From Streptomyces antibioticus (lineage in GTDB: Bacteria > Actinomycetota > Actinomycetes > Streptomycetales > Streptomycetaceae): a DNA stretch of 64,000 nt. The stretch's first letter is position 1. Each line of letters begins with the position of its first letter. Positions 1-64,000 of the stretch are shown piece by piece. The translations under genes and the position numbers were made by a program. The notes below the pieces were generated by a model that did not search any database, was not told the origin of the DNA, and saw nothing but the letters and a program-made list of their open reading frames with translations. The stretch lies in assembly GCF_001514065.1 (NCBI RefSeq), contig NZ_KQ948422.1, positions 992,001 through 1,056,000 of the forward strand. Direction: 5' to 3'.

Positions 1-100
1 GTGGAAGTGCTCCAGGTAACGGCGGGCGCTGACGCGGGAGATGCCGGTGGCAGCCGCGCATCCGGCGGCCGACAGGGTGCCGTCCGTGTCGCGGAGCGTG
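1..100 (-). pseudogene. C-terminal remnant of a CitB/DcuR-type response regulator
   Basis: Read on the minus strand, the first 100 bases encode a helix-turn-helix ending with the motif GISRVSARRYLEHF. This closely resembles the DNA-binding tail of CitB/DcuR-type response regulators, which control tri- and dicarboxylate uptake. The reading frame runs off the left edge. Upstream (towards base 110) it is not preceded by a receiver domain but by unrelated plus-strand coding remains, so the gene is truncated here. The role of the intact family is known; the decay is inferred from the missing N-terminal part. Confidence 0.45.
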
Positions 101-225
101 ATGCACCGGTCCCGGCGATGGACAGCCGAACTCCGCCGCCATGGCTGGACCGACGCGTTCACCACCGGCGACGCGTTCGCCGCGTACCTGTCCGAGCAGG
201 ACACCTCAGTGGCCCGTCTCGTCGA
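101..225 (+). pseudogene. Fragment of a TctC/Bug-type tricarboxylate-binding protein
   Basis: A plus-strand frame encodes about 40 residues that resemble the last helices of Bug/TctC extracytoplasmic solute receptors (core RRHGWTDAFTTGDAF followed by an AYLSEQD-like stretch). In that family this tail normally ends the protein. There is no start codon, signal peptide or ligand-binding body in the window. Lying next to a citrate-type response-regulator tail in the opposite orientation fits the usual divergent citAB/tct arrangement after internal deletion. The weak conservation at both ends makes this a fragment, not a gene. Confidence 0.45.
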
Positions 226-480
226 TGGCGGTGGTGCCGGACTCAGGTATCGGCGACGCGATCGCCTCCGCCGCGAAAGGGGCGCATCCGAACGTCATCG
301 TGCTGAGCCTCGGGACGGCGCTCCTCCTGTCCGTGTTCGCCCGACGACTACTGGGCCATGTGCGTCGTGGAGGTGCACACCGCCCCGCCGGCGCGGTCCC
401 GCGTGCGTAAAATCTGGCCCCCCATCTCGAACGCGGATCGTCCTCCATGAGAAACGAGGACGTCAAGAGCATTAAGGCGG
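226..480. other. Non-coding or decayed stretch with an unidentified membrane-like fragment
   Basis: The plus frame around 237-350 reads as a short segment followed by a hydrophobic helix (NVIVLSLGTALLLSVF), as in a transporter fragment, but no family can be assigned and no start or stop fits a gene. It continues the decayed locus at the left edge. Nothing else is recognisable before the promoter of the next gene. Confidence 0.3.
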
Positions 481-521
481 AGTTTCACAGGAGCCGCAAG
501 CTAAAAACCTTCAAAAGACCC

Positions 522-579
522 TGCAAACGTGAGGTGTTTGCACGAGTGTTTTGATCAATGCCTGTTGCACTCATGTAAC
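522..579 (+). promoter_or_regulatory. Operator-like palindrome and sigma70-type promoter of the XRE/MmyB gene
   Basis: A perfect 7-bp inverted repeat (TGCAAAC at 522-528, GTTTGCA at 536-542) sits just upstream of a good housekeeping promoter: TTGATC at 551-556, a 17-nt spacer, and TGTAAC at 574-579. The gene start lies about 70 nt further on. The palindrome is placed where an activator or autoregulator would bind. Assigning it to the downstream regulator is inference. Confidence 0.5.
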
Positions 580-651
580 GCTGAGGAGGGTAGGCTCAAG
601 GTGTCCCGTTGCGATCCGACGGGGCCGCATCACGTTGACGGGGAGTACACC

Positions 652-1638
652 ATGGCAATTGCCGAGCAGCAACGAAAAGAGCTCGCCGCCTTCCTTCGCA
701 ACCGACGCGAGCGGGTTGCACCGGAAGCCGTCGGCATCAAGAACTCGTACGGACGCCGTCGTACGCCGGGGCTGCGCAGAGAGGAACTCGCGCAGCTCGC
801 CGGCGTGAGTGTGACGTGGTACACGTGGCTCGAACAGGCCCGCAGGATCAGGGTGTCCAGTCAGGTCCTGAACGGTCTCGCGCGGGCCCTGCAGCTCGAC
901 ACGACGGAGACCGGACATCTGTTCCGGCTGGCCGGTGAGTTACCGCCGACGGGGCGGGTGCCGTGCTCGCGGGAGCATATTCCGGAGCAGTATCTGACCT
1001 TCCTTGAATTCCAGGATCCGCTGCCCGCCTTCATCGTGAATCATCGGTTCGATGTGCTGGCCTGGAATCAGGGATTCTGTGCGCTGTTCCCCTATTTCGA
1101 ATCCCTGGAGCACTACCGTCGCAACACTCTCGTGATGATGTTCGACGAGCGGGCCCGGGAAATGCACCCGAACTGGGAGCAGGACGCCCTGGAAGCTGCG
1201 GCCCTTTTCCGTGCGCAGGCCGCCGATCAGCTCGCCCATCCCGCATACGCGAAGATGATCGAAGACCTGGAGGCCGAGCACCCGGAATTCCGGGAACTGT
1301 GGGAGCGACTCGACCTGGCTCCGTCCGTGCCGTCCGTCCGTTGCTTCGACCACCCGACGCTGGGGCGGATCGAACTCGGATATGTGAAGCTGCGGCTCGC
1401 GGGCGTGGACGCCACCCTCGTCGTCTACCAGCCCGTTCTGGACAGCCGGCTGATCGACCGCTTCCGTGACCTGGTCGAGACGCGGATCCGGGTGCGGCTC
1501 CGCTCGGCCGGTGGCTCAGTCGGACGCCCGTACCGACAGAGCGTGCCGGAAGACATTCCGCGGATCCCAGACGGCCTTGACCCGCTGGAGTCGAGGGTAA
1601 TTCCCTTTGAAGTACAGCCTGTTCCAAGGAACGCCTGA
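652..1638 (+). CDS. XRE-family regulator with MmyB-like ligand-binding domain
   Basis: A 328-residue DNA-binding regulator. Residues about 10-75 form an XRE helix-turn-helix with the family hallmark RTPGLRREELA followed by VSVTWYTWLEQ. Residues about 110-270 match the MmyB-like ligand-binding domain, named after a regulator in the methylenomycin cluster; one family member was crystallised with a fatty acid, so a lipid-like ligand is plausible. The ATG at 652 is preferred over upstream starts because GGGAG lies 6 nt before it and the HTH begins directly. The last 123 nt overlap the convergent flavin oxidase gene, giving a C-terminal extension of about 50 residues beyond the usual domain. It probably controls the neighbouring reductase/exporter genes. 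Confidence 0.9.
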   Translation: MAIAEQQRKELAAFLRNRRERVAPEAVGIKNSYGRRRTPGLRREELAQLAGVSVTWYTWLEQARRIRVSSQVLNGLARALQLDTTETGHLFRLAGELPPTGRVPCSREHIPEQYLTFLEFQDPLPAFIVNHRFDVLAWNQGFCALFPYFESLEHYRRNTLVMMFDERAREMHPNWEQDALEAAALFRAQAADQLAHPAYAKMIEDLEAEHPEFRELWERLDLAPSVPSVRCFDHPTLGRIELGYVKLRLAGVDATLVVYQPVLDSRLIDRFRDLVETRIRVRLRSAGGSVGRPYRQSVPEDIPRIPDGLDPLESRVIPFEVQPVPRNA

Positions 1639-3051
1639 GGTGTTCCAGCGCGGATCGGCCAGATCCACGTCCGGATAGTTGATGTACGAGCCGTCGGTAC
1701 GTGCGTCGGAGACGGGTACTCCGCCTGTCTCCGCGTACAAAGCCCGGTAGAGCTCCCGGAGTCTGCGGATGTGCCGCTCGTCGTCGGCGGGATCGGTCCA
1801 ATAGGTCCCCAGATAGCTCTTGAGGACCGAATCCCGCTGCGCGACCACGGTCGCGGCGGGGTCCACGGTGTTGACCTTCCGGCCGTAGGAGAACAGCACC
1901 ACCGTGGTGTGACCGTCGTAGTCCGGGTCGGAGAGATACCGAAACAGCAACTCCGTCTCGGCGGCCGCATACGGCCGGCGCAGGTAGGCACCCTTGCTCT
2001 TGGAGCGTGTCAGCTCTCCCCGGTTCTCCACGTCCCGCTGCGTGGCCCGCAGCCACGGCATCTGGGTGTAGGTGATCCGGCACGGGGCCCTCACGCCGCT
2101 GCCTACGGCGGCGACATACTCCTCCAGCCGGTCGCGGGCGCCGGGAGCCGCGCCGTCCAGCTGCGCGCTGAGGGTGATCCGGCCGACCGCGTGCTGGTTG
2201 AGGTACAGCGCGCTGTACAGACTCTCGTACGTCGGGTCGGTGGCGTCCTCCGTGCCGTGCCAGTCGCCGTGGTTGCGGACGAGCGTGGCGAAGTCCCGCT
2301 CGCTCAGCGACTCCCAGGGCCACTCCGCGGCAGCGAACAGGACCGTCTTCGGAGGCCGGGGCAGCACATCCCACGGGGCGTCCGAGGCCGCCTCCGGGGA
2401 GCGGAACCAATAGCGTGTGACCACGCCGAAGTTGCCGCCGCCCGCGCCGGTGTGCGCCCACCACAGATCGTGGTGCGGGTCGGAGGGGGACCGGGAGGCG
2501 ACCACCGTGCGGGCCGCCCCCGCGCGGTCGGCGACGACGACCTCCACGGCCTCCAAGTGGTCGACGATCAGCCCGTGTTGTCGGCACAGCGCGCCGAAGC
2601 CTCCGCCCTGGACATAACCGCCGAGTCCGACCGAGGGGCAGGTGCCACCGGGCAGGGCCACGCCCCAGTTCAGGTACAGGGAGCGGTAGACCGAGCCGAG
2701 CAGCGCGCCCGCCCCGATGCCGAAGGCCGCCCGGCCTTCGTCGTACGTGATGTCGTCGAGCGCGGACAGGTCGATGAGGGTGCGCACCGCCGGATCGTCC
2801 ACCAGTCCCTCCAGACCGTGGCCGCCGCCCCGCACCGCGAGCCGCGCCCCGTCGCGGACGGCGACGGCCACCGCCCGGCGCACCTCTTCGGCGGTACGCG
2901 GCACATGGACCCGGTCGGGCCGGCCGGTGAAGCGCGTGTTGCGTGACCGTGTGGTGAGGGAGAGGTAGCGGGGGTCGCCGGGGGTGATCGCCGCGATGCC
3001 CTGTGCCGGGATGCCGGGCACCGCCACGACCGGGTCGGATATGTCAGTCAT
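1516..3051 (-). CDS. Berberine-bridge-type FAD oxidoreductase, probably bicovalent FAD
   Basis: A 511-residue flavoprotein oxidase of the VAO/BBE fold. The FAD-binding domain spans about 45-215 and the BBE C-terminal segment ends with DPRNVFRHALSV. His78 in RGGGHG and Cys138 in GGTCPSVG occupy the positions that attach FAD at both 8-alpha and C6 in bicovalent members such as AknOx, where the spacing is also 60 residues. Such enzymes oxidise alcohols or sugars or form C-C/C-O bonds in natural-product tailoring. Its ATG overlaps the stop of the upstream MFS gene by 8 nt, so translation is coupled. It is the last gene of a three-gene minus-strand operon. The substrate is unknown; a late oxidation of a cluster product is inferred. 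No secretion signal is visible. Confidence 0.92.
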   Translation of the reverse strand: MTDISDPVVAVPGIPAQGIAAITPGDPRYLSLTTRSRNTRFTGRPDRVHVPRTAEEVRRAVAVAVRDGARLAVRGGGHGLEGLVDDPAVRTLIDLSALDDITYDEGRAAFGIGAGALLGSVYRSLYLNWGVALPGGTCPSVGLGGYVQGGGFGALCRQHGLIVDHLEAVEVVVADRAGAARTVVASRSPSDPHHDLWWAHTGAGGGNFGVVTRYWFRSPEAASDAPWDVLPRPPKTVLFAAAEWPWESLSERDFATLVRNHGDWHGTEDATDPTYESLYSALYLNQHAVGRITLSAQLDGAAPGARDRLEEYVAAVGSGVRAPCRITYTQMPWLRATQRDVENRGELTRSKSKGAYLRRPYAAAETELLFRYLSDPDYDGHTTVVLFSYGRKVNTVDPAATVVAQRDSVLKSYLGTYWTDPADDERHIRRLRELYRALYAETGGVPVSDARTDGSYINYPDVDLADPRWNTSGVPWNRLYFKGNYPRLQRVKAVWDPRNVFRHALSVRASD

Positions 3052-4312
3052 CGATGGCCGCCATCGCCTTTCGTGAGGTCGCTGCGCGGCGCACCGCCGC
3101 GTGGCCGAGGAGCAGGAGCAGGGCGCAGGCGCCCGCGGCAGAGCCGAGCAGGGCGGTGTCCGGCCAGCCGCCGTGCGCCCAGAGGGGACCCGTCAGCGCG
3201 GAGCCCGCCGCGCCGCCGAGGAAGTAGCAGGTCATGTAGACGGTCGTGACGCGGCTGCGCATCTCGTCGCCGACCTGGGCGAAGACCGTCGTCTGGTTGG
3301 AGATGTGCGCGGCCTGGACCGCGAAGTCGATCAGGAGAATCGCCGTGCCGAGCATCAGCAGTGAGGACGACAGGACCGACACCACGGCGAACGACACCGT
3401 GATGAGCGCGAACGCGGCGGCACTGACGGTCCGCTGACGCCCCCGGTCGGCGAACCGGCCCGCCAGGTTGGCGCCGAGGGCGCCACCCGCACCGAGCAGT
3501 CCCATCGCGCCGATCGCGGCGGAGCCGTAGTGGTAGGGCTCCTGGATCAGGCGGAGCGGCACGGCGGTCCACAGCACGGTGAAGGCGGCGAACCCCAGGG
3601 CGCCGTACAGGCAGCGCTCCACGATCACCGGGCGTGCCCGGAGCAGGGAGAACAGCGAGCCGATGAGCGCCGCGTAGCCGCGCACGGTCAGCGGCGTGAC
3701 AGCGGGCTGCGGGGGCAGGATGCGGCGCAGCATCACGCCCACCCCGAGCATCAGGGCCGACGCCCCCCAGAACACGGCCCGCCAGTCGACGAGGTCGGCC
3801 ACCACGCCGGCGAAGGTCCGGCACAGCAGCGCGCCGAGGATGACACCGGTCATCACGGTGCCCACCACCTGCCCGCGCCGCTCCGGCGGTGCCATGCCCG
3901 CGGCCTGCGGCACGATCACCATGGCGGCGACGCTCACCAGGCCGAGCAGGAAGAACAGGACCACGAGGAGCCCGCCGTCGGCCCAGGGGATCACGGCGAG
4001 CACCGCGGCCGCCGTGGTCACCAGAGCGGTGAGCAGCCGTCTGCGGTCGACGGCGTCGCCCAGCGGTACCAGCGCGAACAGGCCGAGGGCGTAACCGAAC
4101 TGGGTGGCCGACACGGACGAGGTGAGCGATCCGGGCGTGCGGTGCAGCGAGGCCGCGAGCTCGGGCAGGATCGGCTGGAGGTAGTACAGGTTGGCCACGC
4201 ACAGACCGCAGGCGGCCGCGAGCAGCAGCACGGTGATCCGGCCGACCGGCGGCCGCGGCGGCGCGGCAGGCCCCGCCAGGCCCGTCGCGCCGCCGTGCGC
4301 CGCCTCGCTCAC
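3044..4312 (-). CDS. MFS transporter (drug:H+ antiporter type)
   Basis: A 422-residue major facilitator protein with about 12 hydrophobic segments. The first begins near residue 25, and the short loop after it reads NLYYLQPILPELA, a feature of small-molecule efflux MFS proteins. The GTG at 4312 is chosen because it overlaps the stop of the upstream SDR (GTGA), and the preceding frame is the SDR's own antisense. It sits between a reductase and a flavin oxidase in one operon, which fits export of the compound they act on. The substrate cannot be read from sequence; import is less likely but possible. Confidence 0.9.
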   Translation of the reverse strand: MSEAAHGGATGLAGPAAPPRPPVGRITVLLLAAACGLCVANLYYLQPILPELAASLHRTPGSLTSSVSATQFGYALGLFALVPLGDAVDRRRLLTALVTTAAAVLAVIPWADGGLLVVLFFLLGLVSVAAMVIVPQAAGMAPPERRGQVVGTVMTGVILGALLCRTFAGVVADLVDWRAVFWGASALMLGVGVMLRRILPPQPAVTPLTVRGYAALIGSLFSLLRARPVIVERCLYGALGFAAFTVLWTAVPLRLIQEPYHYGSAAIGAMGLLGAGGALGANLAGRFADRGRQRTVSAAAFALITVSFAVVSVLSSSLLMLGTAILLIDFAVQAAHISNQTTVFAQVGDEMRSRVTTVYMTCYFLGGAAGSALTGPLWAHGGWPDTALLGSAAGACALLLLLGHAAVRRAATSRKAMAAIDD

Positions 4313-5034
4313 AGCGTGCCGCCGCCGTCGACGTGCAGCACCGCGCCGGTCACGAAGGTGTTCTCCAGCAGGTGCAACACCGTCGCCGCGACGTCGTCGG
4401 GCTGTCCGACGCGGCCCACCGGGGTGCTCTGCGCGGTCTGCTCGAAGAGGCCCGCGCGGGCGTCCTCGGGCAGGAAGGACCACAGCGGGGTGTCGATCAG
4501 ACCGCCGACGACGACATTGACGCGCACCGGGGCGAGCTCCACGGCGAGGGAGCGGCCCATGCCGCCGATGCCCGCGTTGGCGGCGGCGGTCGCGCTCATG
4601 TCGGCGTACGACTTGAAGCCGGCCGCACCGGCGATCAGCACGATCGAACCCTGGCCCGAGATCTTCTTGCCGGCGTGCCGGACGCTCAGCAGCTGGCCGA
4701 CGATCTTGGTGTCGAGGGCGGCGCGCACCGCGTCGAGGGACACGTCGTAGACGGAGCCGACGGCCATGTCGCCGGGGCAGACGACGAGGTGGTCGAGGGA
4801 GTCGATGCCCGCGAAGAAGGCGGCGACGCTCTCCTCGTCGGTCACGTCCACGACACCGGTGGTGATGCCGTCGATCTCCTTGGCGGTCTGCTCCAGCTTG
4901 TCCTTCGAGCGGGAGCCGACGACGACCTGCGCGCCCGCGGCGGCGGCCTGCCGGGCCACCGCCTTGCCGATGCCGGACGAGCCGCCGATCACCACGACAC
5001 GGGCGCCGGAAAGGGAAGAGGGGGAAGTGGACAA
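4309..5034 (-). CDS. SDR-family oxidoreductase lacking the usual Tyr-Lys pair
   Basis: A 241-residue Rossmann protein with the nucleotide motif GGSSGIGKAV near residue 18 and the SDR end DGGGTL. The region that normally carries the catalytic YxxxK reads SYADMSATAAANAG, so the canonical Lys is absent, and the NNAG motif is replaced by VCPG. This matches a divergent SDR branch often found beside XRE/MmyB regulators in Streptomyces. It starts at a TTG with AGGAG 6 nt upstream; no ATG fits. It is the first gene of the SDR-MFS-oxidase operon. It may use another proton relay or act as a non-classical reductase. Confidence 0.88.
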   Translation of the reverse strand: MSTSPSSLSGARVVVIGGSSGIGKAVARQAAAAGAQVVVGSRSKDKLEQTAKEIDGITTGVVDVTDEESVAAFFAGIDSLDHLVVCPGDMAVGSVYDVSLDAVRAALDTKIVGQLLSVRHAGKKISGQGSIVLIAGAAGFKSYADMSATAAANAGIGGMGRSLAVELAPVRVNVVVGGLIDTPLWSFLPEDARAGLFEQTAQSTPVGRVGQPDDVAATVLHLLENTFVTGAVLHVDGGGTL

Positions 5035-5262
5035 GGCTGTCTCCTGGTGACGTGCGAACGGGATGCGTGGCGGCCGACCGGAGATGACCGCCCGGCCTGA
5101 AACGAGGCTGTCAGCCGACGCCAGAGGCAGGGAGACGAAGTTTCATGCTAGTTGGAACACCACCTGGTTAGGCCTTCGCGAGCGGGCCACCATGAGTTGG
5201 TGTCGGGTGCATCGATCTGCCCGGCGCCATCGCGTTGTTCCGATATTCCGAGGCGGTTGTCT
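5035..5262. promoter_or_regulatory. Divergent promoter region between SDR and phosphotriesterase-like genes
   Basis: These 228 nt separate two operons running outward. Around 5146-5172 there is a CTAGTTGG...CCTGGTTAG pair with partial dyad symmetry, and AGTTGG recurs near 5193. Such CTAG/TGGTTAG-type elements are plausible binding sites for the nearby MmyB-like regulator. No strong sigma70 consensus is evident in either direction. The assignment rests on position and partial symmetry. Confidence 0.35.
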
Positions 5263-6303
5263 GTGCGTACGGAAAGTCCCCTCCCGCACGACCCGGTGCC
5301 GACGGTGCGCGGGCCGGTCGCCGCGGCGGACCTGGGTGTCACGCTCGCGCACGAGCATCTGTTCGTGCTGAGTTCCGAATTCCAGTCGAATTTCCCCCAC
5401 TTGTGGGACCGTGAGGCCGGAGTGCGCGAAGCCGTGCGCCAGTTGGAGGAGGCCTACGCGGCCGGGGTGCGGACCCTGGTCGACATGACGGTGCTCGGAC
5501 AGGGCCGCGACATCGACCTGGTGCGTGCCGTCGCCGAGCGCACCGCGGTGAACATCGTGCTCGCCACCGGCGTCTACAGCGTCGACGGCATACCGCTCTT
5601 CGCCCGTTTCCGGGGCCCCGGCGCCGCCGTCGAAGCGGACGACCCGCTGATCGAGCTGCTGCTGCGGGACATCACCACCGGCATCGCGGACAGCGGAGTC
5701 CGGGCGGGCCTGGTGAAGTTCGCCTGCGAGCGCACCCCGCCGGACGCGTCCGCGCACCGGATGGCCGCCGTCGTCGCCGAGGTGCACCGGCACACCGGCG
5801 TACCGGTGGTGGTGCACTGCGACCCGTTCGAGGGCAACGGCGTGCACCTGGTGCGGCTCCTGGAGAAGGAGGGCGTGGCGGCGGGTTCCGTGGTCGTCGC
5901 GCACGCCGGGGACTCGGCCGACCTCAACGGTCTGCGCGCCCTCGCGGACACCGGCTGCGTCCTGGGCTACGACCGCTACGGCATGACGCCCTTCGCCCCC
6001 GACGAGCAGCGCAACGCCACCCTGGCCGCGCTGGTCCGGGCGGGCCACACGGCCCAGTTGCTCGTCTCGCAGGACCATCCCGTGCACATCGACTACCTGA
6101 CGGTCGAGCAGCGGGAACGCATCTACCCGGGCTGGAGCTACGTGCATCTCTTCGAGCGCGTCCTGCCCCTCCTGCTGAAAGAGCCGGGCGTCGACGAGGA
6201 GACCGTGCGCACCCTGCTGGTGGACAACCCCCGGCGGCTGCTCTCGCGGATCGCCGCGCCCCGCCCCTCCGGCGAGCGTTCGGAGGTGCGGGATGCCGCT
6301 TGA
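5263..6303 (+). CDS. Phosphotriesterase-family metal hydrolase (lactonase-like)
   Basis: A 346-residue amidohydrolase-superfamily protein of the phosphotriesterase (PTE) family, a TIM barrel with a binuclear metal site. All six ligands are present: His30 and His32 (AHEHLF), Lys152 (VKFACE, carbamylated in relatives), His185 (VVHCDP), His214 (VAHAGD) and Asp271 (SQDHPV). PTE-like lactonases open acyl-homoserine and gamma/delta lactones; true phosphotriesterases are the minority. The GTG at 5263 has GAGG 9 nt upstream; an in-frame TTG two codons earlier is possible. It is first in a plus-strand operon with a cupin and an SDR, both joined by overlaps. Lactone hydrolysis is inferred, not shown. 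Confidence 0.9.
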   Translation: MRTESPLPHDPVPTVRGPVAAADLGVTLAHEHLFVLSSEFQSNFPHLWDREAGVREAVRQLEEAYAAGVRTLVDMTVLGQGRDIDLVRAVAERTAVNIVLATGVYSVDGIPLFARFRGPGAAVEADDPLIELLLRDITTGIADSGVRAGLVKFACERTPPDASAHRMAAVVAEVHRHTGVPVVVHCDPFEGNGVHLVRLLEKEGVAAGSVVVAHAGDSADLNGLRALADTGCVLGYDRYGMTPFAPDEQRNATLAALVRAGHTAQLLVSQDHPVHIDYLTVEQRERIYPGWSYVHLFERVLPLLLKEPGVDEETVRTLLVDNPRRLLSRIAAPRPSGERSEVRDAA

Positions 6304-6634
6304 GCCCTGGGAGGAGCTGGGGGCCGAGTTGCTCGTCGACGACGAGCACGTCAAGTGCTGGATGGAGACGGTGCCTCCCGGCGAGCAGCGGCCGGCCCAC
6401 ACCCACCGCCACCCCTGGGTGACCGTCGTGCTCTCCGGGGCGCACGGTGAATCCCTGGACGAGAACGGCGAGTTGATCAAAGCGGTGTCGCTGGAGACGG
6501 GGCAGGTCGTGCACAACCGCGGCGAACACCTGCCCATGCGGCACTACGTCCGCAACCTTTCCGACCGGACTCTCGTCATGGTCGCCATCGAACTCCGCAC
6601 GCCCAGCGCGCCGGAGGAAGGACCGAACTCATGA
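6293..6634 (+). CDS. Small cupin-domain protein
   Basis: A 113-residue single-domain cupin. The beta-barrel motifs are visible: HTHRHPW near residues 36-42 supplies two to three metal-binding His, and the second motif falls around HYVRN near residue 83. Its ATG overlaps the end of the hydrolase gene by 11 nt, and its end overlaps the following SDR by an ATGA junction. Cupins of this size act as isomerases, dioxygenases or small-ligand binders; no substrate is evident. The tight coupling suggests it works on the same compound as the hydrolase. Confidence 0.85.
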   Translation: MPLEPWEELGAELLVDDEHVKCWMETVPPGEQRPAHTHRHPWVTVVLSGAHGESLDENGELIKAVSLETGQVVHNRGEHLPMRHYVRNLSDRTLVMVAIELRTPSAPEEGPNS

Positions 6635-7497
6635 GCCGACACGAGCGCTCAGCACGACACCTGCCGCCGAGCGCCCCCGCACTGGTCACCGGGGCCACCT
6701 CCGGTCTCGGCCGGAGCCTCGCGCGGGCCCTCGCCGACCGGGGCTGGACCGTTCTGGTGCACGGCAGGGACGAGAACAGGTGCGCCACCGTCGTCGACGA
6801 GCTGCGCGCGGCGGGCGGCACGGCCCATCCGTACGTCGCGGACCTCGCCTCGCTGGAGGAGGCCGCCGAACTGGGCCGGCGGGTGGCCGCCGAGCACCCC
6901 TCGCTGGGACTGCTCGTCAACAACGCGGGCGTGGGCGCGGGTCGTGACGCGCGCCGCCGTGAGCTGAGCCGGGACGGCTACGAACTGAGGTTCGCCGTCA
7001 ACTACCTGGCGCCCGTGGTCCTCACCCGCGCGCTGCGCTCACCCCTGCGGGCGGCGGGTACGGCACAGGTGCTCAACATCGGTTCGATCGGGCAGAGCCC
7101 CGTCGACCCGGACGACGTCCAGTTCACCCGTCGCTACGACGGCATGGAGGCGTACACCCGCAGCAAGTTCGCGCTGGCCGCCTTCACGTTCACCATCGCG
7201 GAGGAGTACGCCCGCGACGGCATCAGGGTCAACTGCGTGCACCCCGCGAACTACATGGACACCACGATGGTCGTCGAGGCCGGGGTGCGCCCCTGGTCCT
7301 CGGTGGCCGAGGGAACAACCGCCGTGCTGCACGCCCTCGACGAGGGCGCAGAGGGCGCGAGCGGCCAGTACTACAACGAGAGCCGGCGGGCCAAGGCGCA
7401 CCGTCTCGCCTACAGCGCCGACGCCCAGCAGCGGCTGACCTCCCTCACCGACCAGCTCATCGCTCCCGCGGAACGGGCGGGCGGCACGTCCTGGTGA
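6631..7497 (+). CDS. SDR-family oxidoreductase
   Basis: A 288-residue short-chain dehydrogenase/reductase. Residues 18-30 carry the cofactor motif TGATSGLG, LVNNAG follows near residue 93, and the catalytic YTRSK is near residue 172. The C-terminal extension after the substrate loop resembles retinol-dehydrogenase/protochlorophyllide-reductase-like SDRs, which act on hydrophobic alcohols or ketones. It starts at the ATG overlapping the cupin stop and closes the hydrolase-cupin-SDR operon, followed directly by a strong hairpin. The substrate is not known. Confidence 0.92.
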   Translation: MSRHERSARHLPPSAPALVTGATSGLGRSLARALADRGWTVLVHGRDENRCATVVDELRAAGGTAHPYVADLASLEEAAELGRRVAAEHPSLGLLVNNAGVGAGRDARRRELSRDGYELRFAVNYLAPVVLTRALRSPLRAAGTAQVLNIGSIGQSPVDPDDVQFTRRYDGMEAYTRSKFALAAFTFTIAEEYARDGIRVNCVHPANYMDTTMVVEAGVRPWSSVAEGTTAVLHALDEGAEGASGQYYNESRRAKAHRLAYSADAQQRLTSLTDQLIAPAERAGGTSW

Positions 7498-7507
7498 CGG
7501 AGGACGG

Positions 7508-7556
7508 ACACGGGGAAGGGCCCGGTGCGATCGGCGCACCGGGCCCTTCCCCGTGT
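7508..7556. terminator. Perfect 22-bp hairpin, bidirectional terminator
   Basis: Two perfectly complementary 22-nt arms (7508-7529 and 7535-7556) flank a 5-nt loop. It lies exactly between the stop of the plus-strand SDR and the stop of the minus-strand aldo-keto reductase, so it can end both transcripts. No U-tract follows, as is usual in streptomycetes. Confidence 0.9.
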
Positions 7557-7558
7557 TC

Positions 7559-8557
7559 TCAGTCCTCCTGGACCATGGCGAGCAGGTGCTCGGGGAACCG
7601 CTCGCCCGCGAAGGCACCGGGCGGCGCGATCTCGTCGACCTCCCGCAGTACTTCGGGGGTCAAGGTGACGGTTCCGGCGGAGGCGTTCTCGTTCATGTGC
7701 GTGCGCTTCTGAGCCCCCGGGATCGGTACGACCCCCTGCGCGACCAGCCACGCGAGCGCGAACTGTGCCGGTGAGCAGCCGAGTCGGGACGCCAGCTCGC
7801 CGATCCTGGCGACCAGCCGCTGGTTGACGTCGAGGTTGTCCTCGGAGAACCGGGGCAGACCGCGGCGCATGTCGTCCGGGGCCAGCTCGGCCCCGGAGAG
7901 CTCGCCGGACAGCAGCCCGCGGCTGAAGGGGCTGTAGGCGACGAAGCCGATGCCGAGTTCCCTGACGGTGGGCAGCACCGAGCGCTCGGGGTTGCGGCTG
8001 GCGAGGGAGTACTCGGTCTGCACCGCCGTGATGGGGTGTACGGCGTGCGCAGCGCGGATCGTCTTCGATCCGGCCTCGGAGAGTCCCAGGTGCCGGACCT
8101 TCCCGGCGGCCACGAGCCGCGCCATGGCGCCGACCGACTCCTCGACGGGCACCTGGGGGTCGACCCGGTGCAGGTAGTACAGGTCGATGTGGTCGGTGCC
8201 CAGGCGCTTGAGGCTTGCGTCGACGGCCTGGGCGATGTGCCGGGGGCTGCCGTCGACCCGTACGCCGTCGGGCGTCCGGATCAGTCCGCACTTGGTGGCG
8301 AGCGTGACCCGGTCGCGCCGGCCGCCGGCCAGTGCGCGGCCGACGATCTCCTCGCTCAAGCCGGAGCCGTACATGTCCGCCGTGTCGAGGAAGTCCATGC
8401 CCCGGTCCAGGGCTGCGTGGATGGTGCGGACCGACTCGGCTTCGTCGCGGTCGCCGTAGAACTCGGCCATGCCCATGCAGCCGAGGCCGATCGCGGACAC
8501 CTCCAGCCGGCCGCCGAGCAGCACGCGGTCCAGGGTGTGCGGTGTGGTGGTGGTCAT
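7559..8557 (-). CDS. Aldo/keto reductase
   Basis: A 332-residue NADPH-dependent aldo-keto reductase of the YajO/AKR13-like bacterial type. The catalytic tetrad is visible: Asp and Tyr in DTADMYG, Lys in LATKCG, and His in YYLHRVDP. The cofactor-binding end includes [11 protein letters not shown]. The ATG at 8557 follows AGGAGAAGG at the proper distance. It lies 16 nt downstream of the FAD monooxygenase gene on the same strand, so the two form an operon. It reduces aldehydes or ketones; in this context a tailoring step is plausible. Confidence 0.95.
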
Positions 8558-8573
8558 GCCTTCTCCTCGTGAG

Positions 8574-10055
8574 CTACGGGTGGTGGGTCGAGGGGGTGCC
8601 GCCCTGGCGGGCGGGCAGGAGCTGTTCGAGGCGGCGCAGGGCGGTGGGGTCGGCGAGGGCGGCGGCCGCGGCGACGACCCCGTCAGGACGTACGAGCACG
8701 GCTCCGGGGCGTCGTGCGCCCAGGGCACGCGCGGTCCGCGCGTCCAGATGCGCGCAGACGGGTACGTCCCGCTCGGCGAAGGGGGTGCGCCCCGCGAGGA
8801 CGAGGAGCGCGTGCCGTCCCTCGCGCAGCAGGTCGTGGGTGCGGCCGCCGGACGGCAGGGGGATGTCCGGCAGCCGGGTTCCGGGCCCGAGGGTTCCGAG
8901 TGCGGGGCCCTCGGCGGGGTAGCGCAGGTCCATCTGTGCGAAGCGGGACGGCAGGACGCGGTCGAGGACACCGCTGCGCTCGGCGGCGGACGCCGCGAGG
9001 TCGCGGGCCCGCTCGCGCCAGCCGCCCCAGGTCCACAGCCGGGTCTGCCGGTCGGTGTCGGTGACCACGGCTCGCGCGACATGCAGGCGTTCGCGCTCCC
9101 ATGCCCCGAGTGCGGCCTCCGGCAGCCGTCCGCCGATCACGTCGGCGAGGCGCCAGGCCGCCTCGTGCGCGTCCTGGATGCTGGTGTTCAGGCCCTGCCC
9201 GCCGGCCGGGCTGTGCACATGTGCGGCGTCGCCGGCGAGCAGCACCCGCCCTTCGCGGAACCGGTCGGCCATCTTGCGGTGAACCCGGAAGTGGCCCGAG
9301 CCTGCGACGGAGGCCAGCCGCAGCGGGACGGGGCTGCGCTCGGCGGCGATCGCCCGTACGGTCTCCTCGACGTTCTCCTCGGTGGCGCCCTCGGGGGCGC
9401 TGCCGAAGACACGTATGAGGCCACCGGGGAGACCGACGACGACCAGCACGCCCGTGGGCCCCATGAAGTAGTGCGCCTCGGCAGGGGCGAGCGGGGTCTC
9501 CCACTCCCCGTCGACGAGGACGAACGACTGGGGGTAGGTCGGCCCCGTGAAAGCGACACCGAGCTGTTCGCGGACCGCGCTGTACGCGCCGTCGCAGCCG
9601 AGCAGCCGGCCCGTGCGGTGGACGGTCCCCGACAGGTCGGCCGCCACGCTGTCGGGGTCCTGCGCCAGGCCCGTCAGCCGATGGCCGTACTCGACCCGAC
9701 CGCCCGCTTCGTGGAGGGCCTCGAGCAGCAGTCCCTCGGTCTCGTTCTGCGGGAGGGAGAGGGGGGTGCCGAAGCGACTGCCCTTCAGACCGCGGAAGTT
9801 GATACGGGCGACGCGGCGGCCGCGGGTGTAGTAGTTGGCGGCGACGACCGGCAGGGCCGCGTCGCGGATGCGTTCTTCCAGGCCGAGGCGGGCCATCACC
9901 TCCAGCGCGCGCGGCTGGAGGATGATCGCCTTTGCATGGGGGTTCCTTCGGGCCGCGCGATCGACGATTCTGGTGTCGATCCCGCGGCGGAGCAGCTCGG
10001 TGGCCATCATCAGGCCGGTCGGCCCTGCGCCGACGACCAGTGCTTCGCTGTCCAC
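8574..10055 (-). CDS. FAD-dependent aromatic-type monooxygenase (PheA/TfdB family)
   Basis: A flavoprotein hydroxylase of the p-hydroxybenzoate-hydroxylase class with a thioredoxin-like C-terminal domain, about 493 residues. The FAD motif [10 protein letters not shown] is at the N-terminus, the DG motif ([11 protein letters not shown]) is near 155, and the GD motif ([19 protein letters not shown]) is near 280. Family members hydroxylate phenols and polyketide rings using NAD(P)H and oxygen. The start is uncertain: AGGAGG lies 13 nt before the GTG at 10055 but only 1 nt before an in-frame GTG at 10067, so 10055 is preferred. It is the first gene of the pair with the aldo-keto reductase. Confidence 0.93.
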
Positions 10056-10494
10056 GGTGAGCGTCACACCTCCTGCGTTCGGGGGAACGGGCGTGCGGGG
10101 GTAGGGGTGTACGGGTGTGGGGTGAGGGAGAAGAGGGCGCCCCGTCGGCTCATGCGGCCGGTGCACGCCGGATGACCACCATCGTGCACGAAATCAAAGG
10201 GTGGGGCGTGGTGGGTGTGATACCCCTGAGCCCGGCACCAGTCTGATCTGAGTTTCCGGTGGCGGCTCCGGTCGCCGGCGGCCGTCGGCCCCGCCGCCGA
10301 GGTGCCGTCGACAGGGCGCGGGCATCTGTCAACGGGTGCGAACCGGGGCGGTACGGGCGTTTCACCCCCGGGTAACTGGTACCAAGTTCAAGGGTATGAG
10401 CCGCACAGGTGGCAGAACGCTCTGGCTGGCGGCTGTCCGGCGTTCGAAGAATATGAGCCACGAGCCCGGCCACTGCCCAAGGAGCAGCTGCACG
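10056..10494. other. Intergenic region between monooxygenase and AfsA-type gene
   Basis: About 430 nt separate two divergent transcription units. No convincing gene is present: the frames here lack ribosome sites and typical codon bias. The stretch contains the dyad at 10374-10388 and must hold promoters for both units, although no clear -35/-10 pair stands out. Confidence 0.6.
10374..10388. promoter_or_regulatory. GGTACC-centred dyad upstream of the AfsA-type gene
   Basis: The sequence AACT-GGTACC-AAGTT is an inverted repeat with one extra base in the right arm. It lies about 107-121 nt upstream of the AfsA-type start. Its size and AT-rich ends suit a TetR/ArpA-like or other dimeric regulator, the class that normally responds to butyrolactone signals. 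No such receptor gene is adjacent, so the binder is unknown. Confidence 0.35.
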
Positions 10495-11463
10495 ATGCCC
10501 CTCCCCCAGAGCGCCCTCGCCCCGGACGCGGCCACCGCCGCTCCGACCCTCTCCTACCGACGCACGGTCGACCGCGCGGACGTCCACCGCTGGGCGGTCA
10601 GTGAGGTCTTCCTCACCGACTACGCCGACCGGTCCGCGGACACCTACCTCGCCGCGGCCCAACTGCCGCCCGCGCACCACTACTTCGGCGACCACACCGG
10701 CCCGGCCGCCGACCGCCCCGACAGCATGCTCCTGCTGGAGTGCTGCCGGCAGTTCGCCACCTGCATCGCCCACCGCGGCCTCGACGTCGCCAGGGACAGC
10801 GCCTTCCACGTCACCGAATGGACACTCGCCCTCACCGGCGACACCCTGCCGGCACCCCATGACCGGCCCTTCGAGCTGCACATCAAGTCCGCGGTCACCC
10901 GCAGCCAGGTCCGCTCCGGGACGGTGCGGGCCGCACGCTACGTCATGGAGCTCTCGCTCGGTGACGCGTTCCTCGGCCGCTGCGACATCTCCGTCCGCTA
11001 TTCGCCCGCGGAGGAGGCGGAGCTGGTCCGCCGCTACCACCGCAGGTCGGCGCCCCCGCTGTCCGATGCGCTGCCCGCCGTGCCGCCCGGCACACCCGTG
11101 CACCCCGCCGACGTGGCCCGCCGTGATCCCGCCAACGTGGCCCTCGCCGACGCCCGCCATGTGGCCGGCGGAGTGTCCGCCGTGGTGGCGGTGGCGTCGG
11201 GGCACCGTACGCACTTCGATCACCCGCAGGACCACTACACGGCGATGATCCTCATGGAGGCCGCCCGGCAGGCCGCGCTCCTCGCGGCGGGCACCGGCGT
11301 GCGGATCACCGGCTACCGGTCGAGGTTCGCCCGGTTCGCCGAACTCGACGCCCCGGTCCGGGTCGCCGCAGTGCGCCACACCTGCGACGAGGTCGCCGTG
11401 CGCTTCCGGCAGGACGGCATCGTCGTCAGCGAGATAGCCGTCGGCATCGCGGAGGAGCACTGA
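10495..11463 (+). CDS. AfsA-family protein (A-factor-type hotdog repeats)
   Basis: A 322-residue protein with two AfsA hotdog-fold repeats, about 25-165 and 185-320. The second has the typical HPQDHYTAMILMEAARQA stretch and the first has DSMLLLECCRQ. AfsA joins a beta-ketoacyl chain to dihydroxyacetone phosphate, the committed step of gamma-butyrolactone autoregulators; the relative MmfL starts furan signals. AAGGAG 10 nt before the ATG at 10495 decides the start; an earlier ATG at 10453 lacks one. It opens a seven-gene operon with a HAD hydrolase and fatty-acid enzymes. The fold assignment is firm. Signal synthesis is inferred, and a role as a hotdog dehydratase for the same pathway is an alternative. 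Confidence 0.88.
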   Translation: MPLPQSALAPDAATAAPTLSYRRTVDRADVHRWAVSEVFLTDYADRSADTYLAAAQLPPAHHYFGDHTGPAADRPDSMLLLECCRQFATCIAHRGLDVARDSAFHVTEWTLALTGDTLPAPHDRPFELHIKSAVTRSQVRSGTVRAARYVMELSLGDAFLGRCDISVRYSPAEEAELVRRYHRRSAPPLSDALPAVPPGTPVHPADVARRDPANVALADARHVAGGVSAVVAVASGHRTHFDHPQDHYTAMILMEAARQAALLAAGTGVRITGYRSRFARFAELDAPVRVAAVRHTCDEVAVRFRQDGIVVSEIAVGIAEEH

Positions 11464-12164
11464 TGGCGCCCGCGACCGGGCCGGTGCGCGCGGTCTGGAC
11501 CGACTACGGCGGCGTGCTGACCCCGCCGGTGTCCGACACACTGGAGCCCTTCTGCGCCCGGCTCGGGGTGCCCTCGGCCACGCTCCTCGCCGCGATGCGT
11601 CAGGTGGCCCGCGACTGCGGGGCGGGTGACGACGTCATGGCCCCCCTCGACACCCCCCTGCTCACCCAGGAGGCCTGGGAGCGCCGGATGGAGGAGGCTC
11701 TCGCGACGCACAGCGGCCTCCACGTCGACCTCAGCGACTACCCCGCGCGCTGGTTCGCCGACCGCGCGGTCAACCAGCCCTGGCTGGACACCGTGCACCG
11801 GCTGCGCCTACAGGGCGTGTTCATCGGGCTGCTGTCCAACATGCCGCCCGCCTGGGACCGGCACTGGCGGCTGGCGGTGCCGCCCGAGGGACTCTTCGAC
11901 GCGGTGGTGCTGTCGTACGAGTCCGGCTGCCGCAAACCCGAGCAGGAGATCTTCCGCAGGGCCGCCGAGCGGGCCGGGGTGCCCGGCGAGCAGTGCGTGC
12001 TCGTCGACGATCTCGCGGTCAACTGCGCGGGCGCCACCCAAGCCGGCTGGCACGCCGTGCATTTCACCGACGCCGCGGACGCCACGGCAAGGGTCGAGGC
12101 GCTGGTCGCCGCGGGCACGGCAAGCGCCGGCCAGGCCGTCGTCGCCCGGGGAGGCCATCCGTGA
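11463..12164 (+). CDS. HAD-superfamily hydrolase
   Basis: A 233-residue haloacid-dehalogenase-fold protein. Motif I is WTDYGGVL (nucleophile Asp near residue 14), motif II is LLSNMPP, motif III is the Lys in CRKPEQEIF, and motif IV is LVDDLAVN. Members are mostly phosphatases. Its ATG overlaps the AfsA stop by one base, so the two are made together. In furan and butyrolactone signal pathways a phosphatase (MmfP in the methylenomycin-furan route) removes the phosphate left by the AfsA-type reaction, which suits this gene. The second Asp of the DxD motif is replaced by Gly (DYG), as in several epoxide-hydrolase-like HADs, so phosphatase activity is not certain. Confidence 0.88.
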   Translation: MAPATGPVRAVWTDYGGVLTPPVSDTLEPFCARLGVPSATLLAAMRQVARDCGAGDDVMAPLDTPLLTQEAWERRMEEALATHSGLHVDLSDYPARWFADRAVNQPWLDTVHRLRLQGVFIGLLSNMPPAWDRHWRLAVPPEGLFDAVVLSYESGCRKPEQEIFRRAAERAGVPGEQCVLVDDLAVNCAGATQAGWHAVHFTDAADATARVEALVAAGTASAGQAVVARGGHP

Positions 12165-13159
12165 CAGCGGCCGTCATCAGCGGCATCGGCGCCTGGCTGC
12201 CGCCCGACGTGGTCGGCAACGACGATCTCGCCGCCCGCATGGACACCTCCGACGAGTGGATCCGCACCCGCACCGGCATCCGCACCCGGCACTTCGTCTC
12301 CGCCGGCATGCCCACCTCCCTCCTCGCCGCCGAGGCCGGGGCGCGGGCCCTGCTCTCGGCGGGCACCGCTGACGTCGACGCGGTGGTGCTCGCCACCACC
12401 ACACCCGACCGCCCCTGTCCGGCCACCGCCCCCGAGGTGGCCCGCCGCCTCGGCCTCACCGGACGCCCGGCCTTCGACGTCTCCGCCGTCTGCACGGGCT
12501 TCCTCTACGCACTCACCACCGCCGCCGGAATGATCGCGTCCGGGGCCGCCGAACAGGTCCTCGTCATCGGCGCCGAGGCCTTCAGCACCCTCATCGACCC
12601 GCAGGACCGGAGCAGCGGCGTCGTGTTCGGCGACGGCGCGGGCGCCGTGGTGCTGCGCGCCGGTGAGCCCGGTGAGCCCGGCGCCCTCGGCCGGATCGTG
12701 CTCGGCAGCGACGGCTCGCTCGCCGACCTGATCACGGTGCGGGCAGGGGGCTCCGAGCAGCCCCGCCCGCATCCCGGCGCCGATCCGGCCGACCGCTACT
12801 TCTCCATGCGCGGCCGGGAGGTGTTCGGGCACGCGGTGGCCCGGATGACCGAATCGGCACGGGCCGCCCTCGCGCACACCGGATGGCAGCCGGACGACGT
12901 CGACCGGCTGGTCGGCCACCAGGCCAACCTGCGCATCCTGCACGCTGTCGCGGAGCAGTTGGACCTTCCCGTGGAGCGGCTGGTGATCCATCTGGACCGG
13001 GTCGGCAACACGGCGGCGGCCTCCATCCCGCTCGCCCTGGCCCACGCCCACGAGACGGGTGATCTCACCCCTGGGGCCCGTGTCGTCCTGGCCGCCTTCG
13101 GAGGCGGCGCCACCTGGGGAGCCACGGCACTGACCTGGCCCGCGCTGAAGTCCGCGTAA
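12161..13159 (+). CDS. 3-oxoacyl-ACP synthase III (FabH-type)
   Basis: A 332-residue KAS III that starts chain building by condensing an acyl-CoA with malonyl-ACP. The triad is complete: Cys111 (SAVCTGF), His253 (GHQANLR) and Asn283 (VGNTAAAS). The N-terminus DEWIRTRTGIRTRH matches the FabH signature. The GTG at 12161 overlaps the HAD stop (GTGA). Placement inside an operon with its own ACP and KAS II shows it is a dedicated copy and not the housekeeping fabH, which in streptomycetes sits with fabD, acpP and fabF. The primer it chooses will set the chain terminus. Confidence 0.95.
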   Translation: MTAAVISGIGAWLPPDVVGNDDLAARMDTSDEWIRTRTGIRTRHFVSAGMPTSLLAAEAGARALLSAGTADVDAVVLATTTPDRPCPATAPEVARRLGLTGRPAFDVSAVCTGFLYALTTAAGMIASGAAEQVLVIGAEAFSTLIDPQDRSSGVVFGDGAGAVVLRAGEPGEPGALGRIVLGSDGSLADLITVRAGGSEQPRPHPGADPADRYFSMRGREVFGHAVARMTESARAALAHTGWQPDDVDRLVGHQANLRILHAVAEQLDLPVERLVIHLDRVGNTAAASIPLALAHAHETGDLTPGARVVLAAFGGGATWGATALTWPALKSA

Positions 13160-13271
13160 CCGGCGCCACGTCGACACCGGGCGCGCTCAACGCCCCGCTC
13201 GCAGCAGCACCTTCACACCCTCACCCCGGGCCCGTCCGAATCGGTCCCCCCACCCGAAAGGCATCTTCACC

Positions 13272-13523
13272 ATGAGCACCTTCGTGCCCCCTACCTTCGA
13301 GATCCTCTCCCAGGTCCTGGAAGAGAAGTTCGGCGTCCTGCGCGACGACATCAAGCCCGACACCGTTCTGGAGGACATCGAACTGGACTCGCTCGCCCTC
13401 ATCGAGGTCGCGCTGACCCTGCAGAAGCAGCTCGGCGTGGTGATACCCACCGAGGACCTCAACAGCAGCGGCACCGTCTCGGACCTCTTCGACCTGGTGA
13501 ACACGGCGGCGGGGAACGCCTGA
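13272..13523 (+). CDS. Acyl carrier protein
   Basis: An 83-residue carrier protein. Ser40 in the motif ELDSLALIE is the phosphopantetheine attachment site, and four helices are predicted around it. The sequence diverges from the usual housekeeping motif (GxDSLDxVE) at the residues after Ser, as in specialised ACPs. It is preceded by a 112-nt gap, the only sizeable space in the operon, which could hold a ribosome site and possibly a secondary promoter. It tethers the chain for the neighbouring KAS, FabG and FabI enzymes. Confidence 0.95.
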   Translation: MSTFVPPTFEILSQVLEEKFGVLRDDIKPDTVLEDIELDSLALIEVALTLQKQLGVVIPTEDLNSSGTVSDLFDLVNTAAGNA

Positions 13524-14770
13524 TGGCCGAGCACACCGGACGGGACGCACCCGTCGCGATCACGGGCATCGGTCTCGTCACCCCGGCCGGCATCGGGGTG
13601 ACCGCGAACTGGGAGCGGCTGCTGTCGGGCCGCCCCACCGCACAGCGGGACCCGGCGCTCGCCGGACTCCCCGTGGACATCTCCTGCCGGGTTCCCGGCT
13701 TCGACGCCAACGCCCTGCTCGGCCGCTCCACCGCCTGGCGCCTGGACCGGGTCAGCCAACTCGCCCTGGTGGCCGCGCAGGAGGCCCTGTCCGACGCCGG
13801 CCTCGACCCGGACCGGTGGGACGGCACCCGGGTCGGCGTGGTCATGGGCAACGCGCTGGGCGGCACCGCCTCCTACGAGGACGCCCACACCGCGTACCAC
13901 CAGGAGGGCCCCGACCAGGTCTCACCACTCGTGATGGTGAACTGGCCGGTCAACATGATCTCCGGATACCTCGCCATGCACTGCCGGGCGCTCGGCCCGA
14001 ACCTCGTGGTCGCCACGGCCTGCGCCTCCGGCGTCACGGCGATCGGTACCGCACGGCACATGCTGCAGTCCGGCATGTGCGACATCGTGCTCGCCGGTGC
14101 CTCCGAGGCACCGCTCAGCCCGACCCCGATGGCCGCCTACCACCGCATGGGCGCACTGTCCCGGCGCACCGAGGACCCGGCGGGAGCGTCGCGCCCCTTC
14201 GACGCGGACCGCGGCGGCTTCGTGGCCGCGGAAGCGGCGGCCGTGCTGGTCCTGGAGCGCGAGCAGGACGCGACGGCGCGCGGCGGCACGGTCCGTGCGC
14301 TGGTGGCGGGCTTCGGGGCCAGCGCCGACGGGCACCACGCCTCCGCGCCCGACCCGGCGGGTGCGGGCGTCGAACGCGCCCTGCGCTCGGCGCTCGCCGA
14401 CGCGGACGTCGCCCCCGAGACCGTCGACCACGTCAACGCCCATGGCACCTCGACCAAGTTGAACGACCTGATGGAGTCCCAGCTGATCAACCGGGTCCTG
14501 GCCGGCCGTCCGTCGGTGACCTCCACCAAGGGCGTCACGGGGCACGCGCTCGGTGCCGCGGGCGCCATCGAGGTGGCCTACACGGCCCTGACCGTCGAGC
14601 ACGGTCTGGTGCCGCCCACCGCCAACCTCGACAAGCTCGACCCCCAGATCGACCTCGACGTCGTCAGCGGCGCACCACGCGCGCAGCGCGTCGAGACCGC
14701 GACGAGCCATTCCTTCGGGTTCGGCGGGCAGAACGCCGTCCTGGTCCTCCAGAAAGCAGGCACACGATGA
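13523..14770 (+). CDS. 3-oxoacyl-ACP synthase II (FabF-type)
   Basis: A 415-residue elongating ketosynthase with an intact triad: Cys167 (TACASGVT), His307 (VNAHGTS) and His341 (VTGHALGAAG). Its ATG overlaps the ACP stop by one base. It extends the acyl chain on the operon's ACP by two carbons per cycle using malonyl-ACP. There is no chain-length-factor partner beside it, so it is a FabF-like homodimer and not a type II aromatic polyketide synthase pair. Confidence 0.95.
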   Translation: MAEHTGRDAPVAITGIGLVTPAGIGVTANWERLLSGRPTAQRDPALAGLPVDISCRVPGFDANALLGRSTAWRLDRVSQLALVAAQEALSDAGLDPDRWDGTRVGVVMGNALGGTASYEDAHTAYHQEGPDQVSPLVMVNWPVNMISGYLAMHCRALGPNLVVATACASGVTAIGTARHMLQSGMCDIVLAGASEAPLSPTPMAAYHRMGALSRRTEDPAGASRPFDADRGGFVAAEAAAVLVLEREQDATARGGTVRALVAGFGASADGHHASAPDPAGAGVERALRSALADADVAPETVDHVNAHGTSTKLNDLMESQLINRVLAGRPSVTSTKGVTGHALGAAGAIEVAYTALTVEHGLVPPTANLDKLDPQIDLDVVSGAPRAQRVETATSHSFGFGGQNAVLVLQKAGTR

Positions 14771-15477
14771 CCGAAGGCCGGTCCGTCTTCGTCACCGGGG
14801 CCAACCGCGGCATCGGTCTCGCCATCGCCCGCGCCTTCGCCGCGCAGGGCGACCGGGTCGCCGTCGGGCACCGGTCGGGAGAGCCTCCCGAGGGATTCTT
14901 CGGCGTCCGCTGCGACGTCACCGATGCCGGGTCGCTGGAGGCCGCGTACGAGAAGATCGAGGCCGAGCACGGTCCCGTGCAGGTCCTGGTGGCGAACGCC
15001 GGGATCATGCGGGACAAGCTCGCCCTGCAGACCAGCGACGAGGATTTCCTGGAACTCCTCGACACCAATCTGGTGGGCGCCTTCCGGTCGGCGCGCCGCG
15101 CCGTTCCCGGCATGCTGGAAGGCCGATGGGGCCGGCTCGTGTTCATCTCGTCCTTCTCCGGAATGCTCGGCTCTCCGGGACAGGCCAACTACGCGGCCTC
15201 CAAGACGGGCCTCACCGGCCTGGCCCGCTCGCTCGCACGGGAGCTGGGGCGGCGCGGCATCACGGCCAATGTGGTGGCGCCCGGCTTCATCGACACCGAC
15301 ATGGTGGCGGCCGTCAGCCCGAAGCGGCGTGCCGAGTACCTCTCCATGACGGCGCTCGGCCGGCCCGGAACCCCCGAGGAGGTGGCCAACGTGGTGCGCT
15401 TCCTCGCCGGTGCGGACGCGTCGTACATCACCGGCGCGTTCATCCCCGTCAGCGGCGGTCTCGGGATGGGCGTATGA
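14767..15477 (+). CDS. 3-oxoacyl-ACP reductase (FabG-type SDR)
   Basis: A 236-residue SDR with TGANRGIG at residues 10-17, NAG near 78, catalytic Ser in ISSFSG and the pair YAASK near 140-144. It closely follows the FabG pattern and reduces beta-ketoacyl-ACP to the 3-hydroxy form with NADPH. An ATGA overlap joins it to the ketosynthase. In mycobacteria and streptomycetes the MabA/FabG gene is often followed by a FabI/InhA-type reductase, as here. Confidence 0.94.
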   Translation: MTEGRSVFVTGANRGIGLAIARAFAAQGDRVAVGHRSGEPPEGFFGVRCDVTDAGSLEAAYEKIEAEHGPVQVLVANAGIMRDKLALQTSDEDFLELLDTNLVGAFRSARRAVPGMLEGRWGRLVFISSFSGMLGSPGQANYAASKTGLTGLARSLARELGRRGITANVVAPGFIDTDMVAAVSPKRRAEYLSMTALGRPGTPEEVANVVRFLAGADASYITGAFIPVSGGLGMGV

Positions 15478-16313
15478 GCACGGCGGCGCAGGACACCAGG
15501 GCCGAGGACGGCGCCGACCCGTCGGCCGGGGCCGTCCGCCCGGCGGGCGGGCTGCTCGCCGGGAAGCGGCTGCTGATCACCGGGGTGCTCTCCGACACCT
15601 CGATCGCCTTCCACGTGGCGCGGATCGCCCAGCAGGAGGGGGCCAGGGTGGTCCTGACCTCCTTCGGGCGGGCCCTTCCCATCACGGAGGCGATGGCGCA
15701 GCGACTGCCCATGCCCGCGCCCGTGCTCCGTCTCGACGTCACCGACCACGCAGATCTCGACGCACTGCAGGACGCGGTCACCGGCCACCTGGGCGGTCTC
15801 GACGGCATCGTGCACTCGATCGCGTTCGCCCCCCGGTCCGCGCTCGGCGGCGCCTTCCTCGACACCTCGTGGCCGGACGCGGCGACGGCGCTGGAAGTGT
15901 CGGCGTACTCCCTCAAGGCCCTGGTCACCGCGTGCCTCCCGCTGATGGAGGAGGGCTCGTCCGTGGTGGGCCTCGACTTCGACGCGGCGCTGGCCTGGCC
16001 CGGCTACGACTGGATGGGCGTCTCCAAGGCGGCGCTCGAGTCCGTCACCCGCTACCTGGCCCTGTACCTCGGCGAACGCCGCATCCGCGTCAACCTGGTG
16101 GCCGCGGGCATGGTCCGCACCCTGGCCGCGCGCTCGATCCCCGGCGTGGAGCGCATGGAGGAGATCTGGCGAACCCGCCCGCCGCTCGCCTGGGACGTCC
16201 ACGACCCGGAGCCGACGGCGAAGGCCTGCGCGGTGCTCCTGTCCGAATGGCTGCCGGCCACCACCGGCGAGATCCTGCATGTCGACGGAGGGCTGCACGC
16301 GGTCATGACATGA
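15474..16313 (+). CDS. Enoyl-ACP reductase (FabI/InhA-type)
   Basis: A 279-residue enoyl-ACP reductase. After an unusual Ala/Pro-rich leader of about 30 residues comes the FabI cofactor motif KRLLITGVLSDTSIA. The catalytic pair appears as Y-x6-K (YDWMGVSK), the spacing that separates FabI/InhA from ordinary SDRs, and HVDGGLHA ends the protein. It saturates the enoyl-ACP made during elongation. It overlaps the FabG gene (ATGA) and is the last gene before a strong terminator. No dehydratase is present in the operon to supply its substrate. Confidence 0.93.
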   Translation: MSTAAQDTRAEDGADPSAGAVRPAGGLLAGKRLLITGVLSDTSIAFHVARIAQQEGARVVLTSFGRALPITEAMAQRLPMPAPVLRLDVTDHADLDALQDAVTGHLGGLDGIVHSIAFAPRSALGGAFLDTSWPDAATALEVSAYSLKALVTACLPLMEEGSSVVGLDFDAALAWPGYDWMGVSKAALESVTRYLALYLGERRIRVNLVAAGMVRTLAARSIPGVERMEEIWRTRPPLAWDVHDPEPTAKACAVLLSEWLPATTGEILHVDGGLHAVMT

Positions 16314-16325
16314 GGCACCGGCCCC

Positions 16326-16371
16326 ACGGCGGAGGCGGTACGACACACCTGTGTCGTACCGCCTCCGCCGT
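16326..16371 (+). terminator. Perfect 21-bp hairpin after the fatty-acid operon
   Basis: Perfectly matched 21-nt arms (16326-16346 and 16351-16371) enclose a 4-nt loop, 13 nt after the FabI-type stop codon. This is a strong intrinsic terminator-like structure and marks the right end of the AfsA/fatty-acid operon. Confidence 0.92.
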
Positions 16372-16420
16372 GCATGCCCACCATCCGTCACGCCAACCGG
16401 CCCATATCGCCCCGCTATTA

Positions 16421-16515
16421 CCGAAACCTCCAGCCAGTTCAGTGACGCAGGGTGACAACGGATTTCGCTACAAGTTCCGAAATTATCGAGGCCGGTTCCG
16501 GCCATGCGACCGAAA
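16421..16515. promoter_or_regulatory. Promoter region of the ABC importer with three CCGAAA repeats
   Basis: CCGAAA occurs directly at 16421-16426, 16477-16482 and 16510-16515, and the middle copy lies in an AT-rich patch (CCGAAATTATCG) that stands out in this GC-rich setting. The region precedes a sugar-type importer with a ROK regulator gene downstream, so these could be operator half-sites. No perfect palindrome is present. Confidence 0.3.
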
Positions 16516-16603
16516 CACCCCCTTCCTACCGTCGCTGTCAGCCGCCCCGACCGCCTCCAGGCCGGGCGAGCCCCTCAGCACCTTCGTGAGGCAGGAGCCA
16601 AGA

Positions 16604-17902
16604 GTGTCCAACATGTCCAGACGCAGCGCCCTACAGCTGACCAGCGGCATGGCCGTCCTCGGCACCCTCGCCCTGGCCGGCTGCGGACGCGGCGACGACA
16701 CCGCTGCGACCGCCTCCGCCAAGCCCGTCGACAGCTCCCCCGCCACGGGCACCGTCAAGGTCTGGGCTCCCCAGGGCGATGCCGACGTGCTCGCGAAGGT
16801 CATCAAGCCGTTCCAGGCCGCGAACCCCGACCTCGACGTGAAGTTCACACTGATCCCGAACGCCGAGTACTACACCAAGCTCCAGTCGGCGATCGCCGCG
16901 GGCAAGGGGCCCGACCTGGCCCAGTTCTTCCCCGAGGCGCAGGCGCAGTTCCTCGATCCGTCGATCCTCCGGCCCGTCCCGGACGGCCTCGTCGCCCCGG
17001 ACAGCTTCTTCAAGAGCCTGTGGGATGCCGGCGTCGTCAAGGACGTCGCCTACACCGTGCCCTGGTACGCGTACACCTACGCGCTCGTCTACCGCTCCGA
17101 CCTCGCCGAGAAGGCCGGCGTGAAGGCGCCGACCACCTGGGCTACGACGGTGCCGTTCCTCAAGGCGCTCCAGGACGCGGGCGCCGCGCACGGCCTCGGG
17201 GCCGACATCGGCTGGGACATCTTCAACGGCCAGGACGTCGCGATGTACGCCTGGCAGGCCGGCGGCTCGCTGCGCTCCGCCGACGGCAAGTGGACGCTCG
17301 ACACCCCGGCGACGGTCGACGCGCTCAAGTTCAACGCGTCGTTCTTCACCTCCGGCACCGCCGACCCGAGCGGTCCCACGTTCCTCGACGCGCAGCCCTA
17401 CTTCGTCTCCGGCAAAACCGCCTGCATGATCACGGGCCCGTGGGTCGTCGGCCAGCTCGACACCGCCGCGAAGAAGACCGGCTGGACGGCGTCCCATGTC
17501 GCCACCGCACCGCTGCCGGCCGGGTCGTCGGGCAACACGTCCTTCGCCGGCGGAGGCACCTGGGGTGTCCTCGCGAGCAGCGGCAACGCGGACGCTTCGT
17601 GGAAGCTCGTCCGGCACCTCACGAAGCCGAGCACCCAGGTCGCGCAGTACAAGGCGTACAGCTCGCTGCCGGCCGTCGTGTCGGCCTGGGACGACCCGGC
17701 CATCGCCGACCAGCCGCTGCTGGACGCGTTTCTCACGCAGATGAAGAGCACCCGGGCCTTCCCGCAGGTGAGCACCTGGCAGCAGGTCGCGACCCGGCTG
17801 GGCAAGGAGATGGAGGGCGTGGCCAAGGGCACCCAGAGCGCCGAGAAGGCGGCCGCGAAGGTCCAGGCGTACGCCGAGAGCCTCGGCTCGGGTACGGGGT
17901 GA
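16604..17902 (+). CDS. ABC transporter solute-binding lipoprotein (sugar type)
   Basis: A 432-residue extracellular binding protein of the carbohydrate (CUT1) class. The N-terminus has paired Arg (SRRSALQ) and the lipobox LALAGC, with Cys as the lipid anchor near residue 26, so export may be through Tat. The mature part follows the periplasmic-binding-protein fold with ITGPWVVGQLD near 275. AGGAG 6 nt upstream supports the GTG at 16604; an ATG three codons later is possible. It delivers a saccharide-like ligand to the two permeases that follow. Confidence 0.93.
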   Translation: MSNMSRRSALQLTSGMAVLGTLALAGCGRGDDTAATASAKPVDSSPATGTVKVWAPQGDADVLAKVIKPFQAANPDLDVKFTLIPNAEYYTKLQSAIAAGKGPDLAQFFPEAQAQFLDPSILRPVPDGLVAPDSFFKSLWDAGVVKDVAYTVPWYAYTYALVYRSDLAEKAGVKAPTTWATTVPFLKALQDAGAAHGLGADIGWDIFNGQDVAMYAWQAGGSLRSADGKWTLDTPATVDALKFNASFFTSGTADPSGPTFLDAQPYFVSGKTACMITGPWVVGQLDTAAKKTGWTASHVATAPLPAGSSGNTSFAGGGTWGVLASSGNADASWKLVRHLTKPSTQVAQYKAYSSLPAVVSAWDDPAIADQPLLDAFLTQMKSTRAFPQVSTWQQVATRLGKEMEGVAKGTQSAEKAAAKVQAYAESLGSGTG

Positions 17903-17909
17903 CTCGCGG

Positions 17910-18827
17910 ATGACCACCGTTGTTCCGGCATCGCCCCGCAAGGACCGGCGCTCCCGGGGTGCCCGTCGTACGGCTGTGGCGTGGCTGTTCCTCGCCCCGT
18001 TCACCCTCGTGTTCCTGCTGTACACGGCGGTTCCCACCGTCGCCGCGCTCGGGTTCAGCCTGACCGACCTGCGGGGCATGGATCTGCGGCATCCGTTCGC
18101 CGTCGACCTCGTCGGGTTCGACAACTACCTCCGTCTGTTCCGGGACGACAGCTTCCTGCGGGACCTCCTCAACACGGGCCTGTTCGTGGCCGTGGGAGTG
18201 CCGCTGACCATGGGGATCGGACTGGCGCTGGCGCTCGCGGTGAACTCCGGCATCCGGCGGCTGCGCGGCGTGTTCCGTACGGTCTTCTTCGCGCCGGTCG
18301 TCACGAACATCGTGGCGGTCGCGTTGATCTGGCAGTACGCCTTCCACGCGAACGGCACCGTCAACGAGGTGTTCGGCGCCGTCGGCCTCGCCGGACCCAA
18401 CTGGCTGGACGACCCCGACCTGGCCATGCCCGTGGTCATCCTGCTCGGCATCTGGCGCAACTTCGGCTACGCGATGGTGCTGTTCCTCGCCGGACTCCAG
18501 GCGGTGCCACGGGAGGTGTACGAGGCGGCCGCCATCGACGGAGCCGGCCGCTGGCGGCAGCTGAGACACATCACCCTGCCCCTGCTGCTGCCCACCACCC
18601 TGGTGGTGACGGTGCTGCTGACCGTCTTCTACCTCCAGGTGTTCGACGAACCGTACCTGCTCACCAACGGCGGCCCGCTGGGCTCCACCGAATCGGTGGC
18701 GCTGTACACCTACCGCCAGTTCGGGGCCGGCGAGTTCGGCGTCTCCTCGGCCGCTTCCTTCGTGACGCTCCTGCTCATAGGCCTGGTGAGCGTCGTCCAG
18801 TTCCGACTGCTGAGGCCCCGCACATGA
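17910..18827 (+). CDS. Sugar ABC transporter permease (MalF-type)
   Basis: A 305-residue inner-membrane permease with six predicted transmembrane segments and the EAA loop (YEAAAIDGAGRWRQLRHITLP) near residue 210, which docks the ATPase. It begins 7 nt after the binding-protein stop. No ATPase gene is in the operon; streptomycete CUT1 importers commonly share the MsiK ATPase encoded elsewhere. Confidence 0.95.
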   Translation: MTTVVPASPRKDRRSRGARRTAVAWLFLAPFTLVFLLYTAVPTVAALGFSLTDLRGMDLRHPFAVDLVGFDNYLRLFRDDSFLRDLLNTGLFVAVGVPLTMGIGLALALAVNSGIRRLRGVFRTVFFAPVVTNIVAVALIWQYAFHANGTVNEVFGAVGLAGPNWLDDPDLAMPVVILLGIWRNFGYAMVLFLAGLQAVPREVYEAAAIDGAGRWRQLRHITLPLLLPTTLVVTVLLTVFYLQVFDEPYLLTNGGPLGSTESVALYTYRQFGAGEFGVSSAASFVTLLLIGLVSVVQFRLLRPRT

Positions 18828-19726
18828 CCGACGTAGCGACATTGAAGAAGCCCGAGTCGAAGAGCGCGGGCACGGCCACCATCACCGACCCGATCGCCGT
18901 GCGCCCCCGGTCCGTCGCCCGGCCCTTGCTGTACTCCGCCCTGGTGCTGTGCGCCCTGCTCACCCTGCTGCCGTTCCTCTGGGTGATCAGCGGATCGCTG
19001 CGCAGCCTCGACGAGATCCGCTCCGATCCCGGTGCCTGGCTTCCGCACCACGTCACCCTCGACAACTTCACCCGGCTGTTCGCCACCGAGGGTTTCGGCC
19101 GGTTCCTGGTCAACAGCATCGTGGTCGCCACGATCGTGGTGCTCGGGAACATCGTGGCGGCCTCGGCCGCCGGTTACGCGCTCGCGAAGCTCGACTTCGC
19201 GGGCAAGCGGATCGCGTTCGGCGCGGTCATGGCCGCGCTGATGGTGCCGTTCACCGCGGTCTTCGTCCCCCAGTTCGTGATCACCGTGGACCTGGGTCTC
19301 GCGGACACCCTCACCGGAATCGCCCTGCCCGCCATGGCGTTGCCGCTGTCGGTCTTCATCATGCGGCAGTACGCGCTGTCGATCCCCGACGAACTGCTGG
19401 AGGCGGCCAGGATCGACGGCGCGGGCGAGTTCCGGATCTTCTTCCGGATCTTCCTTCCGCTGGCCGGTCCCGCGGTCGCGACGGTCACGATCATGTCGTT
19501 CCTGTTCTCGTGGAACAACTTCATCTGGCCGCTCATCGTCGCCCAGAGCACGTCCAGTTACACACTGCCGGTGGGCCTCGCCGCCACCAGTCAGGCCGCG
19601 GCGCACGTCACCGACTACGGCCTGATGCTCGCCGGCGCGATCGTGGTGATGCTGCCCGTACTGGTGCTCTTCCTCTTCCTGCAACGTCACTTCGTGCGGG
19701 GCATCGCCGGAACGGGCATGCGGTGA
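18824..19726 (+). CDS. Sugar ABC transporter permease (MalG-type)
   Basis: A 300-residue second permease of the importer, with six transmembrane helices and the EAA motif LLEAARIDGAGEFRIFFRIFLP near residue 190. Its ATG overlaps the first permease's stop (ATGA). The N-terminal 30 residues are polar and cytoplasmic, as usual for MalG-like proteins. Together with the binding lipoprotein it forms the membrane part of a carbohydrate-class importer. Confidence 0.95.
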   Translation: MTDVATLKKPESKSAGTATITDPIAVRPRSVARPLLYSALVLCALLTLLPFLWVISGSLRSLDEIRSDPGAWLPHHVTLDNFTRLFATEGFGRFLVNSIVVATIVVLGNIVAASAAGYALAKLDFAGKRIAFGAVMAALMVPFTAVFVPQFVITVDLGLADTLTGIALPAMALPLSVFIMRQYALSIPDELLEAARIDGAGEFRIFFRIFLPLAGPAVATVTIMSFLFSWNNFIWPLIVAQSTSSYTLPVGLAATSQAAAHVTDYGLMLAGAIVVMLPVLVLFLFLQRHFVRGIAGTGMR

Positions 19727-19731
19727 GCGCG

Positions 19732-19830
19732 ATGCACGACCGGACGACCTCACTCGACGCGGCCTGCGAGACCTCCCACATGTGCGATCCCGTGGTGCGG
19801 GCCATGTCCGAGCGGCCGGAGGTGCGCTGA
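19732..19830 (+). CDS. Possible 32-residue small protein coupled to the ROK gene
   Basis: A 32-codon frame starts with an ATG 6 nt after the permease stop and ends with a TGA that overlaps the ATG of the ROK regulator. The peptide is hydrophilic, with two Cys (AACETSHMCD) and a charged end. It may be a coupling leader that brings ribosomes to the regulator start, or a true small protein. No ribosome site better than GAGCGCG precedes it, and no family is recognised. Confidence 0.35.
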   Translation: MHDRTTSLDAACETSHMCDPVVRAMSERPEVR

Positions 19831-20996
19831 TGTCCCGAACCAACGGCACCTCCCGCATGAACGGCATGAACCAGAGCGCCGTCCGACGCGTCAACACCTC
19901 GGTCATCCTGCGCGCCTTGGCCGTGTCGGCCGGGCCGACGACCCTGACGGCGCTCGCCGAGCACGTCGGCCTCTCCCGCCGCACCATCGAACTCGTCCTC
20001 GACTCGCTCGTCGCGGCAGGCTGGGTGACCGAGCTGGCGCGCGTCCCGACCAGCGGCTGCGCGGGACGCCCCGCTCGCCGCTACGAACTACGGGCCGAGA
20101 ACGCGCTGTTGGCCGCCGTGTTCATCACCACCTCGGACGTCTCCGCGGTCGTCGCCGACGTCCGCGGCCGCATCCTCGGCCGGGCGCACCGGCGGCTGCG
20201 CGCCTACCAGGATCCGCACGCCACCCTCGACGACGCCGCGGCACTGGTCCTCGACGCGCTCGACGACGCGGACGGGTCGACGGACCGGCTGCGCGCCGGG
20301 GCGGTCGCGAGCGGCGGCGCGATCGACGACGACGGAGTCGTACGGCGCCTGGTCCACACGACGCTCTGGGAGGGTGTGCACCTGCCCGAACAGCTCGCGC
20401 GGCGGATCCGGATGCCCTGGTTCGCGGACAACGACGCCAACCTCGGCGCGCTCGCGGAGCATTGGCGGGGCGTCGGCGGTGACCACGACAACCTCGTGTG
20501 GGCGGTGCTCGGGAACCGGACGGGCCTCGGCATCCTCATCCGCGGAACCGTGCACCGCGGCCTCATGGGCGCCGCGGGTGAGATCGTCGAGGCCAGGTCG
20601 ATAGCGACCAGTCCGATCGAGGACCGCCCGGTGGCGTGGCTGACGTCCCCGGAACCGGACCGCAGGCGCGTCGCACTCGACCGCTTCGACGCGGCCCGGG
20701 CCGGCGACACGACCGCGCTCGCGGAGGTCGACGAGTTCGTCGAGAACATCGCGTCGATCCTCACCACCTTGTCGTGGACCGTCGCCCCCTCGCTCATCGT
20801 CCTCGGCGGCGGACTGGAGGACGCGGCCGACGTGCTGCTGCCCCGGGTGCGCGAGGCGCTGCGCGACGCCCGCACGCCGGCCGTCGAGGTGCGGGCCACC
20901 GGCCTGGGACACGACGCCGCCCTCATCGGCGCCGTGAAGCTGGCCCTCGACCGCATGGACACCGAACTGTTCGGCCCGCTGGTCCCCCGCGCGTAA
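19830..20996 (+). CDS. ROK-family transcriptional regulator
   Basis: A 388-residue repressor/activator with an N-terminal winged helix (TALAEHVGLSRRTIELVLDSL, about 33-60) followed by a ROK sugar-kinase-like domain from about 85. The glycine-rich ATP-like loop reads GNRTGLGILI, and the zinc motif normally seen as CxCGxxGC is missing; the equivalent stretch reads GLMGAAGEIVEARS. This suggests a sensor without kinase activity. GGAGG 6-7 nt upstream supports the ATG at 19830. It follows the importer genes directly and probably controls them in response to the imported sugar or its breakdown product. Confidence 0.93.
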   Translation: MSRTNGTSRMNGMNQSAVRRVNTSVILRALAVSAGPTTLTALAEHVGLSRRTIELVLDSLVAAGWVTELARVPTSGCAGRPARRYELRAENALLAAVFITTSDVSAVVADVRGRILGRAHRRLRAYQDPHATLDDAAALVLDALDDADGSTDRLRAGAVASGGAIDDDGVVRRLVHTTLWEGVHLPEQLARRIRMPWFADNDANLGALAEHWRGVGGDHDNLVWAVLGNRTGLGILIRGTVHRGLMGAAGEIVEARSIATSPIEDRPVAWLTSPEPDRRRVALDRFDAARAGDTTALAEVDEFVENIASILTTLSWTVAPSLIVLGGGLEDAADVLLPRVREALRDARTPAVEVRATGLGHDAALIGAVKLALDRMDTELFGPLVPRA

Positions 20997-21041
20997 CCCC
21001 GCACACATCCGCCCTCGCAGCATCCCCCATGGAGTTTCCTC

Positions 21042-22586
21042 GTGACCGACACCCCCCGCACCGACGTCCTCATCGTGGGCAGCGGCATCATGGGATCCGT
21101 CGTGGCCCGACTGCTGCGCGAGGCCGATCCCACCCTCGGCCTCACCATGGTCGACGGCGGATCGGCGATCGGCGAGACCCCCGGCCTGCACCTGCACGAC
21201 CTCGACGACCCGGTCCTCTGGTCCCGCTACAACGAACAGGTCGCCACCGGCATCCAAGGCATGTACACGGGCGCCGAGGTGGTCCGTGACATACCCGGGA
21301 ACCTGGCCGAGCTGACACCCGGCATGGTCCACGCCCTCGCCTTCGGCCACGGCGCCGAGGCGATGCCCGCGACGGCGCTCGCGTGGAACGCGGGCGGCAT
21401 GGGCGTGCACTGGACCGCCGCGACACCGTGGCCCGCCGGCGACGAGGTGTTCGACTTCGGTGACCCGGACCGCTGGGCGGCAGACCTGGACACCGCCCGC
21501 CGACTGCTCGCGGTCACACCCTGCGCGATCGGCCCCACCGAGGTCGGCCGGACGGTCCTCGACGTCCTGCGCCACCGCTTCGCCGGTGTCGGGCCGGACG
21601 ACCGGCACCCGCAGCCGATGCCCATGGCGGTCACCACGACGGCATCGGGGCCCATGCCACGCACGGCCCCCGGGACGATCTTCACCGCCATCGCGACCGG
21701 CGGGGACCCGGCGTTCACCCTCGTGACCGGCACCCTCGCGACGTCGCTCATCGTGCGCGACGACGACCGGATCGCCGGTGTCCGCCTGCGTCGCACCGCC
21801 GACGGGGCCGAGTCGGAACTCCTCGCGGACACCGTGGTGGTGTGCGCCGACGCGCTGCGCACCCCACAGCTGCTGTACGCCTCCGGCATCCGGCCCGAAG
21901 CGCTGGGCCGGTACCTCAACGAGCACGCCTTCGTCACCGCCCGCGTCCTGCTCGACCTCGACCGGTTCGGCATCGACCGCACCGCCCTGCCCCGGCCGCG
22001 CCCCGGCGAGTTCAGCACGGACTCACTGTGGCTGCCCCGCAACGGAGCGGCCCAGCCGTTCCACGGCCAGATCATGAACCGCACCTACGTCGACGAGGAC
22101 GGCCACCCCCTGGCCCACTCGGTGGGCCTGTCCCTGTACGTCCCCGTCGAGTCGCGCCCGGAGAACCGGCTCGTGTTCTCGCCGACGGAAACCGACCTCG
22201 CCGGGATGCCACGCATGCGCATCGAGTTCGACTACTCGGCCACCGACCGGGCACTCACCCGGCGGGCACTCGACGAAGTCACGTCACTCGCCGAGGCGTT
22301 CGGCGCGTTCGATCCCGCCACCGAACGCGCCGTGCTCCCGGCCGGCTCGTCCCTGCACCAGACGGGCACCATCCGGGCAGGAACCACCGACGACGGCACC
22401 AGCGTGTGCGCCCCGAACGGCCGGGTGTGGGGGTACGACAACCTGTACCTCGCCGGCAACGGTGTCATCCCCACCGCGATGGCGGCCAACGTCACCCTGA
22501 CCGGCGCGGTGACGGCCGTACGCGCCGCCCGCGCCGTCATCGAACGAACCCGCACCCTCTCCGCTCATGGACACACCGCACGCTGA
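21042..22586 (+). CDS. GMC-family FAD oxidoreductase (pyranose/C-glycoside oxidase-like)
   Basis: A 514-residue GMC oxidoreductase. The FAD dinucleotide motif VGSGIMGSVVARLL is at residues 11-24. The catalytic His lies in SSLHQTGT near 445, and the partner Asn lies in the C-terminal stretch AANVTLTGA near 490. The short length and the GGMGVHWT motif near 118 resemble bacterial pyranose 2-oxidase and C-glycoside 3-oxidase relatives, which oxidise a ring hydroxyl of a sugar or glycoside. It sits between a sugar importer and a TIM-barrel isomerase-like gene, supporting action on an imported glycoside. There is no secretion signal, so oxidation is intracellular. Confidence 0.9.
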   Translation: MTDTPRTDVLIVGSGIMGSVVARLLREADPTLGLTMVDGGSAIGETPGLHLHDLDDPVLWSRYNEQVATGIQGMYTGAEVVRDIPGNLAELTPGMVHALAFGHGAEAMPATALAWNAGGMGVHWTAATPWPAGDEVFDFGDPDRWAADLDTARRLLAVTPCAIGPTEVGRTVLDVLRHRFAGVGPDDRHPQPMPMAVTTTASGPMPRTAPGTIFTAIATGGDPAFTLVTGTLATSLIVRDDDRIAGVRLRRTADGAESELLADTVVVCADALRTPQLLYASGIRPEALGRYLNEHAFVTARVLLDLDRFGIDRTALPRPRPGEFSTDSLWLPRNGAAQPFHGQIMNRTYVDEDGHPLAHSVGLSLYVPVESRPENRLVFSPTETDLAGMPRMRIEFDYSATDRALTRRALDEVTSLAEAFGAFDPATERAVLPAGSSLHQTGTIRAGTTDDGTSVCAPNGRVWGYDNLYLAGNGVIPTAMAANVTLTGAVTAVRAARAVIERTRTLSAHGHTAR

Positions 22587-22601
22587 AAGGAACCCCACCC
22601 C

Positions 22602-23210
22602 GTGCTGCACATCCCCAAGGAATACCGCGTGGCACTGCCCGCGTGGATCGACGACGAACTCGCCGACGTGCCCGCCGTCCTACCCGGCCGCGACGACCGG
22701 ATGCGGCTCGTCCACCGCCTCGCCGACCGCAACTGGCGCGAGGGCAACGGCGGCCCGTTCGCGGCGCTCGTCGCCGAGCGGGACACCGGCCGGATCGTCT
22801 CGGCGGGAGTGAACGTCGTCCTCGCCTCCGGCGTCTCCAGCGCGCACGCCGAGGTCGTCGCGCTCTCACTGGCCCAGACGGCGGCCGGTGGCTGGGACCT
22901 CGGCGGCGACGGAATGCCGGCCCACGAACTGGTCGTGAACTGGCGTCCGTGCGTCCAGTGCTACGGCGCCGCGATGTGGTCCGGGGTGCGCGGCCTCGTG
23001 GTCGCGGGCGAGGGCCCGGAGCTGGAGGAGATCACCACGTTCGACGAGGGACCGCTCGGCGCGGACTGGGCCGAGCAGTTCCAGGCGCGCGGCATCGAGG
23101 TCACCGGGGACGTGCTCCGCGACGAGGCGCTCGCCGTGTTCCGCGCCTACCGGAAAGCCGTCGACGCCGACGGCACGGTCGTCTACAACGCCCGCGCAGG
23201 TGCCGCATGA
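22602..23210 (+). CDS. Nucleoside/cytidine-deaminase-fold protein
   Basis: A 202-residue zinc deaminase of the guanine-deaminase/TadA-like group. His82 and Glu84 (AHAEVVAL) form the HAE motif, and Cys117/Cys120 (PCVQC) complete the zinc site, so a working hydrolytic deaminase is expected. It starts with a GTG about 12 nt after an AAAGG site and ends in an ATGA overlap with the next gene. In an operon with a glycoside-type oxidase and a sugar importer, it suggests the imported compound carries an amino-heterocycle, such as a nucleoside base. This is an inference. Confidence 0.9.
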   Translation: MLHIPKEYRVALPAWIDDELADVPAVLPGRDDRMRLVHRLADRNWREGNGGPFAALVAERDTGRIVSAGVNVVLASGVSSAHAEVVALSLAQTAAGGWDLGGDGMPAHELVVNWRPCVQCYGAAMWSGVRGLVVAGEGPELEEITTFDEGPLGADWAEQFQARGIEVTGDVLRDEALAVFRAYRKAVDADGTVVYNARAGAA

Positions 23211-24163
23211 CACGACCGAGCCTGACGACTCACCCCGCGGCACCACGCTTCGCAACCGACATCATCACCTTCTACCACCCCGAGTTCTGGGGACTGGCCT
23301 CCGCCGACGCCTTCCGCGACTGGGCCACCCAGCACCCCGATCGTTTCTGGGAACGGGTGCTGGACGCGCTGACCGAGGCCGGGGTCACCGGCCTCGAACT
23401 GACCTTCGCGCCCGGCGACATCGACTCGGTCCTTCGGACCTTCGGTGACGCCCCGTCGTTCCGCCGCGACCTCGCGGCCCGCGGCCTGTCCGTCGTGAGC
23501 GCCTTCATCGCCGCGAGCGAAAGCCCCGACTGGCGGCAGGGCTCGAATCTGCCCGCGATCGTCGCCGATGCCGAGCGACACGCGGCCTTCCTCGCCGAAG
23601 TCGGGGCCGACATCCTCGTCGCCGGACTGCCCATGCGGGCCACGTTCGGCACTCGTCCGCCCTTCTTCGTCGACGCCGCCTACATGACCCGCATGGCCGA
23701 CATCGCCCACGTGGTGGGCGAGGCCGTCGCCCGGCACGGCATACGCCTGGCCTTCCACACCGAGTCCAACAGCACGCTCTGGTACGAGCGGGACATCGAC
23801 CTGTTCATGGCCCTGACCGACCCGCGCTACGTCTGGCTCTGCCCCGACTCCTGCCACATCGCGCTCGGCGGAGGCGACCCCGTCGCCGTCGCGCGCCGCC
23901 ATTCCCAGCGCATCGCCCTGGCGCACTGGAAGGACGCGGTCAAGCCGATCGACATCGAACTCACCATCGACGAGACGGTCTTCGCTCAGCAACAGCCGTA
24001 CATGACGGAACTGGGCACAGGCATCGTGGACTTCGGAGCATGGGCCGCCGAGATGTCACGTACTCCCGGCGCCGCCACGGTGCTCATCGAACTCGACGAG
24101 GCATCCGATCCGGTCGCCGCGCTCCGGGCGGGGATAGCCGTCGCGCGGAAGGCACGAGCATGA
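23207..24163 (+). CDS. Sugar phosphate isomerase/epimerase-like TIM-barrel protein
   Basis: A 318-residue xylose-isomerase-like TIM barrel (AP endonuclease 2 fold). Metal-ligand candidates sit at strand ends: Glu in AFHTESNS near 186, Asp and His in CPDSCH near 219, His in LAHWKD near 244 and Glu in LIELDEA near 297. Relatives are sugar epimerases, inosose dehydratase and the C-deglycosylase subunit that splits 3-keto-C-glycosides after oxidation by a GMC enzyme. Its ATG overlaps the deaminase stop. Pairing with a GMC oxidase suits a beta-elimination or isomerisation step on the keto-sugar. Confidence 0.9.
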   Translation: MTRPSLTTHPAAPRFATDIITFYHPEFWGLASADAFRDWATQHPDRFWERVLDALTEAGVTGLELTFAPGDIDSVLRTFGDAPSFRRDLAARGLSVVSAFIAASESPDWRQGSNLPAIVADAERHAAFLAEVGADILVAGLPMRATFGTRPPFFVDAAYMTRMADIAHVVGEAVARHGIRLAFHTESNSTLWYERDIDLFMALTDPRYVWLCPDSCHIALGGGDPVAVARRHSQRIALAHWKDAVKPIDIELTIDETVFAQQQPYMTELGTGIVDFGAWAAEMSRTPGAATVLIELDEASDPVAALRAGIAVARKARA

Positions 24164-24246
24164 CGCCCTCGGCTGAAGGCTGTTCAGAGATCAAGATCGG
24201 CGGCGGCGACGTAAGCGTCCTGGGCCGCTGGACGACACCGGCCGGA

Positions 24247-24321
24247 AGCCGGCGACGGGATTCGAACCCGCGTTGCTCTCTTTGCAGGAGAAGTAGCCGC
24301 AACCTGCGCACGTCAACGACC
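24247..24321 (-). pseudogene. tRNA-Cys-like sequence, 3' half well preserved
   Basis: On the minus strand, an anticodon arm (stem TTCTC/GAGAG, loop CTGCAAA with anticodon GCA at 34-36), a 4-nt variable loop and a T arm (GCGGG-TTCGAAT-CCCGT) are followed by CGCCGGC and a T discriminator, as in tRNA-Cys. The 5' part pairs poorly: GTCGTTG matches the acceptor strand at six of seven positions with wobbles, and the D arm is not canonical and there is no U at position 8. The 5' end coincides with the terminus of the TnpB element. It is probably a tRNA remnant or attachment-site half, not a working gene. Confidence 0.5.
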
Positions 24322-25566
24322 CGGGGCTGAAGTTCCCGGGCTTGCACAACGGGCGCCACTGGCTGTGGTGCTTGGTTTGCGTCCTGTCCCACGCCCGGGT
24401 CTGGGGGGTGGGTCTGGGGCGGTTGACTGCGCCCCGCGTCGCCACAACTCTTCCGCACGCCGACGGATGTTGCGGGAGCCGTTGCGGTCTGCGTGATCAA
24501 CGAATCCGCAGGACCGGCACGCGAACCACGCCTGTGAGACACGGTTCGCCCTGTCGAGGTGGCCACACTCGGCGCAGGTGCGGGAGGTGTACGCCGGATC
24601 GACGAACACCACCGGCACACCCGCTCTGCGGGCCTTGTACGCGATAAATGCCCCCAGCTGGGCGAAGCTCCAGCTGGAGTGGGTGGCCCGTTGGGGCTTG
24701 CGAAGCCGTACCCGCTCACGGATGCCCGTCAGGTCTTCCAGGGCGATTCCGCGACCGGTGCGTTCCGCCTCGGCCACCACACGCTTCGAGATCTTGTGGT
24801 TGATGTCCTTCGCCCGCCGCGCCTCCTTACGGCGCCGCTTCTTCAGCCGGCGCTTGGCGGACGGGGTGTTCTTGCGCTGGAGCTTGGTGCGCAGCGTGCG
24901 CTCACGCAGGCGTCCGCGGTTCACGGCGCGTCCGGCCATGATCTGGCCGTCCGAGGTGGTCGCGATGTTCACGATGCCCAGGTCGATCCCCAGGAACTCC
25001 TCCACACCGGTGGCGGGTTCGGCCTCGCGGACCTCACACGTGGCGTTCAAAAACCACATGCCGTCCCTGAACAGCAGATCCGACTCGCCCCGGCGGTACA
25101 GGGCGAGGCGGGCCAGGTGCTCGGGAGAGGCGGTGAACGCCACGTTCTTCATCCGGCCCGACAGGGTCCAGATCGACACCGTCCTGTCCGGGATCTGCCA
25201 GGACAGCATCCGGTCGTCGTATGGCTGCGCACTCTCGGGCCGGAAGGCCACCGGTTTCTCGGCGGCCTTCCGGTAGCGCTTGGACCAGGGCTTGCCCAGG
25301 TTCCCGGCCTTCAGATTCGCCGCCAGCGCGGCGTACGCGTCACAGGTCTTCTTGATCACGTGCTGGGCAGCCTGCGCACCCAGCCCCCACCGCTCTTTGA
25401 CCTGGGTGTAGGTGTGCTCGCGCAGGGCGAAGTTCCGCCTCGCGTTCTTTTCGAACGCCACCTGTGACGCCCAGGTGGCAGCTGCGTTGCAGGCGTGCAG
25501 GGTTGCCTCAAGTGCCGCCGCCTGTAAAGGCGTTGGCAGCAGCTTCACCTGTACGACCAGCTTCAC
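24313..25566 (-). CDS. tnpB: IS200/IS605-family TnpB (RNA-guided nuclease-like)
   Basis: A 417-residue TnpB protein. The RuvC-like triad is intact: Asp195 (LGIDLG), Glu277 (ALEDLTG) and Asp360 (DHADRN). The zinc ribbon is complete (Cys331, Cys334, Cys350, Cys353). A basic, helix-turn-helix N-terminal region and a Lys/Arg-rich stretch at 225-255 bind RNA/DNA in relatives. The GTG at 25566 fits the family N-terminus (KLVVQVKLLPT); longer frames upstream lack similarity. No tnpA transposase is adjacent, so the element cannot move by itself. Family members are guided by an omega RNA made from the 3' end of the gene. The last 45 residues are low-complexity and overlap the terminal hairpin. Confidence 0.95.
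   Translation of the reverse strand: MKLVVQVKLLPTPLQAAALEATLHACNAAATWASQVAFEKNARRNFALREHTYTQVKERWGLGAQAAQHVIKKTCDAYAALAANLKAGNLGKPWSKRYRKAAEKPVAFRPESAQPYDDRMLSWQIPDRTVSIWTLSGRMKNVAFTASPEHLARLALYRRGESDLLFRDGMWFLNATCEVREAEPATGVEEFLGIDLGIVNIATTSDGQIMAGRAVNRGRLRERTLRTKLQRKNTPSAKRRLKKRRRKEARRAKDINHKISKRVVAEAERTGRGIALEDLTGIRERVRLRKPQRATHSSWSFAQLGAFIAYKARRAGVPVVFVDPAYTSRTCAECGHLDRANRVSQAWFACRSCGFVDHADRNGSRNIRRRAEELWRRGAQSTAPDPPPRPGRGTGRKPSTTASGARCASPGTSAPGR
24320..24340 (-). ncRNA. Right-end hairpin, probable 3' part of the omega RNA
   Basis: CCCGGG arms at 24320-24325 and 24335-24340 enclose a 9-nt loop. The hairpin lies inside the last codons of tnpB, whose TGA lies a few nt beyond it. In this transposon family the omega RNA overlaps the gene's 3' end and its guide is the flanking sequence beyond the element, here the tRNA-Cys-like DNA. 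Only the hairpin is seen; the RNA's full extent is not determined. Confidence 0.5.
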
Positions 25567-26044
25567 ACCCCTGACGCTACCCCTGCCCCCACGTTCCGGC
25601 ATTCGAACACCGCAATCTCCGCACCCACCCCTCCGGGCCGGAATCCGTGACGCCGCTCCGCACGGCAAGGTGCTGGGGCATTTCGCGCCGCACAGCTCAG
25701 AATGCGATTCCGGCCGGGGCTGAAGCCCCGGGGTTCCTCGCAGATCACGCTGAATTACGCATCGGCGCACCACTTCTTCCGGCCCCGCCAATTACACGGG
25801 TTTCCCCTGCGGTTGGCACGTCTCCGATCGTTGCCGCGGCGCCCCGGTCCGCTCCTTCCTCCTGGCTCGCTACTCACGGCTCAGACCGGTTACGTCAGTG
25901 GCATTGCGCCGAAACAGCCCTGACGGAGGCTCATAGCGACGCACCTCCGGTCCCCTCAGCAACTCGCCCCCCCACGTGACCGGGTTGACCGAACGACCGC
26001 ACCCCGGGCGGCGCGCGTGCCGGGGTTCGGATGAGGAGGAATTG
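25567..26044. other. Intergenic region with a second IS605-type end hairpin
   Basis: These 478 nt contain no convincing gene. The main structure is the hairpin at 25714-25731. The rest presumably holds the promoter of the amine oxidase gene, but no clear -35/-10 pair is visible; GAGGAGGAATTG just before 26045 is its ribosome site. Confidence 0.6.
25714..25731 (-). repeat. TnpB-end-like hairpin sharing CTTCAGCCCCGG with the other end
   Basis: A perfect 7-bp stem (CCGGGGC/GCCCCGG, loop TGAA). On the minus strand it contains CTTCAGCCCCGG, which is also in the hairpin at 24320-24340 in the same orientation. It may be the left subterminal structure of the element or the right end of a lost upstream copy. 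Confidence 0.55.
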
Positions 26045-27655
26045 ATGGCTGCAGAGCAATCCCCCGCGTCCCGCCGTGACTTCCTGAGATCCGTCGGCGC
26101 CGCCGGTGGCGCCGGGGTCCTGTACTCGGCGATGGGCGCACTCGGGCTCGCCCCGGTGCCCGACGTACAGGCGGACGAGTACCGGGCGCCCCGGCAGAGC
26201 GACTTCGCGCTCACCGGACGCGGCGCCAAGAAGGTGCTCGTGCTCGGCGGCGGCATAGCCGGCCTGGCGACGGCGTACGAACTGGGCAAGGCCGGCTACG
26301 ACTGTCAGATCCTGGAGGCGAACGACCGCCCCGGCGGCCGCAACTGGACGGTCCGCGGCGGCACGAAACTGACCGACCTCGACGGCCGCACACAGAAAGC
26401 GTCGTTCACCGACGGCCAGTACATGAACGCGGGCCCGGCCCGGCTGCCGCAGTCCCACGTCACCCTGGAGTACTGCCGGGAACTCGGCGTCGAACTCCAG
26501 GTGTTCACCAACCAGAACGCCAACGCGTACATCTATCACGAGAACAGTGCCGCCCTCGCGGGCAAGCCCGTGCGCTGGCGGACGGCGAAGGCCGACGTCT
26601 ACGGCTACCTCTCCGAACTGCTCGCCAAGGCCACCGACCAGGGCGCCCTGGACGCACGGCTCACCGCGCAGGACAAGGAGCGACTGATCGCGTTCCTGCA
26701 GGGCTTCGGCGCCATCAAGGGCAAGGCCGACGGCTACGCCTACACCGGCAGCGACCGCCGCGGCTACTCCGTCGAACCCGGCGCGGCCTTCGAGGACGGC
26801 ACCGTCCTCGGCCCGGTGCCAACGTTGTCGGACGTCGTCGCCAGCGGCGTGGGGCAGCGCTTCGCCTTCGAATTCGGCTACGACCAGGCCATGTTGATGT
26901 TCCAGCCGGTGGGCGGCATGGACGCGATCCCGTACGCCCTGGCCAAGGCGATCGGCCGGCACCGCATCACCTATGGCGCCACCGTCCAGGAGGTCAAGGA
27001 CCTGCCCAACGGTGCCGAGGTCACGTACAAGGACACCGGCGGCCGCACCCGCACCCAGCGCGCCGACTTCGTCGTCGCGGCCATGCCGCCGATGGTCATG
27101 GCCCGTCTGAAGCACAACCTGGGGACGAACGTCACCGCCGCACTGAAGTACGCCGTCCCGACCCCCGTGGGCAAGGTCGGGCTCGAATACCGCAGCCGCT
27201 GGTGGGAGACGGACGAGCACATCTACGGCGGCATCACACCGACCGACACGGACCTGGCCACCATCTGGTACCCCTCGTACGGCTACCAGGGCCGTCGCGG
27301 CACACTCATCGGCTACTACAACTTCGGTGCCAACGCCGTCGCGTACAGCGACCTGCCGCACGCTGAGCGCGTCGCGCGGGCGGTGAGCCGGGGTGTGAAG
27401 ATCCACGGCGACAAGTACCGCACCGAGCTCGATCACTCCTTCAGCGTGGCCTGGCACCGCACGCCTCACATCGAGGCCGGCTGGGTGGGCTGGCCCTCGC
27501 AGACCGGTGCCGAGTACAGGCTGCTCAACCAGCCGGCCGGGCACGTCTACTTCGCCGGTGATTGGCTCAGCCATGTCATCGCCTGGCAGCACGGCGCGTT
27601 CAGCTCGGCCCGCAAGGTCGTGACCGACATCCACGCGAGGGTGATGACCGCATGA
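26045..27655 (+). CDS. Tat-exported flavin monoamine/L-amino-acid oxidase
   Basis: A 536-residue FAD oxidase. Residues 1-40 are a Tat signal (SRRDFLRSVGAAGG, twin Arg at 10-11). The FAD motif VLGGGIAGLATAYELGKAGY is near 66-85, the GGRNW motif is near 97, and the C-terminal FAD-contact region VYFAGDWLSHVIAWQHGAF is near 500. It resembles secreted streptomycete L-amino-acid and polyamine oxidases, which release hydrogen peroxide, ammonia and a keto acid or aldehyde. A strong ribosome site (GAGGAGG) precedes the ATG. Substrate choice between amino acid and amine is undecided. Confidence 0.92.
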   Translation: MAAEQSPASRRDFLRSVGAAGGAGVLYSAMGALGLAPVPDVQADEYRAPRQSDFALTGRGAKKVLVLGGGIAGLATAYELGKAGYDCQILEANDRPGGRNWTVRGGTKLTDLDGRTQKASFTDGQYMNAGPARLPQSHVTLEYCRELGVELQVFTNQNANAYIYHENSAALAGKPVRWRTAKADVYGYLSELLAKATDQGALDARLTAQDKERLIAFLQGFGAIKGKADGYAYTGSDRRGYSVEPGAAFEDGTVLGPVPTLSDVVASGVGQRFAFEFGYDQAMLMFQPVGGMDAIPYALAKAIGRHRITYGATVQEVKDLPNGAEVTYKDTGGRTRTQRADFVVAAMPPMVMARLKHNLGTNVTAALKYAVPTPVGKVGLEYRSRWWETDEHIYGGITPTDTDLATIWYPSYGYQGRRGTLIGYYNFGANAVAYSDLPHAERVARAVSRGVKIHGDKYRTELDHSFSVAWHRTPHIEAGWVGWPSQTGAEYRLLNQPAGHVYFAGDWLSHVIAWQHGAFSSARKVVTDIHARVMTA

Positions 27656-27703
27656 AGCGGTGTACGGGGGTTGTGATCGGTACGCCCCTGACCGCGACAG
27701 TGC

Positions 27704-28594
27704 TCAGGCCTGCGCGTGTGGGGTGCGGATGCCGTCGATGATGCGGGTCCAGTTGTCGCCGCCGTGGCCGTCGTCGATCGCGCGGACGTAATGGCGCTGA
27801 ACCGCGCGAGGCAGGGCGAGATCGATGCCCGCCTGCTCACTCGCCGCGACGATGTGGTCGGCGGTGGCCCCCATCATCGTCGCGGTGCTCAGGTTGCCCG
27901 GGTGTTCGCCGGCGTCGATCTGGGCGGCCGGGTTCTCGCCCGCCTCCAGCATGGCCGGGATGCCGACGAGGGTCGGCATCAGCTCCGGGAAGACGTCGCT
28001 CGCCTTGAGGCCCTCCGACTGGAGCAGTGCGATGGCGTGCGTGAGGGACGACAGCGTGGTGAGGAAGACGTCGAGGTGCGCCAGGTACATCAGCTGGGCC
28101 AGGCCGGGGTCCTCGCCGAGATAGCGGGGTGTCCCGATCCGGGCGAGTGTTTCCTGATGCCGGTCCATGGCCTCACGTGGTCCGCTGTAGTAGGCGTACG
28201 CCGCCTCGGTGCCGACCATCGGGGCCGGCACCATCACGCCGCCGGTCAGGAACGTCGCTCCGTGGCCGGCCGCCCATGCCGCGGCCTCACGGGTGCGGTC
28301 CGGGGTGTCGGAGCTGAGATTGGCCAAGGTCCGCCCCCGTAGCGACGCCGTCGCGTCGCCCAGGATGTCCCACATGGCCTGGTAGTCGGTCAGGCTGAGG
28401 ATGATGAGGTCGCCGGCCGCGACGGCCTGCTCGGGTGTGTCGGCGAGCTGTGCCCCTGCCGCGACCACGTCGTCGGCGCGACGTGGCGTGCGGTTCCACA
28501 CCGTGACCGGATGTCCGGCTCGCATGAGGGAGCGGGCCATTGCCTGGCCCATCGGGCCGAGACCGAGCACGGTGACAGGTGAGCGAGTGGGCAT
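27704..28594 (-). CDS. Imine-reductase-like NAD(P)-dependent dehydrogenase
   Basis: A 296-residue protein of the beta-hydroxyacid-dehydrogenase/imine reductase family. The N-terminal Rossmann motif is GLGPMGQAM (11-19). Residues 119-138 follow the imine-reductase hallmark (GVMVPAPMVGTEAAYAYYSG). In the C-terminal helical domain, Tyr170 in LAQLMYLAHLD aligns with the catalytic Asp/Tyr of imine reductases, making it a Tyr-type enzyme. It reduces cyclic imines or similar C=N bonds with NADPH. AGGAG 8 nt upstream supports the ATG at 28594. It diverges from an HxlR regulator and converges on the amine oxidase. Confidence 0.9.
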   Translation of the reverse strand: MPTRSPVTVLGLGPMGQAMARSLMRAGHPVTVWNRTPRRADDVVAAGAQLADTPEQAVAAGDLIILSLTDYQAMWDILGDATASLRGRTLANLSSDTPDRTREAAAWAAGHGATFLTGGVMVPAPMVGTEAAYAYYSGPREAMDRHQETLARIGTPRYLGEDPGLAQLMYLAHLDVFLTTLSSLTHAIALLQSEGLKASDVFPELMPTLVGIPAMLEAGENPAAQIDAGEHPGNLSTATMMGATADHIVAASEQAGIDLALPRAVQRHYVRAIDDGHGGDNWTRIIDGIRTPHAQA

Positions 28595-28622
28595 GGGTCA
28601 AACTCCTTGGAGACGCCGGGGG

Positions 28623-28646
28623 TTGATCTCTTGATCTCTTGATCTC
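28623..28646. repeat. Three tandem copies of TTGATCTC
   Basis: An exact 8-bp unit repeats three times between the imine-reductase start and the operator-like palindrome. It lies in the 5' untranslated region of the imine-reductase-like gene. Slippage-prone repeats of this kind may vary in copy number between strains; a regulatory effect is speculative. Confidence 0.85.
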
Positions 28647-28698
28647 TCGCCGACCAGCTTCGCCTTGGCCGACGCCCCTCGGAAGTACCGACTAAATA

Positions 28699-28730
28699 GT
28701 GGGGTACACACCAGTTGGTAAGTACCCCAC
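28699..28730. promoter_or_regulatory. Inverted repeat GTGGGGTAC / GTACCCCAC, likely HxlR operator
   Basis: Perfect 9-bp arms at 28699-28707 and 28722-28730 are separated by 14 nt, one to two helical turns apart, in the divergent gap between the imine-reductase-like gene and the HxlR gene. HxlR proteins bind as dimers to such dyads next to their own genes. The fit of position, symmetry and neighbour is good. Confidence 0.75.
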
Positions 28731-28754
28731 CCACCTGAACCGAACGAGGTGCCC

Positions 28755-29129
28755 ATGCCCGCCCGTCGAGGCCCTTACATCTGCGGAATCGATGCCGCAC
28801 TGGATGTCGTGAGCGGAAAGTGGAAGGGCCTCATTCTTTGGGAGTTGCATGCCCACGGCACCCGCCGCTTCGCCGAGTTGCGTCGGGCGCTGCCGGGAGT
28901 GAGCGAGAAGATGCTGACCCAGCACCTGCGCCAGATGGAGGAGGACGGCCTCATCGACCGCAAGGTCTACGCAGAGGTGCCGCCGAAGGTCGAGTACTCA
29001 CTCACGGATGCAGGCGCCGCGCTCAACGAGGCATTGCGCCCGCTCGGCGACTGGGGAAGCGAGCGACTGCGGCGGAACGGCCTCGCCGTCGTGGTTCCCC
29101 CGCCGTCGCAGGACCCGACAACGGCCTGA
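28755..29129 (+). CDS. HxlR-family transcriptional regulator
   Basis: A 124-residue winged-helix regulator. The HxlR core is clear: ALDVVSGKWKGLILWEL, then RFAELRRALPGVSEKMLTQHLRQME (recognition helix), then a wing with VEYSLTDAG. A Cys near residue 10 (YICGID) is at the position that senses electrophiles or thiol stress in some relatives. GAGG precedes the ATG at 28755. It is divergent from the imine-reductase-like gene and most likely controls it through the palindrome between them. Confidence 0.92.
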   Translation: MPARRGPYICGIDAALDVVSGKWKGLILWELHAHGTRRFAELRRALPGVSEKMLTQHLRQMEEDGLIDRKVYAEVPPKVEYSLTDAGAALNEALRPLGDWGSERLRRNGLAVVVPPPSQDPTTA

Positions 29130-29322
29130 CATCGCCTTGATCGGCCTCACCACCGCCCTGATCCCCGGTCCTCCCGCGCCCCTGCCCCGCATGAGGTGCG
29201 AGGCCGCCCGCCCGATGCTGCAATGGGCTGACAGGAGTCACCCTTGCGGTCGCCGACGTGCCGGCCCAGGTGCACTTGCTCCGGACGCCGCGAAGGACCG
29301 AATCCGCTTTTGGGGAGTGGTC

Positions 29323-29772
29323 GTGAACACAGAGCTGGAAGACATGGGACCTGTCGACTACCTGGTCCTCGAATTCCCGGGCAACCGCATGACGGGAGAG
29401 GGATTTCCCCTGCTCCTCGACCTCGTCGACCGCGGCATCATCCGCGTTCTCGACCTGGTGTTCGTCCGTAAGGAAGCGGACGGCACGGTGGCCGGGCTGG
29501 AACTTCAGGACATCGGCGAGGGCGTCGACCTGACCGTGTTCGAAGGAGCCTCCTCAGGCCTGCTCGACCACAGCGACCTGCAGGACGCAGCCTCGGCGCT
29601 GGAGGCGGACACCTCGGCCGCGATCCTCGTGTACGAGAACACCTGGGCCGCACCGCTGGCCCGCGAGCTGCGACGCGGCGGTGCCCAGATGGTGGCCGGC
29701 GGCAGAATCCCGGTGCAGGCCCTGCTCGCGTCGCTCGACGCTCTTGAGCAGACCACCCCGCTCAGTTCCTGA
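29323..29772 (+). CDS. DUF6325-family (DUF1269-like) protein
   Basis: A 149-residue protein beginning with the family opening MGPVDYLVLEFPGN near residue 8, then a ferredoxin-like fold and a helical end (AILVYENTWAAPLARELRRGGA). Such proteins are common in actinomycetes beside SHOCT-domain proteins, as here, and are linked to stress responses only by context. GGGGAG 5 nt upstream supports the GTG at 29323. The function is unknown. Confidence 0.85.
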   Translation: MNTELEDMGPVDYLVLEFPGNRMTGEGFPLLLDLVDRGIIRVLDLVFVRKEADGTVAGLELQDIGEGVDLTVFEGASSGLLDHSDLQDAASALEADTSAAILVYENTWAAPLARELRRGGAQMVAGGRIPVQALLASLDALEQTTPLSS

Positions 29773-29797
29773 CCGCGTACAACCCTAAGGACACACC

Positions 29798-30091
29798 ATG
29801 CCGGGACTTCTTCGAGGCGTCGCACGGACCGCCGTGATCTCGGGCACCGCCACAGCGGTGTCCAACCGTGTCTCCAGGCGTCAGGCCGGCCGCTGGGCAC
29901 AGCAGCAGCCCGCTCACGAACAGCCGGCCGCCGCGGCACCTCCCGCCCCGCCCCGGACTGCGGCACCGTCCTCCACGGGCGACGACATGACCACCAAGAT
30001 CGACCAGCTCAAGCAGCTGGCCGACCTCAAGGCCCAGGGAATCCTGACCGACGAGGAGATGCAGGCCCAGAAGCGCCAGATCCTCGGCTGA
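29798..30091 (+). CDS. SHOCT-domain small protein
   Basis: A 97-residue protein. An Arg-rich N-terminus (LLRGVARTAVISGTATAVSNRV) is followed by an Ala/Pro/Gln linker and a C-terminal SHOCT motif (IDQLKQLADLKAQGILTDEE), a short helical oligomerisation element. It lies 25 nt after the DUF6325 gene, with which it is often paired. AAGGA precedes the ATG. The role is unknown; membrane-linked stress protein is a guess from family context. Confidence 0.88.
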   Translation: MPGLLRGVARTAVISGTATAVSNRVSRRQAGRWAQQQPAHEQPAAAAPPAPPRTAAPSSTGDDMTTKIDQLKQLADLKAQGILTDEEMQAQKRQILG

Positions 30092-30127
30092 GCGCTGACG
30101 CGGATCGCCTCCGGTCCTCCCCGTCAG

Positions 30128-30382
30128 TCAGTCCTCGTCCGCCGCACGGACCGCCTGCGGCGTCCGCCAGGACAGTTCGATCTCCAGGTCTATCTCGCCG
30201 TCCTCGAGCTCGACCTCGAGCTCGGTGTGCAGCTCGTCCGGGATCCGCACCGTCAGCCGGCCCGGGCCGATGTCCAGCTCCGCCTGCCCACCGCGTCTGA
30301 GCGCGGCTGCCACGGCCTCGAGCTGGTCGGCCGCCTCGATACGCGACAGCGTCCGCTTCTGTTCGAACTCGAGATCACTCAC
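30128..30382 (-). CDS. Amphi-Trp domain-containing protein
   Basis: An 84-residue protein matching the small amphi-Trp domain: an N-terminal acidic/helical part (EQKRTLSRIEAADQLEAVAAAL), then alternating strands ending in EIDLEIELSW. It is highly acidic at the C-terminus. The domain is widespread in actinobacteria and haloarchaea, and its function is not established. It converges on the SHOCT gene with only 36 nt between. Confidence 0.88.
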   Translation of the reverse strand: MSDLEFEQKRTLSRIEAADQLEAVAAALRRGGQAELDIGPGRLTVRIPDELHTELEVELEDGEIDLEIELSWRTPQAVRAADED

Positions 30383-30592
30383 GGTGCCTCCCAGATCCGG
30401 AAGAGCCGACGTCTCTCATTGTCACGCCGCCACGCGGCATCGGCCCGGCGGGAGCGCCGGCCGCCTGCCCTGCCTCCCCCTTCCTGAGCCGCCGTCCAGC
30501 CAGACCGCTCAGGCGATGAAACACGGCGCGACCGATGAGTTCGGGGCTCCCGCCCGGTCCAAGCTCGTGACACCTCAGGAAAGGACGCTGTC

Positions 30593-31201
30593 ATGTCGGA
30601 GCTTCTCGTCGACTTCATCACCTCCCTGGACGGCTGTGCCTCGGGAGAGGGGTGGCCCGGGTTCTGGGGCCTGGAGGGCCCGGAGTACCTCGCATGGCTC
30701 GGTGAACAGCCCGAGGTCACCTATCTGATGGGAGCGAACACCTACCGCCTGATGTCGGGCTTCGCCGCAGGCGAGATCCCCGCCGGCCAGGACGAGTTCC
30801 GTCCCGAAGAGGAAGCATCCGTCGACCAGCTCACGCAAGCATCCAAGGTGGTGTTCTCCTCCACCCTCGAAGATCCCCTGACCTGGGCCAACTCCACGCT
30901 CATCCGCGACGACGCCGTCGAGGCGGTGCGTGCCATGAAGTCGACCGGCCCGGGGCTCATCAGCACGATCGGCAGCCTCAGCCTGTCCCGGTCCCTGCTC
31001 CGGGCCGGACTCGTTGACCGCTTCCGCGTCGTCATGTTCCCCGTGATCACCGGCGCCACCGGCGAGGAACGCATCTACGACGGCTATCCGGACGTGGCCC
31101 TGGAGATGACCGACCACCGCACCTTCGACGGCCGCATCCAGCTGGTCGAGTACAAGCCCCGCGTACTCGAACACCCGCCGCTCGGCACCCCGGCCGACTG
31201 A
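30593..31201 (+). CDS. Dihydrofolate-reductase-fold (RibD C-terminal) protein
   Basis: A 202-residue protein of the RibD C-terminal/DHFR-like family, starting with LLVDFITSLDGCASG. Other marks are MGANTYRLMSGF near residue 48 and the NADP-contacting IGSLSLSRSLL stretch near 125. These stand-alone proteins are frequent in actinomycetes; most have no known substrate, and true folate reductase activity is unlikely. AAAGGA precedes the ATG. Confidence 0.9.
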   Translation: MSELLVDFITSLDGCASGEGWPGFWGLEGPEYLAWLGEQPEVTYLMGANTYRLMSGFAAGEIPAGQDEFRPEEEASVDQLTQASKVVFSSTLEDPLTWANSTLIRDDAVEAVRAMKSTGPGLISTIGSLSLSRSLLRAGLVDRFRVVMFPVITGATGEERIYDGYPDVALEMTDHRTFDGRIQLVEYKPRVLEHPPLGTPAD

Positions 31202-31217
31202 CCAGCAGGAGGAAGTG

Positions 31218-32069
31218 GTGTCCCCGCCTCGGCACACCTATCAGGTCCTGCCCACCAGACGGACGCAGGGGACCGGTGTGCCCTGGCCACATGATGTGCA
31301 GATCGCGCTCCCCCCGTCGTACGAGCACGATGACCGCGGCTACCCCGTGCTGTGGGTGACCGACGCGTCCCTCAGCTTCCCGCTGACCGTCGGCCTGGTG
31401 AACTGGCTCCACACCGTGCAGGAGATCGCCGAGCTCATCGTGATCGGCATCGGCGCTCCCGACGAGAGCGACCCCGCCGAGTTCGGCGCGCGTCGCACAC
31501 ACGACTTCTATCCGAGGCCGAGATGGGTCAATGCCGGGCCCGGCGGCGCGCACATGGAAGCACAGTTCGGCGACATGCCGACGGGCGGCGGCGCCGGGGC
31601 ATTTCTGTCGTTCCTCGTGGACGAGTTGCGCCCGCTGTTGGCGCGCGAGTTCCGGTTCGAGGACCATCACGGTCTCGCGGGATTCTCCGGCGGCGGCCAC
31701 TTCGTCGGCTTCGCCCTGCTGTCCCGACCGGCGGCCTTCGGCTGCTATCTGGCCGGCAGCCCAGCCCTCAGCGGATGTGAGGATCTGCTGTTCACGCTGG
31801 AGGCCGAGTACGCCGCGACCCACGACGACCTGGCGGCGAAGGTGTTCCTCGGCGCGGGCGAGGCGGAGCTGACCGATCCCTATCTGGCCGCCGCCGACAT
31901 CCTCGGTTCGATGACCCGCATGGCGCAGTTGCTGCGGCTGCGCAACTACCCGTCCCTGGAGCTCACCTCCCGCCTGTACCCGAGGCAGACCCACGGGTCG
32001 GCGTTGCCGTACGCGTTGAACGAGGGCCTGCGCACGCTGTACCCGCGCACCCACCCCGGCAACGGATGA
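31218..32069 (+). CDS. Alpha/beta-hydrolase-fold esterase (Fes/EsteraseD-like)
   Basis: A 283-residue hydrolase resembling the siderophore-esterase/esterase D group (IroE/BesA-like). The nucleophile Ser lies in GFSGGGH near residue 154. A His near the C-terminus (RQTHGSALP) and an acid near 215 (GAGEAELTDP) could complete the triad. AGGAGG 5 nt before the GTG at 31218 decides the start over a GTG one codon earlier. It follows the DHFR-like gene by 16 nt. There is no signal peptide, so the substrate is cytoplasmic; a siderophore or small ester is possible. Confidence 0.85.
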   Translation: MSPPRHTYQVLPTRRTQGTGVPWPHDVQIALPPSYEHDDRGYPVLWVTDASLSFPLTVGLVNWLHTVQEIAELIVIGIGAPDESDPAEFGARRTHDFYPRPRWVNAGPGGAHMEAQFGDMPTGGGAGAFLSFLVDELRPLLAREFRFEDHHGLAGFSGGGHFVGFALLSRPAAFGCYLAGSPALSGCEDLLFTLEAEYAATHDDLAAKVFLGAGEAELTDPYLAAADILGSMTRMAQLLRLRNYPSLELTSRLYPRQTHGSALPYALNEGLRTLYPRTHPGNG

Positions 32070-32110
32070 TGCGGATCCGCAGAGTGCTCCCGCCCAAGGC
32101 GTGGGTGTGC

Positions 32111-32878
32111 TCAGGGCGCCGGGGTGAGCGGGGCGTCGGCACTGGCGATGAGGCGCTCCGCTGCGGGGAGGAAGGCCTTCAGGTCGGCCGGGTCCTGCCC
32201 TTCGATCCCGAGGGCGAGCAGATGATTCTTTCCTCCGTACGCGACGTCGGACAGATAGAGCCGCAGTACGGCGGGCTCCGCGATGCCGTAGACATGGTCG
32301 CCGGCATTCGGCCAGGTCAGGAAGTCCGCGCAGGCTCGTACCGGGCAGTCGGCGGCCTCGTTGACCGCTGCGCCGGAGACCGCGATGTCGATCACCTTTG
32401 CCGGCAGAGCGGCTTTGCCGATCCTGCCGCTCCGGGGTGTGGAGACCTGTAGGTTCGGCCGGGTTCCGAGCCAGGCCACCAGGTCCGATGCGGTACTGGC
32501 CACTCCTGCGGCACGCTTGTGATTTCTGCCCACCGGGATCAAGTCCGACCAGAACAGGACCCGGTGCACATCCCAACTGCCCTCCGGTGCCACGGAGAAC
32601 TCGACGGGCTGGTCCTCATGACTCTCCCACCGACCCGTGAAGGCCACCGTCAACTGCCCGTTGAGGAAGTGGGACGTCCGGTACGAACCCGGAGGCAGGG
32701 TGCCGGGATCCGAACCGCCTGAGAGACACTCCGGTGCACAGCCCGGGATGCCCGCCGATGTGGTGCTCGTCGGAGTCCCGGATGCACCACCGGTGTCACC
32801 CGAGCCGCCGGAGCTGCCGCACCCGGCGACCAGGACGACGGACAGCGGGACCGCGAAGAGCCGGAGTGAGGCTTGCAT
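32111..32878 (-). CDS. Putative lipoprotein of unknown function
   Basis: A 255-residue exported protein. The signal peptide ends with the lipobox LVAGC near residue 20, followed by a Gly/Ser/Thr-rich linker of about 30 residues. The rest has beta-rich character and four Cys that may form disulfides (CAPECL and CPVRAC). GAGGGG 6 nt before the ATG at 32878 supports this start. No domain is recognised. It converges on the esterase gene. Confidence 0.82.
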   Translation of the reverse strand: MQASLRLFAVPLSVVLVAGCGSSGGSGDTGGASGTPTSTTSAGIPGCAPECLSGGSDPGTLPPGSYRTSHFLNGQLTVAFTGRWESHEDQPVEFSVAPEGSWDVHRVLFWSDLIPVGRNHKRAAGVASTASDLVAWLGTRPNLQVSTPRSGRIGKAALPAKVIDIAVSGAAVNEAADCPVRACADFLTWPNAGDHVYGIAEPAVLRLYLSDVAYGGKNHLLALGIEGQDPADLKAFLPAAERLIASADAPLTPAP

Positions 32879-32956
32879 GACGGACCCCTCGGTGCGCCGG
32901 GACACCTGATGCGACCGAAATCGTCCCAGAATCCACTACATCGGCACAACACGCAC

Positions 32957-33694
32957 CTACCAGGGCACGACGCCGTCGTCGTTGAAGAACGAACCGGTGG
33001 GACCGTCGGCGGGCAGTGTGGCGAGCCGGATCGCTGTGGCCGCGCCCTGTTCGGGGGTGCGGGGGCCGTGGAAGCCGTTGAAGTCGGTGGCGACCATGCC
33101 CGGGCAGGCGACGTTGATCAGGATGTTCGTCCCGCTGAACTGCCGGGCGTACTGGACGGTGAGGGCGTTCAGGAACGACTTCGACGGCGCGTAGGCCGCC
33201 ATGATCGGGCCGATCTCGGTGTCGGGGTCCGCCTGCCGGGTCAGGGAGCCGACGCTGCTGGAGATGTTGACGATGCGTGGCGAGGCCGAGCGCCGCAGCA
33301 GCGGCAGCATCGCGTTGGTCACCCGGACGACACCCATGACGTTGGTGTCCACGACCGTGCGGAGCACTTCCGGATCGAGTGCGGTCGGGTCCTGCTGCCA
33401 CCCCGGGCCCATCTCTCCCGAGACACCGGCATTGTTGACCAGGGCGTCCAGGCGTCCGGCCAGCCGTTCGACCAGCTCAGCCGCATCGGTCACGCTCCGG
33501 TCGTCGGTCACGTCCAGCGGTACGCCGAACGCGTCCACGCCGAGGGCGCGCAGCTTCCCGACGGCGGTCTCGCGTCGGCTTTCGTCACGGGCTCCCACGC
33601 CCACGCGGTACCCGAGGCTGCCCAGCCCGGCCGCGATCTCGTACCCGATGCCCTTGTTCGCGCCGGTCACCAGCGCGATCATCGTTTCGCTCAT
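32957..33694 (-). CDS. SDR-family oxidoreductase
   Basis: A 245-residue classical SDR: TGANKGIGYEIA at 10-21, NNAG near 84, and YAPSK near 158. Its sequence is close to plant/bacterial carbonyl-reductase-like SDRs, which reduce ketones with NADPH. The ATG at 33694 is chosen because the cofactor motif follows directly; no strong ribosome site is present. It is divergent from a LysR regulator, the usual arrangement for a regulated SDR. Confidence 0.9.
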   Translation of the reverse strand: MSETMIALVTGANKGIGYEIAAGLGSLGYRVGVGARDESRRETAVGKLRALGVDAFGVPLDVTDDRSVTDAAELVERLAGRLDALVNNAGVSGEMGPGWQQDPTALDPEVLRTVVDTNVMGVVRVTNAMLPLLRRSASPRIVNISSSVGSLTRQADPDTEIGPIMAAYAPSKSFLNALTVQYARQFSGTNILINVACPGMVATDFNGFHGPRTPEQGAATAIRLATLPADGPTGSFFNDDGVVPW

Positions 33695-33741
33695 GCTGAC
33701 GATGGTGGCCTTCGGACGATCAGCGCGGCCAACACCGATAC

Positions 33742-33771
33742 GGTGACCTGTCATACCCGCCAGGTATCACC
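33742..33771. promoter_or_regulatory. Dyad in the SDR-LysR divergent gap
   Basis: GGTGACCT at 33742-33749 and AGGTATCACC at 33762-33771 form an inverted repeat with a two-base offset. It lies 16 nt before the LysR start, where LysR proteins usually bind to control themselves and the divergent gene. Confidence 0.5.
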
Positions 33772-33786
33772 ACGTAGGCTGCGGCC

Positions 33787-34650
33787 GTGGACACCCTGGA
33801 AACCCGCGAGTTGCGGTACTTCGTGGCCGTCGCCGAGGAACTGCACTTCGGGCGTGCCGCCGAGCGTCTCGGCATGGCCCAGCCGCCGCTGTCGCGGGCG
33901 ATCCAGCAGCTGGAACGGCGCCTCGGGGTCTGCCTGCTGGAGCGCAACCGCCGCGGTGTCCGTCTGACCGGTGCCGGGGAGGTGCTGCTGCACGAGGGCC
34001 GGGCGGCCCTCGACGCGACCGCCGCCGCCGCTCGCCGCACCCGGCGCGCCGGCGGTGCCGACAGCCCCGGCGGCCCCCGCAACCGGCTGGTCCTCGCGGT
34101 GAAGGCCGCCGCGTCCCACGAACTGCTGCGGAAACTTCTCGACGCCTACGCGGCCGAGCCGGACAGCGCCGAGATCGAAGTGGTGCCGTGCGCCATCAGC
34201 GAGCAGGAAGAACTGCTGCGCGACGGCCGCGCCGATGTCGCGCTCATGCACACGCCGTGGAACTCCCTCGCCGGGTTCGACAGCGAAGCACTGGCGACCG
34301 AGGGGCAGATCGCCGTCCTGCCTGCCGGGCATCCCCTCGCCGCCCGCAAGACCTTGTCCCTCGCCGATGTCAGTGACATCCCCGGTCTGCCGCTCGCCCG
34401 CTGGCCCACCCGCGGCGTCTACGCACCCGGCCCTGGCCCCGAGGTCCACAACCAGACACAGCTGGCCCAGCTCATCGCTCTCGGCCGCACCGTGGCGGTC
34501 GTCCCCGATTCCGCCCGCTCCTGGCTGTGGGCCGAACACACGGCCGTTCCCCTGGCCGATGCGCCTCCCGTCGTGACCCATATCGCCTGGCCCGCCCACA
34601 GCCGCTCCCTCGCCCTGGCCGGCCTGGTGCGCACGGCCGTACGGCTGTAA
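33787..34650 (+). CDS. LysR-family transcriptional regulator
   Basis: A 287-residue LysR regulator. The N-terminal helix-turn-helix (LRYFVAVAEELHFGRAAERLGMAQPPLSRAIQQLE pattern, residues 7-41) is typical of the BenM/CatR-like branch. The effector domain runs from about 98 to 285. It begins at GTG 33787. It most likely regulates the divergent SDR gene. The ligand is unknown. Confidence 0.93.
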   Translation: MDTLETRELRYFVAVAEELHFGRAAERLGMAQPPLSRAIQQLERRLGVCLLERNRRGVRLTGAGEVLLHEGRAALDATAAAARRTRRAGGADSPGGPRNRLVLAVKAAASHELLRKLLDAYAAEPDSAEIEVVPCAISEQEELLRDGRADVALMHTPWNSLAGFDSEALATEGQIAVLPAGHPLAARKTLSLADVSDIPGLPLARWPTRGVYAPGPGPEVHNQTQLAQLIALGRTVAVVPDSARSWLWAEHTAVPLADAPPVVTHIAWPAHSRSLALAGLVRTAVRL

Positions 34651-34657
34651 CCGGGTC

Positions 34658-34733
34658 CCGGGACGGGTCAGGGGACGGGAACGGGTCACGACGGCGATGC
34701 CGGCCCCGCGGCCGGCCGCCGGGACGGGTCAGG
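34658..34733. repeat. Two exact copies of a 15-bp repeat at the end of the acetyltransferase gene
   Basis: CCGGGACGGGTCAGG occurs at 34658-34672 and 34719-34733. The second copy covers the acetyltransferase stop codon. The copies lie in the short convergent gap with the LysR gene. This suggests a small local duplication; no clear hairpin terminator is formed. Confidence 0.7.
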
Positions 34734-35232
34734 CCACGGCGGGGCTCCGGCGCTCGACGAGGGCGACGTCGCGCCAGCGGCCGCGATGCCGGCCGAGGCG
34801 TTCGCGGGTGCCGACGACACGGAAGCCGGCCTTCATGTGCAGGGCGAGGCTGGCGGTGTTCTCCGGGAAGATGCCGGACTGGACGGTCCAGATCCCGGCC
34901 GCGTCCGTGGCGGCCAGCAGCGCCTGGAGCAGGGCGAGGCCGACGCCGCGCCCTCGGGCGCCGGGATCGACGTAGACGGAGTGCTCGACCACCCCGGCGT
35001 ACGCGCACCGGTCGGACACCGGGACCACGGCGGCCCAGCCGAGCACCCGGCCGTCGCCGTCCAGGGCGGCGAGCCGGGGCGCGGCGAGCCGGGTGGCGTC
35101 GAAGGCCTCCCAGGTGGGGGCGGTTTCCTCGAAGGTGGCGTCGCCGTCGTCGATCCCCGCCTGGTAGATCGCCAGGACCTGGTCGGCGTGTTCGGGGAGC
35201 ATCGCGGTGACGGTCACCGCGGCGGCGGTCAC
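34729..35232 (-). CDS. arsN1: GNAT acetyltransferase, ArsN-like
   Basis: A 167-residue GNAT enzyme of the phosphinothricin/methionine-sulfoximine acetyltransferase type. The acetyl-CoA loop is GARGRGVGLALL (near 92-103), with FPENTASLALHMKAGFRVVG after it. In arsenic islands, close relatives called ArsN acetylate arsinothricin, an organoarsenical glutamine-synthetase inhibitor. Its start overlaps the end of arsC by 4 nt, so it belongs to the arsenic operon. Arsinothricin or phosphinothricin resistance is inferred from this context; other amines are possible. Confidence 0.85.
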   Translation of the reverse strand: MTAAAVTVTAMLPEHADQVLAIYQAGIDDGDATFEETAPTWEAFDATRLAAPRLAALDGDGRVLGWAAVVPVSDRCAYAGVVEHSVYVDPGARGRGVGLALLQALLAATDAAGIWTVQSGIFPENTASLALHMKAGFRVVGTRERLGRHRGRWRDVALVERRSPAVA

Positions 35233-35648
35233 CGTGTGGCCTCGATGTCGAGCTCGGCGAGCAGGCCGCGGATCCGCTGCTCGATCTGGTCGCGGATGGG
35301 GCGGACCGCGCCCGTGCCCTGGCCGGCCGGGTCGTCCAACTGCCAGTCCAGGTACCGCTTGCCGGGGAAGTAGGGGCAGGCGTCGCCACAGCCCATGGTG
35401 ATGACGACGTCGGAGGACCGGACCGCCTCGGTGGTGAGGACCTTGGGGACCTCGGCGGAGATGTCGATGCCGACCTCGGACATGGCCTCGACGACGGCCG
35501 GGTTCACGGTGTCGGCCGGGGCGGAGCCCGCCGAGCGCACCTGCACGCGGTCAGCGGCGAGGTGGGTGAGGAAGGCGGCGGCCATCTGGGAGCGGCCGGC
35601 GTTGTGCACGCAGACGAACAGCACGGAGGGAATCGCGGGAGCGGTCAC
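35229..35648 (-). CDS. arsC: Arsenate reductase ArsC (low-molecular-weight phosphatase type)
   Basis: A 139-residue thioredoxin/mycothiol-type arsenate reductase. The P-loop is VCVHNAGRSQM (Cys near residue 12 as nucleophile), and the catalytic Asp lies near 110 in LDWQLDDPAGQG. A second Cys pair region, TMGCGDACPYF near 83, matches the redox Cys of the family. It converts arsenate to arsenite, which is then removed by the island's transporters. It lies between the aquaporin and acetyltransferase genes in one operon. Confidence 0.93.
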   Translation of the reverse strand: MTAPAIPSVLFVCVHNAGRSQMAAAFLTHLAADRVQVRSAGSAPADTVNPAVVEAMSEVGIDISAEVPKVLTTEAVRSSDVVITMGCGDACPYFPGKRYLDWQLDDPAGQGTGAVRPIRDQIEQRIRGLLAELDIEATR

Positions 35649-35690
35649 GGGGAGGGCGTCCTTCGGGAGCGGGCGGGCGGTTCAGCAGGG

Positions 35691-36443
35691 TCAGTGGCCG
35701 AGTTCGGCGGGGCGGTGTTCGCCGTACAGGACAACCACGTCTTCGGCTTCGACGGCTGGGGTGGTGCGGCCGAAGAGCGCGGTGACCAGGCCCAGACCGA
35801 CCAGGAGCCCGACGAACTGGGCGGCGATGAACGGCAGCACGGACGTCGGCGCGATCCCGGCGAAGGTGTCGGTGAAGGCCCGGCCGACCGTCACACCGGG
35901 ATTGGCGAAGGCCGTGCTTGAGGTGAACCAGTACGCGGCGCCGATGTAGGAGGCGACCGCGACCGGGGCGATGTGCGCACGGCCGCTCCGGCCCAGGCCG
36001 AGGATCAGCAGGACCAGGCCGGCGGTGGCGACGACCTCGCCCAGCCACAGGTGTCCGGACCAGCGGGCGTGGGCGGACCAGCGCACCAGCGGCTCGGCGA
36101 ACATCGCGTTGGCGAGCACCGCGCCGCCGATGGCCCCGGCGATCTGGGCCGGTATGTAGGCGGCGACCTCGCGCAGGTCCCCTCCCTCGGCGTCGCGGCG
36201 GCCGGTCCACCAGGCGGCCAGCGTGACCACCGGGTTGAGGTGCGCGCCCGAGACCGGGCCGAGCAGTGCGATGAGGACGCCGAGGCCGAACACGGTGGCC
36301 ACGGAGTCGGCCAGTAGTTGGAGCCCGACGTCAGCGGTGAGCGTGGTGGCCTGGATGCCCGAGCCGACCACGACGGCGACCAGCGCGCCCGTCCCGACGA
36401 ACTCCGCGGCCGCCCGGCGGCCGAGCACCGTCTTCGCGCTCAT
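35691..36443 (-). CDS. Aquaporin-family channel (arsenic-island type)
   Basis: A 250-residue MIP channel with six helices. The two pore motifs are modified NPA boxes: HLNPVVT near residue 69 is regular and NPGVTVGRAF near 187 is NPG instead of NPA. Aquaglyceroporins such as AqpS in ars operons let arsenite or methylarsenite leave the cell by diffusion. It lies between arsR (stop/start overlap) and arsC. The NPG variant may widen the pore, but this is inference. Confidence 0.9.
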   Translation of the reverse strand: MSAKTVLGRRAAAEFVGTGALVAVVVGSGIQATTLTADVGLQLLADSVATVFGLGVLIALLGPVSGAHLNPVVTLAAWWTGRRDAEGGDLREVAAYIPAQIAGAIGGAVLANAMFAEPLVRWSAHARWSGHLWLGEVVATAGLVLLILGLGRSGRAHIAPVAVASYIGAAYWFTSSTAFANPGVTVGRAFTDTFAGIAPTSVLPFIAAQFVGLLVGLGLVTALFGRTTPAVEAEDVVVLYGEHRPAELGH

Positions 36444-36826
36444 CCCGCCGCTCCCGCACTCGCGCCGGCCGGGGCCTGCAACAGGGAGGAGAGCCTGGCC
36501 AGGGCGGCGGGCAGGACCCAGTAGTAGACCCAGGTGCCGCGCCGCTCACAGCCGACCAGTCCGGCTTCGCGCAGCACCTTGAGGTGGTGGGAGATGGTCG
36601 GCTGGGAGACGTCGAACGGGCCGGTCAGGTCGCAGACGCACGCCTCGCCGCCTTCGTGGGAGGCGATCAGCGACAGCAGCCGCAGCCGGATCGGGTCCGC
36701 CAGCGCCTTGAACATCTTCGCCAGTTCGAGGGCGGCTTCCCCGTCCAGCGGCTCGCGGACCATCGGCGAGCAGCACGCGGCCGCCTCCGCGTCCTGGCCG
36801 AGCACCCGCAACTCCAGATTCGACAT
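36440..36826 (-). CDS. arsR: ArsR-family arsenic-responsive repressor
   Basis: A 128-residue ArsR/SmtB repressor. The HTH is SQPTISHHLKVLREAGLVG near 73-91, preceded by the metal-loop motif EACVCDL (two Cys), and there are extra Cys near the N-terminus (AACCSP) and a later Cys (VGCERRG), together able to bind arsenite. It starts the minus-strand ars operon, overlapping the aquaporin gene by 4 nt, and is divergent from arsI. Confidence 0.93.
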   Translation of the reverse strand: MSNLELRVLGQDAEAAACCSPMVREPLDGEAALELAKMFKALADPIRLRLLSLIASHEGGEACVCDLTGPFDVSQPTISHHLKVLREAGLVGCERRGTWVYYWVLPAALARLSSLLQAPAGASAGAAG

Positions 36827-36842
36827 GCGTCTATGTTGACAG

Positions 36843-36858
36843 CTCTCTAATCAGAGAG
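36843..36858. promoter_or_regulatory. CTCTCT-AATC-AGAGAG dyad near arsR
   Basis: Perfect 6-bp arms with a 4-nt AT-rich centre lie 17 nt upstream of the arsR start, where they could overlap its promoter. It may be a second ArsR site or a transcript hairpin. Confidence 0.5.
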
Positions 36859-36870
36859 GCAAGCTCTCTG

Positions 36871-36888
36871 TATCGACAGACATCGATA
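36871..36888. promoter_or_regulatory. ArsR-type operator TATCGA-N6-TCGATA
   Basis: A perfect 6-bp inverted repeat with a 6-nt centre in the arsR-arsI gap. The spacing and A/T-rich ends fit the imperfect dyads bound by ArsR/SmtB dimers. It can serve both divergent promoters. Confidence 0.7.
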
Positions 36889-36913
36889 CAAGACTCGGAT
36901 CAGGGAGACCGCC

Positions 36914-37345
36914 ATGTCCCGTGTTCAGCTCGCCCTGCGCGTCGCCGACCTCGAAGCCTCGATCGCCTTCTACGCCAAGCTGTTCGGCGCCGAGCCGGCC
37001 AAGATCCGCCCCGGCTACGCGAACTTCGCCATCGCCGAGCCCCCGCTCAAGCTCGTCCTGATCGAGGGCGAAGCCGGTGAGGACACCCGCCTGGACCACC
37101 TCGGCGTCGAGGTCGACAGCACCGACCAGGTCACCGCCGCCACCGCCCGGCTCAGGCAGGCGGGCCTGGCCACCTCCGAGGAGACCGACACCTCCTGCTG
37201 CTACGCCGTCCAGGACAAGACCTGGGTGACCGGCCCGGGCCAGGAACCCTGGGAGGTCTACGTCGTCAAGGCCGATGCCGACACCCTCGGCAAGAGCACG
37301 GCAGGCGCACCGGACGCCTGCTGCGGCACCACCGCCTGCTGCTGA
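36914..37345 (+). CDS. arsI: ArsI/CadI-family VOC metalloenzyme
   Basis: A 143-residue glyoxalase-fold protein. Gln5, His62 (LDHLGVEV) and Glu114 (WEVY) sit at the Fe(II) positions of ArsI C-As lyases, and the thiol pair Cys95-Cys96 (TSCCYAV) binds the arsenical. The tail holds further Cys pairs (ACCGTTACC). ArsI splits trivalent methyl or aromatic arsenicals; the mycobacterial homologue is named CadI for cadmium induction. AGGGAGA precedes the ATG. The stop codon directly abuts that of the convergent transporter gene. Confidence 0.93.
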   Translation: MSRVQLALRVADLEASIAFYAKLFGAEPAKIRPGYANFAIAEPPLKLVLIEGEAGEDTRLDHLGVEVDSTDQVTAATARLRQAGLATSEETDTSCCYAVQDKTWVTGPGQEPWEVYVVKADADTLGKSTAGAPDACCGTTACC

Positions 37346-38407
37346 CTAGGCGTGACCGGGTACGGGGCCCACGGACGGGGGCTTCCGCCTGGGACGGGGC
37401 GGCTTGCCGGCTGTTCCTGCGACGAGTTTCTGCAGGAGGCTGTAGGAGAGGATCGGCAGCAGCACCGCGGGACGGTGAGAGAACCAGCCGGCGGCCAGCA
37501 CGGCCGCCGCGCTGCTGTTGTTCATGCCGGTGGCGAAGGTGAGGGAGAGCCGCTCCGGTCGGCCGTTGCCCGTCCAACGGGACATCCATCGACCGCAGGC
37601 GAAGGCCAGGCAGCACACCGCACCGGACAGACCGAGCGCGAGCACCAGCAGGTCCGGATCCGGGTGGGCGAGGGCCTGCCCCAGGGCACCCGCGGCGTTC
37701 AGGTAACAGAGCAGCAGAACGTTCAGCACGTTGACCGCTTTGACCGTGGGCAGGAGCCGGCGCGTGCGGGTCTCGCCGAGCGCCGCCCGCACGGCGACTC
37801 CGGCGAGGCACGGCACCACCACCGACACCAGCGCGAACACTCCGGCCCCCGTCCGGGCGATGAGGTCGACGGTGCTCGTGTCGTCCAGGACACCCGCGCC
37901 GTCAGGACCCACCAGGACGCCGGTCAGCCGCATCCCCAGCGGGATGGTGAGCGGGCTGAGCAGCGTGGAGCCCATCACCATGGCCACCACCAGGGGGACG
38001 TTGGCGCCCGCGTTCTGCCCCCAGGAGGCGGCACCGCCCGCGATGGGCATCGCCAACACCAACATCAGCCCGACCAGCAGCCCCTCCGCCTCGGCCGTAT
38101 CGGGCCAGGTACGCAGGCCGAGAGCGACGACGGGCAGCACGAGCAGCGGAAGCACGGCGTTGGCCGTGATGCCGAGCAGCAGCCGCACCGGCCGGGAGAC
38201 CACACCGCGCAGGTCCGCGACCCGCACCCCCAGACCGGCGCTGAACAGCATCACCGCCAACAGCACCATCGACACCGTCACCGCTCTGCCACCCACGGAG
38301 ACCGGCAGCGCCAGTCCCCGCAGCCTCTCGCCGGGAGCCGGGAACACGCCGGCCACCACGTAGCAGGCCAGCATCAGCCACAGCAGCCACCGCTGCACGA
38401 TCTTCAC
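37346..38407 (-). CDS. Bile-acid:sodium-symporter-type arsenic resistance transporter
   Basis: A 353-residue membrane protein of the BASS/ACR3-related family with about ten hydrophobic segments. Visible marks are MLFSAGLGVRVADL (helix 2 region) and FATGMNNSSAAAVLAAGWF near 305, a BASS-fold crossing motif. The usual ACR3 Cys-containing signature is not exact, so the substrate could be arsenite or an organic acid. Location next to arsI and convergent to it supports a role in arsenic efflux. The last 30 residues are basic and Pro-rich. Confidence 0.82.
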   Translation of the reverse strand: MKIVQRWLLWLMLACYVVAGVFPAPGERLRGLALPVSVGGRAVTVSMVLLAVMLFSAGLGVRVADLRGVVSRPVRLLLGITANAVLPLLVLPVVALGLRTWPDTAEAEGLLVGLMLVLAMPIAGGAASWGQNAGANVPLVVAMVMGSTLLSPLTIPLGMRLTGVLVGPDGAGVLDDTSTVDLIARTGAGVFALVSVVVPCLAGVAVRAALGETRTRRLLPTVKAVNVLNVLLLCYLNAAGALGQALAHPDPDLLVLALGLSGAVCCLAFACGRWMSRWTGNGRPERLSLTFATGMNNSSAAAVLAAGWFSHRPAVLLPILSYSLLQKLVAGTAGKPPRPRRKPPSVGPVPGHA

Positions 38408-38647
38408 GCACCGGAGTTTATTGATTGCACACCGCTACATCGACGCGGTCGGCCGCCGTGCCGCCCGGCCCCGGTCCGGAGCGGCTGCTGCCCTGTCCCG
38501 GGGGCGTTCCACGGCGGTTATGGCTGAATTTCGTCACCAGTGGGTCACAGGCCGGAGTGGGGCAGAACTGACCGCTTCACGGTTCTGTCTGGTTCGACGG
38601 AGGCGGCGAAGAGCCACGCTCCGGACAACTGGAATGCGGGGGGCAAC
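38408..38647. other. Divergent intergenic region
   Basis: These 240 nt lie between the arsenic-type transporter and a lipoprotein gene. The AT-rich patch TTTATTGATTGC near 38416 may hold the transporter promoter. No further gene or strong structure is seen. Confidence 0.5.
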
Positions 38648-39328
38648 ATGCGGTACGTGAACGCGGTGCGCGGTTCGGCGATGGCGGTCATCGTGACTTC
38701 AGCGGCGCTGGCAATGGCGGGCTGCCAGCCCGACGGGGGCGGCACGGACAACGGATCCAGCGGCGTCACCCCGTCCGGGGCCGTCAGCTCTGCGGCCCCC
38801 TCCACCCCGCAACCCGCCGACTCCGCTTCCGGTTCCTCCACACCCTCCGCACCGCAGTCGTCCGCGCCCGCTCCCGGTGGTTCGGCGGCGACCTGCTCCG
38901 CGAGCAGCCTCAAGGCGACCGCACGTCAGGCCGCCGAGCGTCCGGACGGCACGGGGACCGGGGCGGCGGTCGTCGAGTTCACCAACGTGTCCGGACGGAC
39001 CTGCGTGCTCAAGGGACACCCCACGGTGGCCGGCGCCGGCAACGGCTCTCCCGAGATGAACGTGCCCCTCACCGTCAAGCCGACCGGAGCCACCGCGTCG
39101 GTGAAGGTGGCCCCCGGCGGCAAGGCGTGGGTGAAGCTGACGTTCGTACAGGTGCAGGGAGAGGCCGACGGATACTGCGTGTCCGGTTCAGCACCCGTGG
39201 TGTATCCCACCATGGTCGTCGGACTCCCGGGATCTGGGGCGCACCAAGTGGCCCTGGACGACGGGCAGTTCGCCGAGTGCGACGACACGGTGACCGTCAC
39301 GGCCGTATCGGCGGTCGAGCCTGCCTGA
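38648..39328 (+). CDS. DUF4232-domain lipoprotein
   Basis: A 226-residue exported protein. The lipobox LAMAGC (Cys near 23) is followed by about 55 residues of Ser/Thr/Pro/Gly-rich linker and a DUF4232 domain (starting SSLKATARQAAERPDG, with GAAVVEFTNVSGRTCVLKGHP near 105). DUF4232 is a beta-sandwich found on actinobacterial lipoproteins, and its function is unknown. It probably sits on the outer face of the membrane near the kinase-rich envelope region that follows. Confidence 0.9.
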   Translation: MRYVNAVRGSAMAVIVTSAALAMAGCQPDGGGTDNGSSGVTPSGAVSSAAPSTPQPADSASGSSTPSAPQSSAPAPGGSAATCSASSLKATARQAAERPDGTGTGAAVVEFTNVSGRTCVLKGHPTVAGAGNGSPEMNVPLTVKPTGATASVKVAPGGKAWVKLTFVQVQGEADGYCVSGSAPVVYPTMVVGLPGSGAHQVALDDGQFAECDDTVTVTAVSAVEPA

Positions 39329-39428
39329 CCCGACCGGCAGTGCCACCCGCACGCTCAACCCCCCAGGCCAACAGCCGGGCGATCGCAGTGATGTTCGGGC
39401 CATTACGATGTGATCTCCGCCGGGGGGG

Positions 39429-39827
39429 ATGATGCCGATGTCCGACGTGCGTGAACGCGCGATGCCCGCACCGCTGCGAGCCGTCCAGATCCTGCTGCTG
39501 ACGCTCACTCTCGCCGGCATCGTCTCGATGCTCGCGCTCTCCGACAGCCTCACCGCTTACGGACAGGGCGAGATGATGGCGCCCTGGCTGCTGGTGTGGG
39601 TCAGCGCGGCGCTCAGCCTCACCTACGACGGAAGCGCACGCGGCGGGGTACGGACGACGACCCTCGTGCTGATGGCGCTCATGGTGCTGCCGACCGTCAC
39701 CCGCCTGGGCGAGGCGGCGTCGACCGGACTGTTCCTGGACGCGGCGGTGCGGATCCTGCTCGGGGTGCCCGTGGTCGTGCTGCTGTTCCTGCCCGAGTCG
39801 ACGGCCTGGTTCGACCGCGAGCGGTGA
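39429..39827 (+). CDS. Small membrane protein, unknown function
   Basis: A 132-residue protein with about four predicted hydrophobic helices (residues about 20-37, 48-65, 78-94 and 104-121). The start may be at 39429 or one of two in-frame ATGs just after; GGGGGG before it is a weak ribosome site. No domain is recognised. It lies 143 nt before the membrane-anchored kinase gene on the same strand and could be functionally linked to it. Confidence 0.7.
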   Translation: MMPMSDVRERAMPAPLRAVQILLLTLTLAGIVSMLALSDSLTAYGQGEMMAPWLLVWVSAALSLTYDGSARGGVRTTTLVLMALMVLPTVTRLGEAASTGLFLDAAVRILLGVPVVVLLFLPESTAWFDRER

Positions 39828-39970
39828 CCCACCAGGCGCGACCGCCGGCGCGAAGCACACAGCTTCGGCATCGAAGTCGTCGATTCGCTGAACGCACGGG
39901 CGGGCTGGGTTAGCCTCCTCTTCCACCACATACGAACTGGCGTACGCCGAAAGCAACTTCGGGGGATTGT

Positions 39971-41740
39971 GTGTCGGGACAGCGGCCGGAGGCTGAGGCC
40001 ACGGACGACGCGGGCGCCGCGCTGCGGCGGACCGGTGCCTCGCCCCTGCGGCTCGGCGACCCACGGCGGGTCGGCCCCTGGGTGCCCGTGGCGCTGCTCG
40101 GCAGCGGCGGTATGGGACGGGTCTATCTGGCACGCCCAGCAGACGACGGCGCCGGGCTGGTCGCGGCCAAAGTGATCAGGCCGGAGTACGCGGAGGACCC
40201 CAGATTCCGGCGCCGCTTCGAACGGGAAGCGGCGGTTCACGCCCGGCTGCGCATGCCGTACGCCCCCCGGTTGTGCGGCACGGGCTTCGACGACGACCTG
40301 CTGTGGATGGCCACCGACTACATCCCCGGCTTCGACCTGGCCGAGACCGTACGCGAGGACGCACCCCTGACGACGGACTCTGTCTGGCGCCTGGTGGCCG
40401 ACCTCGGGCAGGCCCTGGCAGGTCTCAGTGCCGAGGACATCGTGCACCGGGACCTCAAGCCGTCCAACGTACTGCTGTCCGTCCACGGCGCCCATGTGAT
40501 CGACTTCGGGGTCTCCAAGGCCGCCGATGCCAGTGCCATCACCGGTACGGGCAATCGCGTCGGGACTCCCGCGTACATGTCGCCCGAGCACCTCAGGGAG
40601 GGCCGCTCCGACATCCGGTCCGATGTGTTCTCGCTGGCCGGGACCCTGGCCTACGCGGCCACCGGGCGCGCACCGTTCGGCGACGGCACCGGCGTCGACG
40701 TCATGCACCGGGTGGCGTACGAGAACGCGAATCCCGAGGTGATCGGCGAGATCCACGCGGCGGACCCGGACCTCGGCCGCCTGCTGACCGCCTGTCTGGC
40801 CAAGGATCCCGCACAGCGGCCCACCCCGCAGGAGCTGATCGACGCCGCCGCGGCGCGTACGGTGCCGGCCGCCTGGCCCGAGCCGCTGGGCGCCAACCTG
40901 CTGGCCCGGCAACAGGCGTACGAGACGCTGCGCCGGCTGCCCGTGGCGGCCCTGACCCGCCTGTCCTCGCCGGCCGCCCCCGCCGCGTCCCTCTCCGCGC
41001 GGGCCATCGGCCCCGTGCCGTCCCCGGTGGCGCGACCGGTACCGGTGGAACCCGGTCCGCAGGCAGCACCATCGGGGCCACCGGACCGGGACGGGACTGC
41101 GCCCCCGCGCGGCAGGAGGGCGTTATGGATCGCCGCCGCCTCCCTCTCGGCCTGCGTCCTGGCCGCGGCGACGTACTGGAGTCTCCCCGGGGACGGGCCC
41201 GCGACCGCCGACGCTCCGGAAGTCGGCGCCCGCTCCGGCAGCACCATCTCCACCCTGCCCGGGGGCCGTACGCCCGCCCCCGCGCCCTCGGGCACCAGGG
41301 GGCTGACCCGCCCGGACGTCGACGGCGCCGCGGACAAGAACGTCAACGGCGAGACGGAGACCGCCACTTCACAGACCGAGGTCCAGCCCTCCGCCGATGC
41401 CACCGCCGACGCCCACCCGAGCGACGGTGCTCCCGCTCCCACGGCCTCCCCCGCCAACTCCCCTTCCCCCACCGCGTCCACCGGCACCGCCCCGTGGCTC
41501 TCCGACTGCACCTACTACGGCGGCAACGGACGTACCCGCCTCGGTGACAGCGGCAAACGCGTACAACAGGTGCAGTGCATGCTGACCAAGCGCGGGTACG
41601 GCGTCGGGAGCACGGGCGTCGACGGGGAGTTCGGGACCGGCACACAGTCCGCGGTGGAGGCGTTCCAGAGCGACCGCGGCCTGGATGCCGACGGAGTGGT
41701 GGCACACGACACCTGGGTCGCCCTGCGCAGCACCGACTGA
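39971..41740 (+). CDS. Membrane Ser/Thr protein kinase with peptidoglycan-binding domain
   Basis: A 589-residue Hanks-type kinase. The kinase domain spans about 38-300, with G-loop LLGSGGMGRVYLA, Lys67, catalytic HRDLKPSN at 159-166 and DFG at 178-180. A Pro/Ala-rich linker leads to one transmembrane helix (about 384-404), then an outer Ser/Thr/Pro-rich stalk and a C-terminal PG_binding_1 domain (about 515-585, LGDSGKRVQQVQCML...VDGEFG). The outside domain replaces the PASTA repeats usual in PknB and suggests that cell-wall state is sensed and relayed inside. It is 57 nt upstream of two DUF4139 genes. Confidence 0.94.
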   Translation: MSGQRPEAEATDDAGAALRRTGASPLRLGDPRRVGPWVPVALLGSGGMGRVYLARPADDGAGLVAAKVIRPEYAEDPRFRRRFEREAAVHARLRMPYAPRLCGTGFDDDLLWMATDYIPGFDLAETVREDAPLTTDSVWRLVADLGQALAGLSAEDIVHRDLKPSNVLLSVHGAHVIDFGVSKAADASAITGTGNRVGTPAYMSPEHLREGRSDIRSDVFSLAGTLAYAATGRAPFGDGTGVDVMHRVAYENANPEVIGEIHAADPDLGRLLTACLAKDPAQRPTPQELIDAAAARTVPAAWPEPLGANLLARQQAYETLRRLPVAALTRLSSPAAPAASLSARAIGPVPSPVARPVPVEPGPQAAPSGPPDRDGTAPPRGRRALWIAAASLSACVLAAATYWSLPGDGPATADAPEVGARSGSTISTLPGGRTPAPAPSGTRGLTRPDVDGAADKNVNGETETATSQTEVQPSADATADAHPSDGAPAPTASPANSPSPTASTGTAPWLSDCTYYGGNGRTRLGDSGKRVQQVQCMLTKRGYGVGSTGVDGEFGTGTQSAVEAFQSDRGLDADGVVAHDTWVALRSTD

Positions 41741-41797
41741 CACGGCCGGCACGGGCGTTAGGCTTCGCCCGCACGGACATGACGGGGGGCTGAGTGC

Positions 41798-43852
41798 ATG
41801 AAGTCCGAAGGGGTGCCGCGGTGGGCGTCGGCTCTGGACGCGGTGGTGGTGTACGCGCAGGGCGCGCTGTGCAGCCGGCTGGCGCGAGGAACGGTTCCGT
41901 CCGACGGCCGCGTGCTGGTGACGGGGCTGCCCCGCACGGTGGACCCGGGTTCCGTGCGGGCCCGCGTCACGGGTGACTCCGGTGCACGGGTCACCTCGGT
42001 ACGCGTCGAGGTGGAGGCCGAGCCCGCCGACGAGGACTCCGCCGACGAGCTGCGACAGGAGAGGGAACGGCTCGAGGACGCCTGCGCCGCGGCCCGGGAG
42101 CGGCACGAGCGGCTCCTGGTCCGGATCAAGGAGATCTCCGAGCTCCGTCCGGTTCCGCCGCCGCGCAAGCGCGATGATCCCGATCAGCACCGCCGTACCC
42201 CTGCCGAGGCGTGGTTGACGCTCGCGGACTTCGTCGACGAGCGGCTCACCCGCCTGCACGAGCACCTCGCCGAGTCCGGGGAGGAGCTGCGCCGCCTCGA
42301 GCACGACCTCGCCATCGCCGTGGACCGCTGCGCACGCGCTTCCACCTCCGGACCGTCCGGGCAGGTTCTCACCACGGTCTGCGCGGCCGTGACCCTCGAC
42401 GGCGGAACCGGTGAGGTGGACCTGGAGATCGAGTACGGCGTCCCGGGCGCCGTGTGGGTGCCTGCCTACCGTCTGACCTGCCGTCAGGCCGACGGCAGCG
42501 GCACCCTCGTACTGCGGGCCGCCGTGGCCCAGCGCACCGGTGAGGACTGGACCGGCGTCCGGGTCGCACTGGCCACCGCCGACCTCGGACGCGGTACGGA
42601 GCTGCCGCGACTGCGCTCACTGCGGATCGGCCGCCGCCAGCCCGCCCCCGAGCCGTCCGGCTGGCGTGAGCCGCCCGCCGGGCTCGCCGACCTCTTCACG
42701 GCGTACGACGCCGCGGGGCCCCGCCCGGCTCCGCCCGCCGCCCCGATCTCCGTCGCCGCCGAGGCGTACGGCGCCGCCCTCCCGCCCGCACCCCCGTCCG
42801 TTGCTCCCGTCCCGCCCGCCCCTCCGGCGTACGGCGGCAGACCCCCGGCCCCCGCAGCGCCTGGCGGCCTCCCGGCACCGGTCGCGTCCGCACAAGCGGC
42901 GCAGCCGAGGAGGGCGGCCCTCCACAGTGCGCCCCAAGCGGCCCTCGCAGCCGCACCGGCCGCGCCCCCGGGAGTGATCGCCCCGCCGCCCGCACCACCC
43001 GCCCCGCCCGTCGGCCCGCCCCAGCCCAGCAACGCCCAACTCGACTACACCGCGCTCGTCCTCAACGGCCCCGAGGAGCCGGCGGCCCGCAGGGGAAGGC
43101 TGTTTCCCGCCCCGTCCTTCGACGCGGTGGCCGTGGAGCACCGCCGACGGGCCGAGGCGGTGGCCGCGCTGCCGCTGCCCGCGCACGCCGTACGGCCCCG
43201 CGCGTCGGCGGGCTCCTTCGACCACCGCTACGACGCCGTCGCTCGCGTCGACGTCCCCTCGGACGGCACCTGGCACACCGTCACCGTCGGCCGGATCCCG
43301 GTCGGTCTGCGGACCGAGTACGTCTGTGTGCCGGCGGTGGAGCAGCGGGTGTACGCGACCCTGGTGCTGTCGAACGCCACCGATCAGGCGCTCCTCGCCG
43401 GTCCCGTCGAGGTCCGGGTGGACGACGACTTCGTGGTGAGCGCCGCGCTGCCCACCCTCGCCCCGGGCGGAGCCCGGCGGATGGGCCTCGGGCCGGCCGA
43501 GAGCATCCGCGTCACCCGTCGCACGAGCCGCAAGGAGTCGACGGCCGGACTGCGCAACAACGTCACCGTGCTCGCCCACGGCGTCCATGTGGAACTGGCC
43601 AACACCCTCGGTGAGCCCGTCACCGTCGAAGTCCGCGAACAAGTCCCGACCACGGCCGAGGCGGACATCCGCATCGACGAACAGGCCGACTGGACCGCCC
43701 CCGAGGACACCGCTTCCGCCGACCACCCCGACCCCGGCACGCGCGTGTGGCGCGTGGACCTGCCCGCCGGAGGCACCGCCACCCTGAACGGCGGCTACGA
43801 GATCCGCATCCCGGCCGCGAAGGCCCTGGTCGGCGGAAACCGCAGGAGCTGA
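41798..43852 (+). CDS. DUF4139/MuiA-family protein with long Pro-rich insert
   Basis: A 684-residue protein of the DUF4139 (mucoidy inhibitor MuiA) family. The N-terminal DUF4140-like strand region is followed by a charged coiled coil (about 80-165), the first DUF4139 strands (about 195-275), a very Pro/Ala-rich segment of about 120 residues (290-410), and the rest of DUF4139 to the end (EIRIPA). No signal peptide is evident. The function is unknown; a family member lowers mucoidy in Erwinia. It is followed 6 nt later by a paralogue without the insert. Confidence 0.88.
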   Translation: MKSEGVPRWASALDAVVVYAQGALCSRLARGTVPSDGRVLVTGLPRTVDPGSVRARVTGDSGARVTSVRVEVEAEPADEDSADELRQERERLEDACAAARERHERLLVRIKEISELRPVPPPRKRDDPDQHRRTPAEAWLTLADFVDERLTRLHEHLAESGEELRRLEHDLAIAVDRCARASTSGPSGQVLTTVCAAVTLDGGTGEVDLEIEYGVPGAVWVPAYRLTCRQADGSGTLVLRAAVAQRTGEDWTGVRVALATADLGRGTELPRLRSLRIGRRQPAPEPSGWREPPAGLADLFTAYDAAGPRPAPPAAPISVAAEAYGAALPPAPPSVAPVPPAPPAYGGRPPAPAAPGGLPAPVASAQAAQPRRAALHSAPQAALAAAPAAPPGVIAPPPAPPAPPVGPPQPSNAQLDYTALVLNGPEEPAARRGRLFPAPSFDAVAVEHRRRAEAVAALPLPAHAVRPRASAGSFDHRYDAVARVDVPSDGTWHTVTVGRIPVGLRTEYVCVPAVEQRVYATLVLSNATDQALLAGPVEVRVDDDFVVSAALPTLAPGGARRMGLGPAESIRVTRRTSRKESTAGLRNNVTVLAHGVHVELANTLGEPVTVEVREQVPTTAEADIRIDEQADWTAPEDTASADHPDPGTRVWRVDLPAGGTATLNGGYEIRIPAAKALVGGNRRS

Positions 43853-43858
43853 CACACC

Positions 43859-45421
43859 ATGTCCACCGACCTCGACCCGATCCCGCTGCCCGTCACCGCC
43901 GTCACCTGCCTGGAGGACCGGGCCCAGATCGAACGGTCCGTCACCCTCGACCTCCGGGCCGGCGTGCAGCGGCTGCGTCTCGGGCCGATCAGCGCGCTGG
44001 CGGTCGACCCGACCCTCCACGCCGAAGTCACCACCGCCGAAGGCGAGGCGACCGTCCTCGACGCCCGGATCGTCCGCGCCTGGACACCGCGTGGGCCGCT
44101 GCCCGGCGCCGACGACTCCGCTCTGCGGCTACGCGTGCACGCCCTCACGGAAGAACGCTCAGCACTCAAACGGCAGCGCGACCGGCTGCGCGCCCGCCTC
44201 GACCTGCTCTCCCGTCTCGCCGCCGACCTGCTGCGGGAGATCGGCGAAGGGGCCGGTCACGGCGAGACCGACACCGCACGGTGGACGGCTGAACTGGACC
44301 GGGTGGACGACGAACGTGACGCGCACGGCGAGCACGTACGTACCGTCGAGGCCCGCCTCAAGGCCCTCACCACCGAACTCCATCAGGCGCAGCACGCCGT
44401 CGACCTGTCGGAACAGCGCCAGGCCGAACTCGTCGGCCACGTCGAGCTGACCCTGGAGACCACCGCTCCGGGCCCTGCCCGGCTGCGGCTGAGTCACCTC
44501 ACCGCGTGTGCCCTGTGGCGCCCCGCCTATCGGGCCGTGCTCGACGGCGAGCAACTCAGCCTGGAGACCGACGCCATGGTCTGGCAGTGCACCGGCGAGG
44601 ACTGGACCGACGTACGCCTGACGTTGTCCACGGCCCGCTCGGCGCTGGCCACCGAACCGCCGCGCCTCACGCCGGACCGACTCACCCTCACCGACCGCTC
44701 CCCCGCGGAGCGCCGCACGGTCGCCGTCGAACTGCGCGAGGAGGAGATCGCCGAGCTGGGCCCCGCCCCGGTGCTCGGCCTGCCAGGGGTCGACGACGGC
44801 GGCCGCACCCAGGTCCTGCGGTCCCCCGCCCCCGTCTCCGTCCCCGCCGACGGCCGCGCCCACCGCATTCCGCTGTCCGTGGCCGACGCGGTCGCACGCA
44901 GCGAATACGCCTGCTCGCCCGAACTCTCCCCGCTCGTCACGCACGTCGTACGCTGCGACAACCCGGCAGGGCACGCGCTGTTGGCGGGCCCGGTGGACCT
45001 GATCGGGGCGGGCGGCTACGGCGGCCGTGGGACATTGGCCTTCACCGCCCCCGGCGCGCCCCTGGAACTGGCCTTCGGCAGCCACGACGACTACCGGGTG
45101 CTGCGCGAGACGGAGGAGTCCCGGGACTCCTCCGCGCTCTCCCAGCGCACCACCGTCACCCGCACGGTGCGTGTGCACCTCTCCCGCTTCTCCGCCCCGG
45201 GTGCGGCAGACGAGCAGGTGGTGACCGTCCGCGAACGCATCCCGGTCTCCGAGGTGTCGGCAGTGGAGGTACGGATCCGCAAGGACGCCTGCTCCCCGTC
45301 TCCGGACACGATCGACGCCGAGGGCATCGCCCACTGGGACATCCCCCTCCCCCCGAACGGCCGCCGCACACTCACCCTCGTCTACGACATCTCGGCGAGC
45401 GGCAAGGTGACGGGACTCTGA
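43859..45421 (+). CDS. DUF4139/MuiA-family protein
   Basis: A 520-residue paralogue of the preceding protein. A DUF4140-type N-terminus (VTCLEDRAQIERSVTLDL), coiled coil (about 95-190), DUF4139 beta-rich domain from about 200, and the conserved end WDIPLPPNGRRTLTLVYDI are present, but no Pro-rich insert. Six nucleotides separate it from its partner, so the two are co-translated and may form a heteromer. There is no signal peptide or membrane helix. The function is unknown. Confidence 0.9.
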   Translation: MSTDLDPIPLPVTAVTCLEDRAQIERSVTLDLRAGVQRLRLGPISALAVDPTLHAEVTTAEGEATVLDARIVRAWTPRGPLPGADDSALRLRVHALTEERSALKRQRDRLRARLDLLSRLAADLLREIGEGAGHGETDTARWTAELDRVDDERDAHGEHVRTVEARLKALTTELHQAQHAVDLSEQRQAELVGHVELTLETTAPGPARLRLSHLTACALWRPAYRAVLDGEQLSLETDAMVWQCTGEDWTDVRLTLSTARSALATEPPRLTPDRLTLTDRSPAERRTVAVELREEEIAELGPAPVLGLPGVDDGGRTQVLRSPAPVSVPADGRAHRIPLSVADAVARSEYACSPELSPLVTHVVRCDNPAGHALLAGPVDLIGAGGYGGRGTLAFTAPGAPLELAFGSHDDYRVLRETEESRDSSALSQRTTVTRTVRVHLSRFSAPGAADEQVVTVRERIPVSEVSAVEVRIRKDACSPSPDTIDAEGIAHWDIPLPPNGRRTLTLVYDISASGKVTGL

Positions 45422-45588
45422 GCTGTTGGTCCTACCGGTCGGCAGCGGGGGCCGACGGGGTACAGGGCGTCCCGGCCCTCGTTGGGCAGGCGCTCATGCG
45501 ATGCGGTGCGCCGCGCTTCAGCAGGTTGGAACCGCGTCGTGTCTCAACTCAGCGCCTGCTGCCCTTGTCCGTGCGGCCGGCCCCTGCG

Positions 45589-46257
45589 TCAGGGGCTCGC
45601 ACACGCTGACGCCGCGCCCTCGTGCCGGTACCAGACGCTGTCCATCTCGCGGCCGTCGGGCAGGGTGTGGCGGGCCGGGCCGGGGGTCGGGACGAAGCCG
45701 GCGCGTTCCAGGGCGCGGCGGCAGGCGAGGTTCGCCGTCGCTGTGCCCGCCCGTACCGTCGGCAGACCGGCGTGGCTGTGGGCGAACTCCGCGCCCGCCA
45801 AAAACAGTTCGGCGCCGAGGCCCTGACCTCGATGGTCGGGGGCGAGAATGCCGCCGATCTCAGCGCTGTCGTGGTGGAGTTCGAGGTACCCGGCGTAGCG
45901 CCCGCTGTCGCGGTGTACGCAGACCATGAACTCGGGTGTTTCGGGGCCGAGTTCGAAGGGCTCGGCCAGCTCGGGGTTGGACCGCGTGAACCAACGGGGG
46001 GTGGCGCCGGCGGGGCCCATGCCCAGCAGGGTCCGTCTGGTCTCGGCGTCCGATACGACCTGGTCCATCTGATTCCCCTGCCAGCGCTGGGCATCGGGGT
46101 CGGCGCCCGCCGCGATGGCCGCCAACGCGTCGAGCTTGGTCACCGGGGTGTAGAACAGCAGGTGCCGGGTGGCCAGGGCGTGCCGACCGGGTGTGCACGT
46201 GTCCGGGACCGCGTGGCGCGAGTCCGCCCGGCGATGTCGCAGGAACGACCGAAGCAT
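45589..46257 (-). CDS. GNAT-family N-acetyltransferase
   Basis: A 222-residue acetyltransferase of the RimJ/RimL-like GNAT type. The acetyl-CoA motif is DHRGQGLGAELF near 137-148, followed by ATANLACRRALERAGFV near 173-189. The first 50 residues are an extra basic/His-rich segment. The ATG at 46257 has GGGGAA upstream. It lies 31 nt downstream of the methyltransferase gene on the same strand. The substrate is unknown. Confidence 0.88.
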   Translation of the reverse strand: MLRSFLRHRRADSRHAVPDTCTPGRHALATRHLLFYTPVTKLDALAAIAAGADPDAQRWQGNQMDQVVSDAETRRTLLGMGPAGATPRWFTRSNPELAEPFELGPETPEFMVCVHRDSGRYAGYLELHHDSAEIGGILAPDHRGQGLGAELFLAGAEFAHSHAGLPTVRAGTATANLACRRALERAGFVPTPGPARHTLPDGREMDSVWYRHEGAASACASP

Positions 46258-46288
46258 GGAATTCCCCGTTGTCTTCGTACGACCCGCA

Positions 46289-47110
46289 CTACACCTTCCG
46301 AGCCAGCCCGGCGGCGATGAGGTGTTCCCAGACCGTGAGTTCTCGCCGCTGCCCGATGTCCATGGCGTCGTCGTCGGGATGCCACAGGGACGCGGCGACG
46401 ATCCCTGGGTCGAGGATCTCCAGACCGTCCAGCAGGGCGGCGATCTCCGCGTCGGTCCGCCACCGGCCACGGCCGAACGTCTGCTGCAGCACGGCCTCGG
46501 CCTCCGCGGTCTCCGGGTTGTTGCCGGAGCGGAAGTGGCTGATGAAGAAGTAGCTCCCTGACACAACGTGATCGCGCCAGTAGCGGACGATGCCGGCCGG
46601 GTCCTCGTCGTCGTTGACGTGATGGAGGATGGCACTGAAGATCACAGCGACCGGACGTTCGAAGTCGATCATCTGGACGGTGTCGGGGTGCGTACGGATG
46701 GCCTCGGGGTTGCGCACATCGACGGCGACGACACGGGTCTGGTCGTTGTCCTCCAGCAGCGCGCGTCCATGAACGAGCACTTGGGGATCGGTGTCGACGT
46801 AGACCACCCGGGACTCGGGCGCGTGCCGTTGCGCGACCTGGTGGACGTTGTCCGCGGTCGGCAGGCCGCTCCCCAGGTCCACGAACTGCCGAATGCCGGT
46901 GGTCCTCGCGATCTCTCTGACCGCCCGGGTCAGAGCCGCGCGGTTGGCGAAGGCGATGGCCACCGATCCGGGCAGGTCACGCTTGAAGACGTCCCCGATC
47001 TCACGGTCCACGGCGTAGTTGTCCTTGCCGCCGAGCAGATAGTCGTAGACACGCGCGATGCTGGGCTTGGACGGGTCGATGGAGGAGCCTTTGTACGTCA
47101 TGGCCGTCAT
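46289..47110 (-). CDS. SAM-dependent methyltransferase (DUF574/SAV2177-like)
   Basis: A 273-residue protein of the actinobacterial SAV2177-like family. The opening PSIARVYDYLLGGKDNYAVDRE is diagnostic. The SAM-binding motif is FVDLGSGLPT near 75, with VYVDTDPQV near 101 and an acidic VIFSAILHHV near 160. Numerous paralogues occur in Streptomyces; substrates are unknown. Two starts (47110 or 47101) are possible; neither has a strong ribosome site. Confidence 0.92.
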   Translation of the reverse strand: MTAMTYKGSSIDPSKPSIARVYDYLLGGKDNYAVDREIGDVFKRDLPGSVAIAFANRAALTRAVREIARTTGIRQFVDLGSGLPTADNVHQVAQRHAPESRVVYVDTDPQVLVHGRALLEDNDQTRVVAVDVRNPEAIRTHPDTVQMIDFERPVAVIFSAILHHVNDDEDPAGIVRYWRDHVVSGSYFFISHFRSGNNPETAEAEAVLQQTFGRGRWRTDAEIAALLDGLEILDPGIVAASLWHPDDDAMDIGQRRELTVWEHLIAAGLARKV

Positions 47111-47172
47111 TCTGCCCAACAACATCGCCACCGCGCCCCCGAGTTGAGCCCCGTCGGCCCCGAAGAACCCTG

Positions 47173-47823
47173 CTAATCCGCGATCGCCGGCGGGACGCAA
47201 GCGGCTACGTGGTCGGTCAACCAGGTGAGCAGGGGCCTGAGTTCCTCGTACGTGGCCAGCACACGGTCGACAACCTCCGGCGTCCGCAGCCGTTCGTCAC
47301 TGCCGAGGTGGCGCACGGCGAGCAGCGACCGGTGGCGCAACAACGCTGCCCGAGGATGGTCGGCGGGGTATTCCCGGGGCACACGCTTCAGCAGGTCTCC
47401 GGTGATCTCGAACCCCCTGCCGCGCAGTTCCGCCACCACATCGCCCAGTTCGGAACCGCTCGCCTCCTGGGCGACCGCCGCCCTGAACCTGCTGATCTGG
47501 TCGGAGTCGGCGTACCACCACGCGCCCTGCACGCGTAGGCCGTCCAGATTGAAGCGCAGCCCGATCTCGATGTTCCGGGCGATGCGTGCGACGGCGGACT
47601 GGTTCTGCCACCACCACGGGGTCTTCCCGTAACGCCACACGGAGTGGTCCTCGAACGCGGGATCTTCCCATGCCAGGTCATGAAGGAGCGCGACCATCGG
47701 TTGCCGTACGAGACGTTCGCGGTCCTTGCGGGTCTCCCGCATCACCTCTTGTGACGGCTCGCCGTCGAGACGCAGCAACACGTCGAACGCCGACTCGTCC
47801 CAACCAGCGAACTGCCTGGGCAT
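47173..47823 (-). CDS. DUF2461-like protein
   Basis: A 216-residue protein resembling DUF2461: the start FAGWDESAFDVLLRL, an aromatic-rich centre (TPWWWQNQ near 70) and the later GDLLKRVPREYPADHPRAALL near 150. DUF2461 proteins are widespread and uncharacterised. The ATG at 47823 has GGAG 9 nt upstream; an ATG two codons earlier has it only 3 nt away. It is followed by the methyltransferase gene on the same strand. Confidence 0.8.
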   Translation of the reverse strand: MPRQFAGWDESAFDVLLRLDGEPSQEVMRETRKDRERLVRQPMVALLHDLAWEDPAFEDHSVWRYGKTPWWWQNQSAVARIARNIEIGLRFNLDGLRVQGAWWYADSDQISRFRAAVAQEASGSELGDVVAELRGRGFEITGDLLKRVPREYPADHPRAALLRHRSLLAVRHLGSDERLRTPEVVDRVLATYEELRPLLTWLTDHVAACVPPAIAD

Positions 47824-47950
47824 ATCCATCAACTCCAGCCGTCTGAACCCTCCGGGCCACCAAGTCTCCCTGAGACGACCACCCCTGCACATCCGTCGCG
47901 ATCACCTCGCCCCGCTCCCACGCCACGTGAAGCCGGACAGGCATCTGATC

Positions 47951-48562
47951 TCAGGACTTGGTGCCGACCGCTTCCGCCAACGTGACCATGACCTCGACCG
48001 CCTCGCGATCCGTGAGTCCCTGCTCCCGGCACAGGGAACGCCACGTCGAGAACGCCACGGCATGGCCGATCACCGCCCGCCGGACGGGGCCGTCGGCCTC
48101 GGGCCGGCCCTGGGCCAGCACCTCGACGTACTGCCCGGTGGTCATCTGCTCCCAGGCCTCACGGATCGGCTCGGGCACGGCGTGCTGGTCGCGGATGGCC
48201 AGCGTCAGCATCTGCTCGCCCGCGCGATAGAAGCGGTAGATGTCGGCGAGCCCGGCCGCCAGCCGCTCCAGGGGATTCTCGATCGCGCCCCACTCCTCGG
48301 GCCGCGGCTGCCTCTGCTGGGACAGCCAGTGCCCGGAGCACGCCGCGAAGAGCGCCGTCTCATCCGGGAAGTGCCGGTAGACGGTCAGCCGGGTGACCCC
48401 GGCGTGCTCGGCGATCGCCGAGATGCTCGTCAATGCCGGGCCCACGGTGCCGTGAAGATGCACGGCGGCTTCGACGATGCGCTGCCGTGTCCGCTCCACA
48501 TCCTCGGCACGTTTGCGCATCTCGTAGCCGCGCGGTTTCGACGAACGCTTCTGTTCACTCAA
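47951..48562 (-). CDS. TetR-family transcriptional regulator
   Basis: A 203-residue TetR regulator. The HTH spans about 20-65 (ISAIAEHAGVTRLTVYRHFPDETALFAA). The start is a TTG with GAGG about 9 nt upstream; an ATG at codon 15 is possible. It is divergent from a cupin gene and probably represses it through the dyad in the gap. The ligand is unknown. Confidence 0.92.
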   Translation of the reverse strand: MSEQKRSSKPRGYEMRKRAEDVERTRQRIVEAAVHLHGTVGPALTSISAIAEHAGVTRLTVYRHFPDETALFAACSGHWLSQQRQPRPEEWGAIENPLERLAAGLADIYRFYRAGEQMLTLAIRDQHAVPEPIREAWEQMTTGQYVEVLAQGRPEADGPVRRAVIGHAVAFSTWRSLCREQGLTDREAVEVMVTLAEAVGTKS

Positions 48563-48592
48563 TTCTTGACGCCTCGGGAGCCGCGACGGAGA

Positions 48593-48605
48593 CTCTTTTT
48601 AAGAG
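48593..48605. promoter_or_regulatory. CTCTT-TTT-AAGAG dyad between TetR and cupin genes
   Basis: Perfect 5-bp arms around an AT-rich centre lie in the 84-nt divergent gap, in the only A/T-rich patch. The position suits a TetR operator overlapping the cupin promoter. Confidence 0.45.
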
Positions 48606-48646
48606 AACACCAGCGTATCCCCAAAATACGCCGAGGAGTGATCAGC

Positions 48647-49162
48647 ATGACAGAGTCGCCGGCCCCACCGCTCACCGTCGTCCGTCCAGGCGAAGGGGCC
48701 GAGGGCTTCCTCGGCTCCATCGGGGTCGCCTTCAAGCTCTGGGGCGCCGACACCGGTGGCGCACTCTCCGTCGTCGAGCACCCGTTCCCCGTCGGGGCGT
48801 TGGTGCCCCCGCACCTGCACACCCGGGAGGACGAGTACTCGATCGTCACCGAGGGCGAGATCGGCTTCCGCTCCGGCGACCGTGAAATCGTCCTGGGGCC
48901 CGGTGGCTACATCACCAAGCCACGTGGAGAGCTGCACACGATGTGGAACGCGGGCGCCGTTCCGGCCCGCATGATCGAGATCATCAGTCCGTCCGGATTC
49001 GAGCACTGCTTCCGCGAGATGGCCGACATGCTCGCCGACGGGCCACCGCCGGAGGATGCGATGGCGACGCTCGCAGCCAAGTACGGACTCGAGTTCGGAC
49101 GCCCCGCCTGGCTGCCCGACATCATCGCGCGGTACGACCTCACACCGCCGCCCGGCGTCTGA
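48647..49162 (+). CDS. Cupin-domain protein (quercetinase-like)
   Basis: A 171-residue single-domain cupin. The first motif is PPHLHTREDEYSIVTEGEIGF (His, His, Glu near 56-64) and the second is RGELHTMWNAG (His near 102), which together form the usual metal site. A helical tail follows. The family includes quercetin dioxygenase-like and other small-molecule enzymes. GAGGAG 8 nt before the ATG fits. It is divergent from a TetR regulator that most likely controls it. Confidence 0.9.
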   Translation: MTESPAPPLTVVRPGEGAEGFLGSIGVAFKLWGADTGGALSVVEHPFPVGALVPPHLHTREDEYSIVTEGEIGFRSGDREIVLGPGGYITKPRGELHTMWNAGAVPARMIEIISPSGFEHCFREMADMLADGPPPEDAMATLAAKYGLEFGRPAWLPDIIARYDLTPPPGV

Positions 49163-49241
49163 CCGGCCGGAACCGCAGGATGCGCCACGGCAAGACCGAG
49201 GAGATGCCTGCCGACGGAACATCGGCACCGCGGCCCCTGCG

Positions 49242-49457
49242 TCAGTGCGCCCACACGTCCGGGCCGGCGCCCCGCCACTCGATCAGCGACGACTGGACCA
49301 CGTCCATCTCATCCCACTCCTGAAGGCCGGCCTCCTGCACGAAGGCCACGACGTCGAGCAGGCCATAGGCGATCCCGACGAAATGCCCACTGATACGAAC
49401 GCGCCGCCCGCCGTCTTCCGAAGGCGGGTAGATGACGACGGGCTGATCGGTAGCCAT
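49242..49457 (-). CDS. Conserved small hypothetical protein
   Basis: A 71-residue protein with a pattern seen in streptomycete small proteins (VIYPPSEDGGRRVRISG, then a helix GIAYGLLDVVAFVQEAG and a final IEWRGAGPDVW). It has good actinobacterial codon bias. No domain name can be assigned. It lies upstream of, and antisense in direction to, the McrA-type restriction gene with about 115 nt between. Confidence 0.75.
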   Translation of the reverse strand: MATDQPVVIYPPSEDGGRRVRISGHFVGIAYGLLDVVAFVQEAGLQEWDEMDVVQSSLIEWRGAGPDVWAH

Positions 49458-49571
49458 GATCCCAGCGTGGGGCCGGGTTCGGTCGCGCGCATCCGGGCCG
49501 CTGCCTTGGGCCGTATCCCTGCCGCCACCAGGCTGTCGGGCTCCGTCGTAGCGTCACTACGATCACCCCTC

Positions 49572-50480
49572 ATGGACTGGCTCGAACGGACCGCGCAGCT
49601 ACGGCAGTGGAGCAGGGGCGGCGCGCGGGCACCGCACAAGCCGCTGCTCCTTCTCTACGCGTTGGGCCGGTTCCAGGAGGACGCCGACGGGGAGCTGCGC
49701 TACAGCGCGGTGGAGGAGGACCTGGCGCGGCTGCTGGCCGAGTACGGGCCGCCCCACAGAACGACCCCCGCCTATCCGTTCCACCACCTCGTCAGCGACG
49801 GGGTGTGGGAGGTGCGGACCGACCGTGGGCCGGGCAGTCCGGGCAGCGGCGTGCGTGATCTGCGGGAGACCGGCGCGGCGGGCAGGCTCGCACCCGAGCT
49901 GCGGACGGCACTGCGGCGCGAACCGTCGTTGCTCGCCCGTATCGCGCGGGTCCTGCTCGATCTGCACTTCCCGCCCTCCCTCCACGGCGACCTGTGCGAG
50001 GCCGTGGGACTCGAACTGGAACCGGCGGAGACCGGACGGCCCTCGGACGTACGTCGGCAGCGCAGTCGTCGGATGCGCGATCTGGTACTGACCGCGTATG
50101 AGTTCCGGTGCGCGTTCTGCGGTTACGACGGCCGGATCGGCGCCGTACCGGTCGGGCTGGAGGCCGCGCATGTGCGCTGGTGGGCGTTCGACGGTCCGGA
50201 TGAGGTCGACAACGGGCTGTGCCTGTGCTCGTTGCACCACAAACTCTTCGACAAGGGCGTGCTCGGCGTCGGCGACGGCCACCGCATTCTGGTCTCGCAG
50301 CGCTTCGTCGGTCACAGTCCCGCGGCCCGGGACCACGTCACCGCGCTCGCGGGCCGTCCGCTCCTCGGCCCGCAGCCCGGCACTCGTCCGGTCGCGGCCG
50401 CCCACCGCGACTGGCACACCAGCCAGGTCTTCCACGGCACGCCCCGCCCCGCCGTCACCGCTTCACCTGGTCCAGCGTGA
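49572..50480 (+). CDS. HNH endonuclease, phosphorothioate-DNA type IV restriction-like
   Basis: A 302-residue protein with an N-terminal sulfur-binding-type domain (starting GGARAPHKPLLLLYALG at about 16-32) and a C-terminal HNH nuclease (about 175-240: RCAFCGYDGRI, EAAHVRWW, DNGLCLCSLHHKLFD). This matches McrA-like type IV enzymes such as SprMcrA, which cut DNA carrying phosphorothioate or 5-methylcytosine marks. All HNH metal/zinc residues are seen. No modification genes (dnd) are in the window, as expected for a type IV enzyme. It protects against foreign modified DNA; this is by homology only. Confidence 0.9.
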   Translation: MDWLERTAQLRQWSRGGARAPHKPLLLLYALGRFQEDADGELRYSAVEEDLARLLAEYGPPHRTTPAYPFHHLVSDGVWEVRTDRGPGSPGSGVRDLRETGAAGRLAPELRTALRREPSLLARIARVLLDLHFPPSLHGDLCEAVGLELEPAETGRPSDVRRQRSRRMRDLVLTAYEFRCAFCGYDGRIGAVPVGLEAAHVRWWAFDGPDEVDNGLCLCSLHHKLFDKGVLGVGDGHRILVSQRFVGHSPAARDHVTALAGRPLLGPQPGTRPVAAAHRDWHTSQVFHGTPRPAVTASPGPA

Positions 50481-50483
50481 CCC

Positions 50484-50837
50484 TCACGTCTCCGTGGGCT
50501 GCTGATCGTCGAGTTCCTGCTCCCGCGCCCAGACGCTCGCCCATTCGTCGAGCGGACGGAGGGCGTCACGGAGCGCCGTCCCCAGCGGGGTCAGCTCGTA
50601 GCCATCGGCCGAGGCCGCGATGATCCCGCTCGATACGAGTTCGCGGAGCCGCTGGTAGAGGACGCTGGACGACAGCCCTTCACACCGGGCCAGCAGCGCG
50701 CGGGCGCCGAGCGGACCCGCACGCAGTTCCCAGAGAACGCGCAGCGCCCACCGACGCCCGAACAGGTCCAGGGCGGCCATGAGGGGATGGCCGGTGGTCG
50801 ATCCACGAACCGGTGTTCCTGGGCGCGGTGTCGACAT
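50484..50837 (-). CDS. HxlR-family transcriptional regulator
   Basis: A 117-residue winged-helix protein with the HxlR core (ALDLFGRRWALRVLWEL, then LSSSVLYQRLRELVSSGII and a wing ending YELTPLG). It lacks the N-terminal Cys of redox-sensing members. It is divergent from the EthD gene, and two palindromes lie in the gap. Its end is 3 nt from the end of the restriction gene. Confidence 0.9.
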   Translation of the reverse strand: MSTPRPGTPVRGSTTGHPLMAALDLFGRRWALRVLWELRAGPLGARALLARCEGLSSSVLYQRLRELVSSGIIAASADGYELTPLGTALRDALRPLDEWASVWAREQELDDQQPTET

Positions 50838-50849
50838 GACCCTCCTTGC

Positions 50850-50901
50850 GTTTCGTTATTCGAAACACTAGCATCCACCTCGGCGTTTCGAATTTCGAAA
50901 C
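50850..50901. promoter_or_regulatory. Two 17-bp palindromes, likely HxlR operators
   Basis: GTTTCGTTATTCGAAAC (50850-50866) and GTTTCGAATTTCGAAAC (50885-50901) are near-identical palindromes 35 nt apart, matching at 15 of 17 positions. They sit between the divergent HxlR and EthD starts, so one dimer per site could control both promoters. Confidence 0.85.
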
Positions 50902-50931
50902 GAGCTCGACAGTCCCTTGACGGAGGTCGTC

Positions 50932-51261
50932 TTGCACAAGTTGGTGGTCCTGTATTCCGCACCCGATGACCCTGACCACTTCCGCGACTACTACGTGAGC
51001 CACCACATTCCGCTGGTCAAGACTTGGCCCGGTCCGCTTGCGTGGCGCTACAGCTTCGACGTGGCGGCCGTCTCCCCGGGGTCCGCGATCACGGGAGAAA
51101 CGCCCTACTTCGCGGTCTTCGAAGCCGACTTCGCCGACGCCGACGCCATGGCCGCCGCGCGGGCGTCGGCGCACGGCCGGCGCCTGGCCGCCGATTTCGC
51201 CAACTACGCCACCGGTGGCGCGGTGGTCGTCCACTATCCGGTACAGGACGGCACCGGCTGA
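50932..51261 (+). CDS. EthD-family protein
   Basis: A 109-residue dimeric alpha+beta barrel protein of the EthD type (opening LVVLYSAPDDPDHFRDYYVSHHIPL). EthD helps degrade ethers such as MTBE in actinobacteria; many relatives are antibiotic-type monooxygenases or cyclases. The start is TTG 50932 because GGAGG lies 5 nt upstream; an earlier TTG has none. It is divergent from the HxlR regulator and 30 nt before a PhzF-type gene. Confidence 0.85.
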   Translation: MHKLVVLYSAPDDPDHFRDYYVSHHIPLVKTWPGPLAWRYSFDVAAVSPGSAITGETPYFAVFEADFADADAMAAARASAHGRRLAADFANYATGGAVVVHYPVQDGTG

Positions 51262-51291
51262 GGCGGTTCGTCGAGGGGCGGAGGTGGGCCG

Positions 51292-52161
51292 ATGTCCTGG
51301 CCGGATGTGACGGTTGTTGATGCGTGCGTACGGCGCGACGGCCGGGGCGGCAGCCCCACGGCCGTCACCGACGACGACCCGGCGGCGACGGACGCGGACC
51401 GGCGCGCGGTCGCTGCCGCGGCGGGCACCTCGCACGCGGCGTTCCTCGGCCCGCGGCGGGCGCCGGACGGCGGCCGGACGGTCCGGTTCTTCACCGCCAC
51501 CGCCGAACTGTCCGGCTGCGGCCACGGCACCGTCGCCGCGCAGGCCGTCCGGTTGGCCCGCACCGCGCTGGACGAGTTGAACGACCGCCAGCACACCGGC
51601 GGGCGCACGTTCGACACCACCGCGATCCGCCGCCCCGCCGGCATCGAAGTCTGGTTCGACCAGGGCCTCGTCTCGCTGCGTCACCCGGCACCGGACGAGC
51701 GCGCCGCGATCGTCGCCGCGCTCGGGCTCACCGCGGACGATCCACATCCGGCCGACGTGCCACGGATCGCCGCGCCCGGCACACCACGCATGCTGGTACC
51801 GGTCCGCGACCGGTCGGCGCTGCTCCGGGTCCGCCCCCACCTCGGCAGGCTGGCAGCGGCATGCCAGCGGTACGGGCTCCTCGGCTGCTTCGTGTACGTA
51901 CCGCCGGTGGGCGGCCGGCCGGGTGCGGCGCGGATGTTCGCGCCTGCGATCGGTGTCGACGAGGACATCGCCAACGCCAACAGCACCGGCTGCCTGGCCG
52001 CCCACCTGCTCGACACGGCAGGAGCGCAGACGATCGAGATCGAGGTGGAGCAGGGCGACGCCCTCGGCCGGCCGGCCGGCGTGCTCGCCTCGGCCCGACG
52101 CGGACAGGAGGGCATCACCACCCGGGTCGGCGGGTTGGCGGTGGTCCGCGACGGACACTGA
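51292..52161 (+). CDS. PhzF-family isomerase/epimerase-like protein
   Basis: A 289-residue protein of the PhzF (phenazine biosynthesis/diaminopimelate-epimerase-like) fold: DACVRRDGRGGSPTAV near 10, TATAELSGCGHGTVAA near 65-80, and NANSTGCLAAHLL near 230 in the second half. PhzF members isomerise small acids; the catalytic Glu position reads TAELSGCGHG. GGAGG 7-8 nt before the ATG decides the start. It is probably co-transcribed with the EthD gene under HxlR control. The substrate is unknown. Confidence 0.88.
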   Translation: MSWPDVTVVDACVRRDGRGGSPTAVTDDDPAATDADRRAVAAAAGTSHAAFLGPRRAPDGGRTVRFFTATAELSGCGHGTVAAQAVRLARTALDELNDRQHTGGRTFDTTAIRRPAGIEVWFDQGLVSLRHPAPDERAAIVAALGLTADDPHPADVPRIAAPGTPRMLVPVRDRSALLRVRPHLGRLAAACQRYGLLGCFVYVPPVGGRPGAARMFAPAIGVDEDIANANSTGCLAAHLLDTAGAQTIEIEVEQGDALGRPAGVLASARRGQEGITTRVGGLAVVRDGH

Positions 52162-52250
52162 GGCGACGACCGGACCGTCCTGCTCGACCGGCCGGCCGGG
52201 AACACCACCGCCGTACCGCAACGACAGCCTCGCGGCACAAGCCTCACGGC

Positions 52251-54152
52251 TCAGCGGAGCGTGCGCTCCAGCCGTTCCGCCACCAGCTTGACGAACCGGG
52301 CGGGCTCCTTGGGCTGTCCGCCTTCCGCGAGCACGGCGAGTCCGTGCAGCAGTTGGGCGGTCTCGGCGAGCTCCGCCCGGTCCTCCTGCTCCGCGTAGGC
52401 CTGCCGCAGGCCACGGACGAGCGCGTGATCCGGGTTGAGTTCGAGAATCCGCTTGGTGACCGGCACCTCCTGGCCCATCGCCCGGTACATGTTCTCCAGC
52501 GCCGGGGTGAGGTCATGGGCGTCGGAGACGACACACGCCGGTGAGACGGTCAGCCGGGTCGACAGCCGCACGTCCTTGACCTCCTCCCCCAGCTGCTCCT
52601 TCATCCACTCCAGCAGGCCGGCATAGCTCTCGTCCTGCTCCTCACGTGTGCCGTCCTGCTGCTCGCCGCCCTGGACGTCGAGGTCGATCTCGCCCTTGGC
52701 GACGGACCGCAGCTGCTTGCCCTCGAACTCGCCCACGGCGTCGACCCACACCTCGTCGACGGGGTCGGTCAGCAGCAGGACCTCCACGCCCCGGGCCTTG
52801 AACACCTCCATGTGCGGGGAGTTCTCGATGCTCTGCCGGGACTCGCCGGTCAGGTAGTAGACGTGCTCCTGGCCGTCCTTCATCCGCTCCACGTACTGCT
52901 GGAGCGTCGTCGGCTCGTCCCCCTCATGGGTACTGGCGAAGGACGCGACCGCGAGAAGGGCGTCGCGGTTGTCCGGGTCGCCGAGCAGCCCCTCCTTCAG
53001 CACGGCACCGAACTCACGCCAGAACGTGGCGTACTTGTCGGGGTCGTTGGTCTTCATCTCCTTGACCGACGACAGGACCTTCTTGGTGAGCCGTCGCTGG
53101 ATCATCCTGATGTGGCGGTCCTGCTGGAGGATCTCCCGGGAGACGTTGAGCGACAGGTCCTGCGCGTCGACGACACCCTTGACGAAGCGGAGGTACGGCG
53201 GCAGCAGCGCCTCGCAGTCGTCCATGATCAGCACGCGCCGGACGTAGAGCTGCAGACCGCGCCGGAAGTCCCGGGTGAACAAGTCGTGCGGGGCGTGGGC
53301 CGGCAGGAACAGCAGCGCCTGGTACTCGAAGGTGCCCTCGGCCTGGAACCGGATCGTCTCCAGCGGGTCGCGCCAGTCGTGGCTGACGTGCTTGTACAGC
53401 TCGTGGTACTCCTCCGCCGAGACCTCCTCGCGCGAGCGTGCCCACAGGGCCTTGCGCGAGTTCAGCGTCTCCGGTTCGGCCGCCTCCTCGCCGTCGCCGG
53501 CCCGGGGGACGAGACGGATCGGCCAGGTGATGAAGTCCGAGTACCGCTTGACGATCTCCCTGATCTTCCAGGTGGAGGTGTAGTCGTGCAGCTGGTTCTC
53601 GGGGTCGGCGGGCTTGAGATGGAGCGTCACGGAGGTGCCCTGCGGCGCCTCCTCGATCTTCTCCAGCGAGTACGTGCCCTCACCACGGGACGACCAGCGT
53701 GTGCCGCTGCTCTCGCCGAGGCGCCGGGTCACCAGGGTCATCTCGTCGGCCACCATGAATCCGGCGTAGAACCCGATGCCGAACCGGCCGATCAGTCCCT
53801 CCGCGCCGGCCTCGTCCTGGGCCTCCTCCAGTTCCTTGAGGAGGGCAGCCGTCCCGGAGTTGGCGATGGTGCCGATCAACGTGCCGACCTCGTCGTACGA
53901 CATCCCGATCCCGTTGTCCCGCACGGTGAGCGTACGGGCCTCCGGGTCCACATCGATCTGGATGTGCAGGTCGGAGAGGTCCGCACCGAGGCTGTCGTCG
54001 CGCAGGGCGGCCAGGCGCAGCTTGTCGAGCGCGTCCGAGGCGTTGGAGACGAGCTCCCGCAAGAAGACGTCCTTGTTCGAGTAGACCGAATGGATCATCA
54101 GCTGAAGCAGCTGACGGGCCTCTACCTGAAACTCAAACGTTTCGGTGGACAT
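52251..54152 (-). CDS. htpG: Molecular chaperone HtpG (Hsp90 family)
   Basis: A 633-residue Hsp90. The GHKL ATP domain has the opening [23 protein letters not shown] pattern, [15 protein letters not shown] near 30-44, DNGIGM near 82, and [15 protein letters not shown] near 115-129. The middle domain and the dimerisation end follow, and there is no charged eukaryotic linker. It acts as an ATP-driven chaperone in the cytosol. The ATG at 54152 fits the family N-terminus, giving MSTETFEF. A dyad lies upstream in the 5' gap. Confidence 0.97.
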
Positions 54153-54218
54153 GGTTCGCGTGTCCCTCACAGGTCCCTGAGTCGCGGAAAACTAGCGACA
54201 GTTACTCTAAAACACCAC

Positions 54219-54243
54219 GTCAGACTGTTTCAGTGAAACTGAC
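54219..54243. promoter_or_regulatory. GTTTCAGTGAAAC dyad upstream of htpG
   Basis: GTTTC-AGT-GAAAC at 54227-54239 is flanked by GTCAG (54219) and CTGAC (54239-54243), forming nested inverted repeats in an AT-rich gap 67-91 nt before the htpG start. It may be an operator for a heat-shock regulator. It does not match CIRCE (TTAGCACTC-N9-GAGTGCTAA) or a HAIR element. Confidence 0.5.
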
Positions 54244-54267
54244 AGCTCGTCATCCCTCAGTCGCGCC

Positions 54268-55017
54268 TCAGTCCCGGCGGGCCGTGACGTCACCGTTGAC
54301 CGTGGTCAGCGTCATCAGGCGGTTCCGGTCGGCGTCCTGGGCGTGGACATCGGTCGTGGTGCGCCCGTTGTCGGTGCTCATCGTGACGCGGTAGGGCGGG
54401 GCATCGCGGGGAACAGTGACCTCGACCGAGCCGTTGACGGTCCTCGCGGTCACGCCCGTGGGCGCGGCAGCGCACTGCATCACGACATCGCCGTTGACGG
54501 TGCTCGCGTGCAGCCGGTCGGCCTCCAGGGAAGTCGCGCGCACCGATCCGTTCCGGGTGGACAGCCGCAACGGGGCGTGCACCTGACCGGAGTGGGTCAC
54601 CGTGACGTCCCCGTTGACGGTGGTGACGTCCAACGCGGCGGCGACGTCCACCACGTCGACGCCGGCGTTGCGGGCGGTGACGGTGACCTTCGCGCCGTCG
54701 GGGATCTTGACGTACGGCATCCGTGGACAGCCGTGGTCGTCGTGGTCGGCGCAGTCCAGATCCAGGGTCCAGCGGTCGCCGTGGTGGGACCAGTGCCCGT
54801 CGATCCGGTCGTCCACGGTGATGTGGTCGCCGTCGGCCGGGCGCAGCCGCAGTCCGTTGTCGGTGCTGATCAGCACTTCGTCCCCGGCCGCGGCCGCGCG
54901 CAGTGCGTTGTCGGCTCGGGAGGCGTCGTTGCCGCCGCCGTCGCAGGAGCCCGCGAACGGCAGCGCCAGCAGCAGCAACGTCGTAGGCATGAGGTGCCGT
55001 GGGGGCATCAGCTTCAT
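54268..55017 (-). CDS. DUF4097-type beta-helix lipoprotein
   Basis: A 249-residue exported lipoprotein. The lipobox FAGSC (Cys near 25) follows the signal peptide. The mature part carries the DUF4097/DUF4098 adhesin-like repeat, with recurring turns of the type TVNGDV, STRNGSV, STVNGDV, TVNGSV, STDNGR and TVNGDV, each adding a coil to a beta-helix. It is likely surface exposed; the function is unknown. It begins at ATG 55017 in a basic start segment. Confidence 0.88.
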   Translation of the reverse strand: MKLMPPRHLMPTTLLLLALPFAGSCDGGGNDASRADNALRAAAAGDEVLISTDNGLRLRPADGDHITVDDRIDGHWSHHGDRWTLDLDCADHDDHGCPRMPYVKIPDGAKVTVTARNAGVDVVDVAAALDVTTVNGDVTVTHSGQVHAPLRLSTRNGSVRATSLEADRLHASTVNGDVVMQCAAAPTGVTARTVNGSVEVTVPRDAPPYRVTMSTDNGRTTTDVHAQDADRNRLMTLTTVNGDVTARRD

Positions 55018-55113
55018 GCCTCAACGGTTTCCCCGCATCGACGTGGCCATGGCGGCGCGCGCGGAGTCGGTCAGGATCGGAGAAGCGCCGGGGCCCCTGC
55101 CGGTTCTAGCGTG

Positions 55114-55764
55114 ATGGTCATGGCAACCAAGACATCCACCGCAGCCGGCATCTCCCTCACGTCCGTCACCCTGGAGGTGGACGACCTGGCCGCCGCCCGC
55201 GCCTTCTACAGCGCGTTCGGCGTGGACGCGTACGTACGCCTCCAGACGTCCCAGGCACCGTCCACCGGGTTCCGCGGCTTCACGGTCGCGCTCACGGTCT
55301 CCCAGCCGGCCACCGTCGACGGCTTCGTCGGTGCCGCCGTGGCGGCCGGCGCCACCGTGCTGAAGGCCGCCTCGAAGTCGTTCTGGGGCTACGGCGGCGT
55401 CGTCCAGGCGCCGGACGGCACGATCTGGAAGATCGCGACCTCGGCGAAGAAGGACACCGGTCCCGACACCCGCACGGTCGACGAGGTGGTCCTCCTCCTC
55501 GGCGTCGAGGACGTGAAGGCCACCAAGCAGTGCTACGTCGGTCAGGGCCTGAGCGTGGCCAAGAGCTTCGGCGGCAAGTACGTCGAGTTCGCCCCCACCG
55601 GAGACAGCCCCATGAAGCTGGCGCTGTACAAGCGCGCGGCCCTGGCCAAGGATCTCGGTGTCCCGGCCGACGGCACCGGCTCCCATCGCATCCTCCTCGG
55701 CGGCACCACTGACGGCTTCACCGACGCGGACGGCTTCGTGTGGGAGACCGCGCCCTCGGCATAG
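55114..55764 (+). CDS. VOC-family (glyoxalase-like) protein
   Basis: A 216-residue protein with two VOC repeats (about 10-115 and 125-210), opening SLTSVTLEVDDLAAARAFYSAFG. The canonical metal His/Glu set is not clear, so it may bind rather than convert its ligand. ATG 55114 is followed by an ATG two codons later; either may be used, as no strong ribosome site is seen. It is common in actinomycetes and uncharacterised. Confidence 0.85.
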   Translation: MVMATKTSTAAGISLTSVTLEVDDLAAARAFYSAFGVDAYVRLQTSQAPSTGFRGFTVALTVSQPATVDGFVGAAVAAGATVLKAASKSFWGYGGVVQAPDGTIWKIATSAKKDTGPDTRTVDEVVLLLGVEDVKATKQCYVGQGLSVAKSFGGKYVEFAPTGDSPMKLALYKRAALAKDLGVPADGTGSHRILLGGTTDGFTDADGFVWETAPSA

Positions 55765-55819
55765 GCGTCCGTCGGCGCAACCTCCCGTCGGTTCGTCGGT
55801 CTTACTTCCCGGGGTGCTC

Positions 55820-57334
55820 ATGACGACGGACCATCAGGTTGCCTTTTTCCTCGCGGAGTTGGAGAGGGGCGACACCTGGCGACGGGCGGCAGCGGCGAAG
55901 GGGCTCGGGAAACTCGGTGGCAGCGAACACGCGGCGGTGCTCATCCGGGCCGCCGCCGACCCCGCGCCCGAGGTGCGGGAAGGCGCGGCGATGGGCCTGG
56001 GCAGGCTGGGGGTCCGCGCAGCCGGGGCCAAGGTCCTGCCCGCGCTGATGGACGACGACGACCCGTGGGTGCGCAGGCAGGCCTCGTTGGCGTCTCTTCG
56101 GCTCGGGCTGCGCGATCGTGAGGTCGTGGACGCCTATGGGCGACTGCTCGGCGATCCGGACCATCACCTGCGGATCAACGCCCTGGACGGGCTGCGGGAG
56201 TTGGGTGTGCCCGGTGATGTTCCCGCGCTGCTGCGGCTGATGGGTGATCCTCACGACGGCGTCTGGGGTCGGGCGCGGGCGTTGGTCTTCTTGTTGAAGG
56301 AGGACCCGGAGGTAGAGGCGGAGCTGGTGCGTACGGCCCGGTGGGGCGCGGACGCCGCCCGTGTGCGCGCCCTGTGGATGCTGCCGGACCGGCACATCGA
56401 CCCCCTGCTGCCCTCGTTGTTGGGGGATCTGGTCGGCGGCCCTTCGTCCGAGGTGCGCTGCGCCGTGGCTTTCCGGCTGACGTGGGTGGACCGCCCACAG
56501 GTGCGGGACGCGCTTTTCGCGGCCCTGGCAGCGGAAGAGGTTCCGCAGGTGGCAACGGACCTGCTGGCTCGGCTCGGACGGTCGGGTGACGAACGGCTGC
56601 TGGAGCCGGCCTCGCGCTGGCTGGGCGACGAGCGGGCGGGCCCGGCGGCCGCCCCCGCTCTGGCATCCGTCGGCGGCAAAGCCGCCACGAGGCTCTTGCG
56701 CGCTGTTCTCACCGACCCGGCAACGCCCACCCCCACCCTCGCGGCGGCAGCGACGGCATACGGCAAGCTGGGCAATTGGGATGCCGTGTGGCTGCTGCTC
56801 CCCCTCCTGGACCATGCCGCGCCCGAGGTGTCCGAAGGCGCGCTACGCGGCCTCGACGCCCTGGCGGACACCGGGTTCCGGCCGTGGGAGCGCGCGGCGG
56901 TCGCGCGGGCGCTGGTGCCCCGTCTCGACACCCGCCCCATCCTGGTCGGGGTGGCGGAGAGAGTCCTCACCGGCCTGAGGGAAGCCCTGCCCGGCCTGCG
57001 GCAACTGGTGGACCGTACCGCCTCCCGACTCGTCCGAACCGCTGCGCTGTCGCTCCTGGACCCGCACCTCGCCACGGACGCCCACACTGCGGACGATCTT
57101 CCGCTCTTCGTACGGCACTTGGACGACGCGGATGGGTGGGTGCGCCGGGCCGCCGTCCAAGGAATCGCCCACTGGGTGAAGGAGACGCACACGATCCCTC
57201 CAGGAGCGGAGCGGCTGCGCGGCCTGCTCACGACCCTGGAATCGGACCCCGCTGATTTCGTGCGCGAGGCGGCGGCCGAGGCGCTGCGAGCCCTGGACGA
57301 CTGCCGGAACGAGGCCGGCTCAACGCCGAGTTAG
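55820..57334 (+). CDS. HEAT-repeat protein
   Basis: A 504-residue all-helical solenoid. HEAT/PBS-lyase-like repeats are visible throughout, for example WRRAAAAKGLGKLG near 18, EVREGAAMGLGRLG near 52, WVRRQASLASLRLG near 84, and later WVRRAAVQGIAHWV and FVREAAAEALRALD. Such proteins mediate protein-protein contact. GGGG 6 nt before the ATG. The last 15 nt overlap the convergent acyltransferase gene. The function is unknown. Confidence 0.87.
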   Translation: MTTDHQVAFFLAELERGDTWRRAAAAKGLGKLGGSEHAAVLIRAAADPAPEVREGAAMGLGRLGVRAAGAKVLPALMDDDDPWVRRQASLASLRLGLRDREVVDAYGRLLGDPDHHLRINALDGLRELGVPGDVPALLRLMGDPHDGVWGRARALVFLLKEDPEVEAELVRTARWGADAARVRALWMLPDRHIDPLLPSLLGDLVGGPSSEVRCAVAFRLTWVDRPQVRDALFAALAAEEVPQVATDLLARLGRSGDERLLEPASRWLGDERAGPAAAPALASVGGKAATRLLRAVLTDPATPTPTLAAAATAYGKLGNWDAVWLLLPLLDHAAPEVSEGALRGLDALADTGFRPWERAAVARALVPRLDTRPILVGVAERVLTGLREALPGLRQLVDRTASRLVRTAALSLLDPHLATDAHTADDLPLFVRHLDDADGWVRRAAVQGIAHWVKETHTIPPGAERLRGLLTTLESDPADFVREAAAEALRALDDCRNEAGSTPS

Positions 57335-58588
57335 CGCGTACCTGCGTCCCCAGGCCTGGCTGGGCACTTCGATGTACCGGTGGGTCAGAGCGCACAACGG
57401 CAGCAGTACGAGGAAGAACGCCGCCAACAGCGTGGGGCTGTCCCGCTGTTGTCGGCCGAGGGTGTGGTCGATCACTGCCAGCAGCACCGGATGCACCAGA
57501 TAGACGGAGTAGCTGATGGTTCCCAGCGCGGTGAGCGGGTGGGGGATCCGTCGGTTGCGCAGGGCCAGTGCGGCGCCGAAGGTGAGGACGGCGAGTACGA
57601 AGGCCGCGATCCAGCCGCGTCGGGTGAAGTAGCCGCCGTCGCCGAACCGGTACGCGCTGCCCACGGCACAGGCGATGACGACGACTGCGGTGCCGGTCGC
57701 CAGCCGTCGGCTGATCTGTTGCTTCTCGGCGCGGTAGACGGCCGTACCGAGGAACATCACAGCGAGGATCACCAGGCCTTCCCAAGTCGGGACCGTGCCG
57801 TTGAGCACGACCAGGACCAGCGCCAGCAGTCCGCCCAGCACACCCCCGAACCTTCGCAGTCCGGGTGAGCCGGCGCTCGCGCAGCAGACGGCGACCGCCA
57901 TGGCGATCGCGGCGACGGCGGCCGTCGGGCCGGTGCCGACGGTGCCGGACAGGGCGGAGGGCCGCAGTGCCGTGTGCGCCGCCACGCTCACGGCGGCCAG
58001 CACGGCCAACGCGACGGCGAGGGGGGCGGATTGCCGGTGCCGGCGGATCGTGAAGAGCGCTACGACCAGGAGATAGAACGCCATCTCGTACGAGAGGGTC
58101 CACAGAGTGAGCAGGAAGTTCGGTGTGCCCAGCAGCTCCTGGAGCATGGTGACGTGGGCGACGGCCACCGTGGCGGCGCCGTGCCCGCCGAGGTCGGGCA
58201 GCCGGGCCGCTCCCATGAGGCTCATGGCGATGAGTGCCGTGACGGCGGCCGCCCACATCGGGTACATGCGGAAGAACCGTCCGGTCCAGAACGTGCGGAC
58301 GCAGCCCCGGCGTTCCAGCGACGCGGGGATGATGTAGCCGCTGACCAGGAAGAACACCATGATGCCGTAGCGGCTGGTGTTGAACTGCGGCATCAGCTCC
58401 CGCCGGAAGTCCGCCATGAACGTGTACGACGCGTGGTCGAAGACCACGACGAGTGCGGCGAGGCCGCGCAACGCGTCCAGCCATCCCAGCCGCGACAGCC
58501 CCGCGGTCGTGAGGGCGGATCTCGGCGATGTTTCTGGGGCGGACGGTGGCGGTGCGGGGGAAGCGGGGGCGGGGGGCGGTGATTCCAT
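57320..58588 (-). CDS. Membrane acyltransferase (OafA/YrhL family)
   Basis: A 422-residue acyltransferase-3 protein. The short Pro/Ser-rich N-terminus is followed by about ten transmembrane helices. The opening LGWLDALRGLAALVVVFDHA carries the key Arg and His, and FFLVSGYIIPASL and FWTGRFFRMYPMW are further family marks. It transfers acyl groups to sugars or polymers at the membrane. The ATG at 58588 fits but the ribosome site is weak. Confidence 0.92.
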   Translation of the reverse strand: MESPPPAPASPAPPPSAPETSPRSALTTAGLSRLGWLDALRGLAALVVVFDHASYTFMADFRRELMPQFNTSRYGIMVFFLVSGYIIPASLERRGCVRTFWTGRFFRMYPMWAAAVTALIAMSLMGAARLPDLGGHGAATVAVAHVTMLQELLGTPNFLLTLWTLSYEMAFYLLVVALFTIRRHRQSAPLAVALAVLAAVSVAAHTALRPSALSGTVGTGPTAAVAAIAMAVAVCCASAGSPGLRRFGGVLGGLLALVLVVLNGTVPTWEGLVILAVMFLGTAVYRAEKQQISRRLATGTAVVVIACAVGSAYRFGDGGYFTRRGWIAAFVLAVLTFGAALALRNRRIPHPLTALGTISYSVYLVHPVLLAVIDHTLGRQQRDSPTLLAAFFLVLLPLCALTHRYIEVPSQAWGRRYALTRR

Positions 58589-58707
58589 GCCGGGGCAGCG
58601 TCCTCTTCGGTGACGGGTGTGTCGGAGTGCGGATGAGGTGCGGGCGGGTGCCGTCCGTTCCGGGCGCAGGGGCGCCGCACACGTCAATGAGTTCAGTCGC
58701 CGGGGCG

Positions 58708-58740
58708 TTGTTCGGCAGCACCGTTTTGGCGATCGAACAA
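58708..58740. promoter_or_regulatory. Inverted repeat TTGTTCG / CGAACAA upstream of nSTAND gene
   Basis: Perfect 7-bp arms at 58708-58714 and 58734-58740 are separated by 19 nt in the divergent gap between the acyltransferase and nSTAND-WD40 genes. They could be an operator for the HTH in the latter, or for another regulator. Confidence 0.45.
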
Positions 58741-58821
58741 TGACGGGCCGTATATGTCCTCGTAGAGGTGTGCGGTTTGGCCGCCTGCTGTGGCGCAGTG
58801 CGGTGCGAGGAGGTGGACGGG

Positions 58822-61800
58822 GTGGCGGGGCGTCGTGAGGTGCCGGTGGACCCGGCGGCGGGGCCGGTGCAGAGGTTCGCGTGCGAGTTACGCCGGCTGC
58901 GGGCGGAGGCGGGCGGGATGACCTACCGGGCCCTGGCCTCGCGCGCGGGCTACTCCGTGACGACGCTGTCGCAGGCGGCAGCGGGTGAGCAGCTGCCGAC
59001 GCTGCCGGTGGTGCTGGCCTATGTGCGGGCCTGCGGCGGTGATGCCGTCCGGTGGGAAGCCCGGTGGCAGCAGACCGTGCGGGAGTGCGCCGACGGCGCC
59101 CCTGAGGAGGACGGGGCCCTTGTGCCGTACCGCGGCCTGGCACGGTTCGAGCCCGGCGACAGCCATCTCTTCTTCGGCCGGGAACACCTCACGGCAGACC
59201 TGGTCGACCTGATGCGCCGTCGCCGTGTCGCCGCGCTGTTCGGCCCGTCCGGCAGCGGCAAGTCCTCCCTGCTGCGGGCCGGCCTGATACCCGCCCTGCG
59301 ACGCCCCGGCCTGCCGGCCCCGCCCGCTGCCGCGATTCGGATCCTGACGCCGGGCGAGCACCCCGCCCGCACCCACGCAGCCCTGCTCACCCCGGCCGAA
59401 GGCGCGGACGCCGATGCGGACACCTTCGTCATCGTCGACCAGTTCGAAGAGGTCTTCACCCTCTGCCACGATCCGGCGGAGCGCGCCCGATTCATCGAGC
59501 TGCTGCTCAGCGCCTCGCAGCCGGAGCGCCGCATGCGGGTGCTGCTGGCGGTGCGCGGCGACTTCTACGGCCGCTGCGCCGAGCACCGCGCCCTGGCCGA
59601 CGCACTGCGCGACGCCAACCTGCTGGTCGGCGCGATGACCCCGGCGGAACTGCGGCACGCCGTCGTCAGGCCGGCCACGCACGCCGGACTGAAGGTGGAA
59701 CGCGCCCTGACCGCCCGGCTGATCAAGGATGTCGCCGACGCGCCGGGCGGGCTGCCGCTGCTGTCCCACGCGCTCCTGGAGACCTGGCGCCGTCGGCGCG
59801 GCAAGACCCTCACCCTGGCGGGCTACGAGGCGGCCGGATGCCTGGACGGTGCGGTCGCCCAGAGCGCCGAGCAGTTGTACGGCCGTTTCACCGCCGACCA
59901 GGCAGCGGCCTGCCGCCGGATCCTGCTGCGCCTGATCGCCCCGGGGAACGGCACCCCCGACACCCGCCGCCCCGTCGCACGCGCCGAACTGCGCGGTACC
60001 GAAGGGGGCGACAGCGTCGAGGTACTGGAGGCGCTGGCCGCGGCCCGGCTGCTCACCCTGGACGGCGAGCGGGTCGAGCTGGCCCACGAGGCCCTGATCA
60101 CTGCCTGGCCCCGGCTGCGCGGCTGGATCGAGGAAGACCGCGAACGGCTGCGCGTGCACCGGGGTCTCACCGAGGCGGCCCACGCCTGGCTGGAACTGGG
60201 CCGCGACCCGGGCGCCCTGTACCGAGGCAGTCGGCTCGCCCTCGCCCGGGATGCCCTCGGCGCAGCGCCGCACGAGGAGTTGACCGACGTGGAGCGTGCC
60301 TTCCTCGACGCCAGCCGCGCCGATGCGCACAAGGGGCGCCGCCGCCATCGGCTGGTGCTCGGCGCCGTCACCGCCGCCCTGTGCCTCGCCCTCATCGCCG
60401 CCGGCCTCGCGGTCAGGCAGTGGCACAACGCCGTCAGCGCCCAACAGCTCGCCCAGTCCCGGCAGTTGGCCGCCCAGTCCCGGGCCCTGCTGGACACCGA
60501 ACCCGACCTCGCCGCACTGCTCGCCGTCCACGCCTACCGCACCAGCCCGAGCCGCGAAGCCACCGCCGCCCTGTATGCCGCAGCCGCGCTACCGCTGCCT
60601 CAACGGTTGACCGCCGGCACCGCACCCGTGCAGTCCCTCGCCCTCAGCCCGGACGGGCACACCCTCGCCACCCAGAGCGCGGACGGCGCCGTACGGATAT
60701 GGAACCTGCCCGAGGGCAGGCTGCGCCGCACGCTCACCGACCGCCATGCCGCGTCCGTCGCGGCGTTCAGCCCCGATGGGCACACCCTTGCCACGACCAC
60801 CGAGGGCACGAAAGGCCAGGTCGTGCTCTGGGATGCGGAAACGGGCCGGAAGCTCGCCACCTTCGCCGTACCCGACAATCCGGTGCGCGCCGTCGCCTTC
60901 AGTCCCGACGGCCGCAGCATGGCAGCCGCCTCCCGCGCGGGCGTACGCGTCTGGGACCTCGCCACCGGTCGCGCCCGCCACTTCACCGGCCTGCCCGACC
61001 TGGAGGCGGTTGCCTTCGGCCCGGACGGACGCACCCTCGCCGCGGTCACCGTCGACGGACGCACGCGGGTGTGGGACACGACCACCGGCCGGCCCCGCAC
61101 CACCGGCGACCACCGCATGCACCCCTACACGGCCGTCTTCAGTCCTGACGGCCGGACCTACGCGTATATCGGCACCGACGGGACCCTGAAACTACGGAAC
61201 GTGGCCACCGACAAGGTCCGGCACACCCTCGACACCCGCCCCGGCACGTCGAGCCGGGTCGCCTTCTCCCCCGACGGACGCACCCTCGCCGTCCCCGGCA
61301 TCGGCGACACCGTGGGCCTGTGGGACACCGCCACCGGCACCCTGCGGTCCACCGTCACCGCAGGCCGTCATGCCCGTGGGGTCATGACGATGGCGCTCGG
61401 CACGGACGGCCGGACCCTGATCGCCGGCAGCAACCTCGACCCCACTGTCCGAGTCCACCGGCTGCCCGCCGACCGTCCGCAGACCGTTCTCACCGGCCGG
61501 ACAGGTGCCGGCACTTCCCTCAGCGACCTGGCCTTCAGCGCGGACGGGCGCACGCTGGCCACCGTGCGCCCAGGTCCGCCGGGCCGCGGGGTCATCCAGC
61601 TCTGGAACGCCCGTACCGGCCACCCCCGATCCACCCTGAAGCTCGACACCGACCCGGCACCGCGCGGATCGGACGAACCGTTCGTGATGCCCCGCCCCGC
61701 CGCCGTGACGCTCGGCCCGACCGGCCAGGGCCTGGCCGCCCGGACGCTCCGCGCCTCCCTCCGCGAGCAACGGATCGAAGTCCGGGACGTCGCAACCGGC

Positions 61801-62544
61801 CGCCTGCGCCACAGCCGCGCCCAAGGCACCCTCGACGCGGCCGTCTTCAGCCCTGACGGCACACGCCTCGCGCTCGTCGGCCGGGACGGATCGGTGCGGA
61901 TCTGGCAGCTTGCGACCGGCGCCCTCCGCATCGCCGGAACCGACCCCGACCAGCCCGTCAGAGCGGTCGCCTTCACCCCCGACGGCCGCACCCTCGCCGT
62001 CGTACGCATCACACCGACCGGCGAACGGATCACCCTGCACAACGCGACGACCGGACACCCTCAACGCACCATCGACCCGGGCACCACAGCCCCACTGACC
62101 CTGGCGTTCAGCCCCGACGGACACACGCTGGCCACCGCCAGCACCGGCACTGGAACCGTCAGGACCTGGGACACCCGCACCGGACAACTCCAGGACACCT
62201 TCCGTGTCAGTGCCGAGGTGTCCTCACTCGCCTTCAGCCCCGACGGACACACCCTGGCCACCGGCAGCCCACGCGGAATCCAGCTGTGGGACCTCACCAC
62301 CCTCCAACCCCGCACCACGCTGCCCGCCCGCACGCCGACAGCCCTGGAATTCAGCCCCGACGGACGCACACTCGCCGTCGCCGACGGCAGCACGGCCGAG
62401 CTGTGGAGCATCGACCTCCCCGACCCCGACCAGGCGATCCACACCATCTGCCAGGCCAGCACCGACCCCCTCACCCCACGCGAACGATCGGCATACCTGC
62501 ACGACCGGTCCGCCGACACGGGCTGCCCCACCCCTGCGCCGTAG
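58822..62544 (+). CDS. HTH-nSTAND ATPase-WD40 protein
   Basis: A 1240-residue multi-domain protein. An N-terminal Cro/XRE-type HTH (about 15-75, MTYRALASRAGYSVTTLSQAAAGE) is followed by an nSTAND ATPase (about 100-400: YRGLARFEPGDSHLFFGRE, Walker A GPSGSGKSS at 141-149, Walker B FVIVDQFEE at 202-210). A transmembrane-like helix lies near 511-531, and 14 WD40 repeats (about 600-1205) with the FSPDGRTLA core form two seven-bladed propellers. The family is frequent in streptomycetes and may sense a ligand to switch oligomeric state. GAGGAGG 8 nt before the GTG at 58822 decides the start. The partner is unknown. Confidence 0.94.
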   Translation: MAGRREVPVDPAAGPVQRFACELRRLRAEAGGMTYRALASRAGYSVTTLSQAAAGEQLPTLPVVLAYVRACGGDAVRWEARWQQTVRECADGAPEEDGALVPYRGLARFEPGDSHLFFGREHLTADLVDLMRRRRVAALFGPSGSGKSSLLRAGLIPALRRPGLPAPPAAAIRILTPGEHPARTHAALLTPAEGADADADTFVIVDQFEEVFTLCHDPAERARFIELLLSASQPERRMRVLLAVRGDFYGRCAEHRALADALRDANLLVGAMTPAELRHAVVRPATHAGLKVERALTARLIKDVADAPGGLPLLSHALLETWRRRRGKTLTLAGYEAAGCLDGAVAQSAEQLYGRFTADQAAACRRILLRLIAPGNGTPDTRRPVARAELRGTEGGDSVEVLEALAAARLLTLDGERVELAHEALITAWPRLRGWIEEDRERLRVHRGLTEAAHAWLELGRDPGALYRGSRLALARDALGAAPHEELTDVERAFLDASRADAHKGRRRHRLVLGAVTAALCLALIAAGLAVRQWHNAVSAQQLAQSRQLAAQSRALLDTEPDLAALLAVHAYRTSPSREATAALYAAAALPLPQRLTAGTAPVQSLALSPDGHTLATQSADGAVRIWNLPEGRLRRTLTDRHAASVAAFSPDGHTLATTTEGTKGQVVLWDAETGRKLATFAVPDNPVRAVAFSPDGRSMAAASRAGVRVWDLATGRARHFTGLPDLEAVAFGPDGRTLAAVTVDGRTRVWDTTTGRPRTTGDHRMHPYTAVFSPDGRTYAYIGTDGTLKLRNVATDKVRHTLDTRPGTSSRVAFSPDGRTLAVPGIGDTVGLWDTATGTLRSTVTAGRHARGVMTMALGTDGRTLIAGSNLDPTVRVHRLPADRPQTVLTGRTGAGTSLSDLAFSADGRTLATVRPGPPGRGVIQLWNARTGHPRSTLKLDTDPAPRGSDEPFVMPRPAAVTLGPTGQGLAARTLRASLREQRIEVRDVATGRLRHSRAQGTLDAAVFSPDGTRLALVGRDGSVRIWQLATGALRIAGTDPDQPVRAVAFTPDGRTLAVVRITPTGERITLHNATTGHPQRTIDPGTTAPLTLAFSPDGHTLATASTGTGTVRTWDTRTGQLQDTFRVSAEVSSLAFSPDGHTLATGSPRGIQLWDLTTLQPRTTLPARTPTALEFSPDGRTLAVADGSTAELWSIDLPDPDQAIHTICQASTDPLTPRERSAYLHDRSADTGCPTPAP

Positions 62545-62612
62545 CGCGGGATGGTTGACCGTCTGAGTTAACGCCGATAACTTAACGGTCTTCACTCAGA
62601 TGGGAGCAGCCC

Positions 62613-63017
62613 GTGCCCACACTCGCAGCCGAAGACGTCTACGCCCTCGCGCCGTACGCCAAGACCCTCGGGGTCGTGTTCGAGGAGATGGCGCCAGGCG
62701 GTGTTCGGGCCACGCTGGCGCACGATCATTCACTCTCCACCGTGGGCGGTGGCCTCCATGGCGGAGCGTTGATGGGGCTCGCCGATGTGAGCGCTGCCGT
62801 GTGCGCCGCACTCAACGGTCCCGTCGGCGCCGCGCCGGCCACCGTGGAGTCGACCACGCACTTCCTTCGGCCGGCGCACACCGGCGTCGTCGCGACAGCT
62901 CGTCCCCTGCGCGTGGGCCGCAACACCGTCATCGAGGTCGACGTGCACGACGCCGAAGGCGAACTGTGCGCCCGGGTGACCCAGGTGGTCACCGCCGTCA
63001 AACCGAAGACAGCCTGA
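62613..63017 (+). CDS. PaaI-type hotdog thioesterase
   Basis: A 134-residue hotdog-fold protein. The PaaI/YigI pattern is clear: GGGLHGGALMGLADVSAA near 47-64 carries the conserved HGG, followed by VESTTHFLRPAHTG near 88. It splits acyl-CoA thioesters, often of phenylacetate-type or aromatic acyl groups. GGGAG precedes the GTG at 62613. It is followed 28 nt later by a TetR gene on the same strand, which likely regulates it. Confidence 0.92.
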   Translation: MPTLAAEDVYALAPYAKTLGVVFEEMAPGGVRATLAHDHSLSTVGGGLHGGALMGLADVSAAVCAALNGPVGAAPATVESTTHFLRPAHTGVVATARPLRVGRNTVIEVDVHDAEGELCARVTQVVTAVKPKTA

Positions 63018-63045
63018 TGCCGCTCTCCCCCGAAGGCCTCTTCCC

Positions 63046-63690
63046 GTGACCGGCACCCGCGTTCGCGCCGCGAAGGGCCAAGGCGGCCTGCTCCGTGAGC
63101 AGTTGCTCGACATCGCGGGTCAACTCCTCGAAGACGGTGGCCCCGCGGCCCTGACGATCCGCGCGGTGGCGACGAGCGCGGGAGTCACCCCGCCGGCCGT
63201 CTATCTCCACTTCGCCTCGAAGAGGGAACTCGTCCACGCCACGTGCCTGCGGGTGTGGAGTTCGCTGTTCACCGAATTGGAGGCCGTGTCGCAGGGGGCC
63301 CAGGATCCGGTGACGGCCCTCTACGAAACCTGCGTCGCCTACATCGCATTCGGGCTTCGCCATCCCGCCCAGTACCGGCTCGTGATGGACGGCGAGGCAA
63401 CCGAGGCCAGTCGCCAGAACGAGGACGCGTGCTTCCGCTACTTCCGCGACAAGGTCGCCGCGTGCGCCGACGCCGGAGTACCGGTGGCGAGCACCACCGA
63501 GACCGCCAGACTGCTGTGTTCCGGCGTGCACGGCGCGGTCAGCCTCCTCATCCACCAGGAACGTGACGTCTGGCCGCCGGACACCGCGCGCTATGCCGCC
63601 AGGGCGGCGTCCGCAACCGTGCACGGCACGCTCCTCACCGCGTCGCACACCCTCCGCCCCTCGATGTCCACCGTGATAAGGCCGGCCTGA
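63046..63690 (+). CDS. TetR-family transcriptional regulator
   Basis: A 214-residue TetR protein: the HTH near 15-60 (LTIRAVATSAGVTPPAVYLHFASKRELVHA) and the all-helical ligand domain with the common TetR_C_13-like segment (GLRHPAQYRLVMDGE near 105). The GTG start is 46 nt from the preceding thioesterase gene region. It probably senses an acyl-CoA or related compound and controls that gene. Confidence 0.92.
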   Translation: MTGTRVRAAKGQGGLLREQLLDIAGQLLEDGGPAALTIRAVATSAGVTPPAVYLHFASKRELVHATCLRVWSSLFTELEAVSQGAQDPVTALYETCVAYIAFGLRHPAQYRLVMDGEATEASRQNEDACFRYFRDKVAACADAGVPVASTTETARLLCSGVHGAVSLLIHQERDVWPPDTARYAARAASATVHGTLLTASHTLRPSMSTVIRPA

Positions 63691-63734
63691 CCCATTGGGG
63701 TGCCTGACGCGCCGGTGTGGCAAGATCCGCTGGC

Positions 63735-64000
63735 ATGTCGTCTTTTCGTGCACGTGCGTGGTCAACAGCCCTTCGTCGTCTGCTCGTTGTCCCCGTCACC
63801 GTGCTGGTGGCGGCCGGCGCCACCGGTGCCGCACCGGCACCGGCACCGGCTGCCGAGGCCAACACCGCGACGCCCGACCGGCTTCGCTACGAAGTGTCTC
63901 TGCGCGGCGACGCCGACGGCTCCCACTGGGCGGGCCACCAGCGGGTGTCGTTCAGGAATGCCTCCGCCCGGCCCCTGCGTGAGGTGTACGTACGTCTGTG
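63735..64000 (+). CDS. Probable secreted M1-type metallopeptidase, 5' end only
   Basis: An open frame begins at ATG 63735 and runs off the window after 88 codons. A signal peptide (basic MSSFRARAWSTALRRLL, hydrophobic core, APAPAPAAEA cleavage region) is followed by DRLRYEVSLRGDADG and RVSFRNASARPLREVYVRL, the N-terminal beta-domain pattern of secreted M1 (aminopeptidase N-like) proteins. The catalytic HExxH would lie outside the window, so activity cannot be judged. Confidence 0.6.
   Translation, partial: MSSFRARAWSTALRRLLVVPVTVLVAAGATGAAPAPAPAAEANTATPDRLRYEVSLRGDADGSHWAGHQRVSFRNASARPLREVYVRL

Follow-up and report, generated by a model that had tools for sequence, protein, structure and literature searches.

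A conserved 16-gene Streptomyces cassette that may build its own fatty chain for an exported lipid butenolide or furan

We describe a 16-gene cassette at positions ~652-16313 of a 64,000-nucleotide stretch of Streptomyces antibioticus DNA (the window), and we consider it reasonably probable that its genes constitute a biosynthetic unit whose product is a lipid butenolide or furan that is oxidised and exported, with an AfsA-family protein releasing the chain from a stand-alone assembly line of the fatty-acid type. Probably, the cassette assembles a fatty chain of its own and couples it to a small sugar-derived unit, and an exported end product is more likely than a signal.

The right part of the cassette is an operon of seven plus-strand genes (10495-16313) in the order AfsA-HAD-KASIII-ACP-KASII-FabG-FabI, each scoring above the curated Pfam cut-off, and this confirmed the seven linked genes reported by the initial annotation. 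The statement that most junctions overlap by 1 to 4 nt was also borne out, as the junctions from AfsA to FabI are -1, -4, +112, -1, -4, and -4 nt, that is, five of six overlap and the only exception is the 112-nt gap between KASIII and ACP. Nine further genes to the left of the operon belong to the same unit, making it larger than previously described. The order of the 16 genes is retained in five other streptomycete genomes, and the cassette edges are sharp (genome searches scored five or six candidates per genome, and the resulting counts are lower bounds; L012 and L047 were treated as one genome, S. hainanensis, and L014 and L187 as another, Nocardiopsis trehalosi, judged partly from sequence identities). 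Since the gene order recurs in other streptomycetes, a chance string of fatty acid synthase genes is ruled out. AfsA itself proved to be conserved beside these genes; its absence there would have refuted the initial annotation. The cassette has probably spread horizontally. Sugar ABC genes lie 3' of FabI (from 16606) in the window and in L009; they were not found in the stretches examined of L010-L013 and L046, and this absence from the relatives excludes them as cassette members. A perfect hairpin follows the operon (16325..16372, plus strand; arms 16325-16347 and 16350-16372, 2-nt loop), beginning 11 nt past the FabI stop and without a T-run; its presence agreed with the initial annotation, but its stem measures 23 bp rather than 21 bp. 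Perfect stems of at least 12 bp were present within 400 nt after FabI in three of four relatives (L010, L011, and L012), while L013 contained no stem of at least 9 bp in that interval.

The left edge of the cassette is formed by an MmyB-like regulator (652..1638, plus strand) with an Xre HTH and an MLTR ligand-binding domain (Pfam MLTR_LBD and HTH_31), the start of which was placed from the HTH match inside ORF 529-1638. The protein is 37% identical to MmyB, yielded no PDB sequence match at E<=0.001, and is present in L010-L013, L224, and L225 (homologs by tblastn at 93% in L010 and 85% in L224). It is followed on the minus strand by genes for a berberine-bridge-type FAD oxidase (BBE; 1516..3051; Pfam FAD_binding_4 and BBE), an MFS exporter (3044..4312; MFS_1), and the SDR oxidoreductase SDRa (4309..5034; Pfam), all syntenic in relatives. 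On the plus strand lie a phosphotriesterase-like metallohydrolase (PTE), a possible lactonase (5197..6303; Pfam PTE; start uncertain, from 5152 to 5296), whose top PDB match was 4if2 followed by aryldialkylphosphatases, together with a small cupin (6293..6634; Cupin_2) and a second SDR oxidoreductase, SDRb (6631..7497; adh_short), the last two again syntenic. An aldo/keto reductase (AKR; 7559..8557; Aldo_ket_red) and an FAD monooxygenase of the aromatic-hydroxylase type (FMO; 8574..10070; FAD_binding_3 and Rng_hyd_C) are encoded on the minus strand. A putative divergent promoter region (10220..10400) carries the inverted half-sites ATACCC (10220) and GGGTAT (10392) in a five-locus alignment, where they are partly altered in L012.

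Next, the chain-building genes were compared with their paralogs. KASIII (12161..13159, plus strand) is a FabH-type enzyme whose identities place it in a group including the methylenomycin enzyme MmyC (58% over 325 aa), versus 38-42% to the genome's other KASIIIs. KASII (13523..14770, plus strand), assigned as FabF-type by profile matches and carrying the C-H-H residues, is 35-43% identical to the genome's own ketosynthases and is thus specialised like KASIII. These values rule out a recent duplication of the genome's own ketosynthases, and the proposal of a private chain builder therefore holds. Calling it a complete synthase was too strong, since Pfam revealed neither a malonyl transferase nor a dehydratase among the 16 genes. 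The ACP (13272..13523, plus strand; Pfam PP-binding, DSL motif) is only 28% identical to MmyA over 57 aa. Among the loci retrieved and the genome's own paralogs, the FabG-type ketoreductase (14767..15477, plus strand; profile matches) is 64% identical to the FabG adjoining the genome's other FabI, and the FabI/InhA-type enoyl reductase at the right edge (15474..16313, plus strand; Y...K motif; NCBIfam PRK07889, 394.6 bits versus a cut-off of 299) is 55% identical to that FabI. FabI genes at 61-66% occur in at least 16 further genomes.

The same genome contains a second cluster (L087), at C8:288000-307900, with homologs of ten cassette genes, including an AKR counterpart at 68%, in which no ketosynthase was found. 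As L087 keeps ten genes without ketosynthases, the chain builder resembles a plug-in, and having both a chain-builder cassette and a builder-free cluster in one genome makes the question of end product versus signal directly testable. Among the loci retrieved, the KASIII of NP10-like relatives shares only 39-42% identity with that of the window, indicating that the chain builders of these relatives are not one inherited module.

AfsA (10495..11463, plus strand) starts at ATG 10495, preceded by AAGGAG, and contains hotdog domains (Pfam PF03756 in two stretches), consistent with the double hotdog of its predicted structure (pLDDT 84.1); no PDB sequence match was obtained at E<=0.1. In a tree into which identical AfsA proteins were entered once, it fell into a 52-row group, 46 rows of which have a ketosynthase neighbour, whereas on the opposite side, which holds MmfL, 31 of 36 rows have no ketosynthase within 8 kb. 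A ketosynthase neighbour was scored for 34 of 39 close AfsA relatives and for 5 of the 39 other AfsA loci, which were drawn from 24 genomes; these counts depend on a GC-based gene caller, on contigs some of which end less than 8 kb away in both sets, and on HMMs seeded from the window and its relatives, which may favour the relatives. The 39 relatives include two cassette orthologs (L046 and L047); L056, L070, L072, and L073 fell in both sets and were counted as relatives only, and L145 was left out because its AfsA is the same as that of L146, so that one AfsA of G011 lies outside the count. KAS plus ACP accompanied AfsA in 25 of the 39 relatives, and cassette orthologs were the only ones in which a FabI was seen within 8 kb. 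With the ScbA/BarX equivalog model, the window AfsA scored 173.9 bits, below the 200-bit cut-off, and MmfL scored 280.9; this cut-off does not separate cleanly, because L061 (219.3) and L087 (204.1) pass while L012, L055, L058, and L178 (186.6-190.9) fail.

Adjacent to AfsA is a HAD-IA phosphatase (11463..12164, plus strand; Pfam Hydrolase and HAD-IA models) that retains D14, K158, D182, and D183, with a DxG motif I without the second Asp. The suggested likeness to MmfP was not supported, since the window protein matches HAD-IA models and PF00702/PF13242 while MmfP is best matched by PF12710 in Pfam, and the two gave no blastp match at E<=0.01.

The proposed pathway, from step order and chain length to tailoring and product, can be outlined as follows. 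KASIII would prime the cassette ACP with a beta-ketoacyl group, FabG and FabI would reduce it together with a dehydratase borrowed from primary metabolism, and KASII would extend the chain, malonyl loading likewise being borrowed; alternatively, FabG and FabI could act on the ring rather than the chain. The final beta-ketoacyl-ACP would be left unreduced and released by AfsA through condensation with dihydroxyacetone phosphate (DHAP), giving a phosphorylated butenolide. This AfsA reaction is modelled on relatives described in the literature (as presented in PMC7756379) and on the conserved residues that AfsA shares with MmfL, with DHAP assumed as the substrate of the window's AfsA group. HAD would then strip the phosphate; FMO, BBE, AKR, the SDRs, the cupin, and the phosphotriesterase-like hydrolase (perhaps by lactone opening) would finish the molecule; and the MFS protein would carry it out, under control of the MmyB-like regulator. 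Weighing against this route are the lack of a malonyl transferase and a dehydratase among the 16 genes, the possible action of FabG and FabI on the ring, the missing second Asp of the HAD, the assumed DHAP substrate, the divergent KASIII of the NP10-like relatives, and the similar NP10 cluster, which affects free fatty acids and for which no butyrolactone was found (PMC6018390).

Salinipostin (spt), with its AfsA homolog, provides one AfsA precedent. Dedicated chain building beside AfsA or AvrD, which had been presented as new, is on record for NP10 C12-2 (PMC6018390), methylenomycin (PMC12593393), and sphydrofuran (PMC11195616); related cassettes exist, one of them published, and that of the window is not unprecedented. 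The NP10 'fas' cluster, compared by its gene table and not by sequence, groups AfsA (fasA), KASIII, ACP, KASII, a FabG-type reductase, a HAD phosphatase, an MFS protein, and an FAD enzyme, and the window likewise has AfsA, KASIII, ACP, KASII, FabG, and HAD together. In contrast, the table shows a HAD-IB and a second KASIII-type gene, and for fasA-K it lists no InhA-type FabI, PTE, cupin, BBE, or MmyB-like regulator (PMC6018390), whereas the 16 window genes include no second KASIII and their HAD is HAD-IA. In the methylenomycin cluster (L174), as described in PMC12593393, a dedicated KASIII (the 58% match) and ACP likewise feed a butenolide synthase with a borrowed malonyl transferase, and an MmyB-like regulator (the 37% match), an MFS protein, and a HAD are common to both. 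It differs in having the AvrD-family MmyD, which uses a pentulose and an acetoacetyl chain, and its own mmf signal genes, and L174 has no annotated KASII, FabG, or FabI; none of the 16 window genes matched Pfam AvrD at E<=0.001, while MmyD does. The same source states that methylenomycin lactone intermediates outdo the final antibiotics in activity against Gram-positive bacteria. In sphydrofuran cluster GI-9, KASIII, ACP, KS, FMO, AKRs, HTH, and MFS genes surround a butenolide synthase that is of the AvrD rather than the AfsA family, according to PMC11195616. The gladiostatin/gladiofungin PBS of Burkholderia is an AfsA domain acting as a chain-release enzyme, with DHAP condensation shown in vitro, but is fused to a modular trans-AT PKS (as given in PMC7756379). 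A-factor/ScbA/MmfL signal synthases share Pfam AfsA, but MmfL lies on the opposite side of the tree.

A free-fatty-acid or acyl-glycerol builder like NP10 C12-2, in which AfsA merely frees chains as DHAP esters, appears unlikely to us. The NP10 gene table shows the same AfsA+KASIII+ACP+KASII+FabG core, and free fatty acids fell from 10021 to 0.12 ng/mg dry weight when fasB was disrupted (PMC6018390); its authors stated in 2018 that similar clusters were unreported to their knowledge. However, by the same account, complementation brought back only about 0.4%, no high-level production followed heterologous expression, and the window cassette is rich in tailoring genes, while L087 keeps homologs of ten genes with no ketosynthase found.

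That the genes are a signal operon, as initially annotated, for a hormone of the gamma-butyrolactone, butenolide, or furan type that bears an unusual acyl chain, is quite improbable. The AfsA family, the adjoining phosphatase, and A-factor-type chemistry are consistent with a signal, and in S. griseus afsA adjoins an mltR/mmyB homolog that is induced by A-factor, as stated in PMC3406030. The nearest MmfR-like match, however, is ~677 kb away on contig C1 (E<=1e-8, with 150 of the 176 candidates scored), in contrast to the AfsA genes of C5 and C12, where matches of this kind occur within about 0.4-3.5 kb; the AfsA cluster on C8 in the same genome likewise has no such match nearby, so the window is not alone in lacking a receptor. 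In addition, AfsA lies outside the MmfL side of the tree, a KAS cluster adjoins a separate ScbA/ScbR pair in L174 and L178, and the presence of the exporter, FMO, and BBE points to an end product. It is very doubtful that KASIII, KASII, FabG, and FabI are resistant spare targets against the cassette's own product with AfsA drawing on primary metabolism, because, although the closest own FabG and FabI form an adjacent pair (64% and 55%) and L087 is without the module, the ACP is dedicated, neither KASIII nor KASII is a close copy of the genome's other ketosynthases, and KAS plus ACP recur in the relatives while FabI is confined to cassette orthologs.

Beyond this biosynthetic reading of the cassette, we tentatively suggest, short of favoring it, that a large, mostly uncharacterised part of Streptomyces AfsA proteins might be non-signal, stand-alone chain-release enzymes of discrete FAS-like lines for lipid butenolides or furans, the window cassette being fully reducing (FabI), and that an older AfsA-HAD-FMO-PTE-cupin cassette has gained or lost chain builders. 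The annotation 'ScbA/BarX family gamma-butyrolactone biosynthesis protein' is carried by some KAS-linked AfsA genes, namely H1 and H3 (the latter matching L078). If the KAS-linked group makes end products, such 'signal' annotations would be mistaken, and a set of clusters for lipid butenolides would have gone unnoticed. H5, another KAS-linked AfsA, is named only AfsA-related.

The window (C1:992001-1056000, part of a 10.15-Mb genome) carries the seven operon genes on the plus strand at 10495..16313, where the initial annotation had placed them, and their families were confirmed as AfsA, HAD hydrolase, KASIII, ACP, KASII, and FabG-type and FabI/InhA-type reductases. The tight packing claimed for the operon also held, with five of six junctions overlapping by 1 or 4 nt and the 112-nt KASIII-ACP spacer as the sole non-overlapping one, and a hairpin with a 23-bp stem and a 2-nt loop lies 3′ of FabI. 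Upon alignment with solved enzymes, KASIII, KASII, and FabI matched in their catalytic motifs, which we take to be His-Asn, Cys-His-His, and Tyr-Lys, respectively; the KASIII Cys corresponds to Ala in the aligned 2x3e chain, and the His-Asn aligns. AfsA gave no PDB sequence match at E ≤ 0.1.

The operon belongs to a larger unit, a 16-gene cassette (window ~652-16313). Its nine left genes, encoding an MmyB-like regulator, a BBE-type FAD oxidase, an MFS exporter, an SDR, a phosphotriesterase-like hydrolase, a cupin, a second SDR, an aldo/keto reductase, and an FAD monooxygenase, are conserved with the operon in order and orientation. All 16 genes were present in loci L010, L011, L012, and L013 and in genome G267 (L046 plus L224), while L009, a contig end, carries the operon and the FAD monooxygenase gene. 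In S. hainanensis (L012), identity is down to 61-85% with gene order unchanged. The flanks beyond the cassette vary between genomes, as expected for a cassette moving as a unit. AfsA at >60% identity occurred only in this genome (G000), G267, and G120 among 392 same-genus genomes (own included), and FabI at ≥75% only in the same three among 384; G120 and L012 are apparently one S. hainanensis genome. Between the divergent FAD monooxygenase and AfsA genes (window 10220-10400), a comparison of five loci shows half-sites ATACCCCTGAG and TTCAAGGGTATGAG largely conserved, with partial changes in L012; they are a possible operator of the MmyB-like regulator. The regulator and BBE oxidase genes are convergent, their 3′ ends sharing 123 nt (1516-1638). 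Sugar ABC transporter genes (16606-19726) lie directly 3′ of the hairpin, also in L009, and since they do not follow FabI in L010-L013 or L046, they fall outside the conserved cassette. In L009 (positions 1-12759, Streptomyces sp. GKU 895), KASIII and a downstream SBP each match in two frames, reflecting sequencing errors or frameshifts. Farther along the window, an nSTAND1 NTPase with WD40 repeats (1248 aa) is encoded at 58798-62544.

Coupling of AfsA to ketosynthases is a general theme. We fetched the surroundings of 39 non-own AfsA matches (E ≤ 1e-40) from 392 same-genus genomes and set them against 39 other AfsA loci found in 24 evenly sampled genomes. AfsA had a ketosynthase or KASIII no more than 8 kb away in 34/39 relatives versus 5/39 other loci (Fisher 2.5e-11), a ketosynthase/KASIII plus ACP in 25/39 versus 1/39 (3.4e-9), and a HAD gene in 29/39 versus 5/39 (5.3e-8). 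On a tree of 93 AfsA proteins (midpoint root, quick search, without bootstrap), the window fell in a group of 52 rows (SH-aLRT 96), of which 46 are KAS-linked; MmfL and two own AfsA proteins (contigs C5 and C12) belong to the other side, where 31 of 36 rows are unlinked. The label "none" needs 12 changes versus 30.5 in shuffles, and "KAS+ACP" 11 versus 29.2; KAS linkage is clustered on the tree yet not confined to one branch. Several gene orders occur among the relatives, 15/39 having KASIII-type, ACP, KS, and FabG genes without FabI, and the full set including FabI was confined to the orthologs of the window's cassette. A class sample of 394 genomes gave 10 with a match, six from other genera, and ketosynthases stood beside AfsA in five of these six (exception, L193).

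The chain builder of the cassette is specialised, as sequence identities show. The operon KASIII shares 58% identity with that of a methylenomycin cluster on a Streptomyces anthocyanicus plasmid (L174; annotated order AvrD, KASIII, ACP, HAD-IB, MFS, ScbR, ScbA, acyl-CoA dehydrogenase, HAD) and 57-62% with those of 12 other AfsA loci, versus 38-42% with other KASIIIs of its own genome and 34-42% with those of most remaining relatives, NP10-like ones included (one at 54%). Likewise, in a comparison covering the fetched loci and own genes, KASII showed 59-66% identity to KASII of 20 other AfsA loci, 35-43% to the own genome's, and 27-44% to ketosynthases of the remaining AfsA loci. Unlike the KAS genes, FabG and FabI have their nearest own homologs in a FabG gene and a FabI gene that adjoin each other on contig C11 (L105; 64% and 55%). 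Two loci have KASIII-ACP-KASII trios akin to that of the window but no AfsA in the stretch read: in L221 the trio neighbours a type I PKS, and in L176 it neighbours VlmB-like genes. The trio therefore resembles a portable component of natural-product pathways, perhaps a starter-unit module.

The same genome holds a natural control for the cassette. L087 (contig C8:288000-307900, 19.9 kb) has homologs of 10/16 cassette genes, namely the regulator, BBE, MFS, phosphotriesterase-like, cupin, second SDR, aldo/keto reductase (68%), FAD monooxygenase, AfsA (30%), and HAD (34%) genes. No KASIII, ACP, KASII, or FabI turned up in this stretch, and the entire contig gave no KASII or KASIII match at E ≤ 1e-20. 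L087 additionally carries an epimerase/NmrA-type reductase. L068 is an intermediate form with KASII, ACP, and FabG, and no KASIII or FabI was found near its AfsA. The gene content of L087 and L068 thus indicated that the tailoring genes exist both with and without a chain builder.

The decisive precedent is the C12-2 cluster of Streptomyces NP10 (PMC6018390). It comprises fasA (AfsA), two KASIIIs, ACP, KASII, two reductases, HAD-IB, MFS, and an FAD enzyme; fasB disruption nearly abolished free fatty acids, complementation regained ~0.4%, no ester or butyrolactone was detected, and the authors termed the AfsA role enigmatic. By gene order and protein size, L060, L061, L066, L069, L070, and L189 look NP10-type, as does L051 apart from its HAD-IA. 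Given this precedent, the window cassette is new as a variant: it is fully reducing (FabI) and set apart by HAD-IA, the phosphotriesterase-like protein, cupin, BBE, and the MmyB-like regulator. No earlier report of the exact cassette was found in the open-licence literature.

As to a signal, a query with the methylenomycin receptor MmfR against the own genome (E ≤ 1e-8, 150/176 candidates scored) gave at least 17 matches. Among the candidates scored, the matches nearest to the AfsA genes on C5 (at about 340 kb) and C12 were within ~0.4-3.5 kb, the one nearest to the window AfsA on C1 was ~677 kb away, and the C8 AfsA had none close by (nearest, ~78 kb); such an absence is therefore not peculiar to the window. 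Against the NCBI ScbA/BarX model (cut-off 200), the window AfsA scored 173.9 bits and MmfL 280.9; this separation is weak because the cut-off is also cleared by L061 (219.3) and by L087 of the own genome (204.1). On two plasmids (L174 and L178), the KAS cluster adjoins a separate ScbA/ScbR pair. The methylenomycin case shows a split between hormone genes and product genes, the hormone coming from mmf and the antibiotic from mmy genes (PMC12593393). On the L178 plasmid (NZ_CP107949.1), AfsA is flanked by KAS genes and HAD-IA near the separate ScbR-ScbA pair, and genes for a MaoC dehydratase and FabG are also close by.
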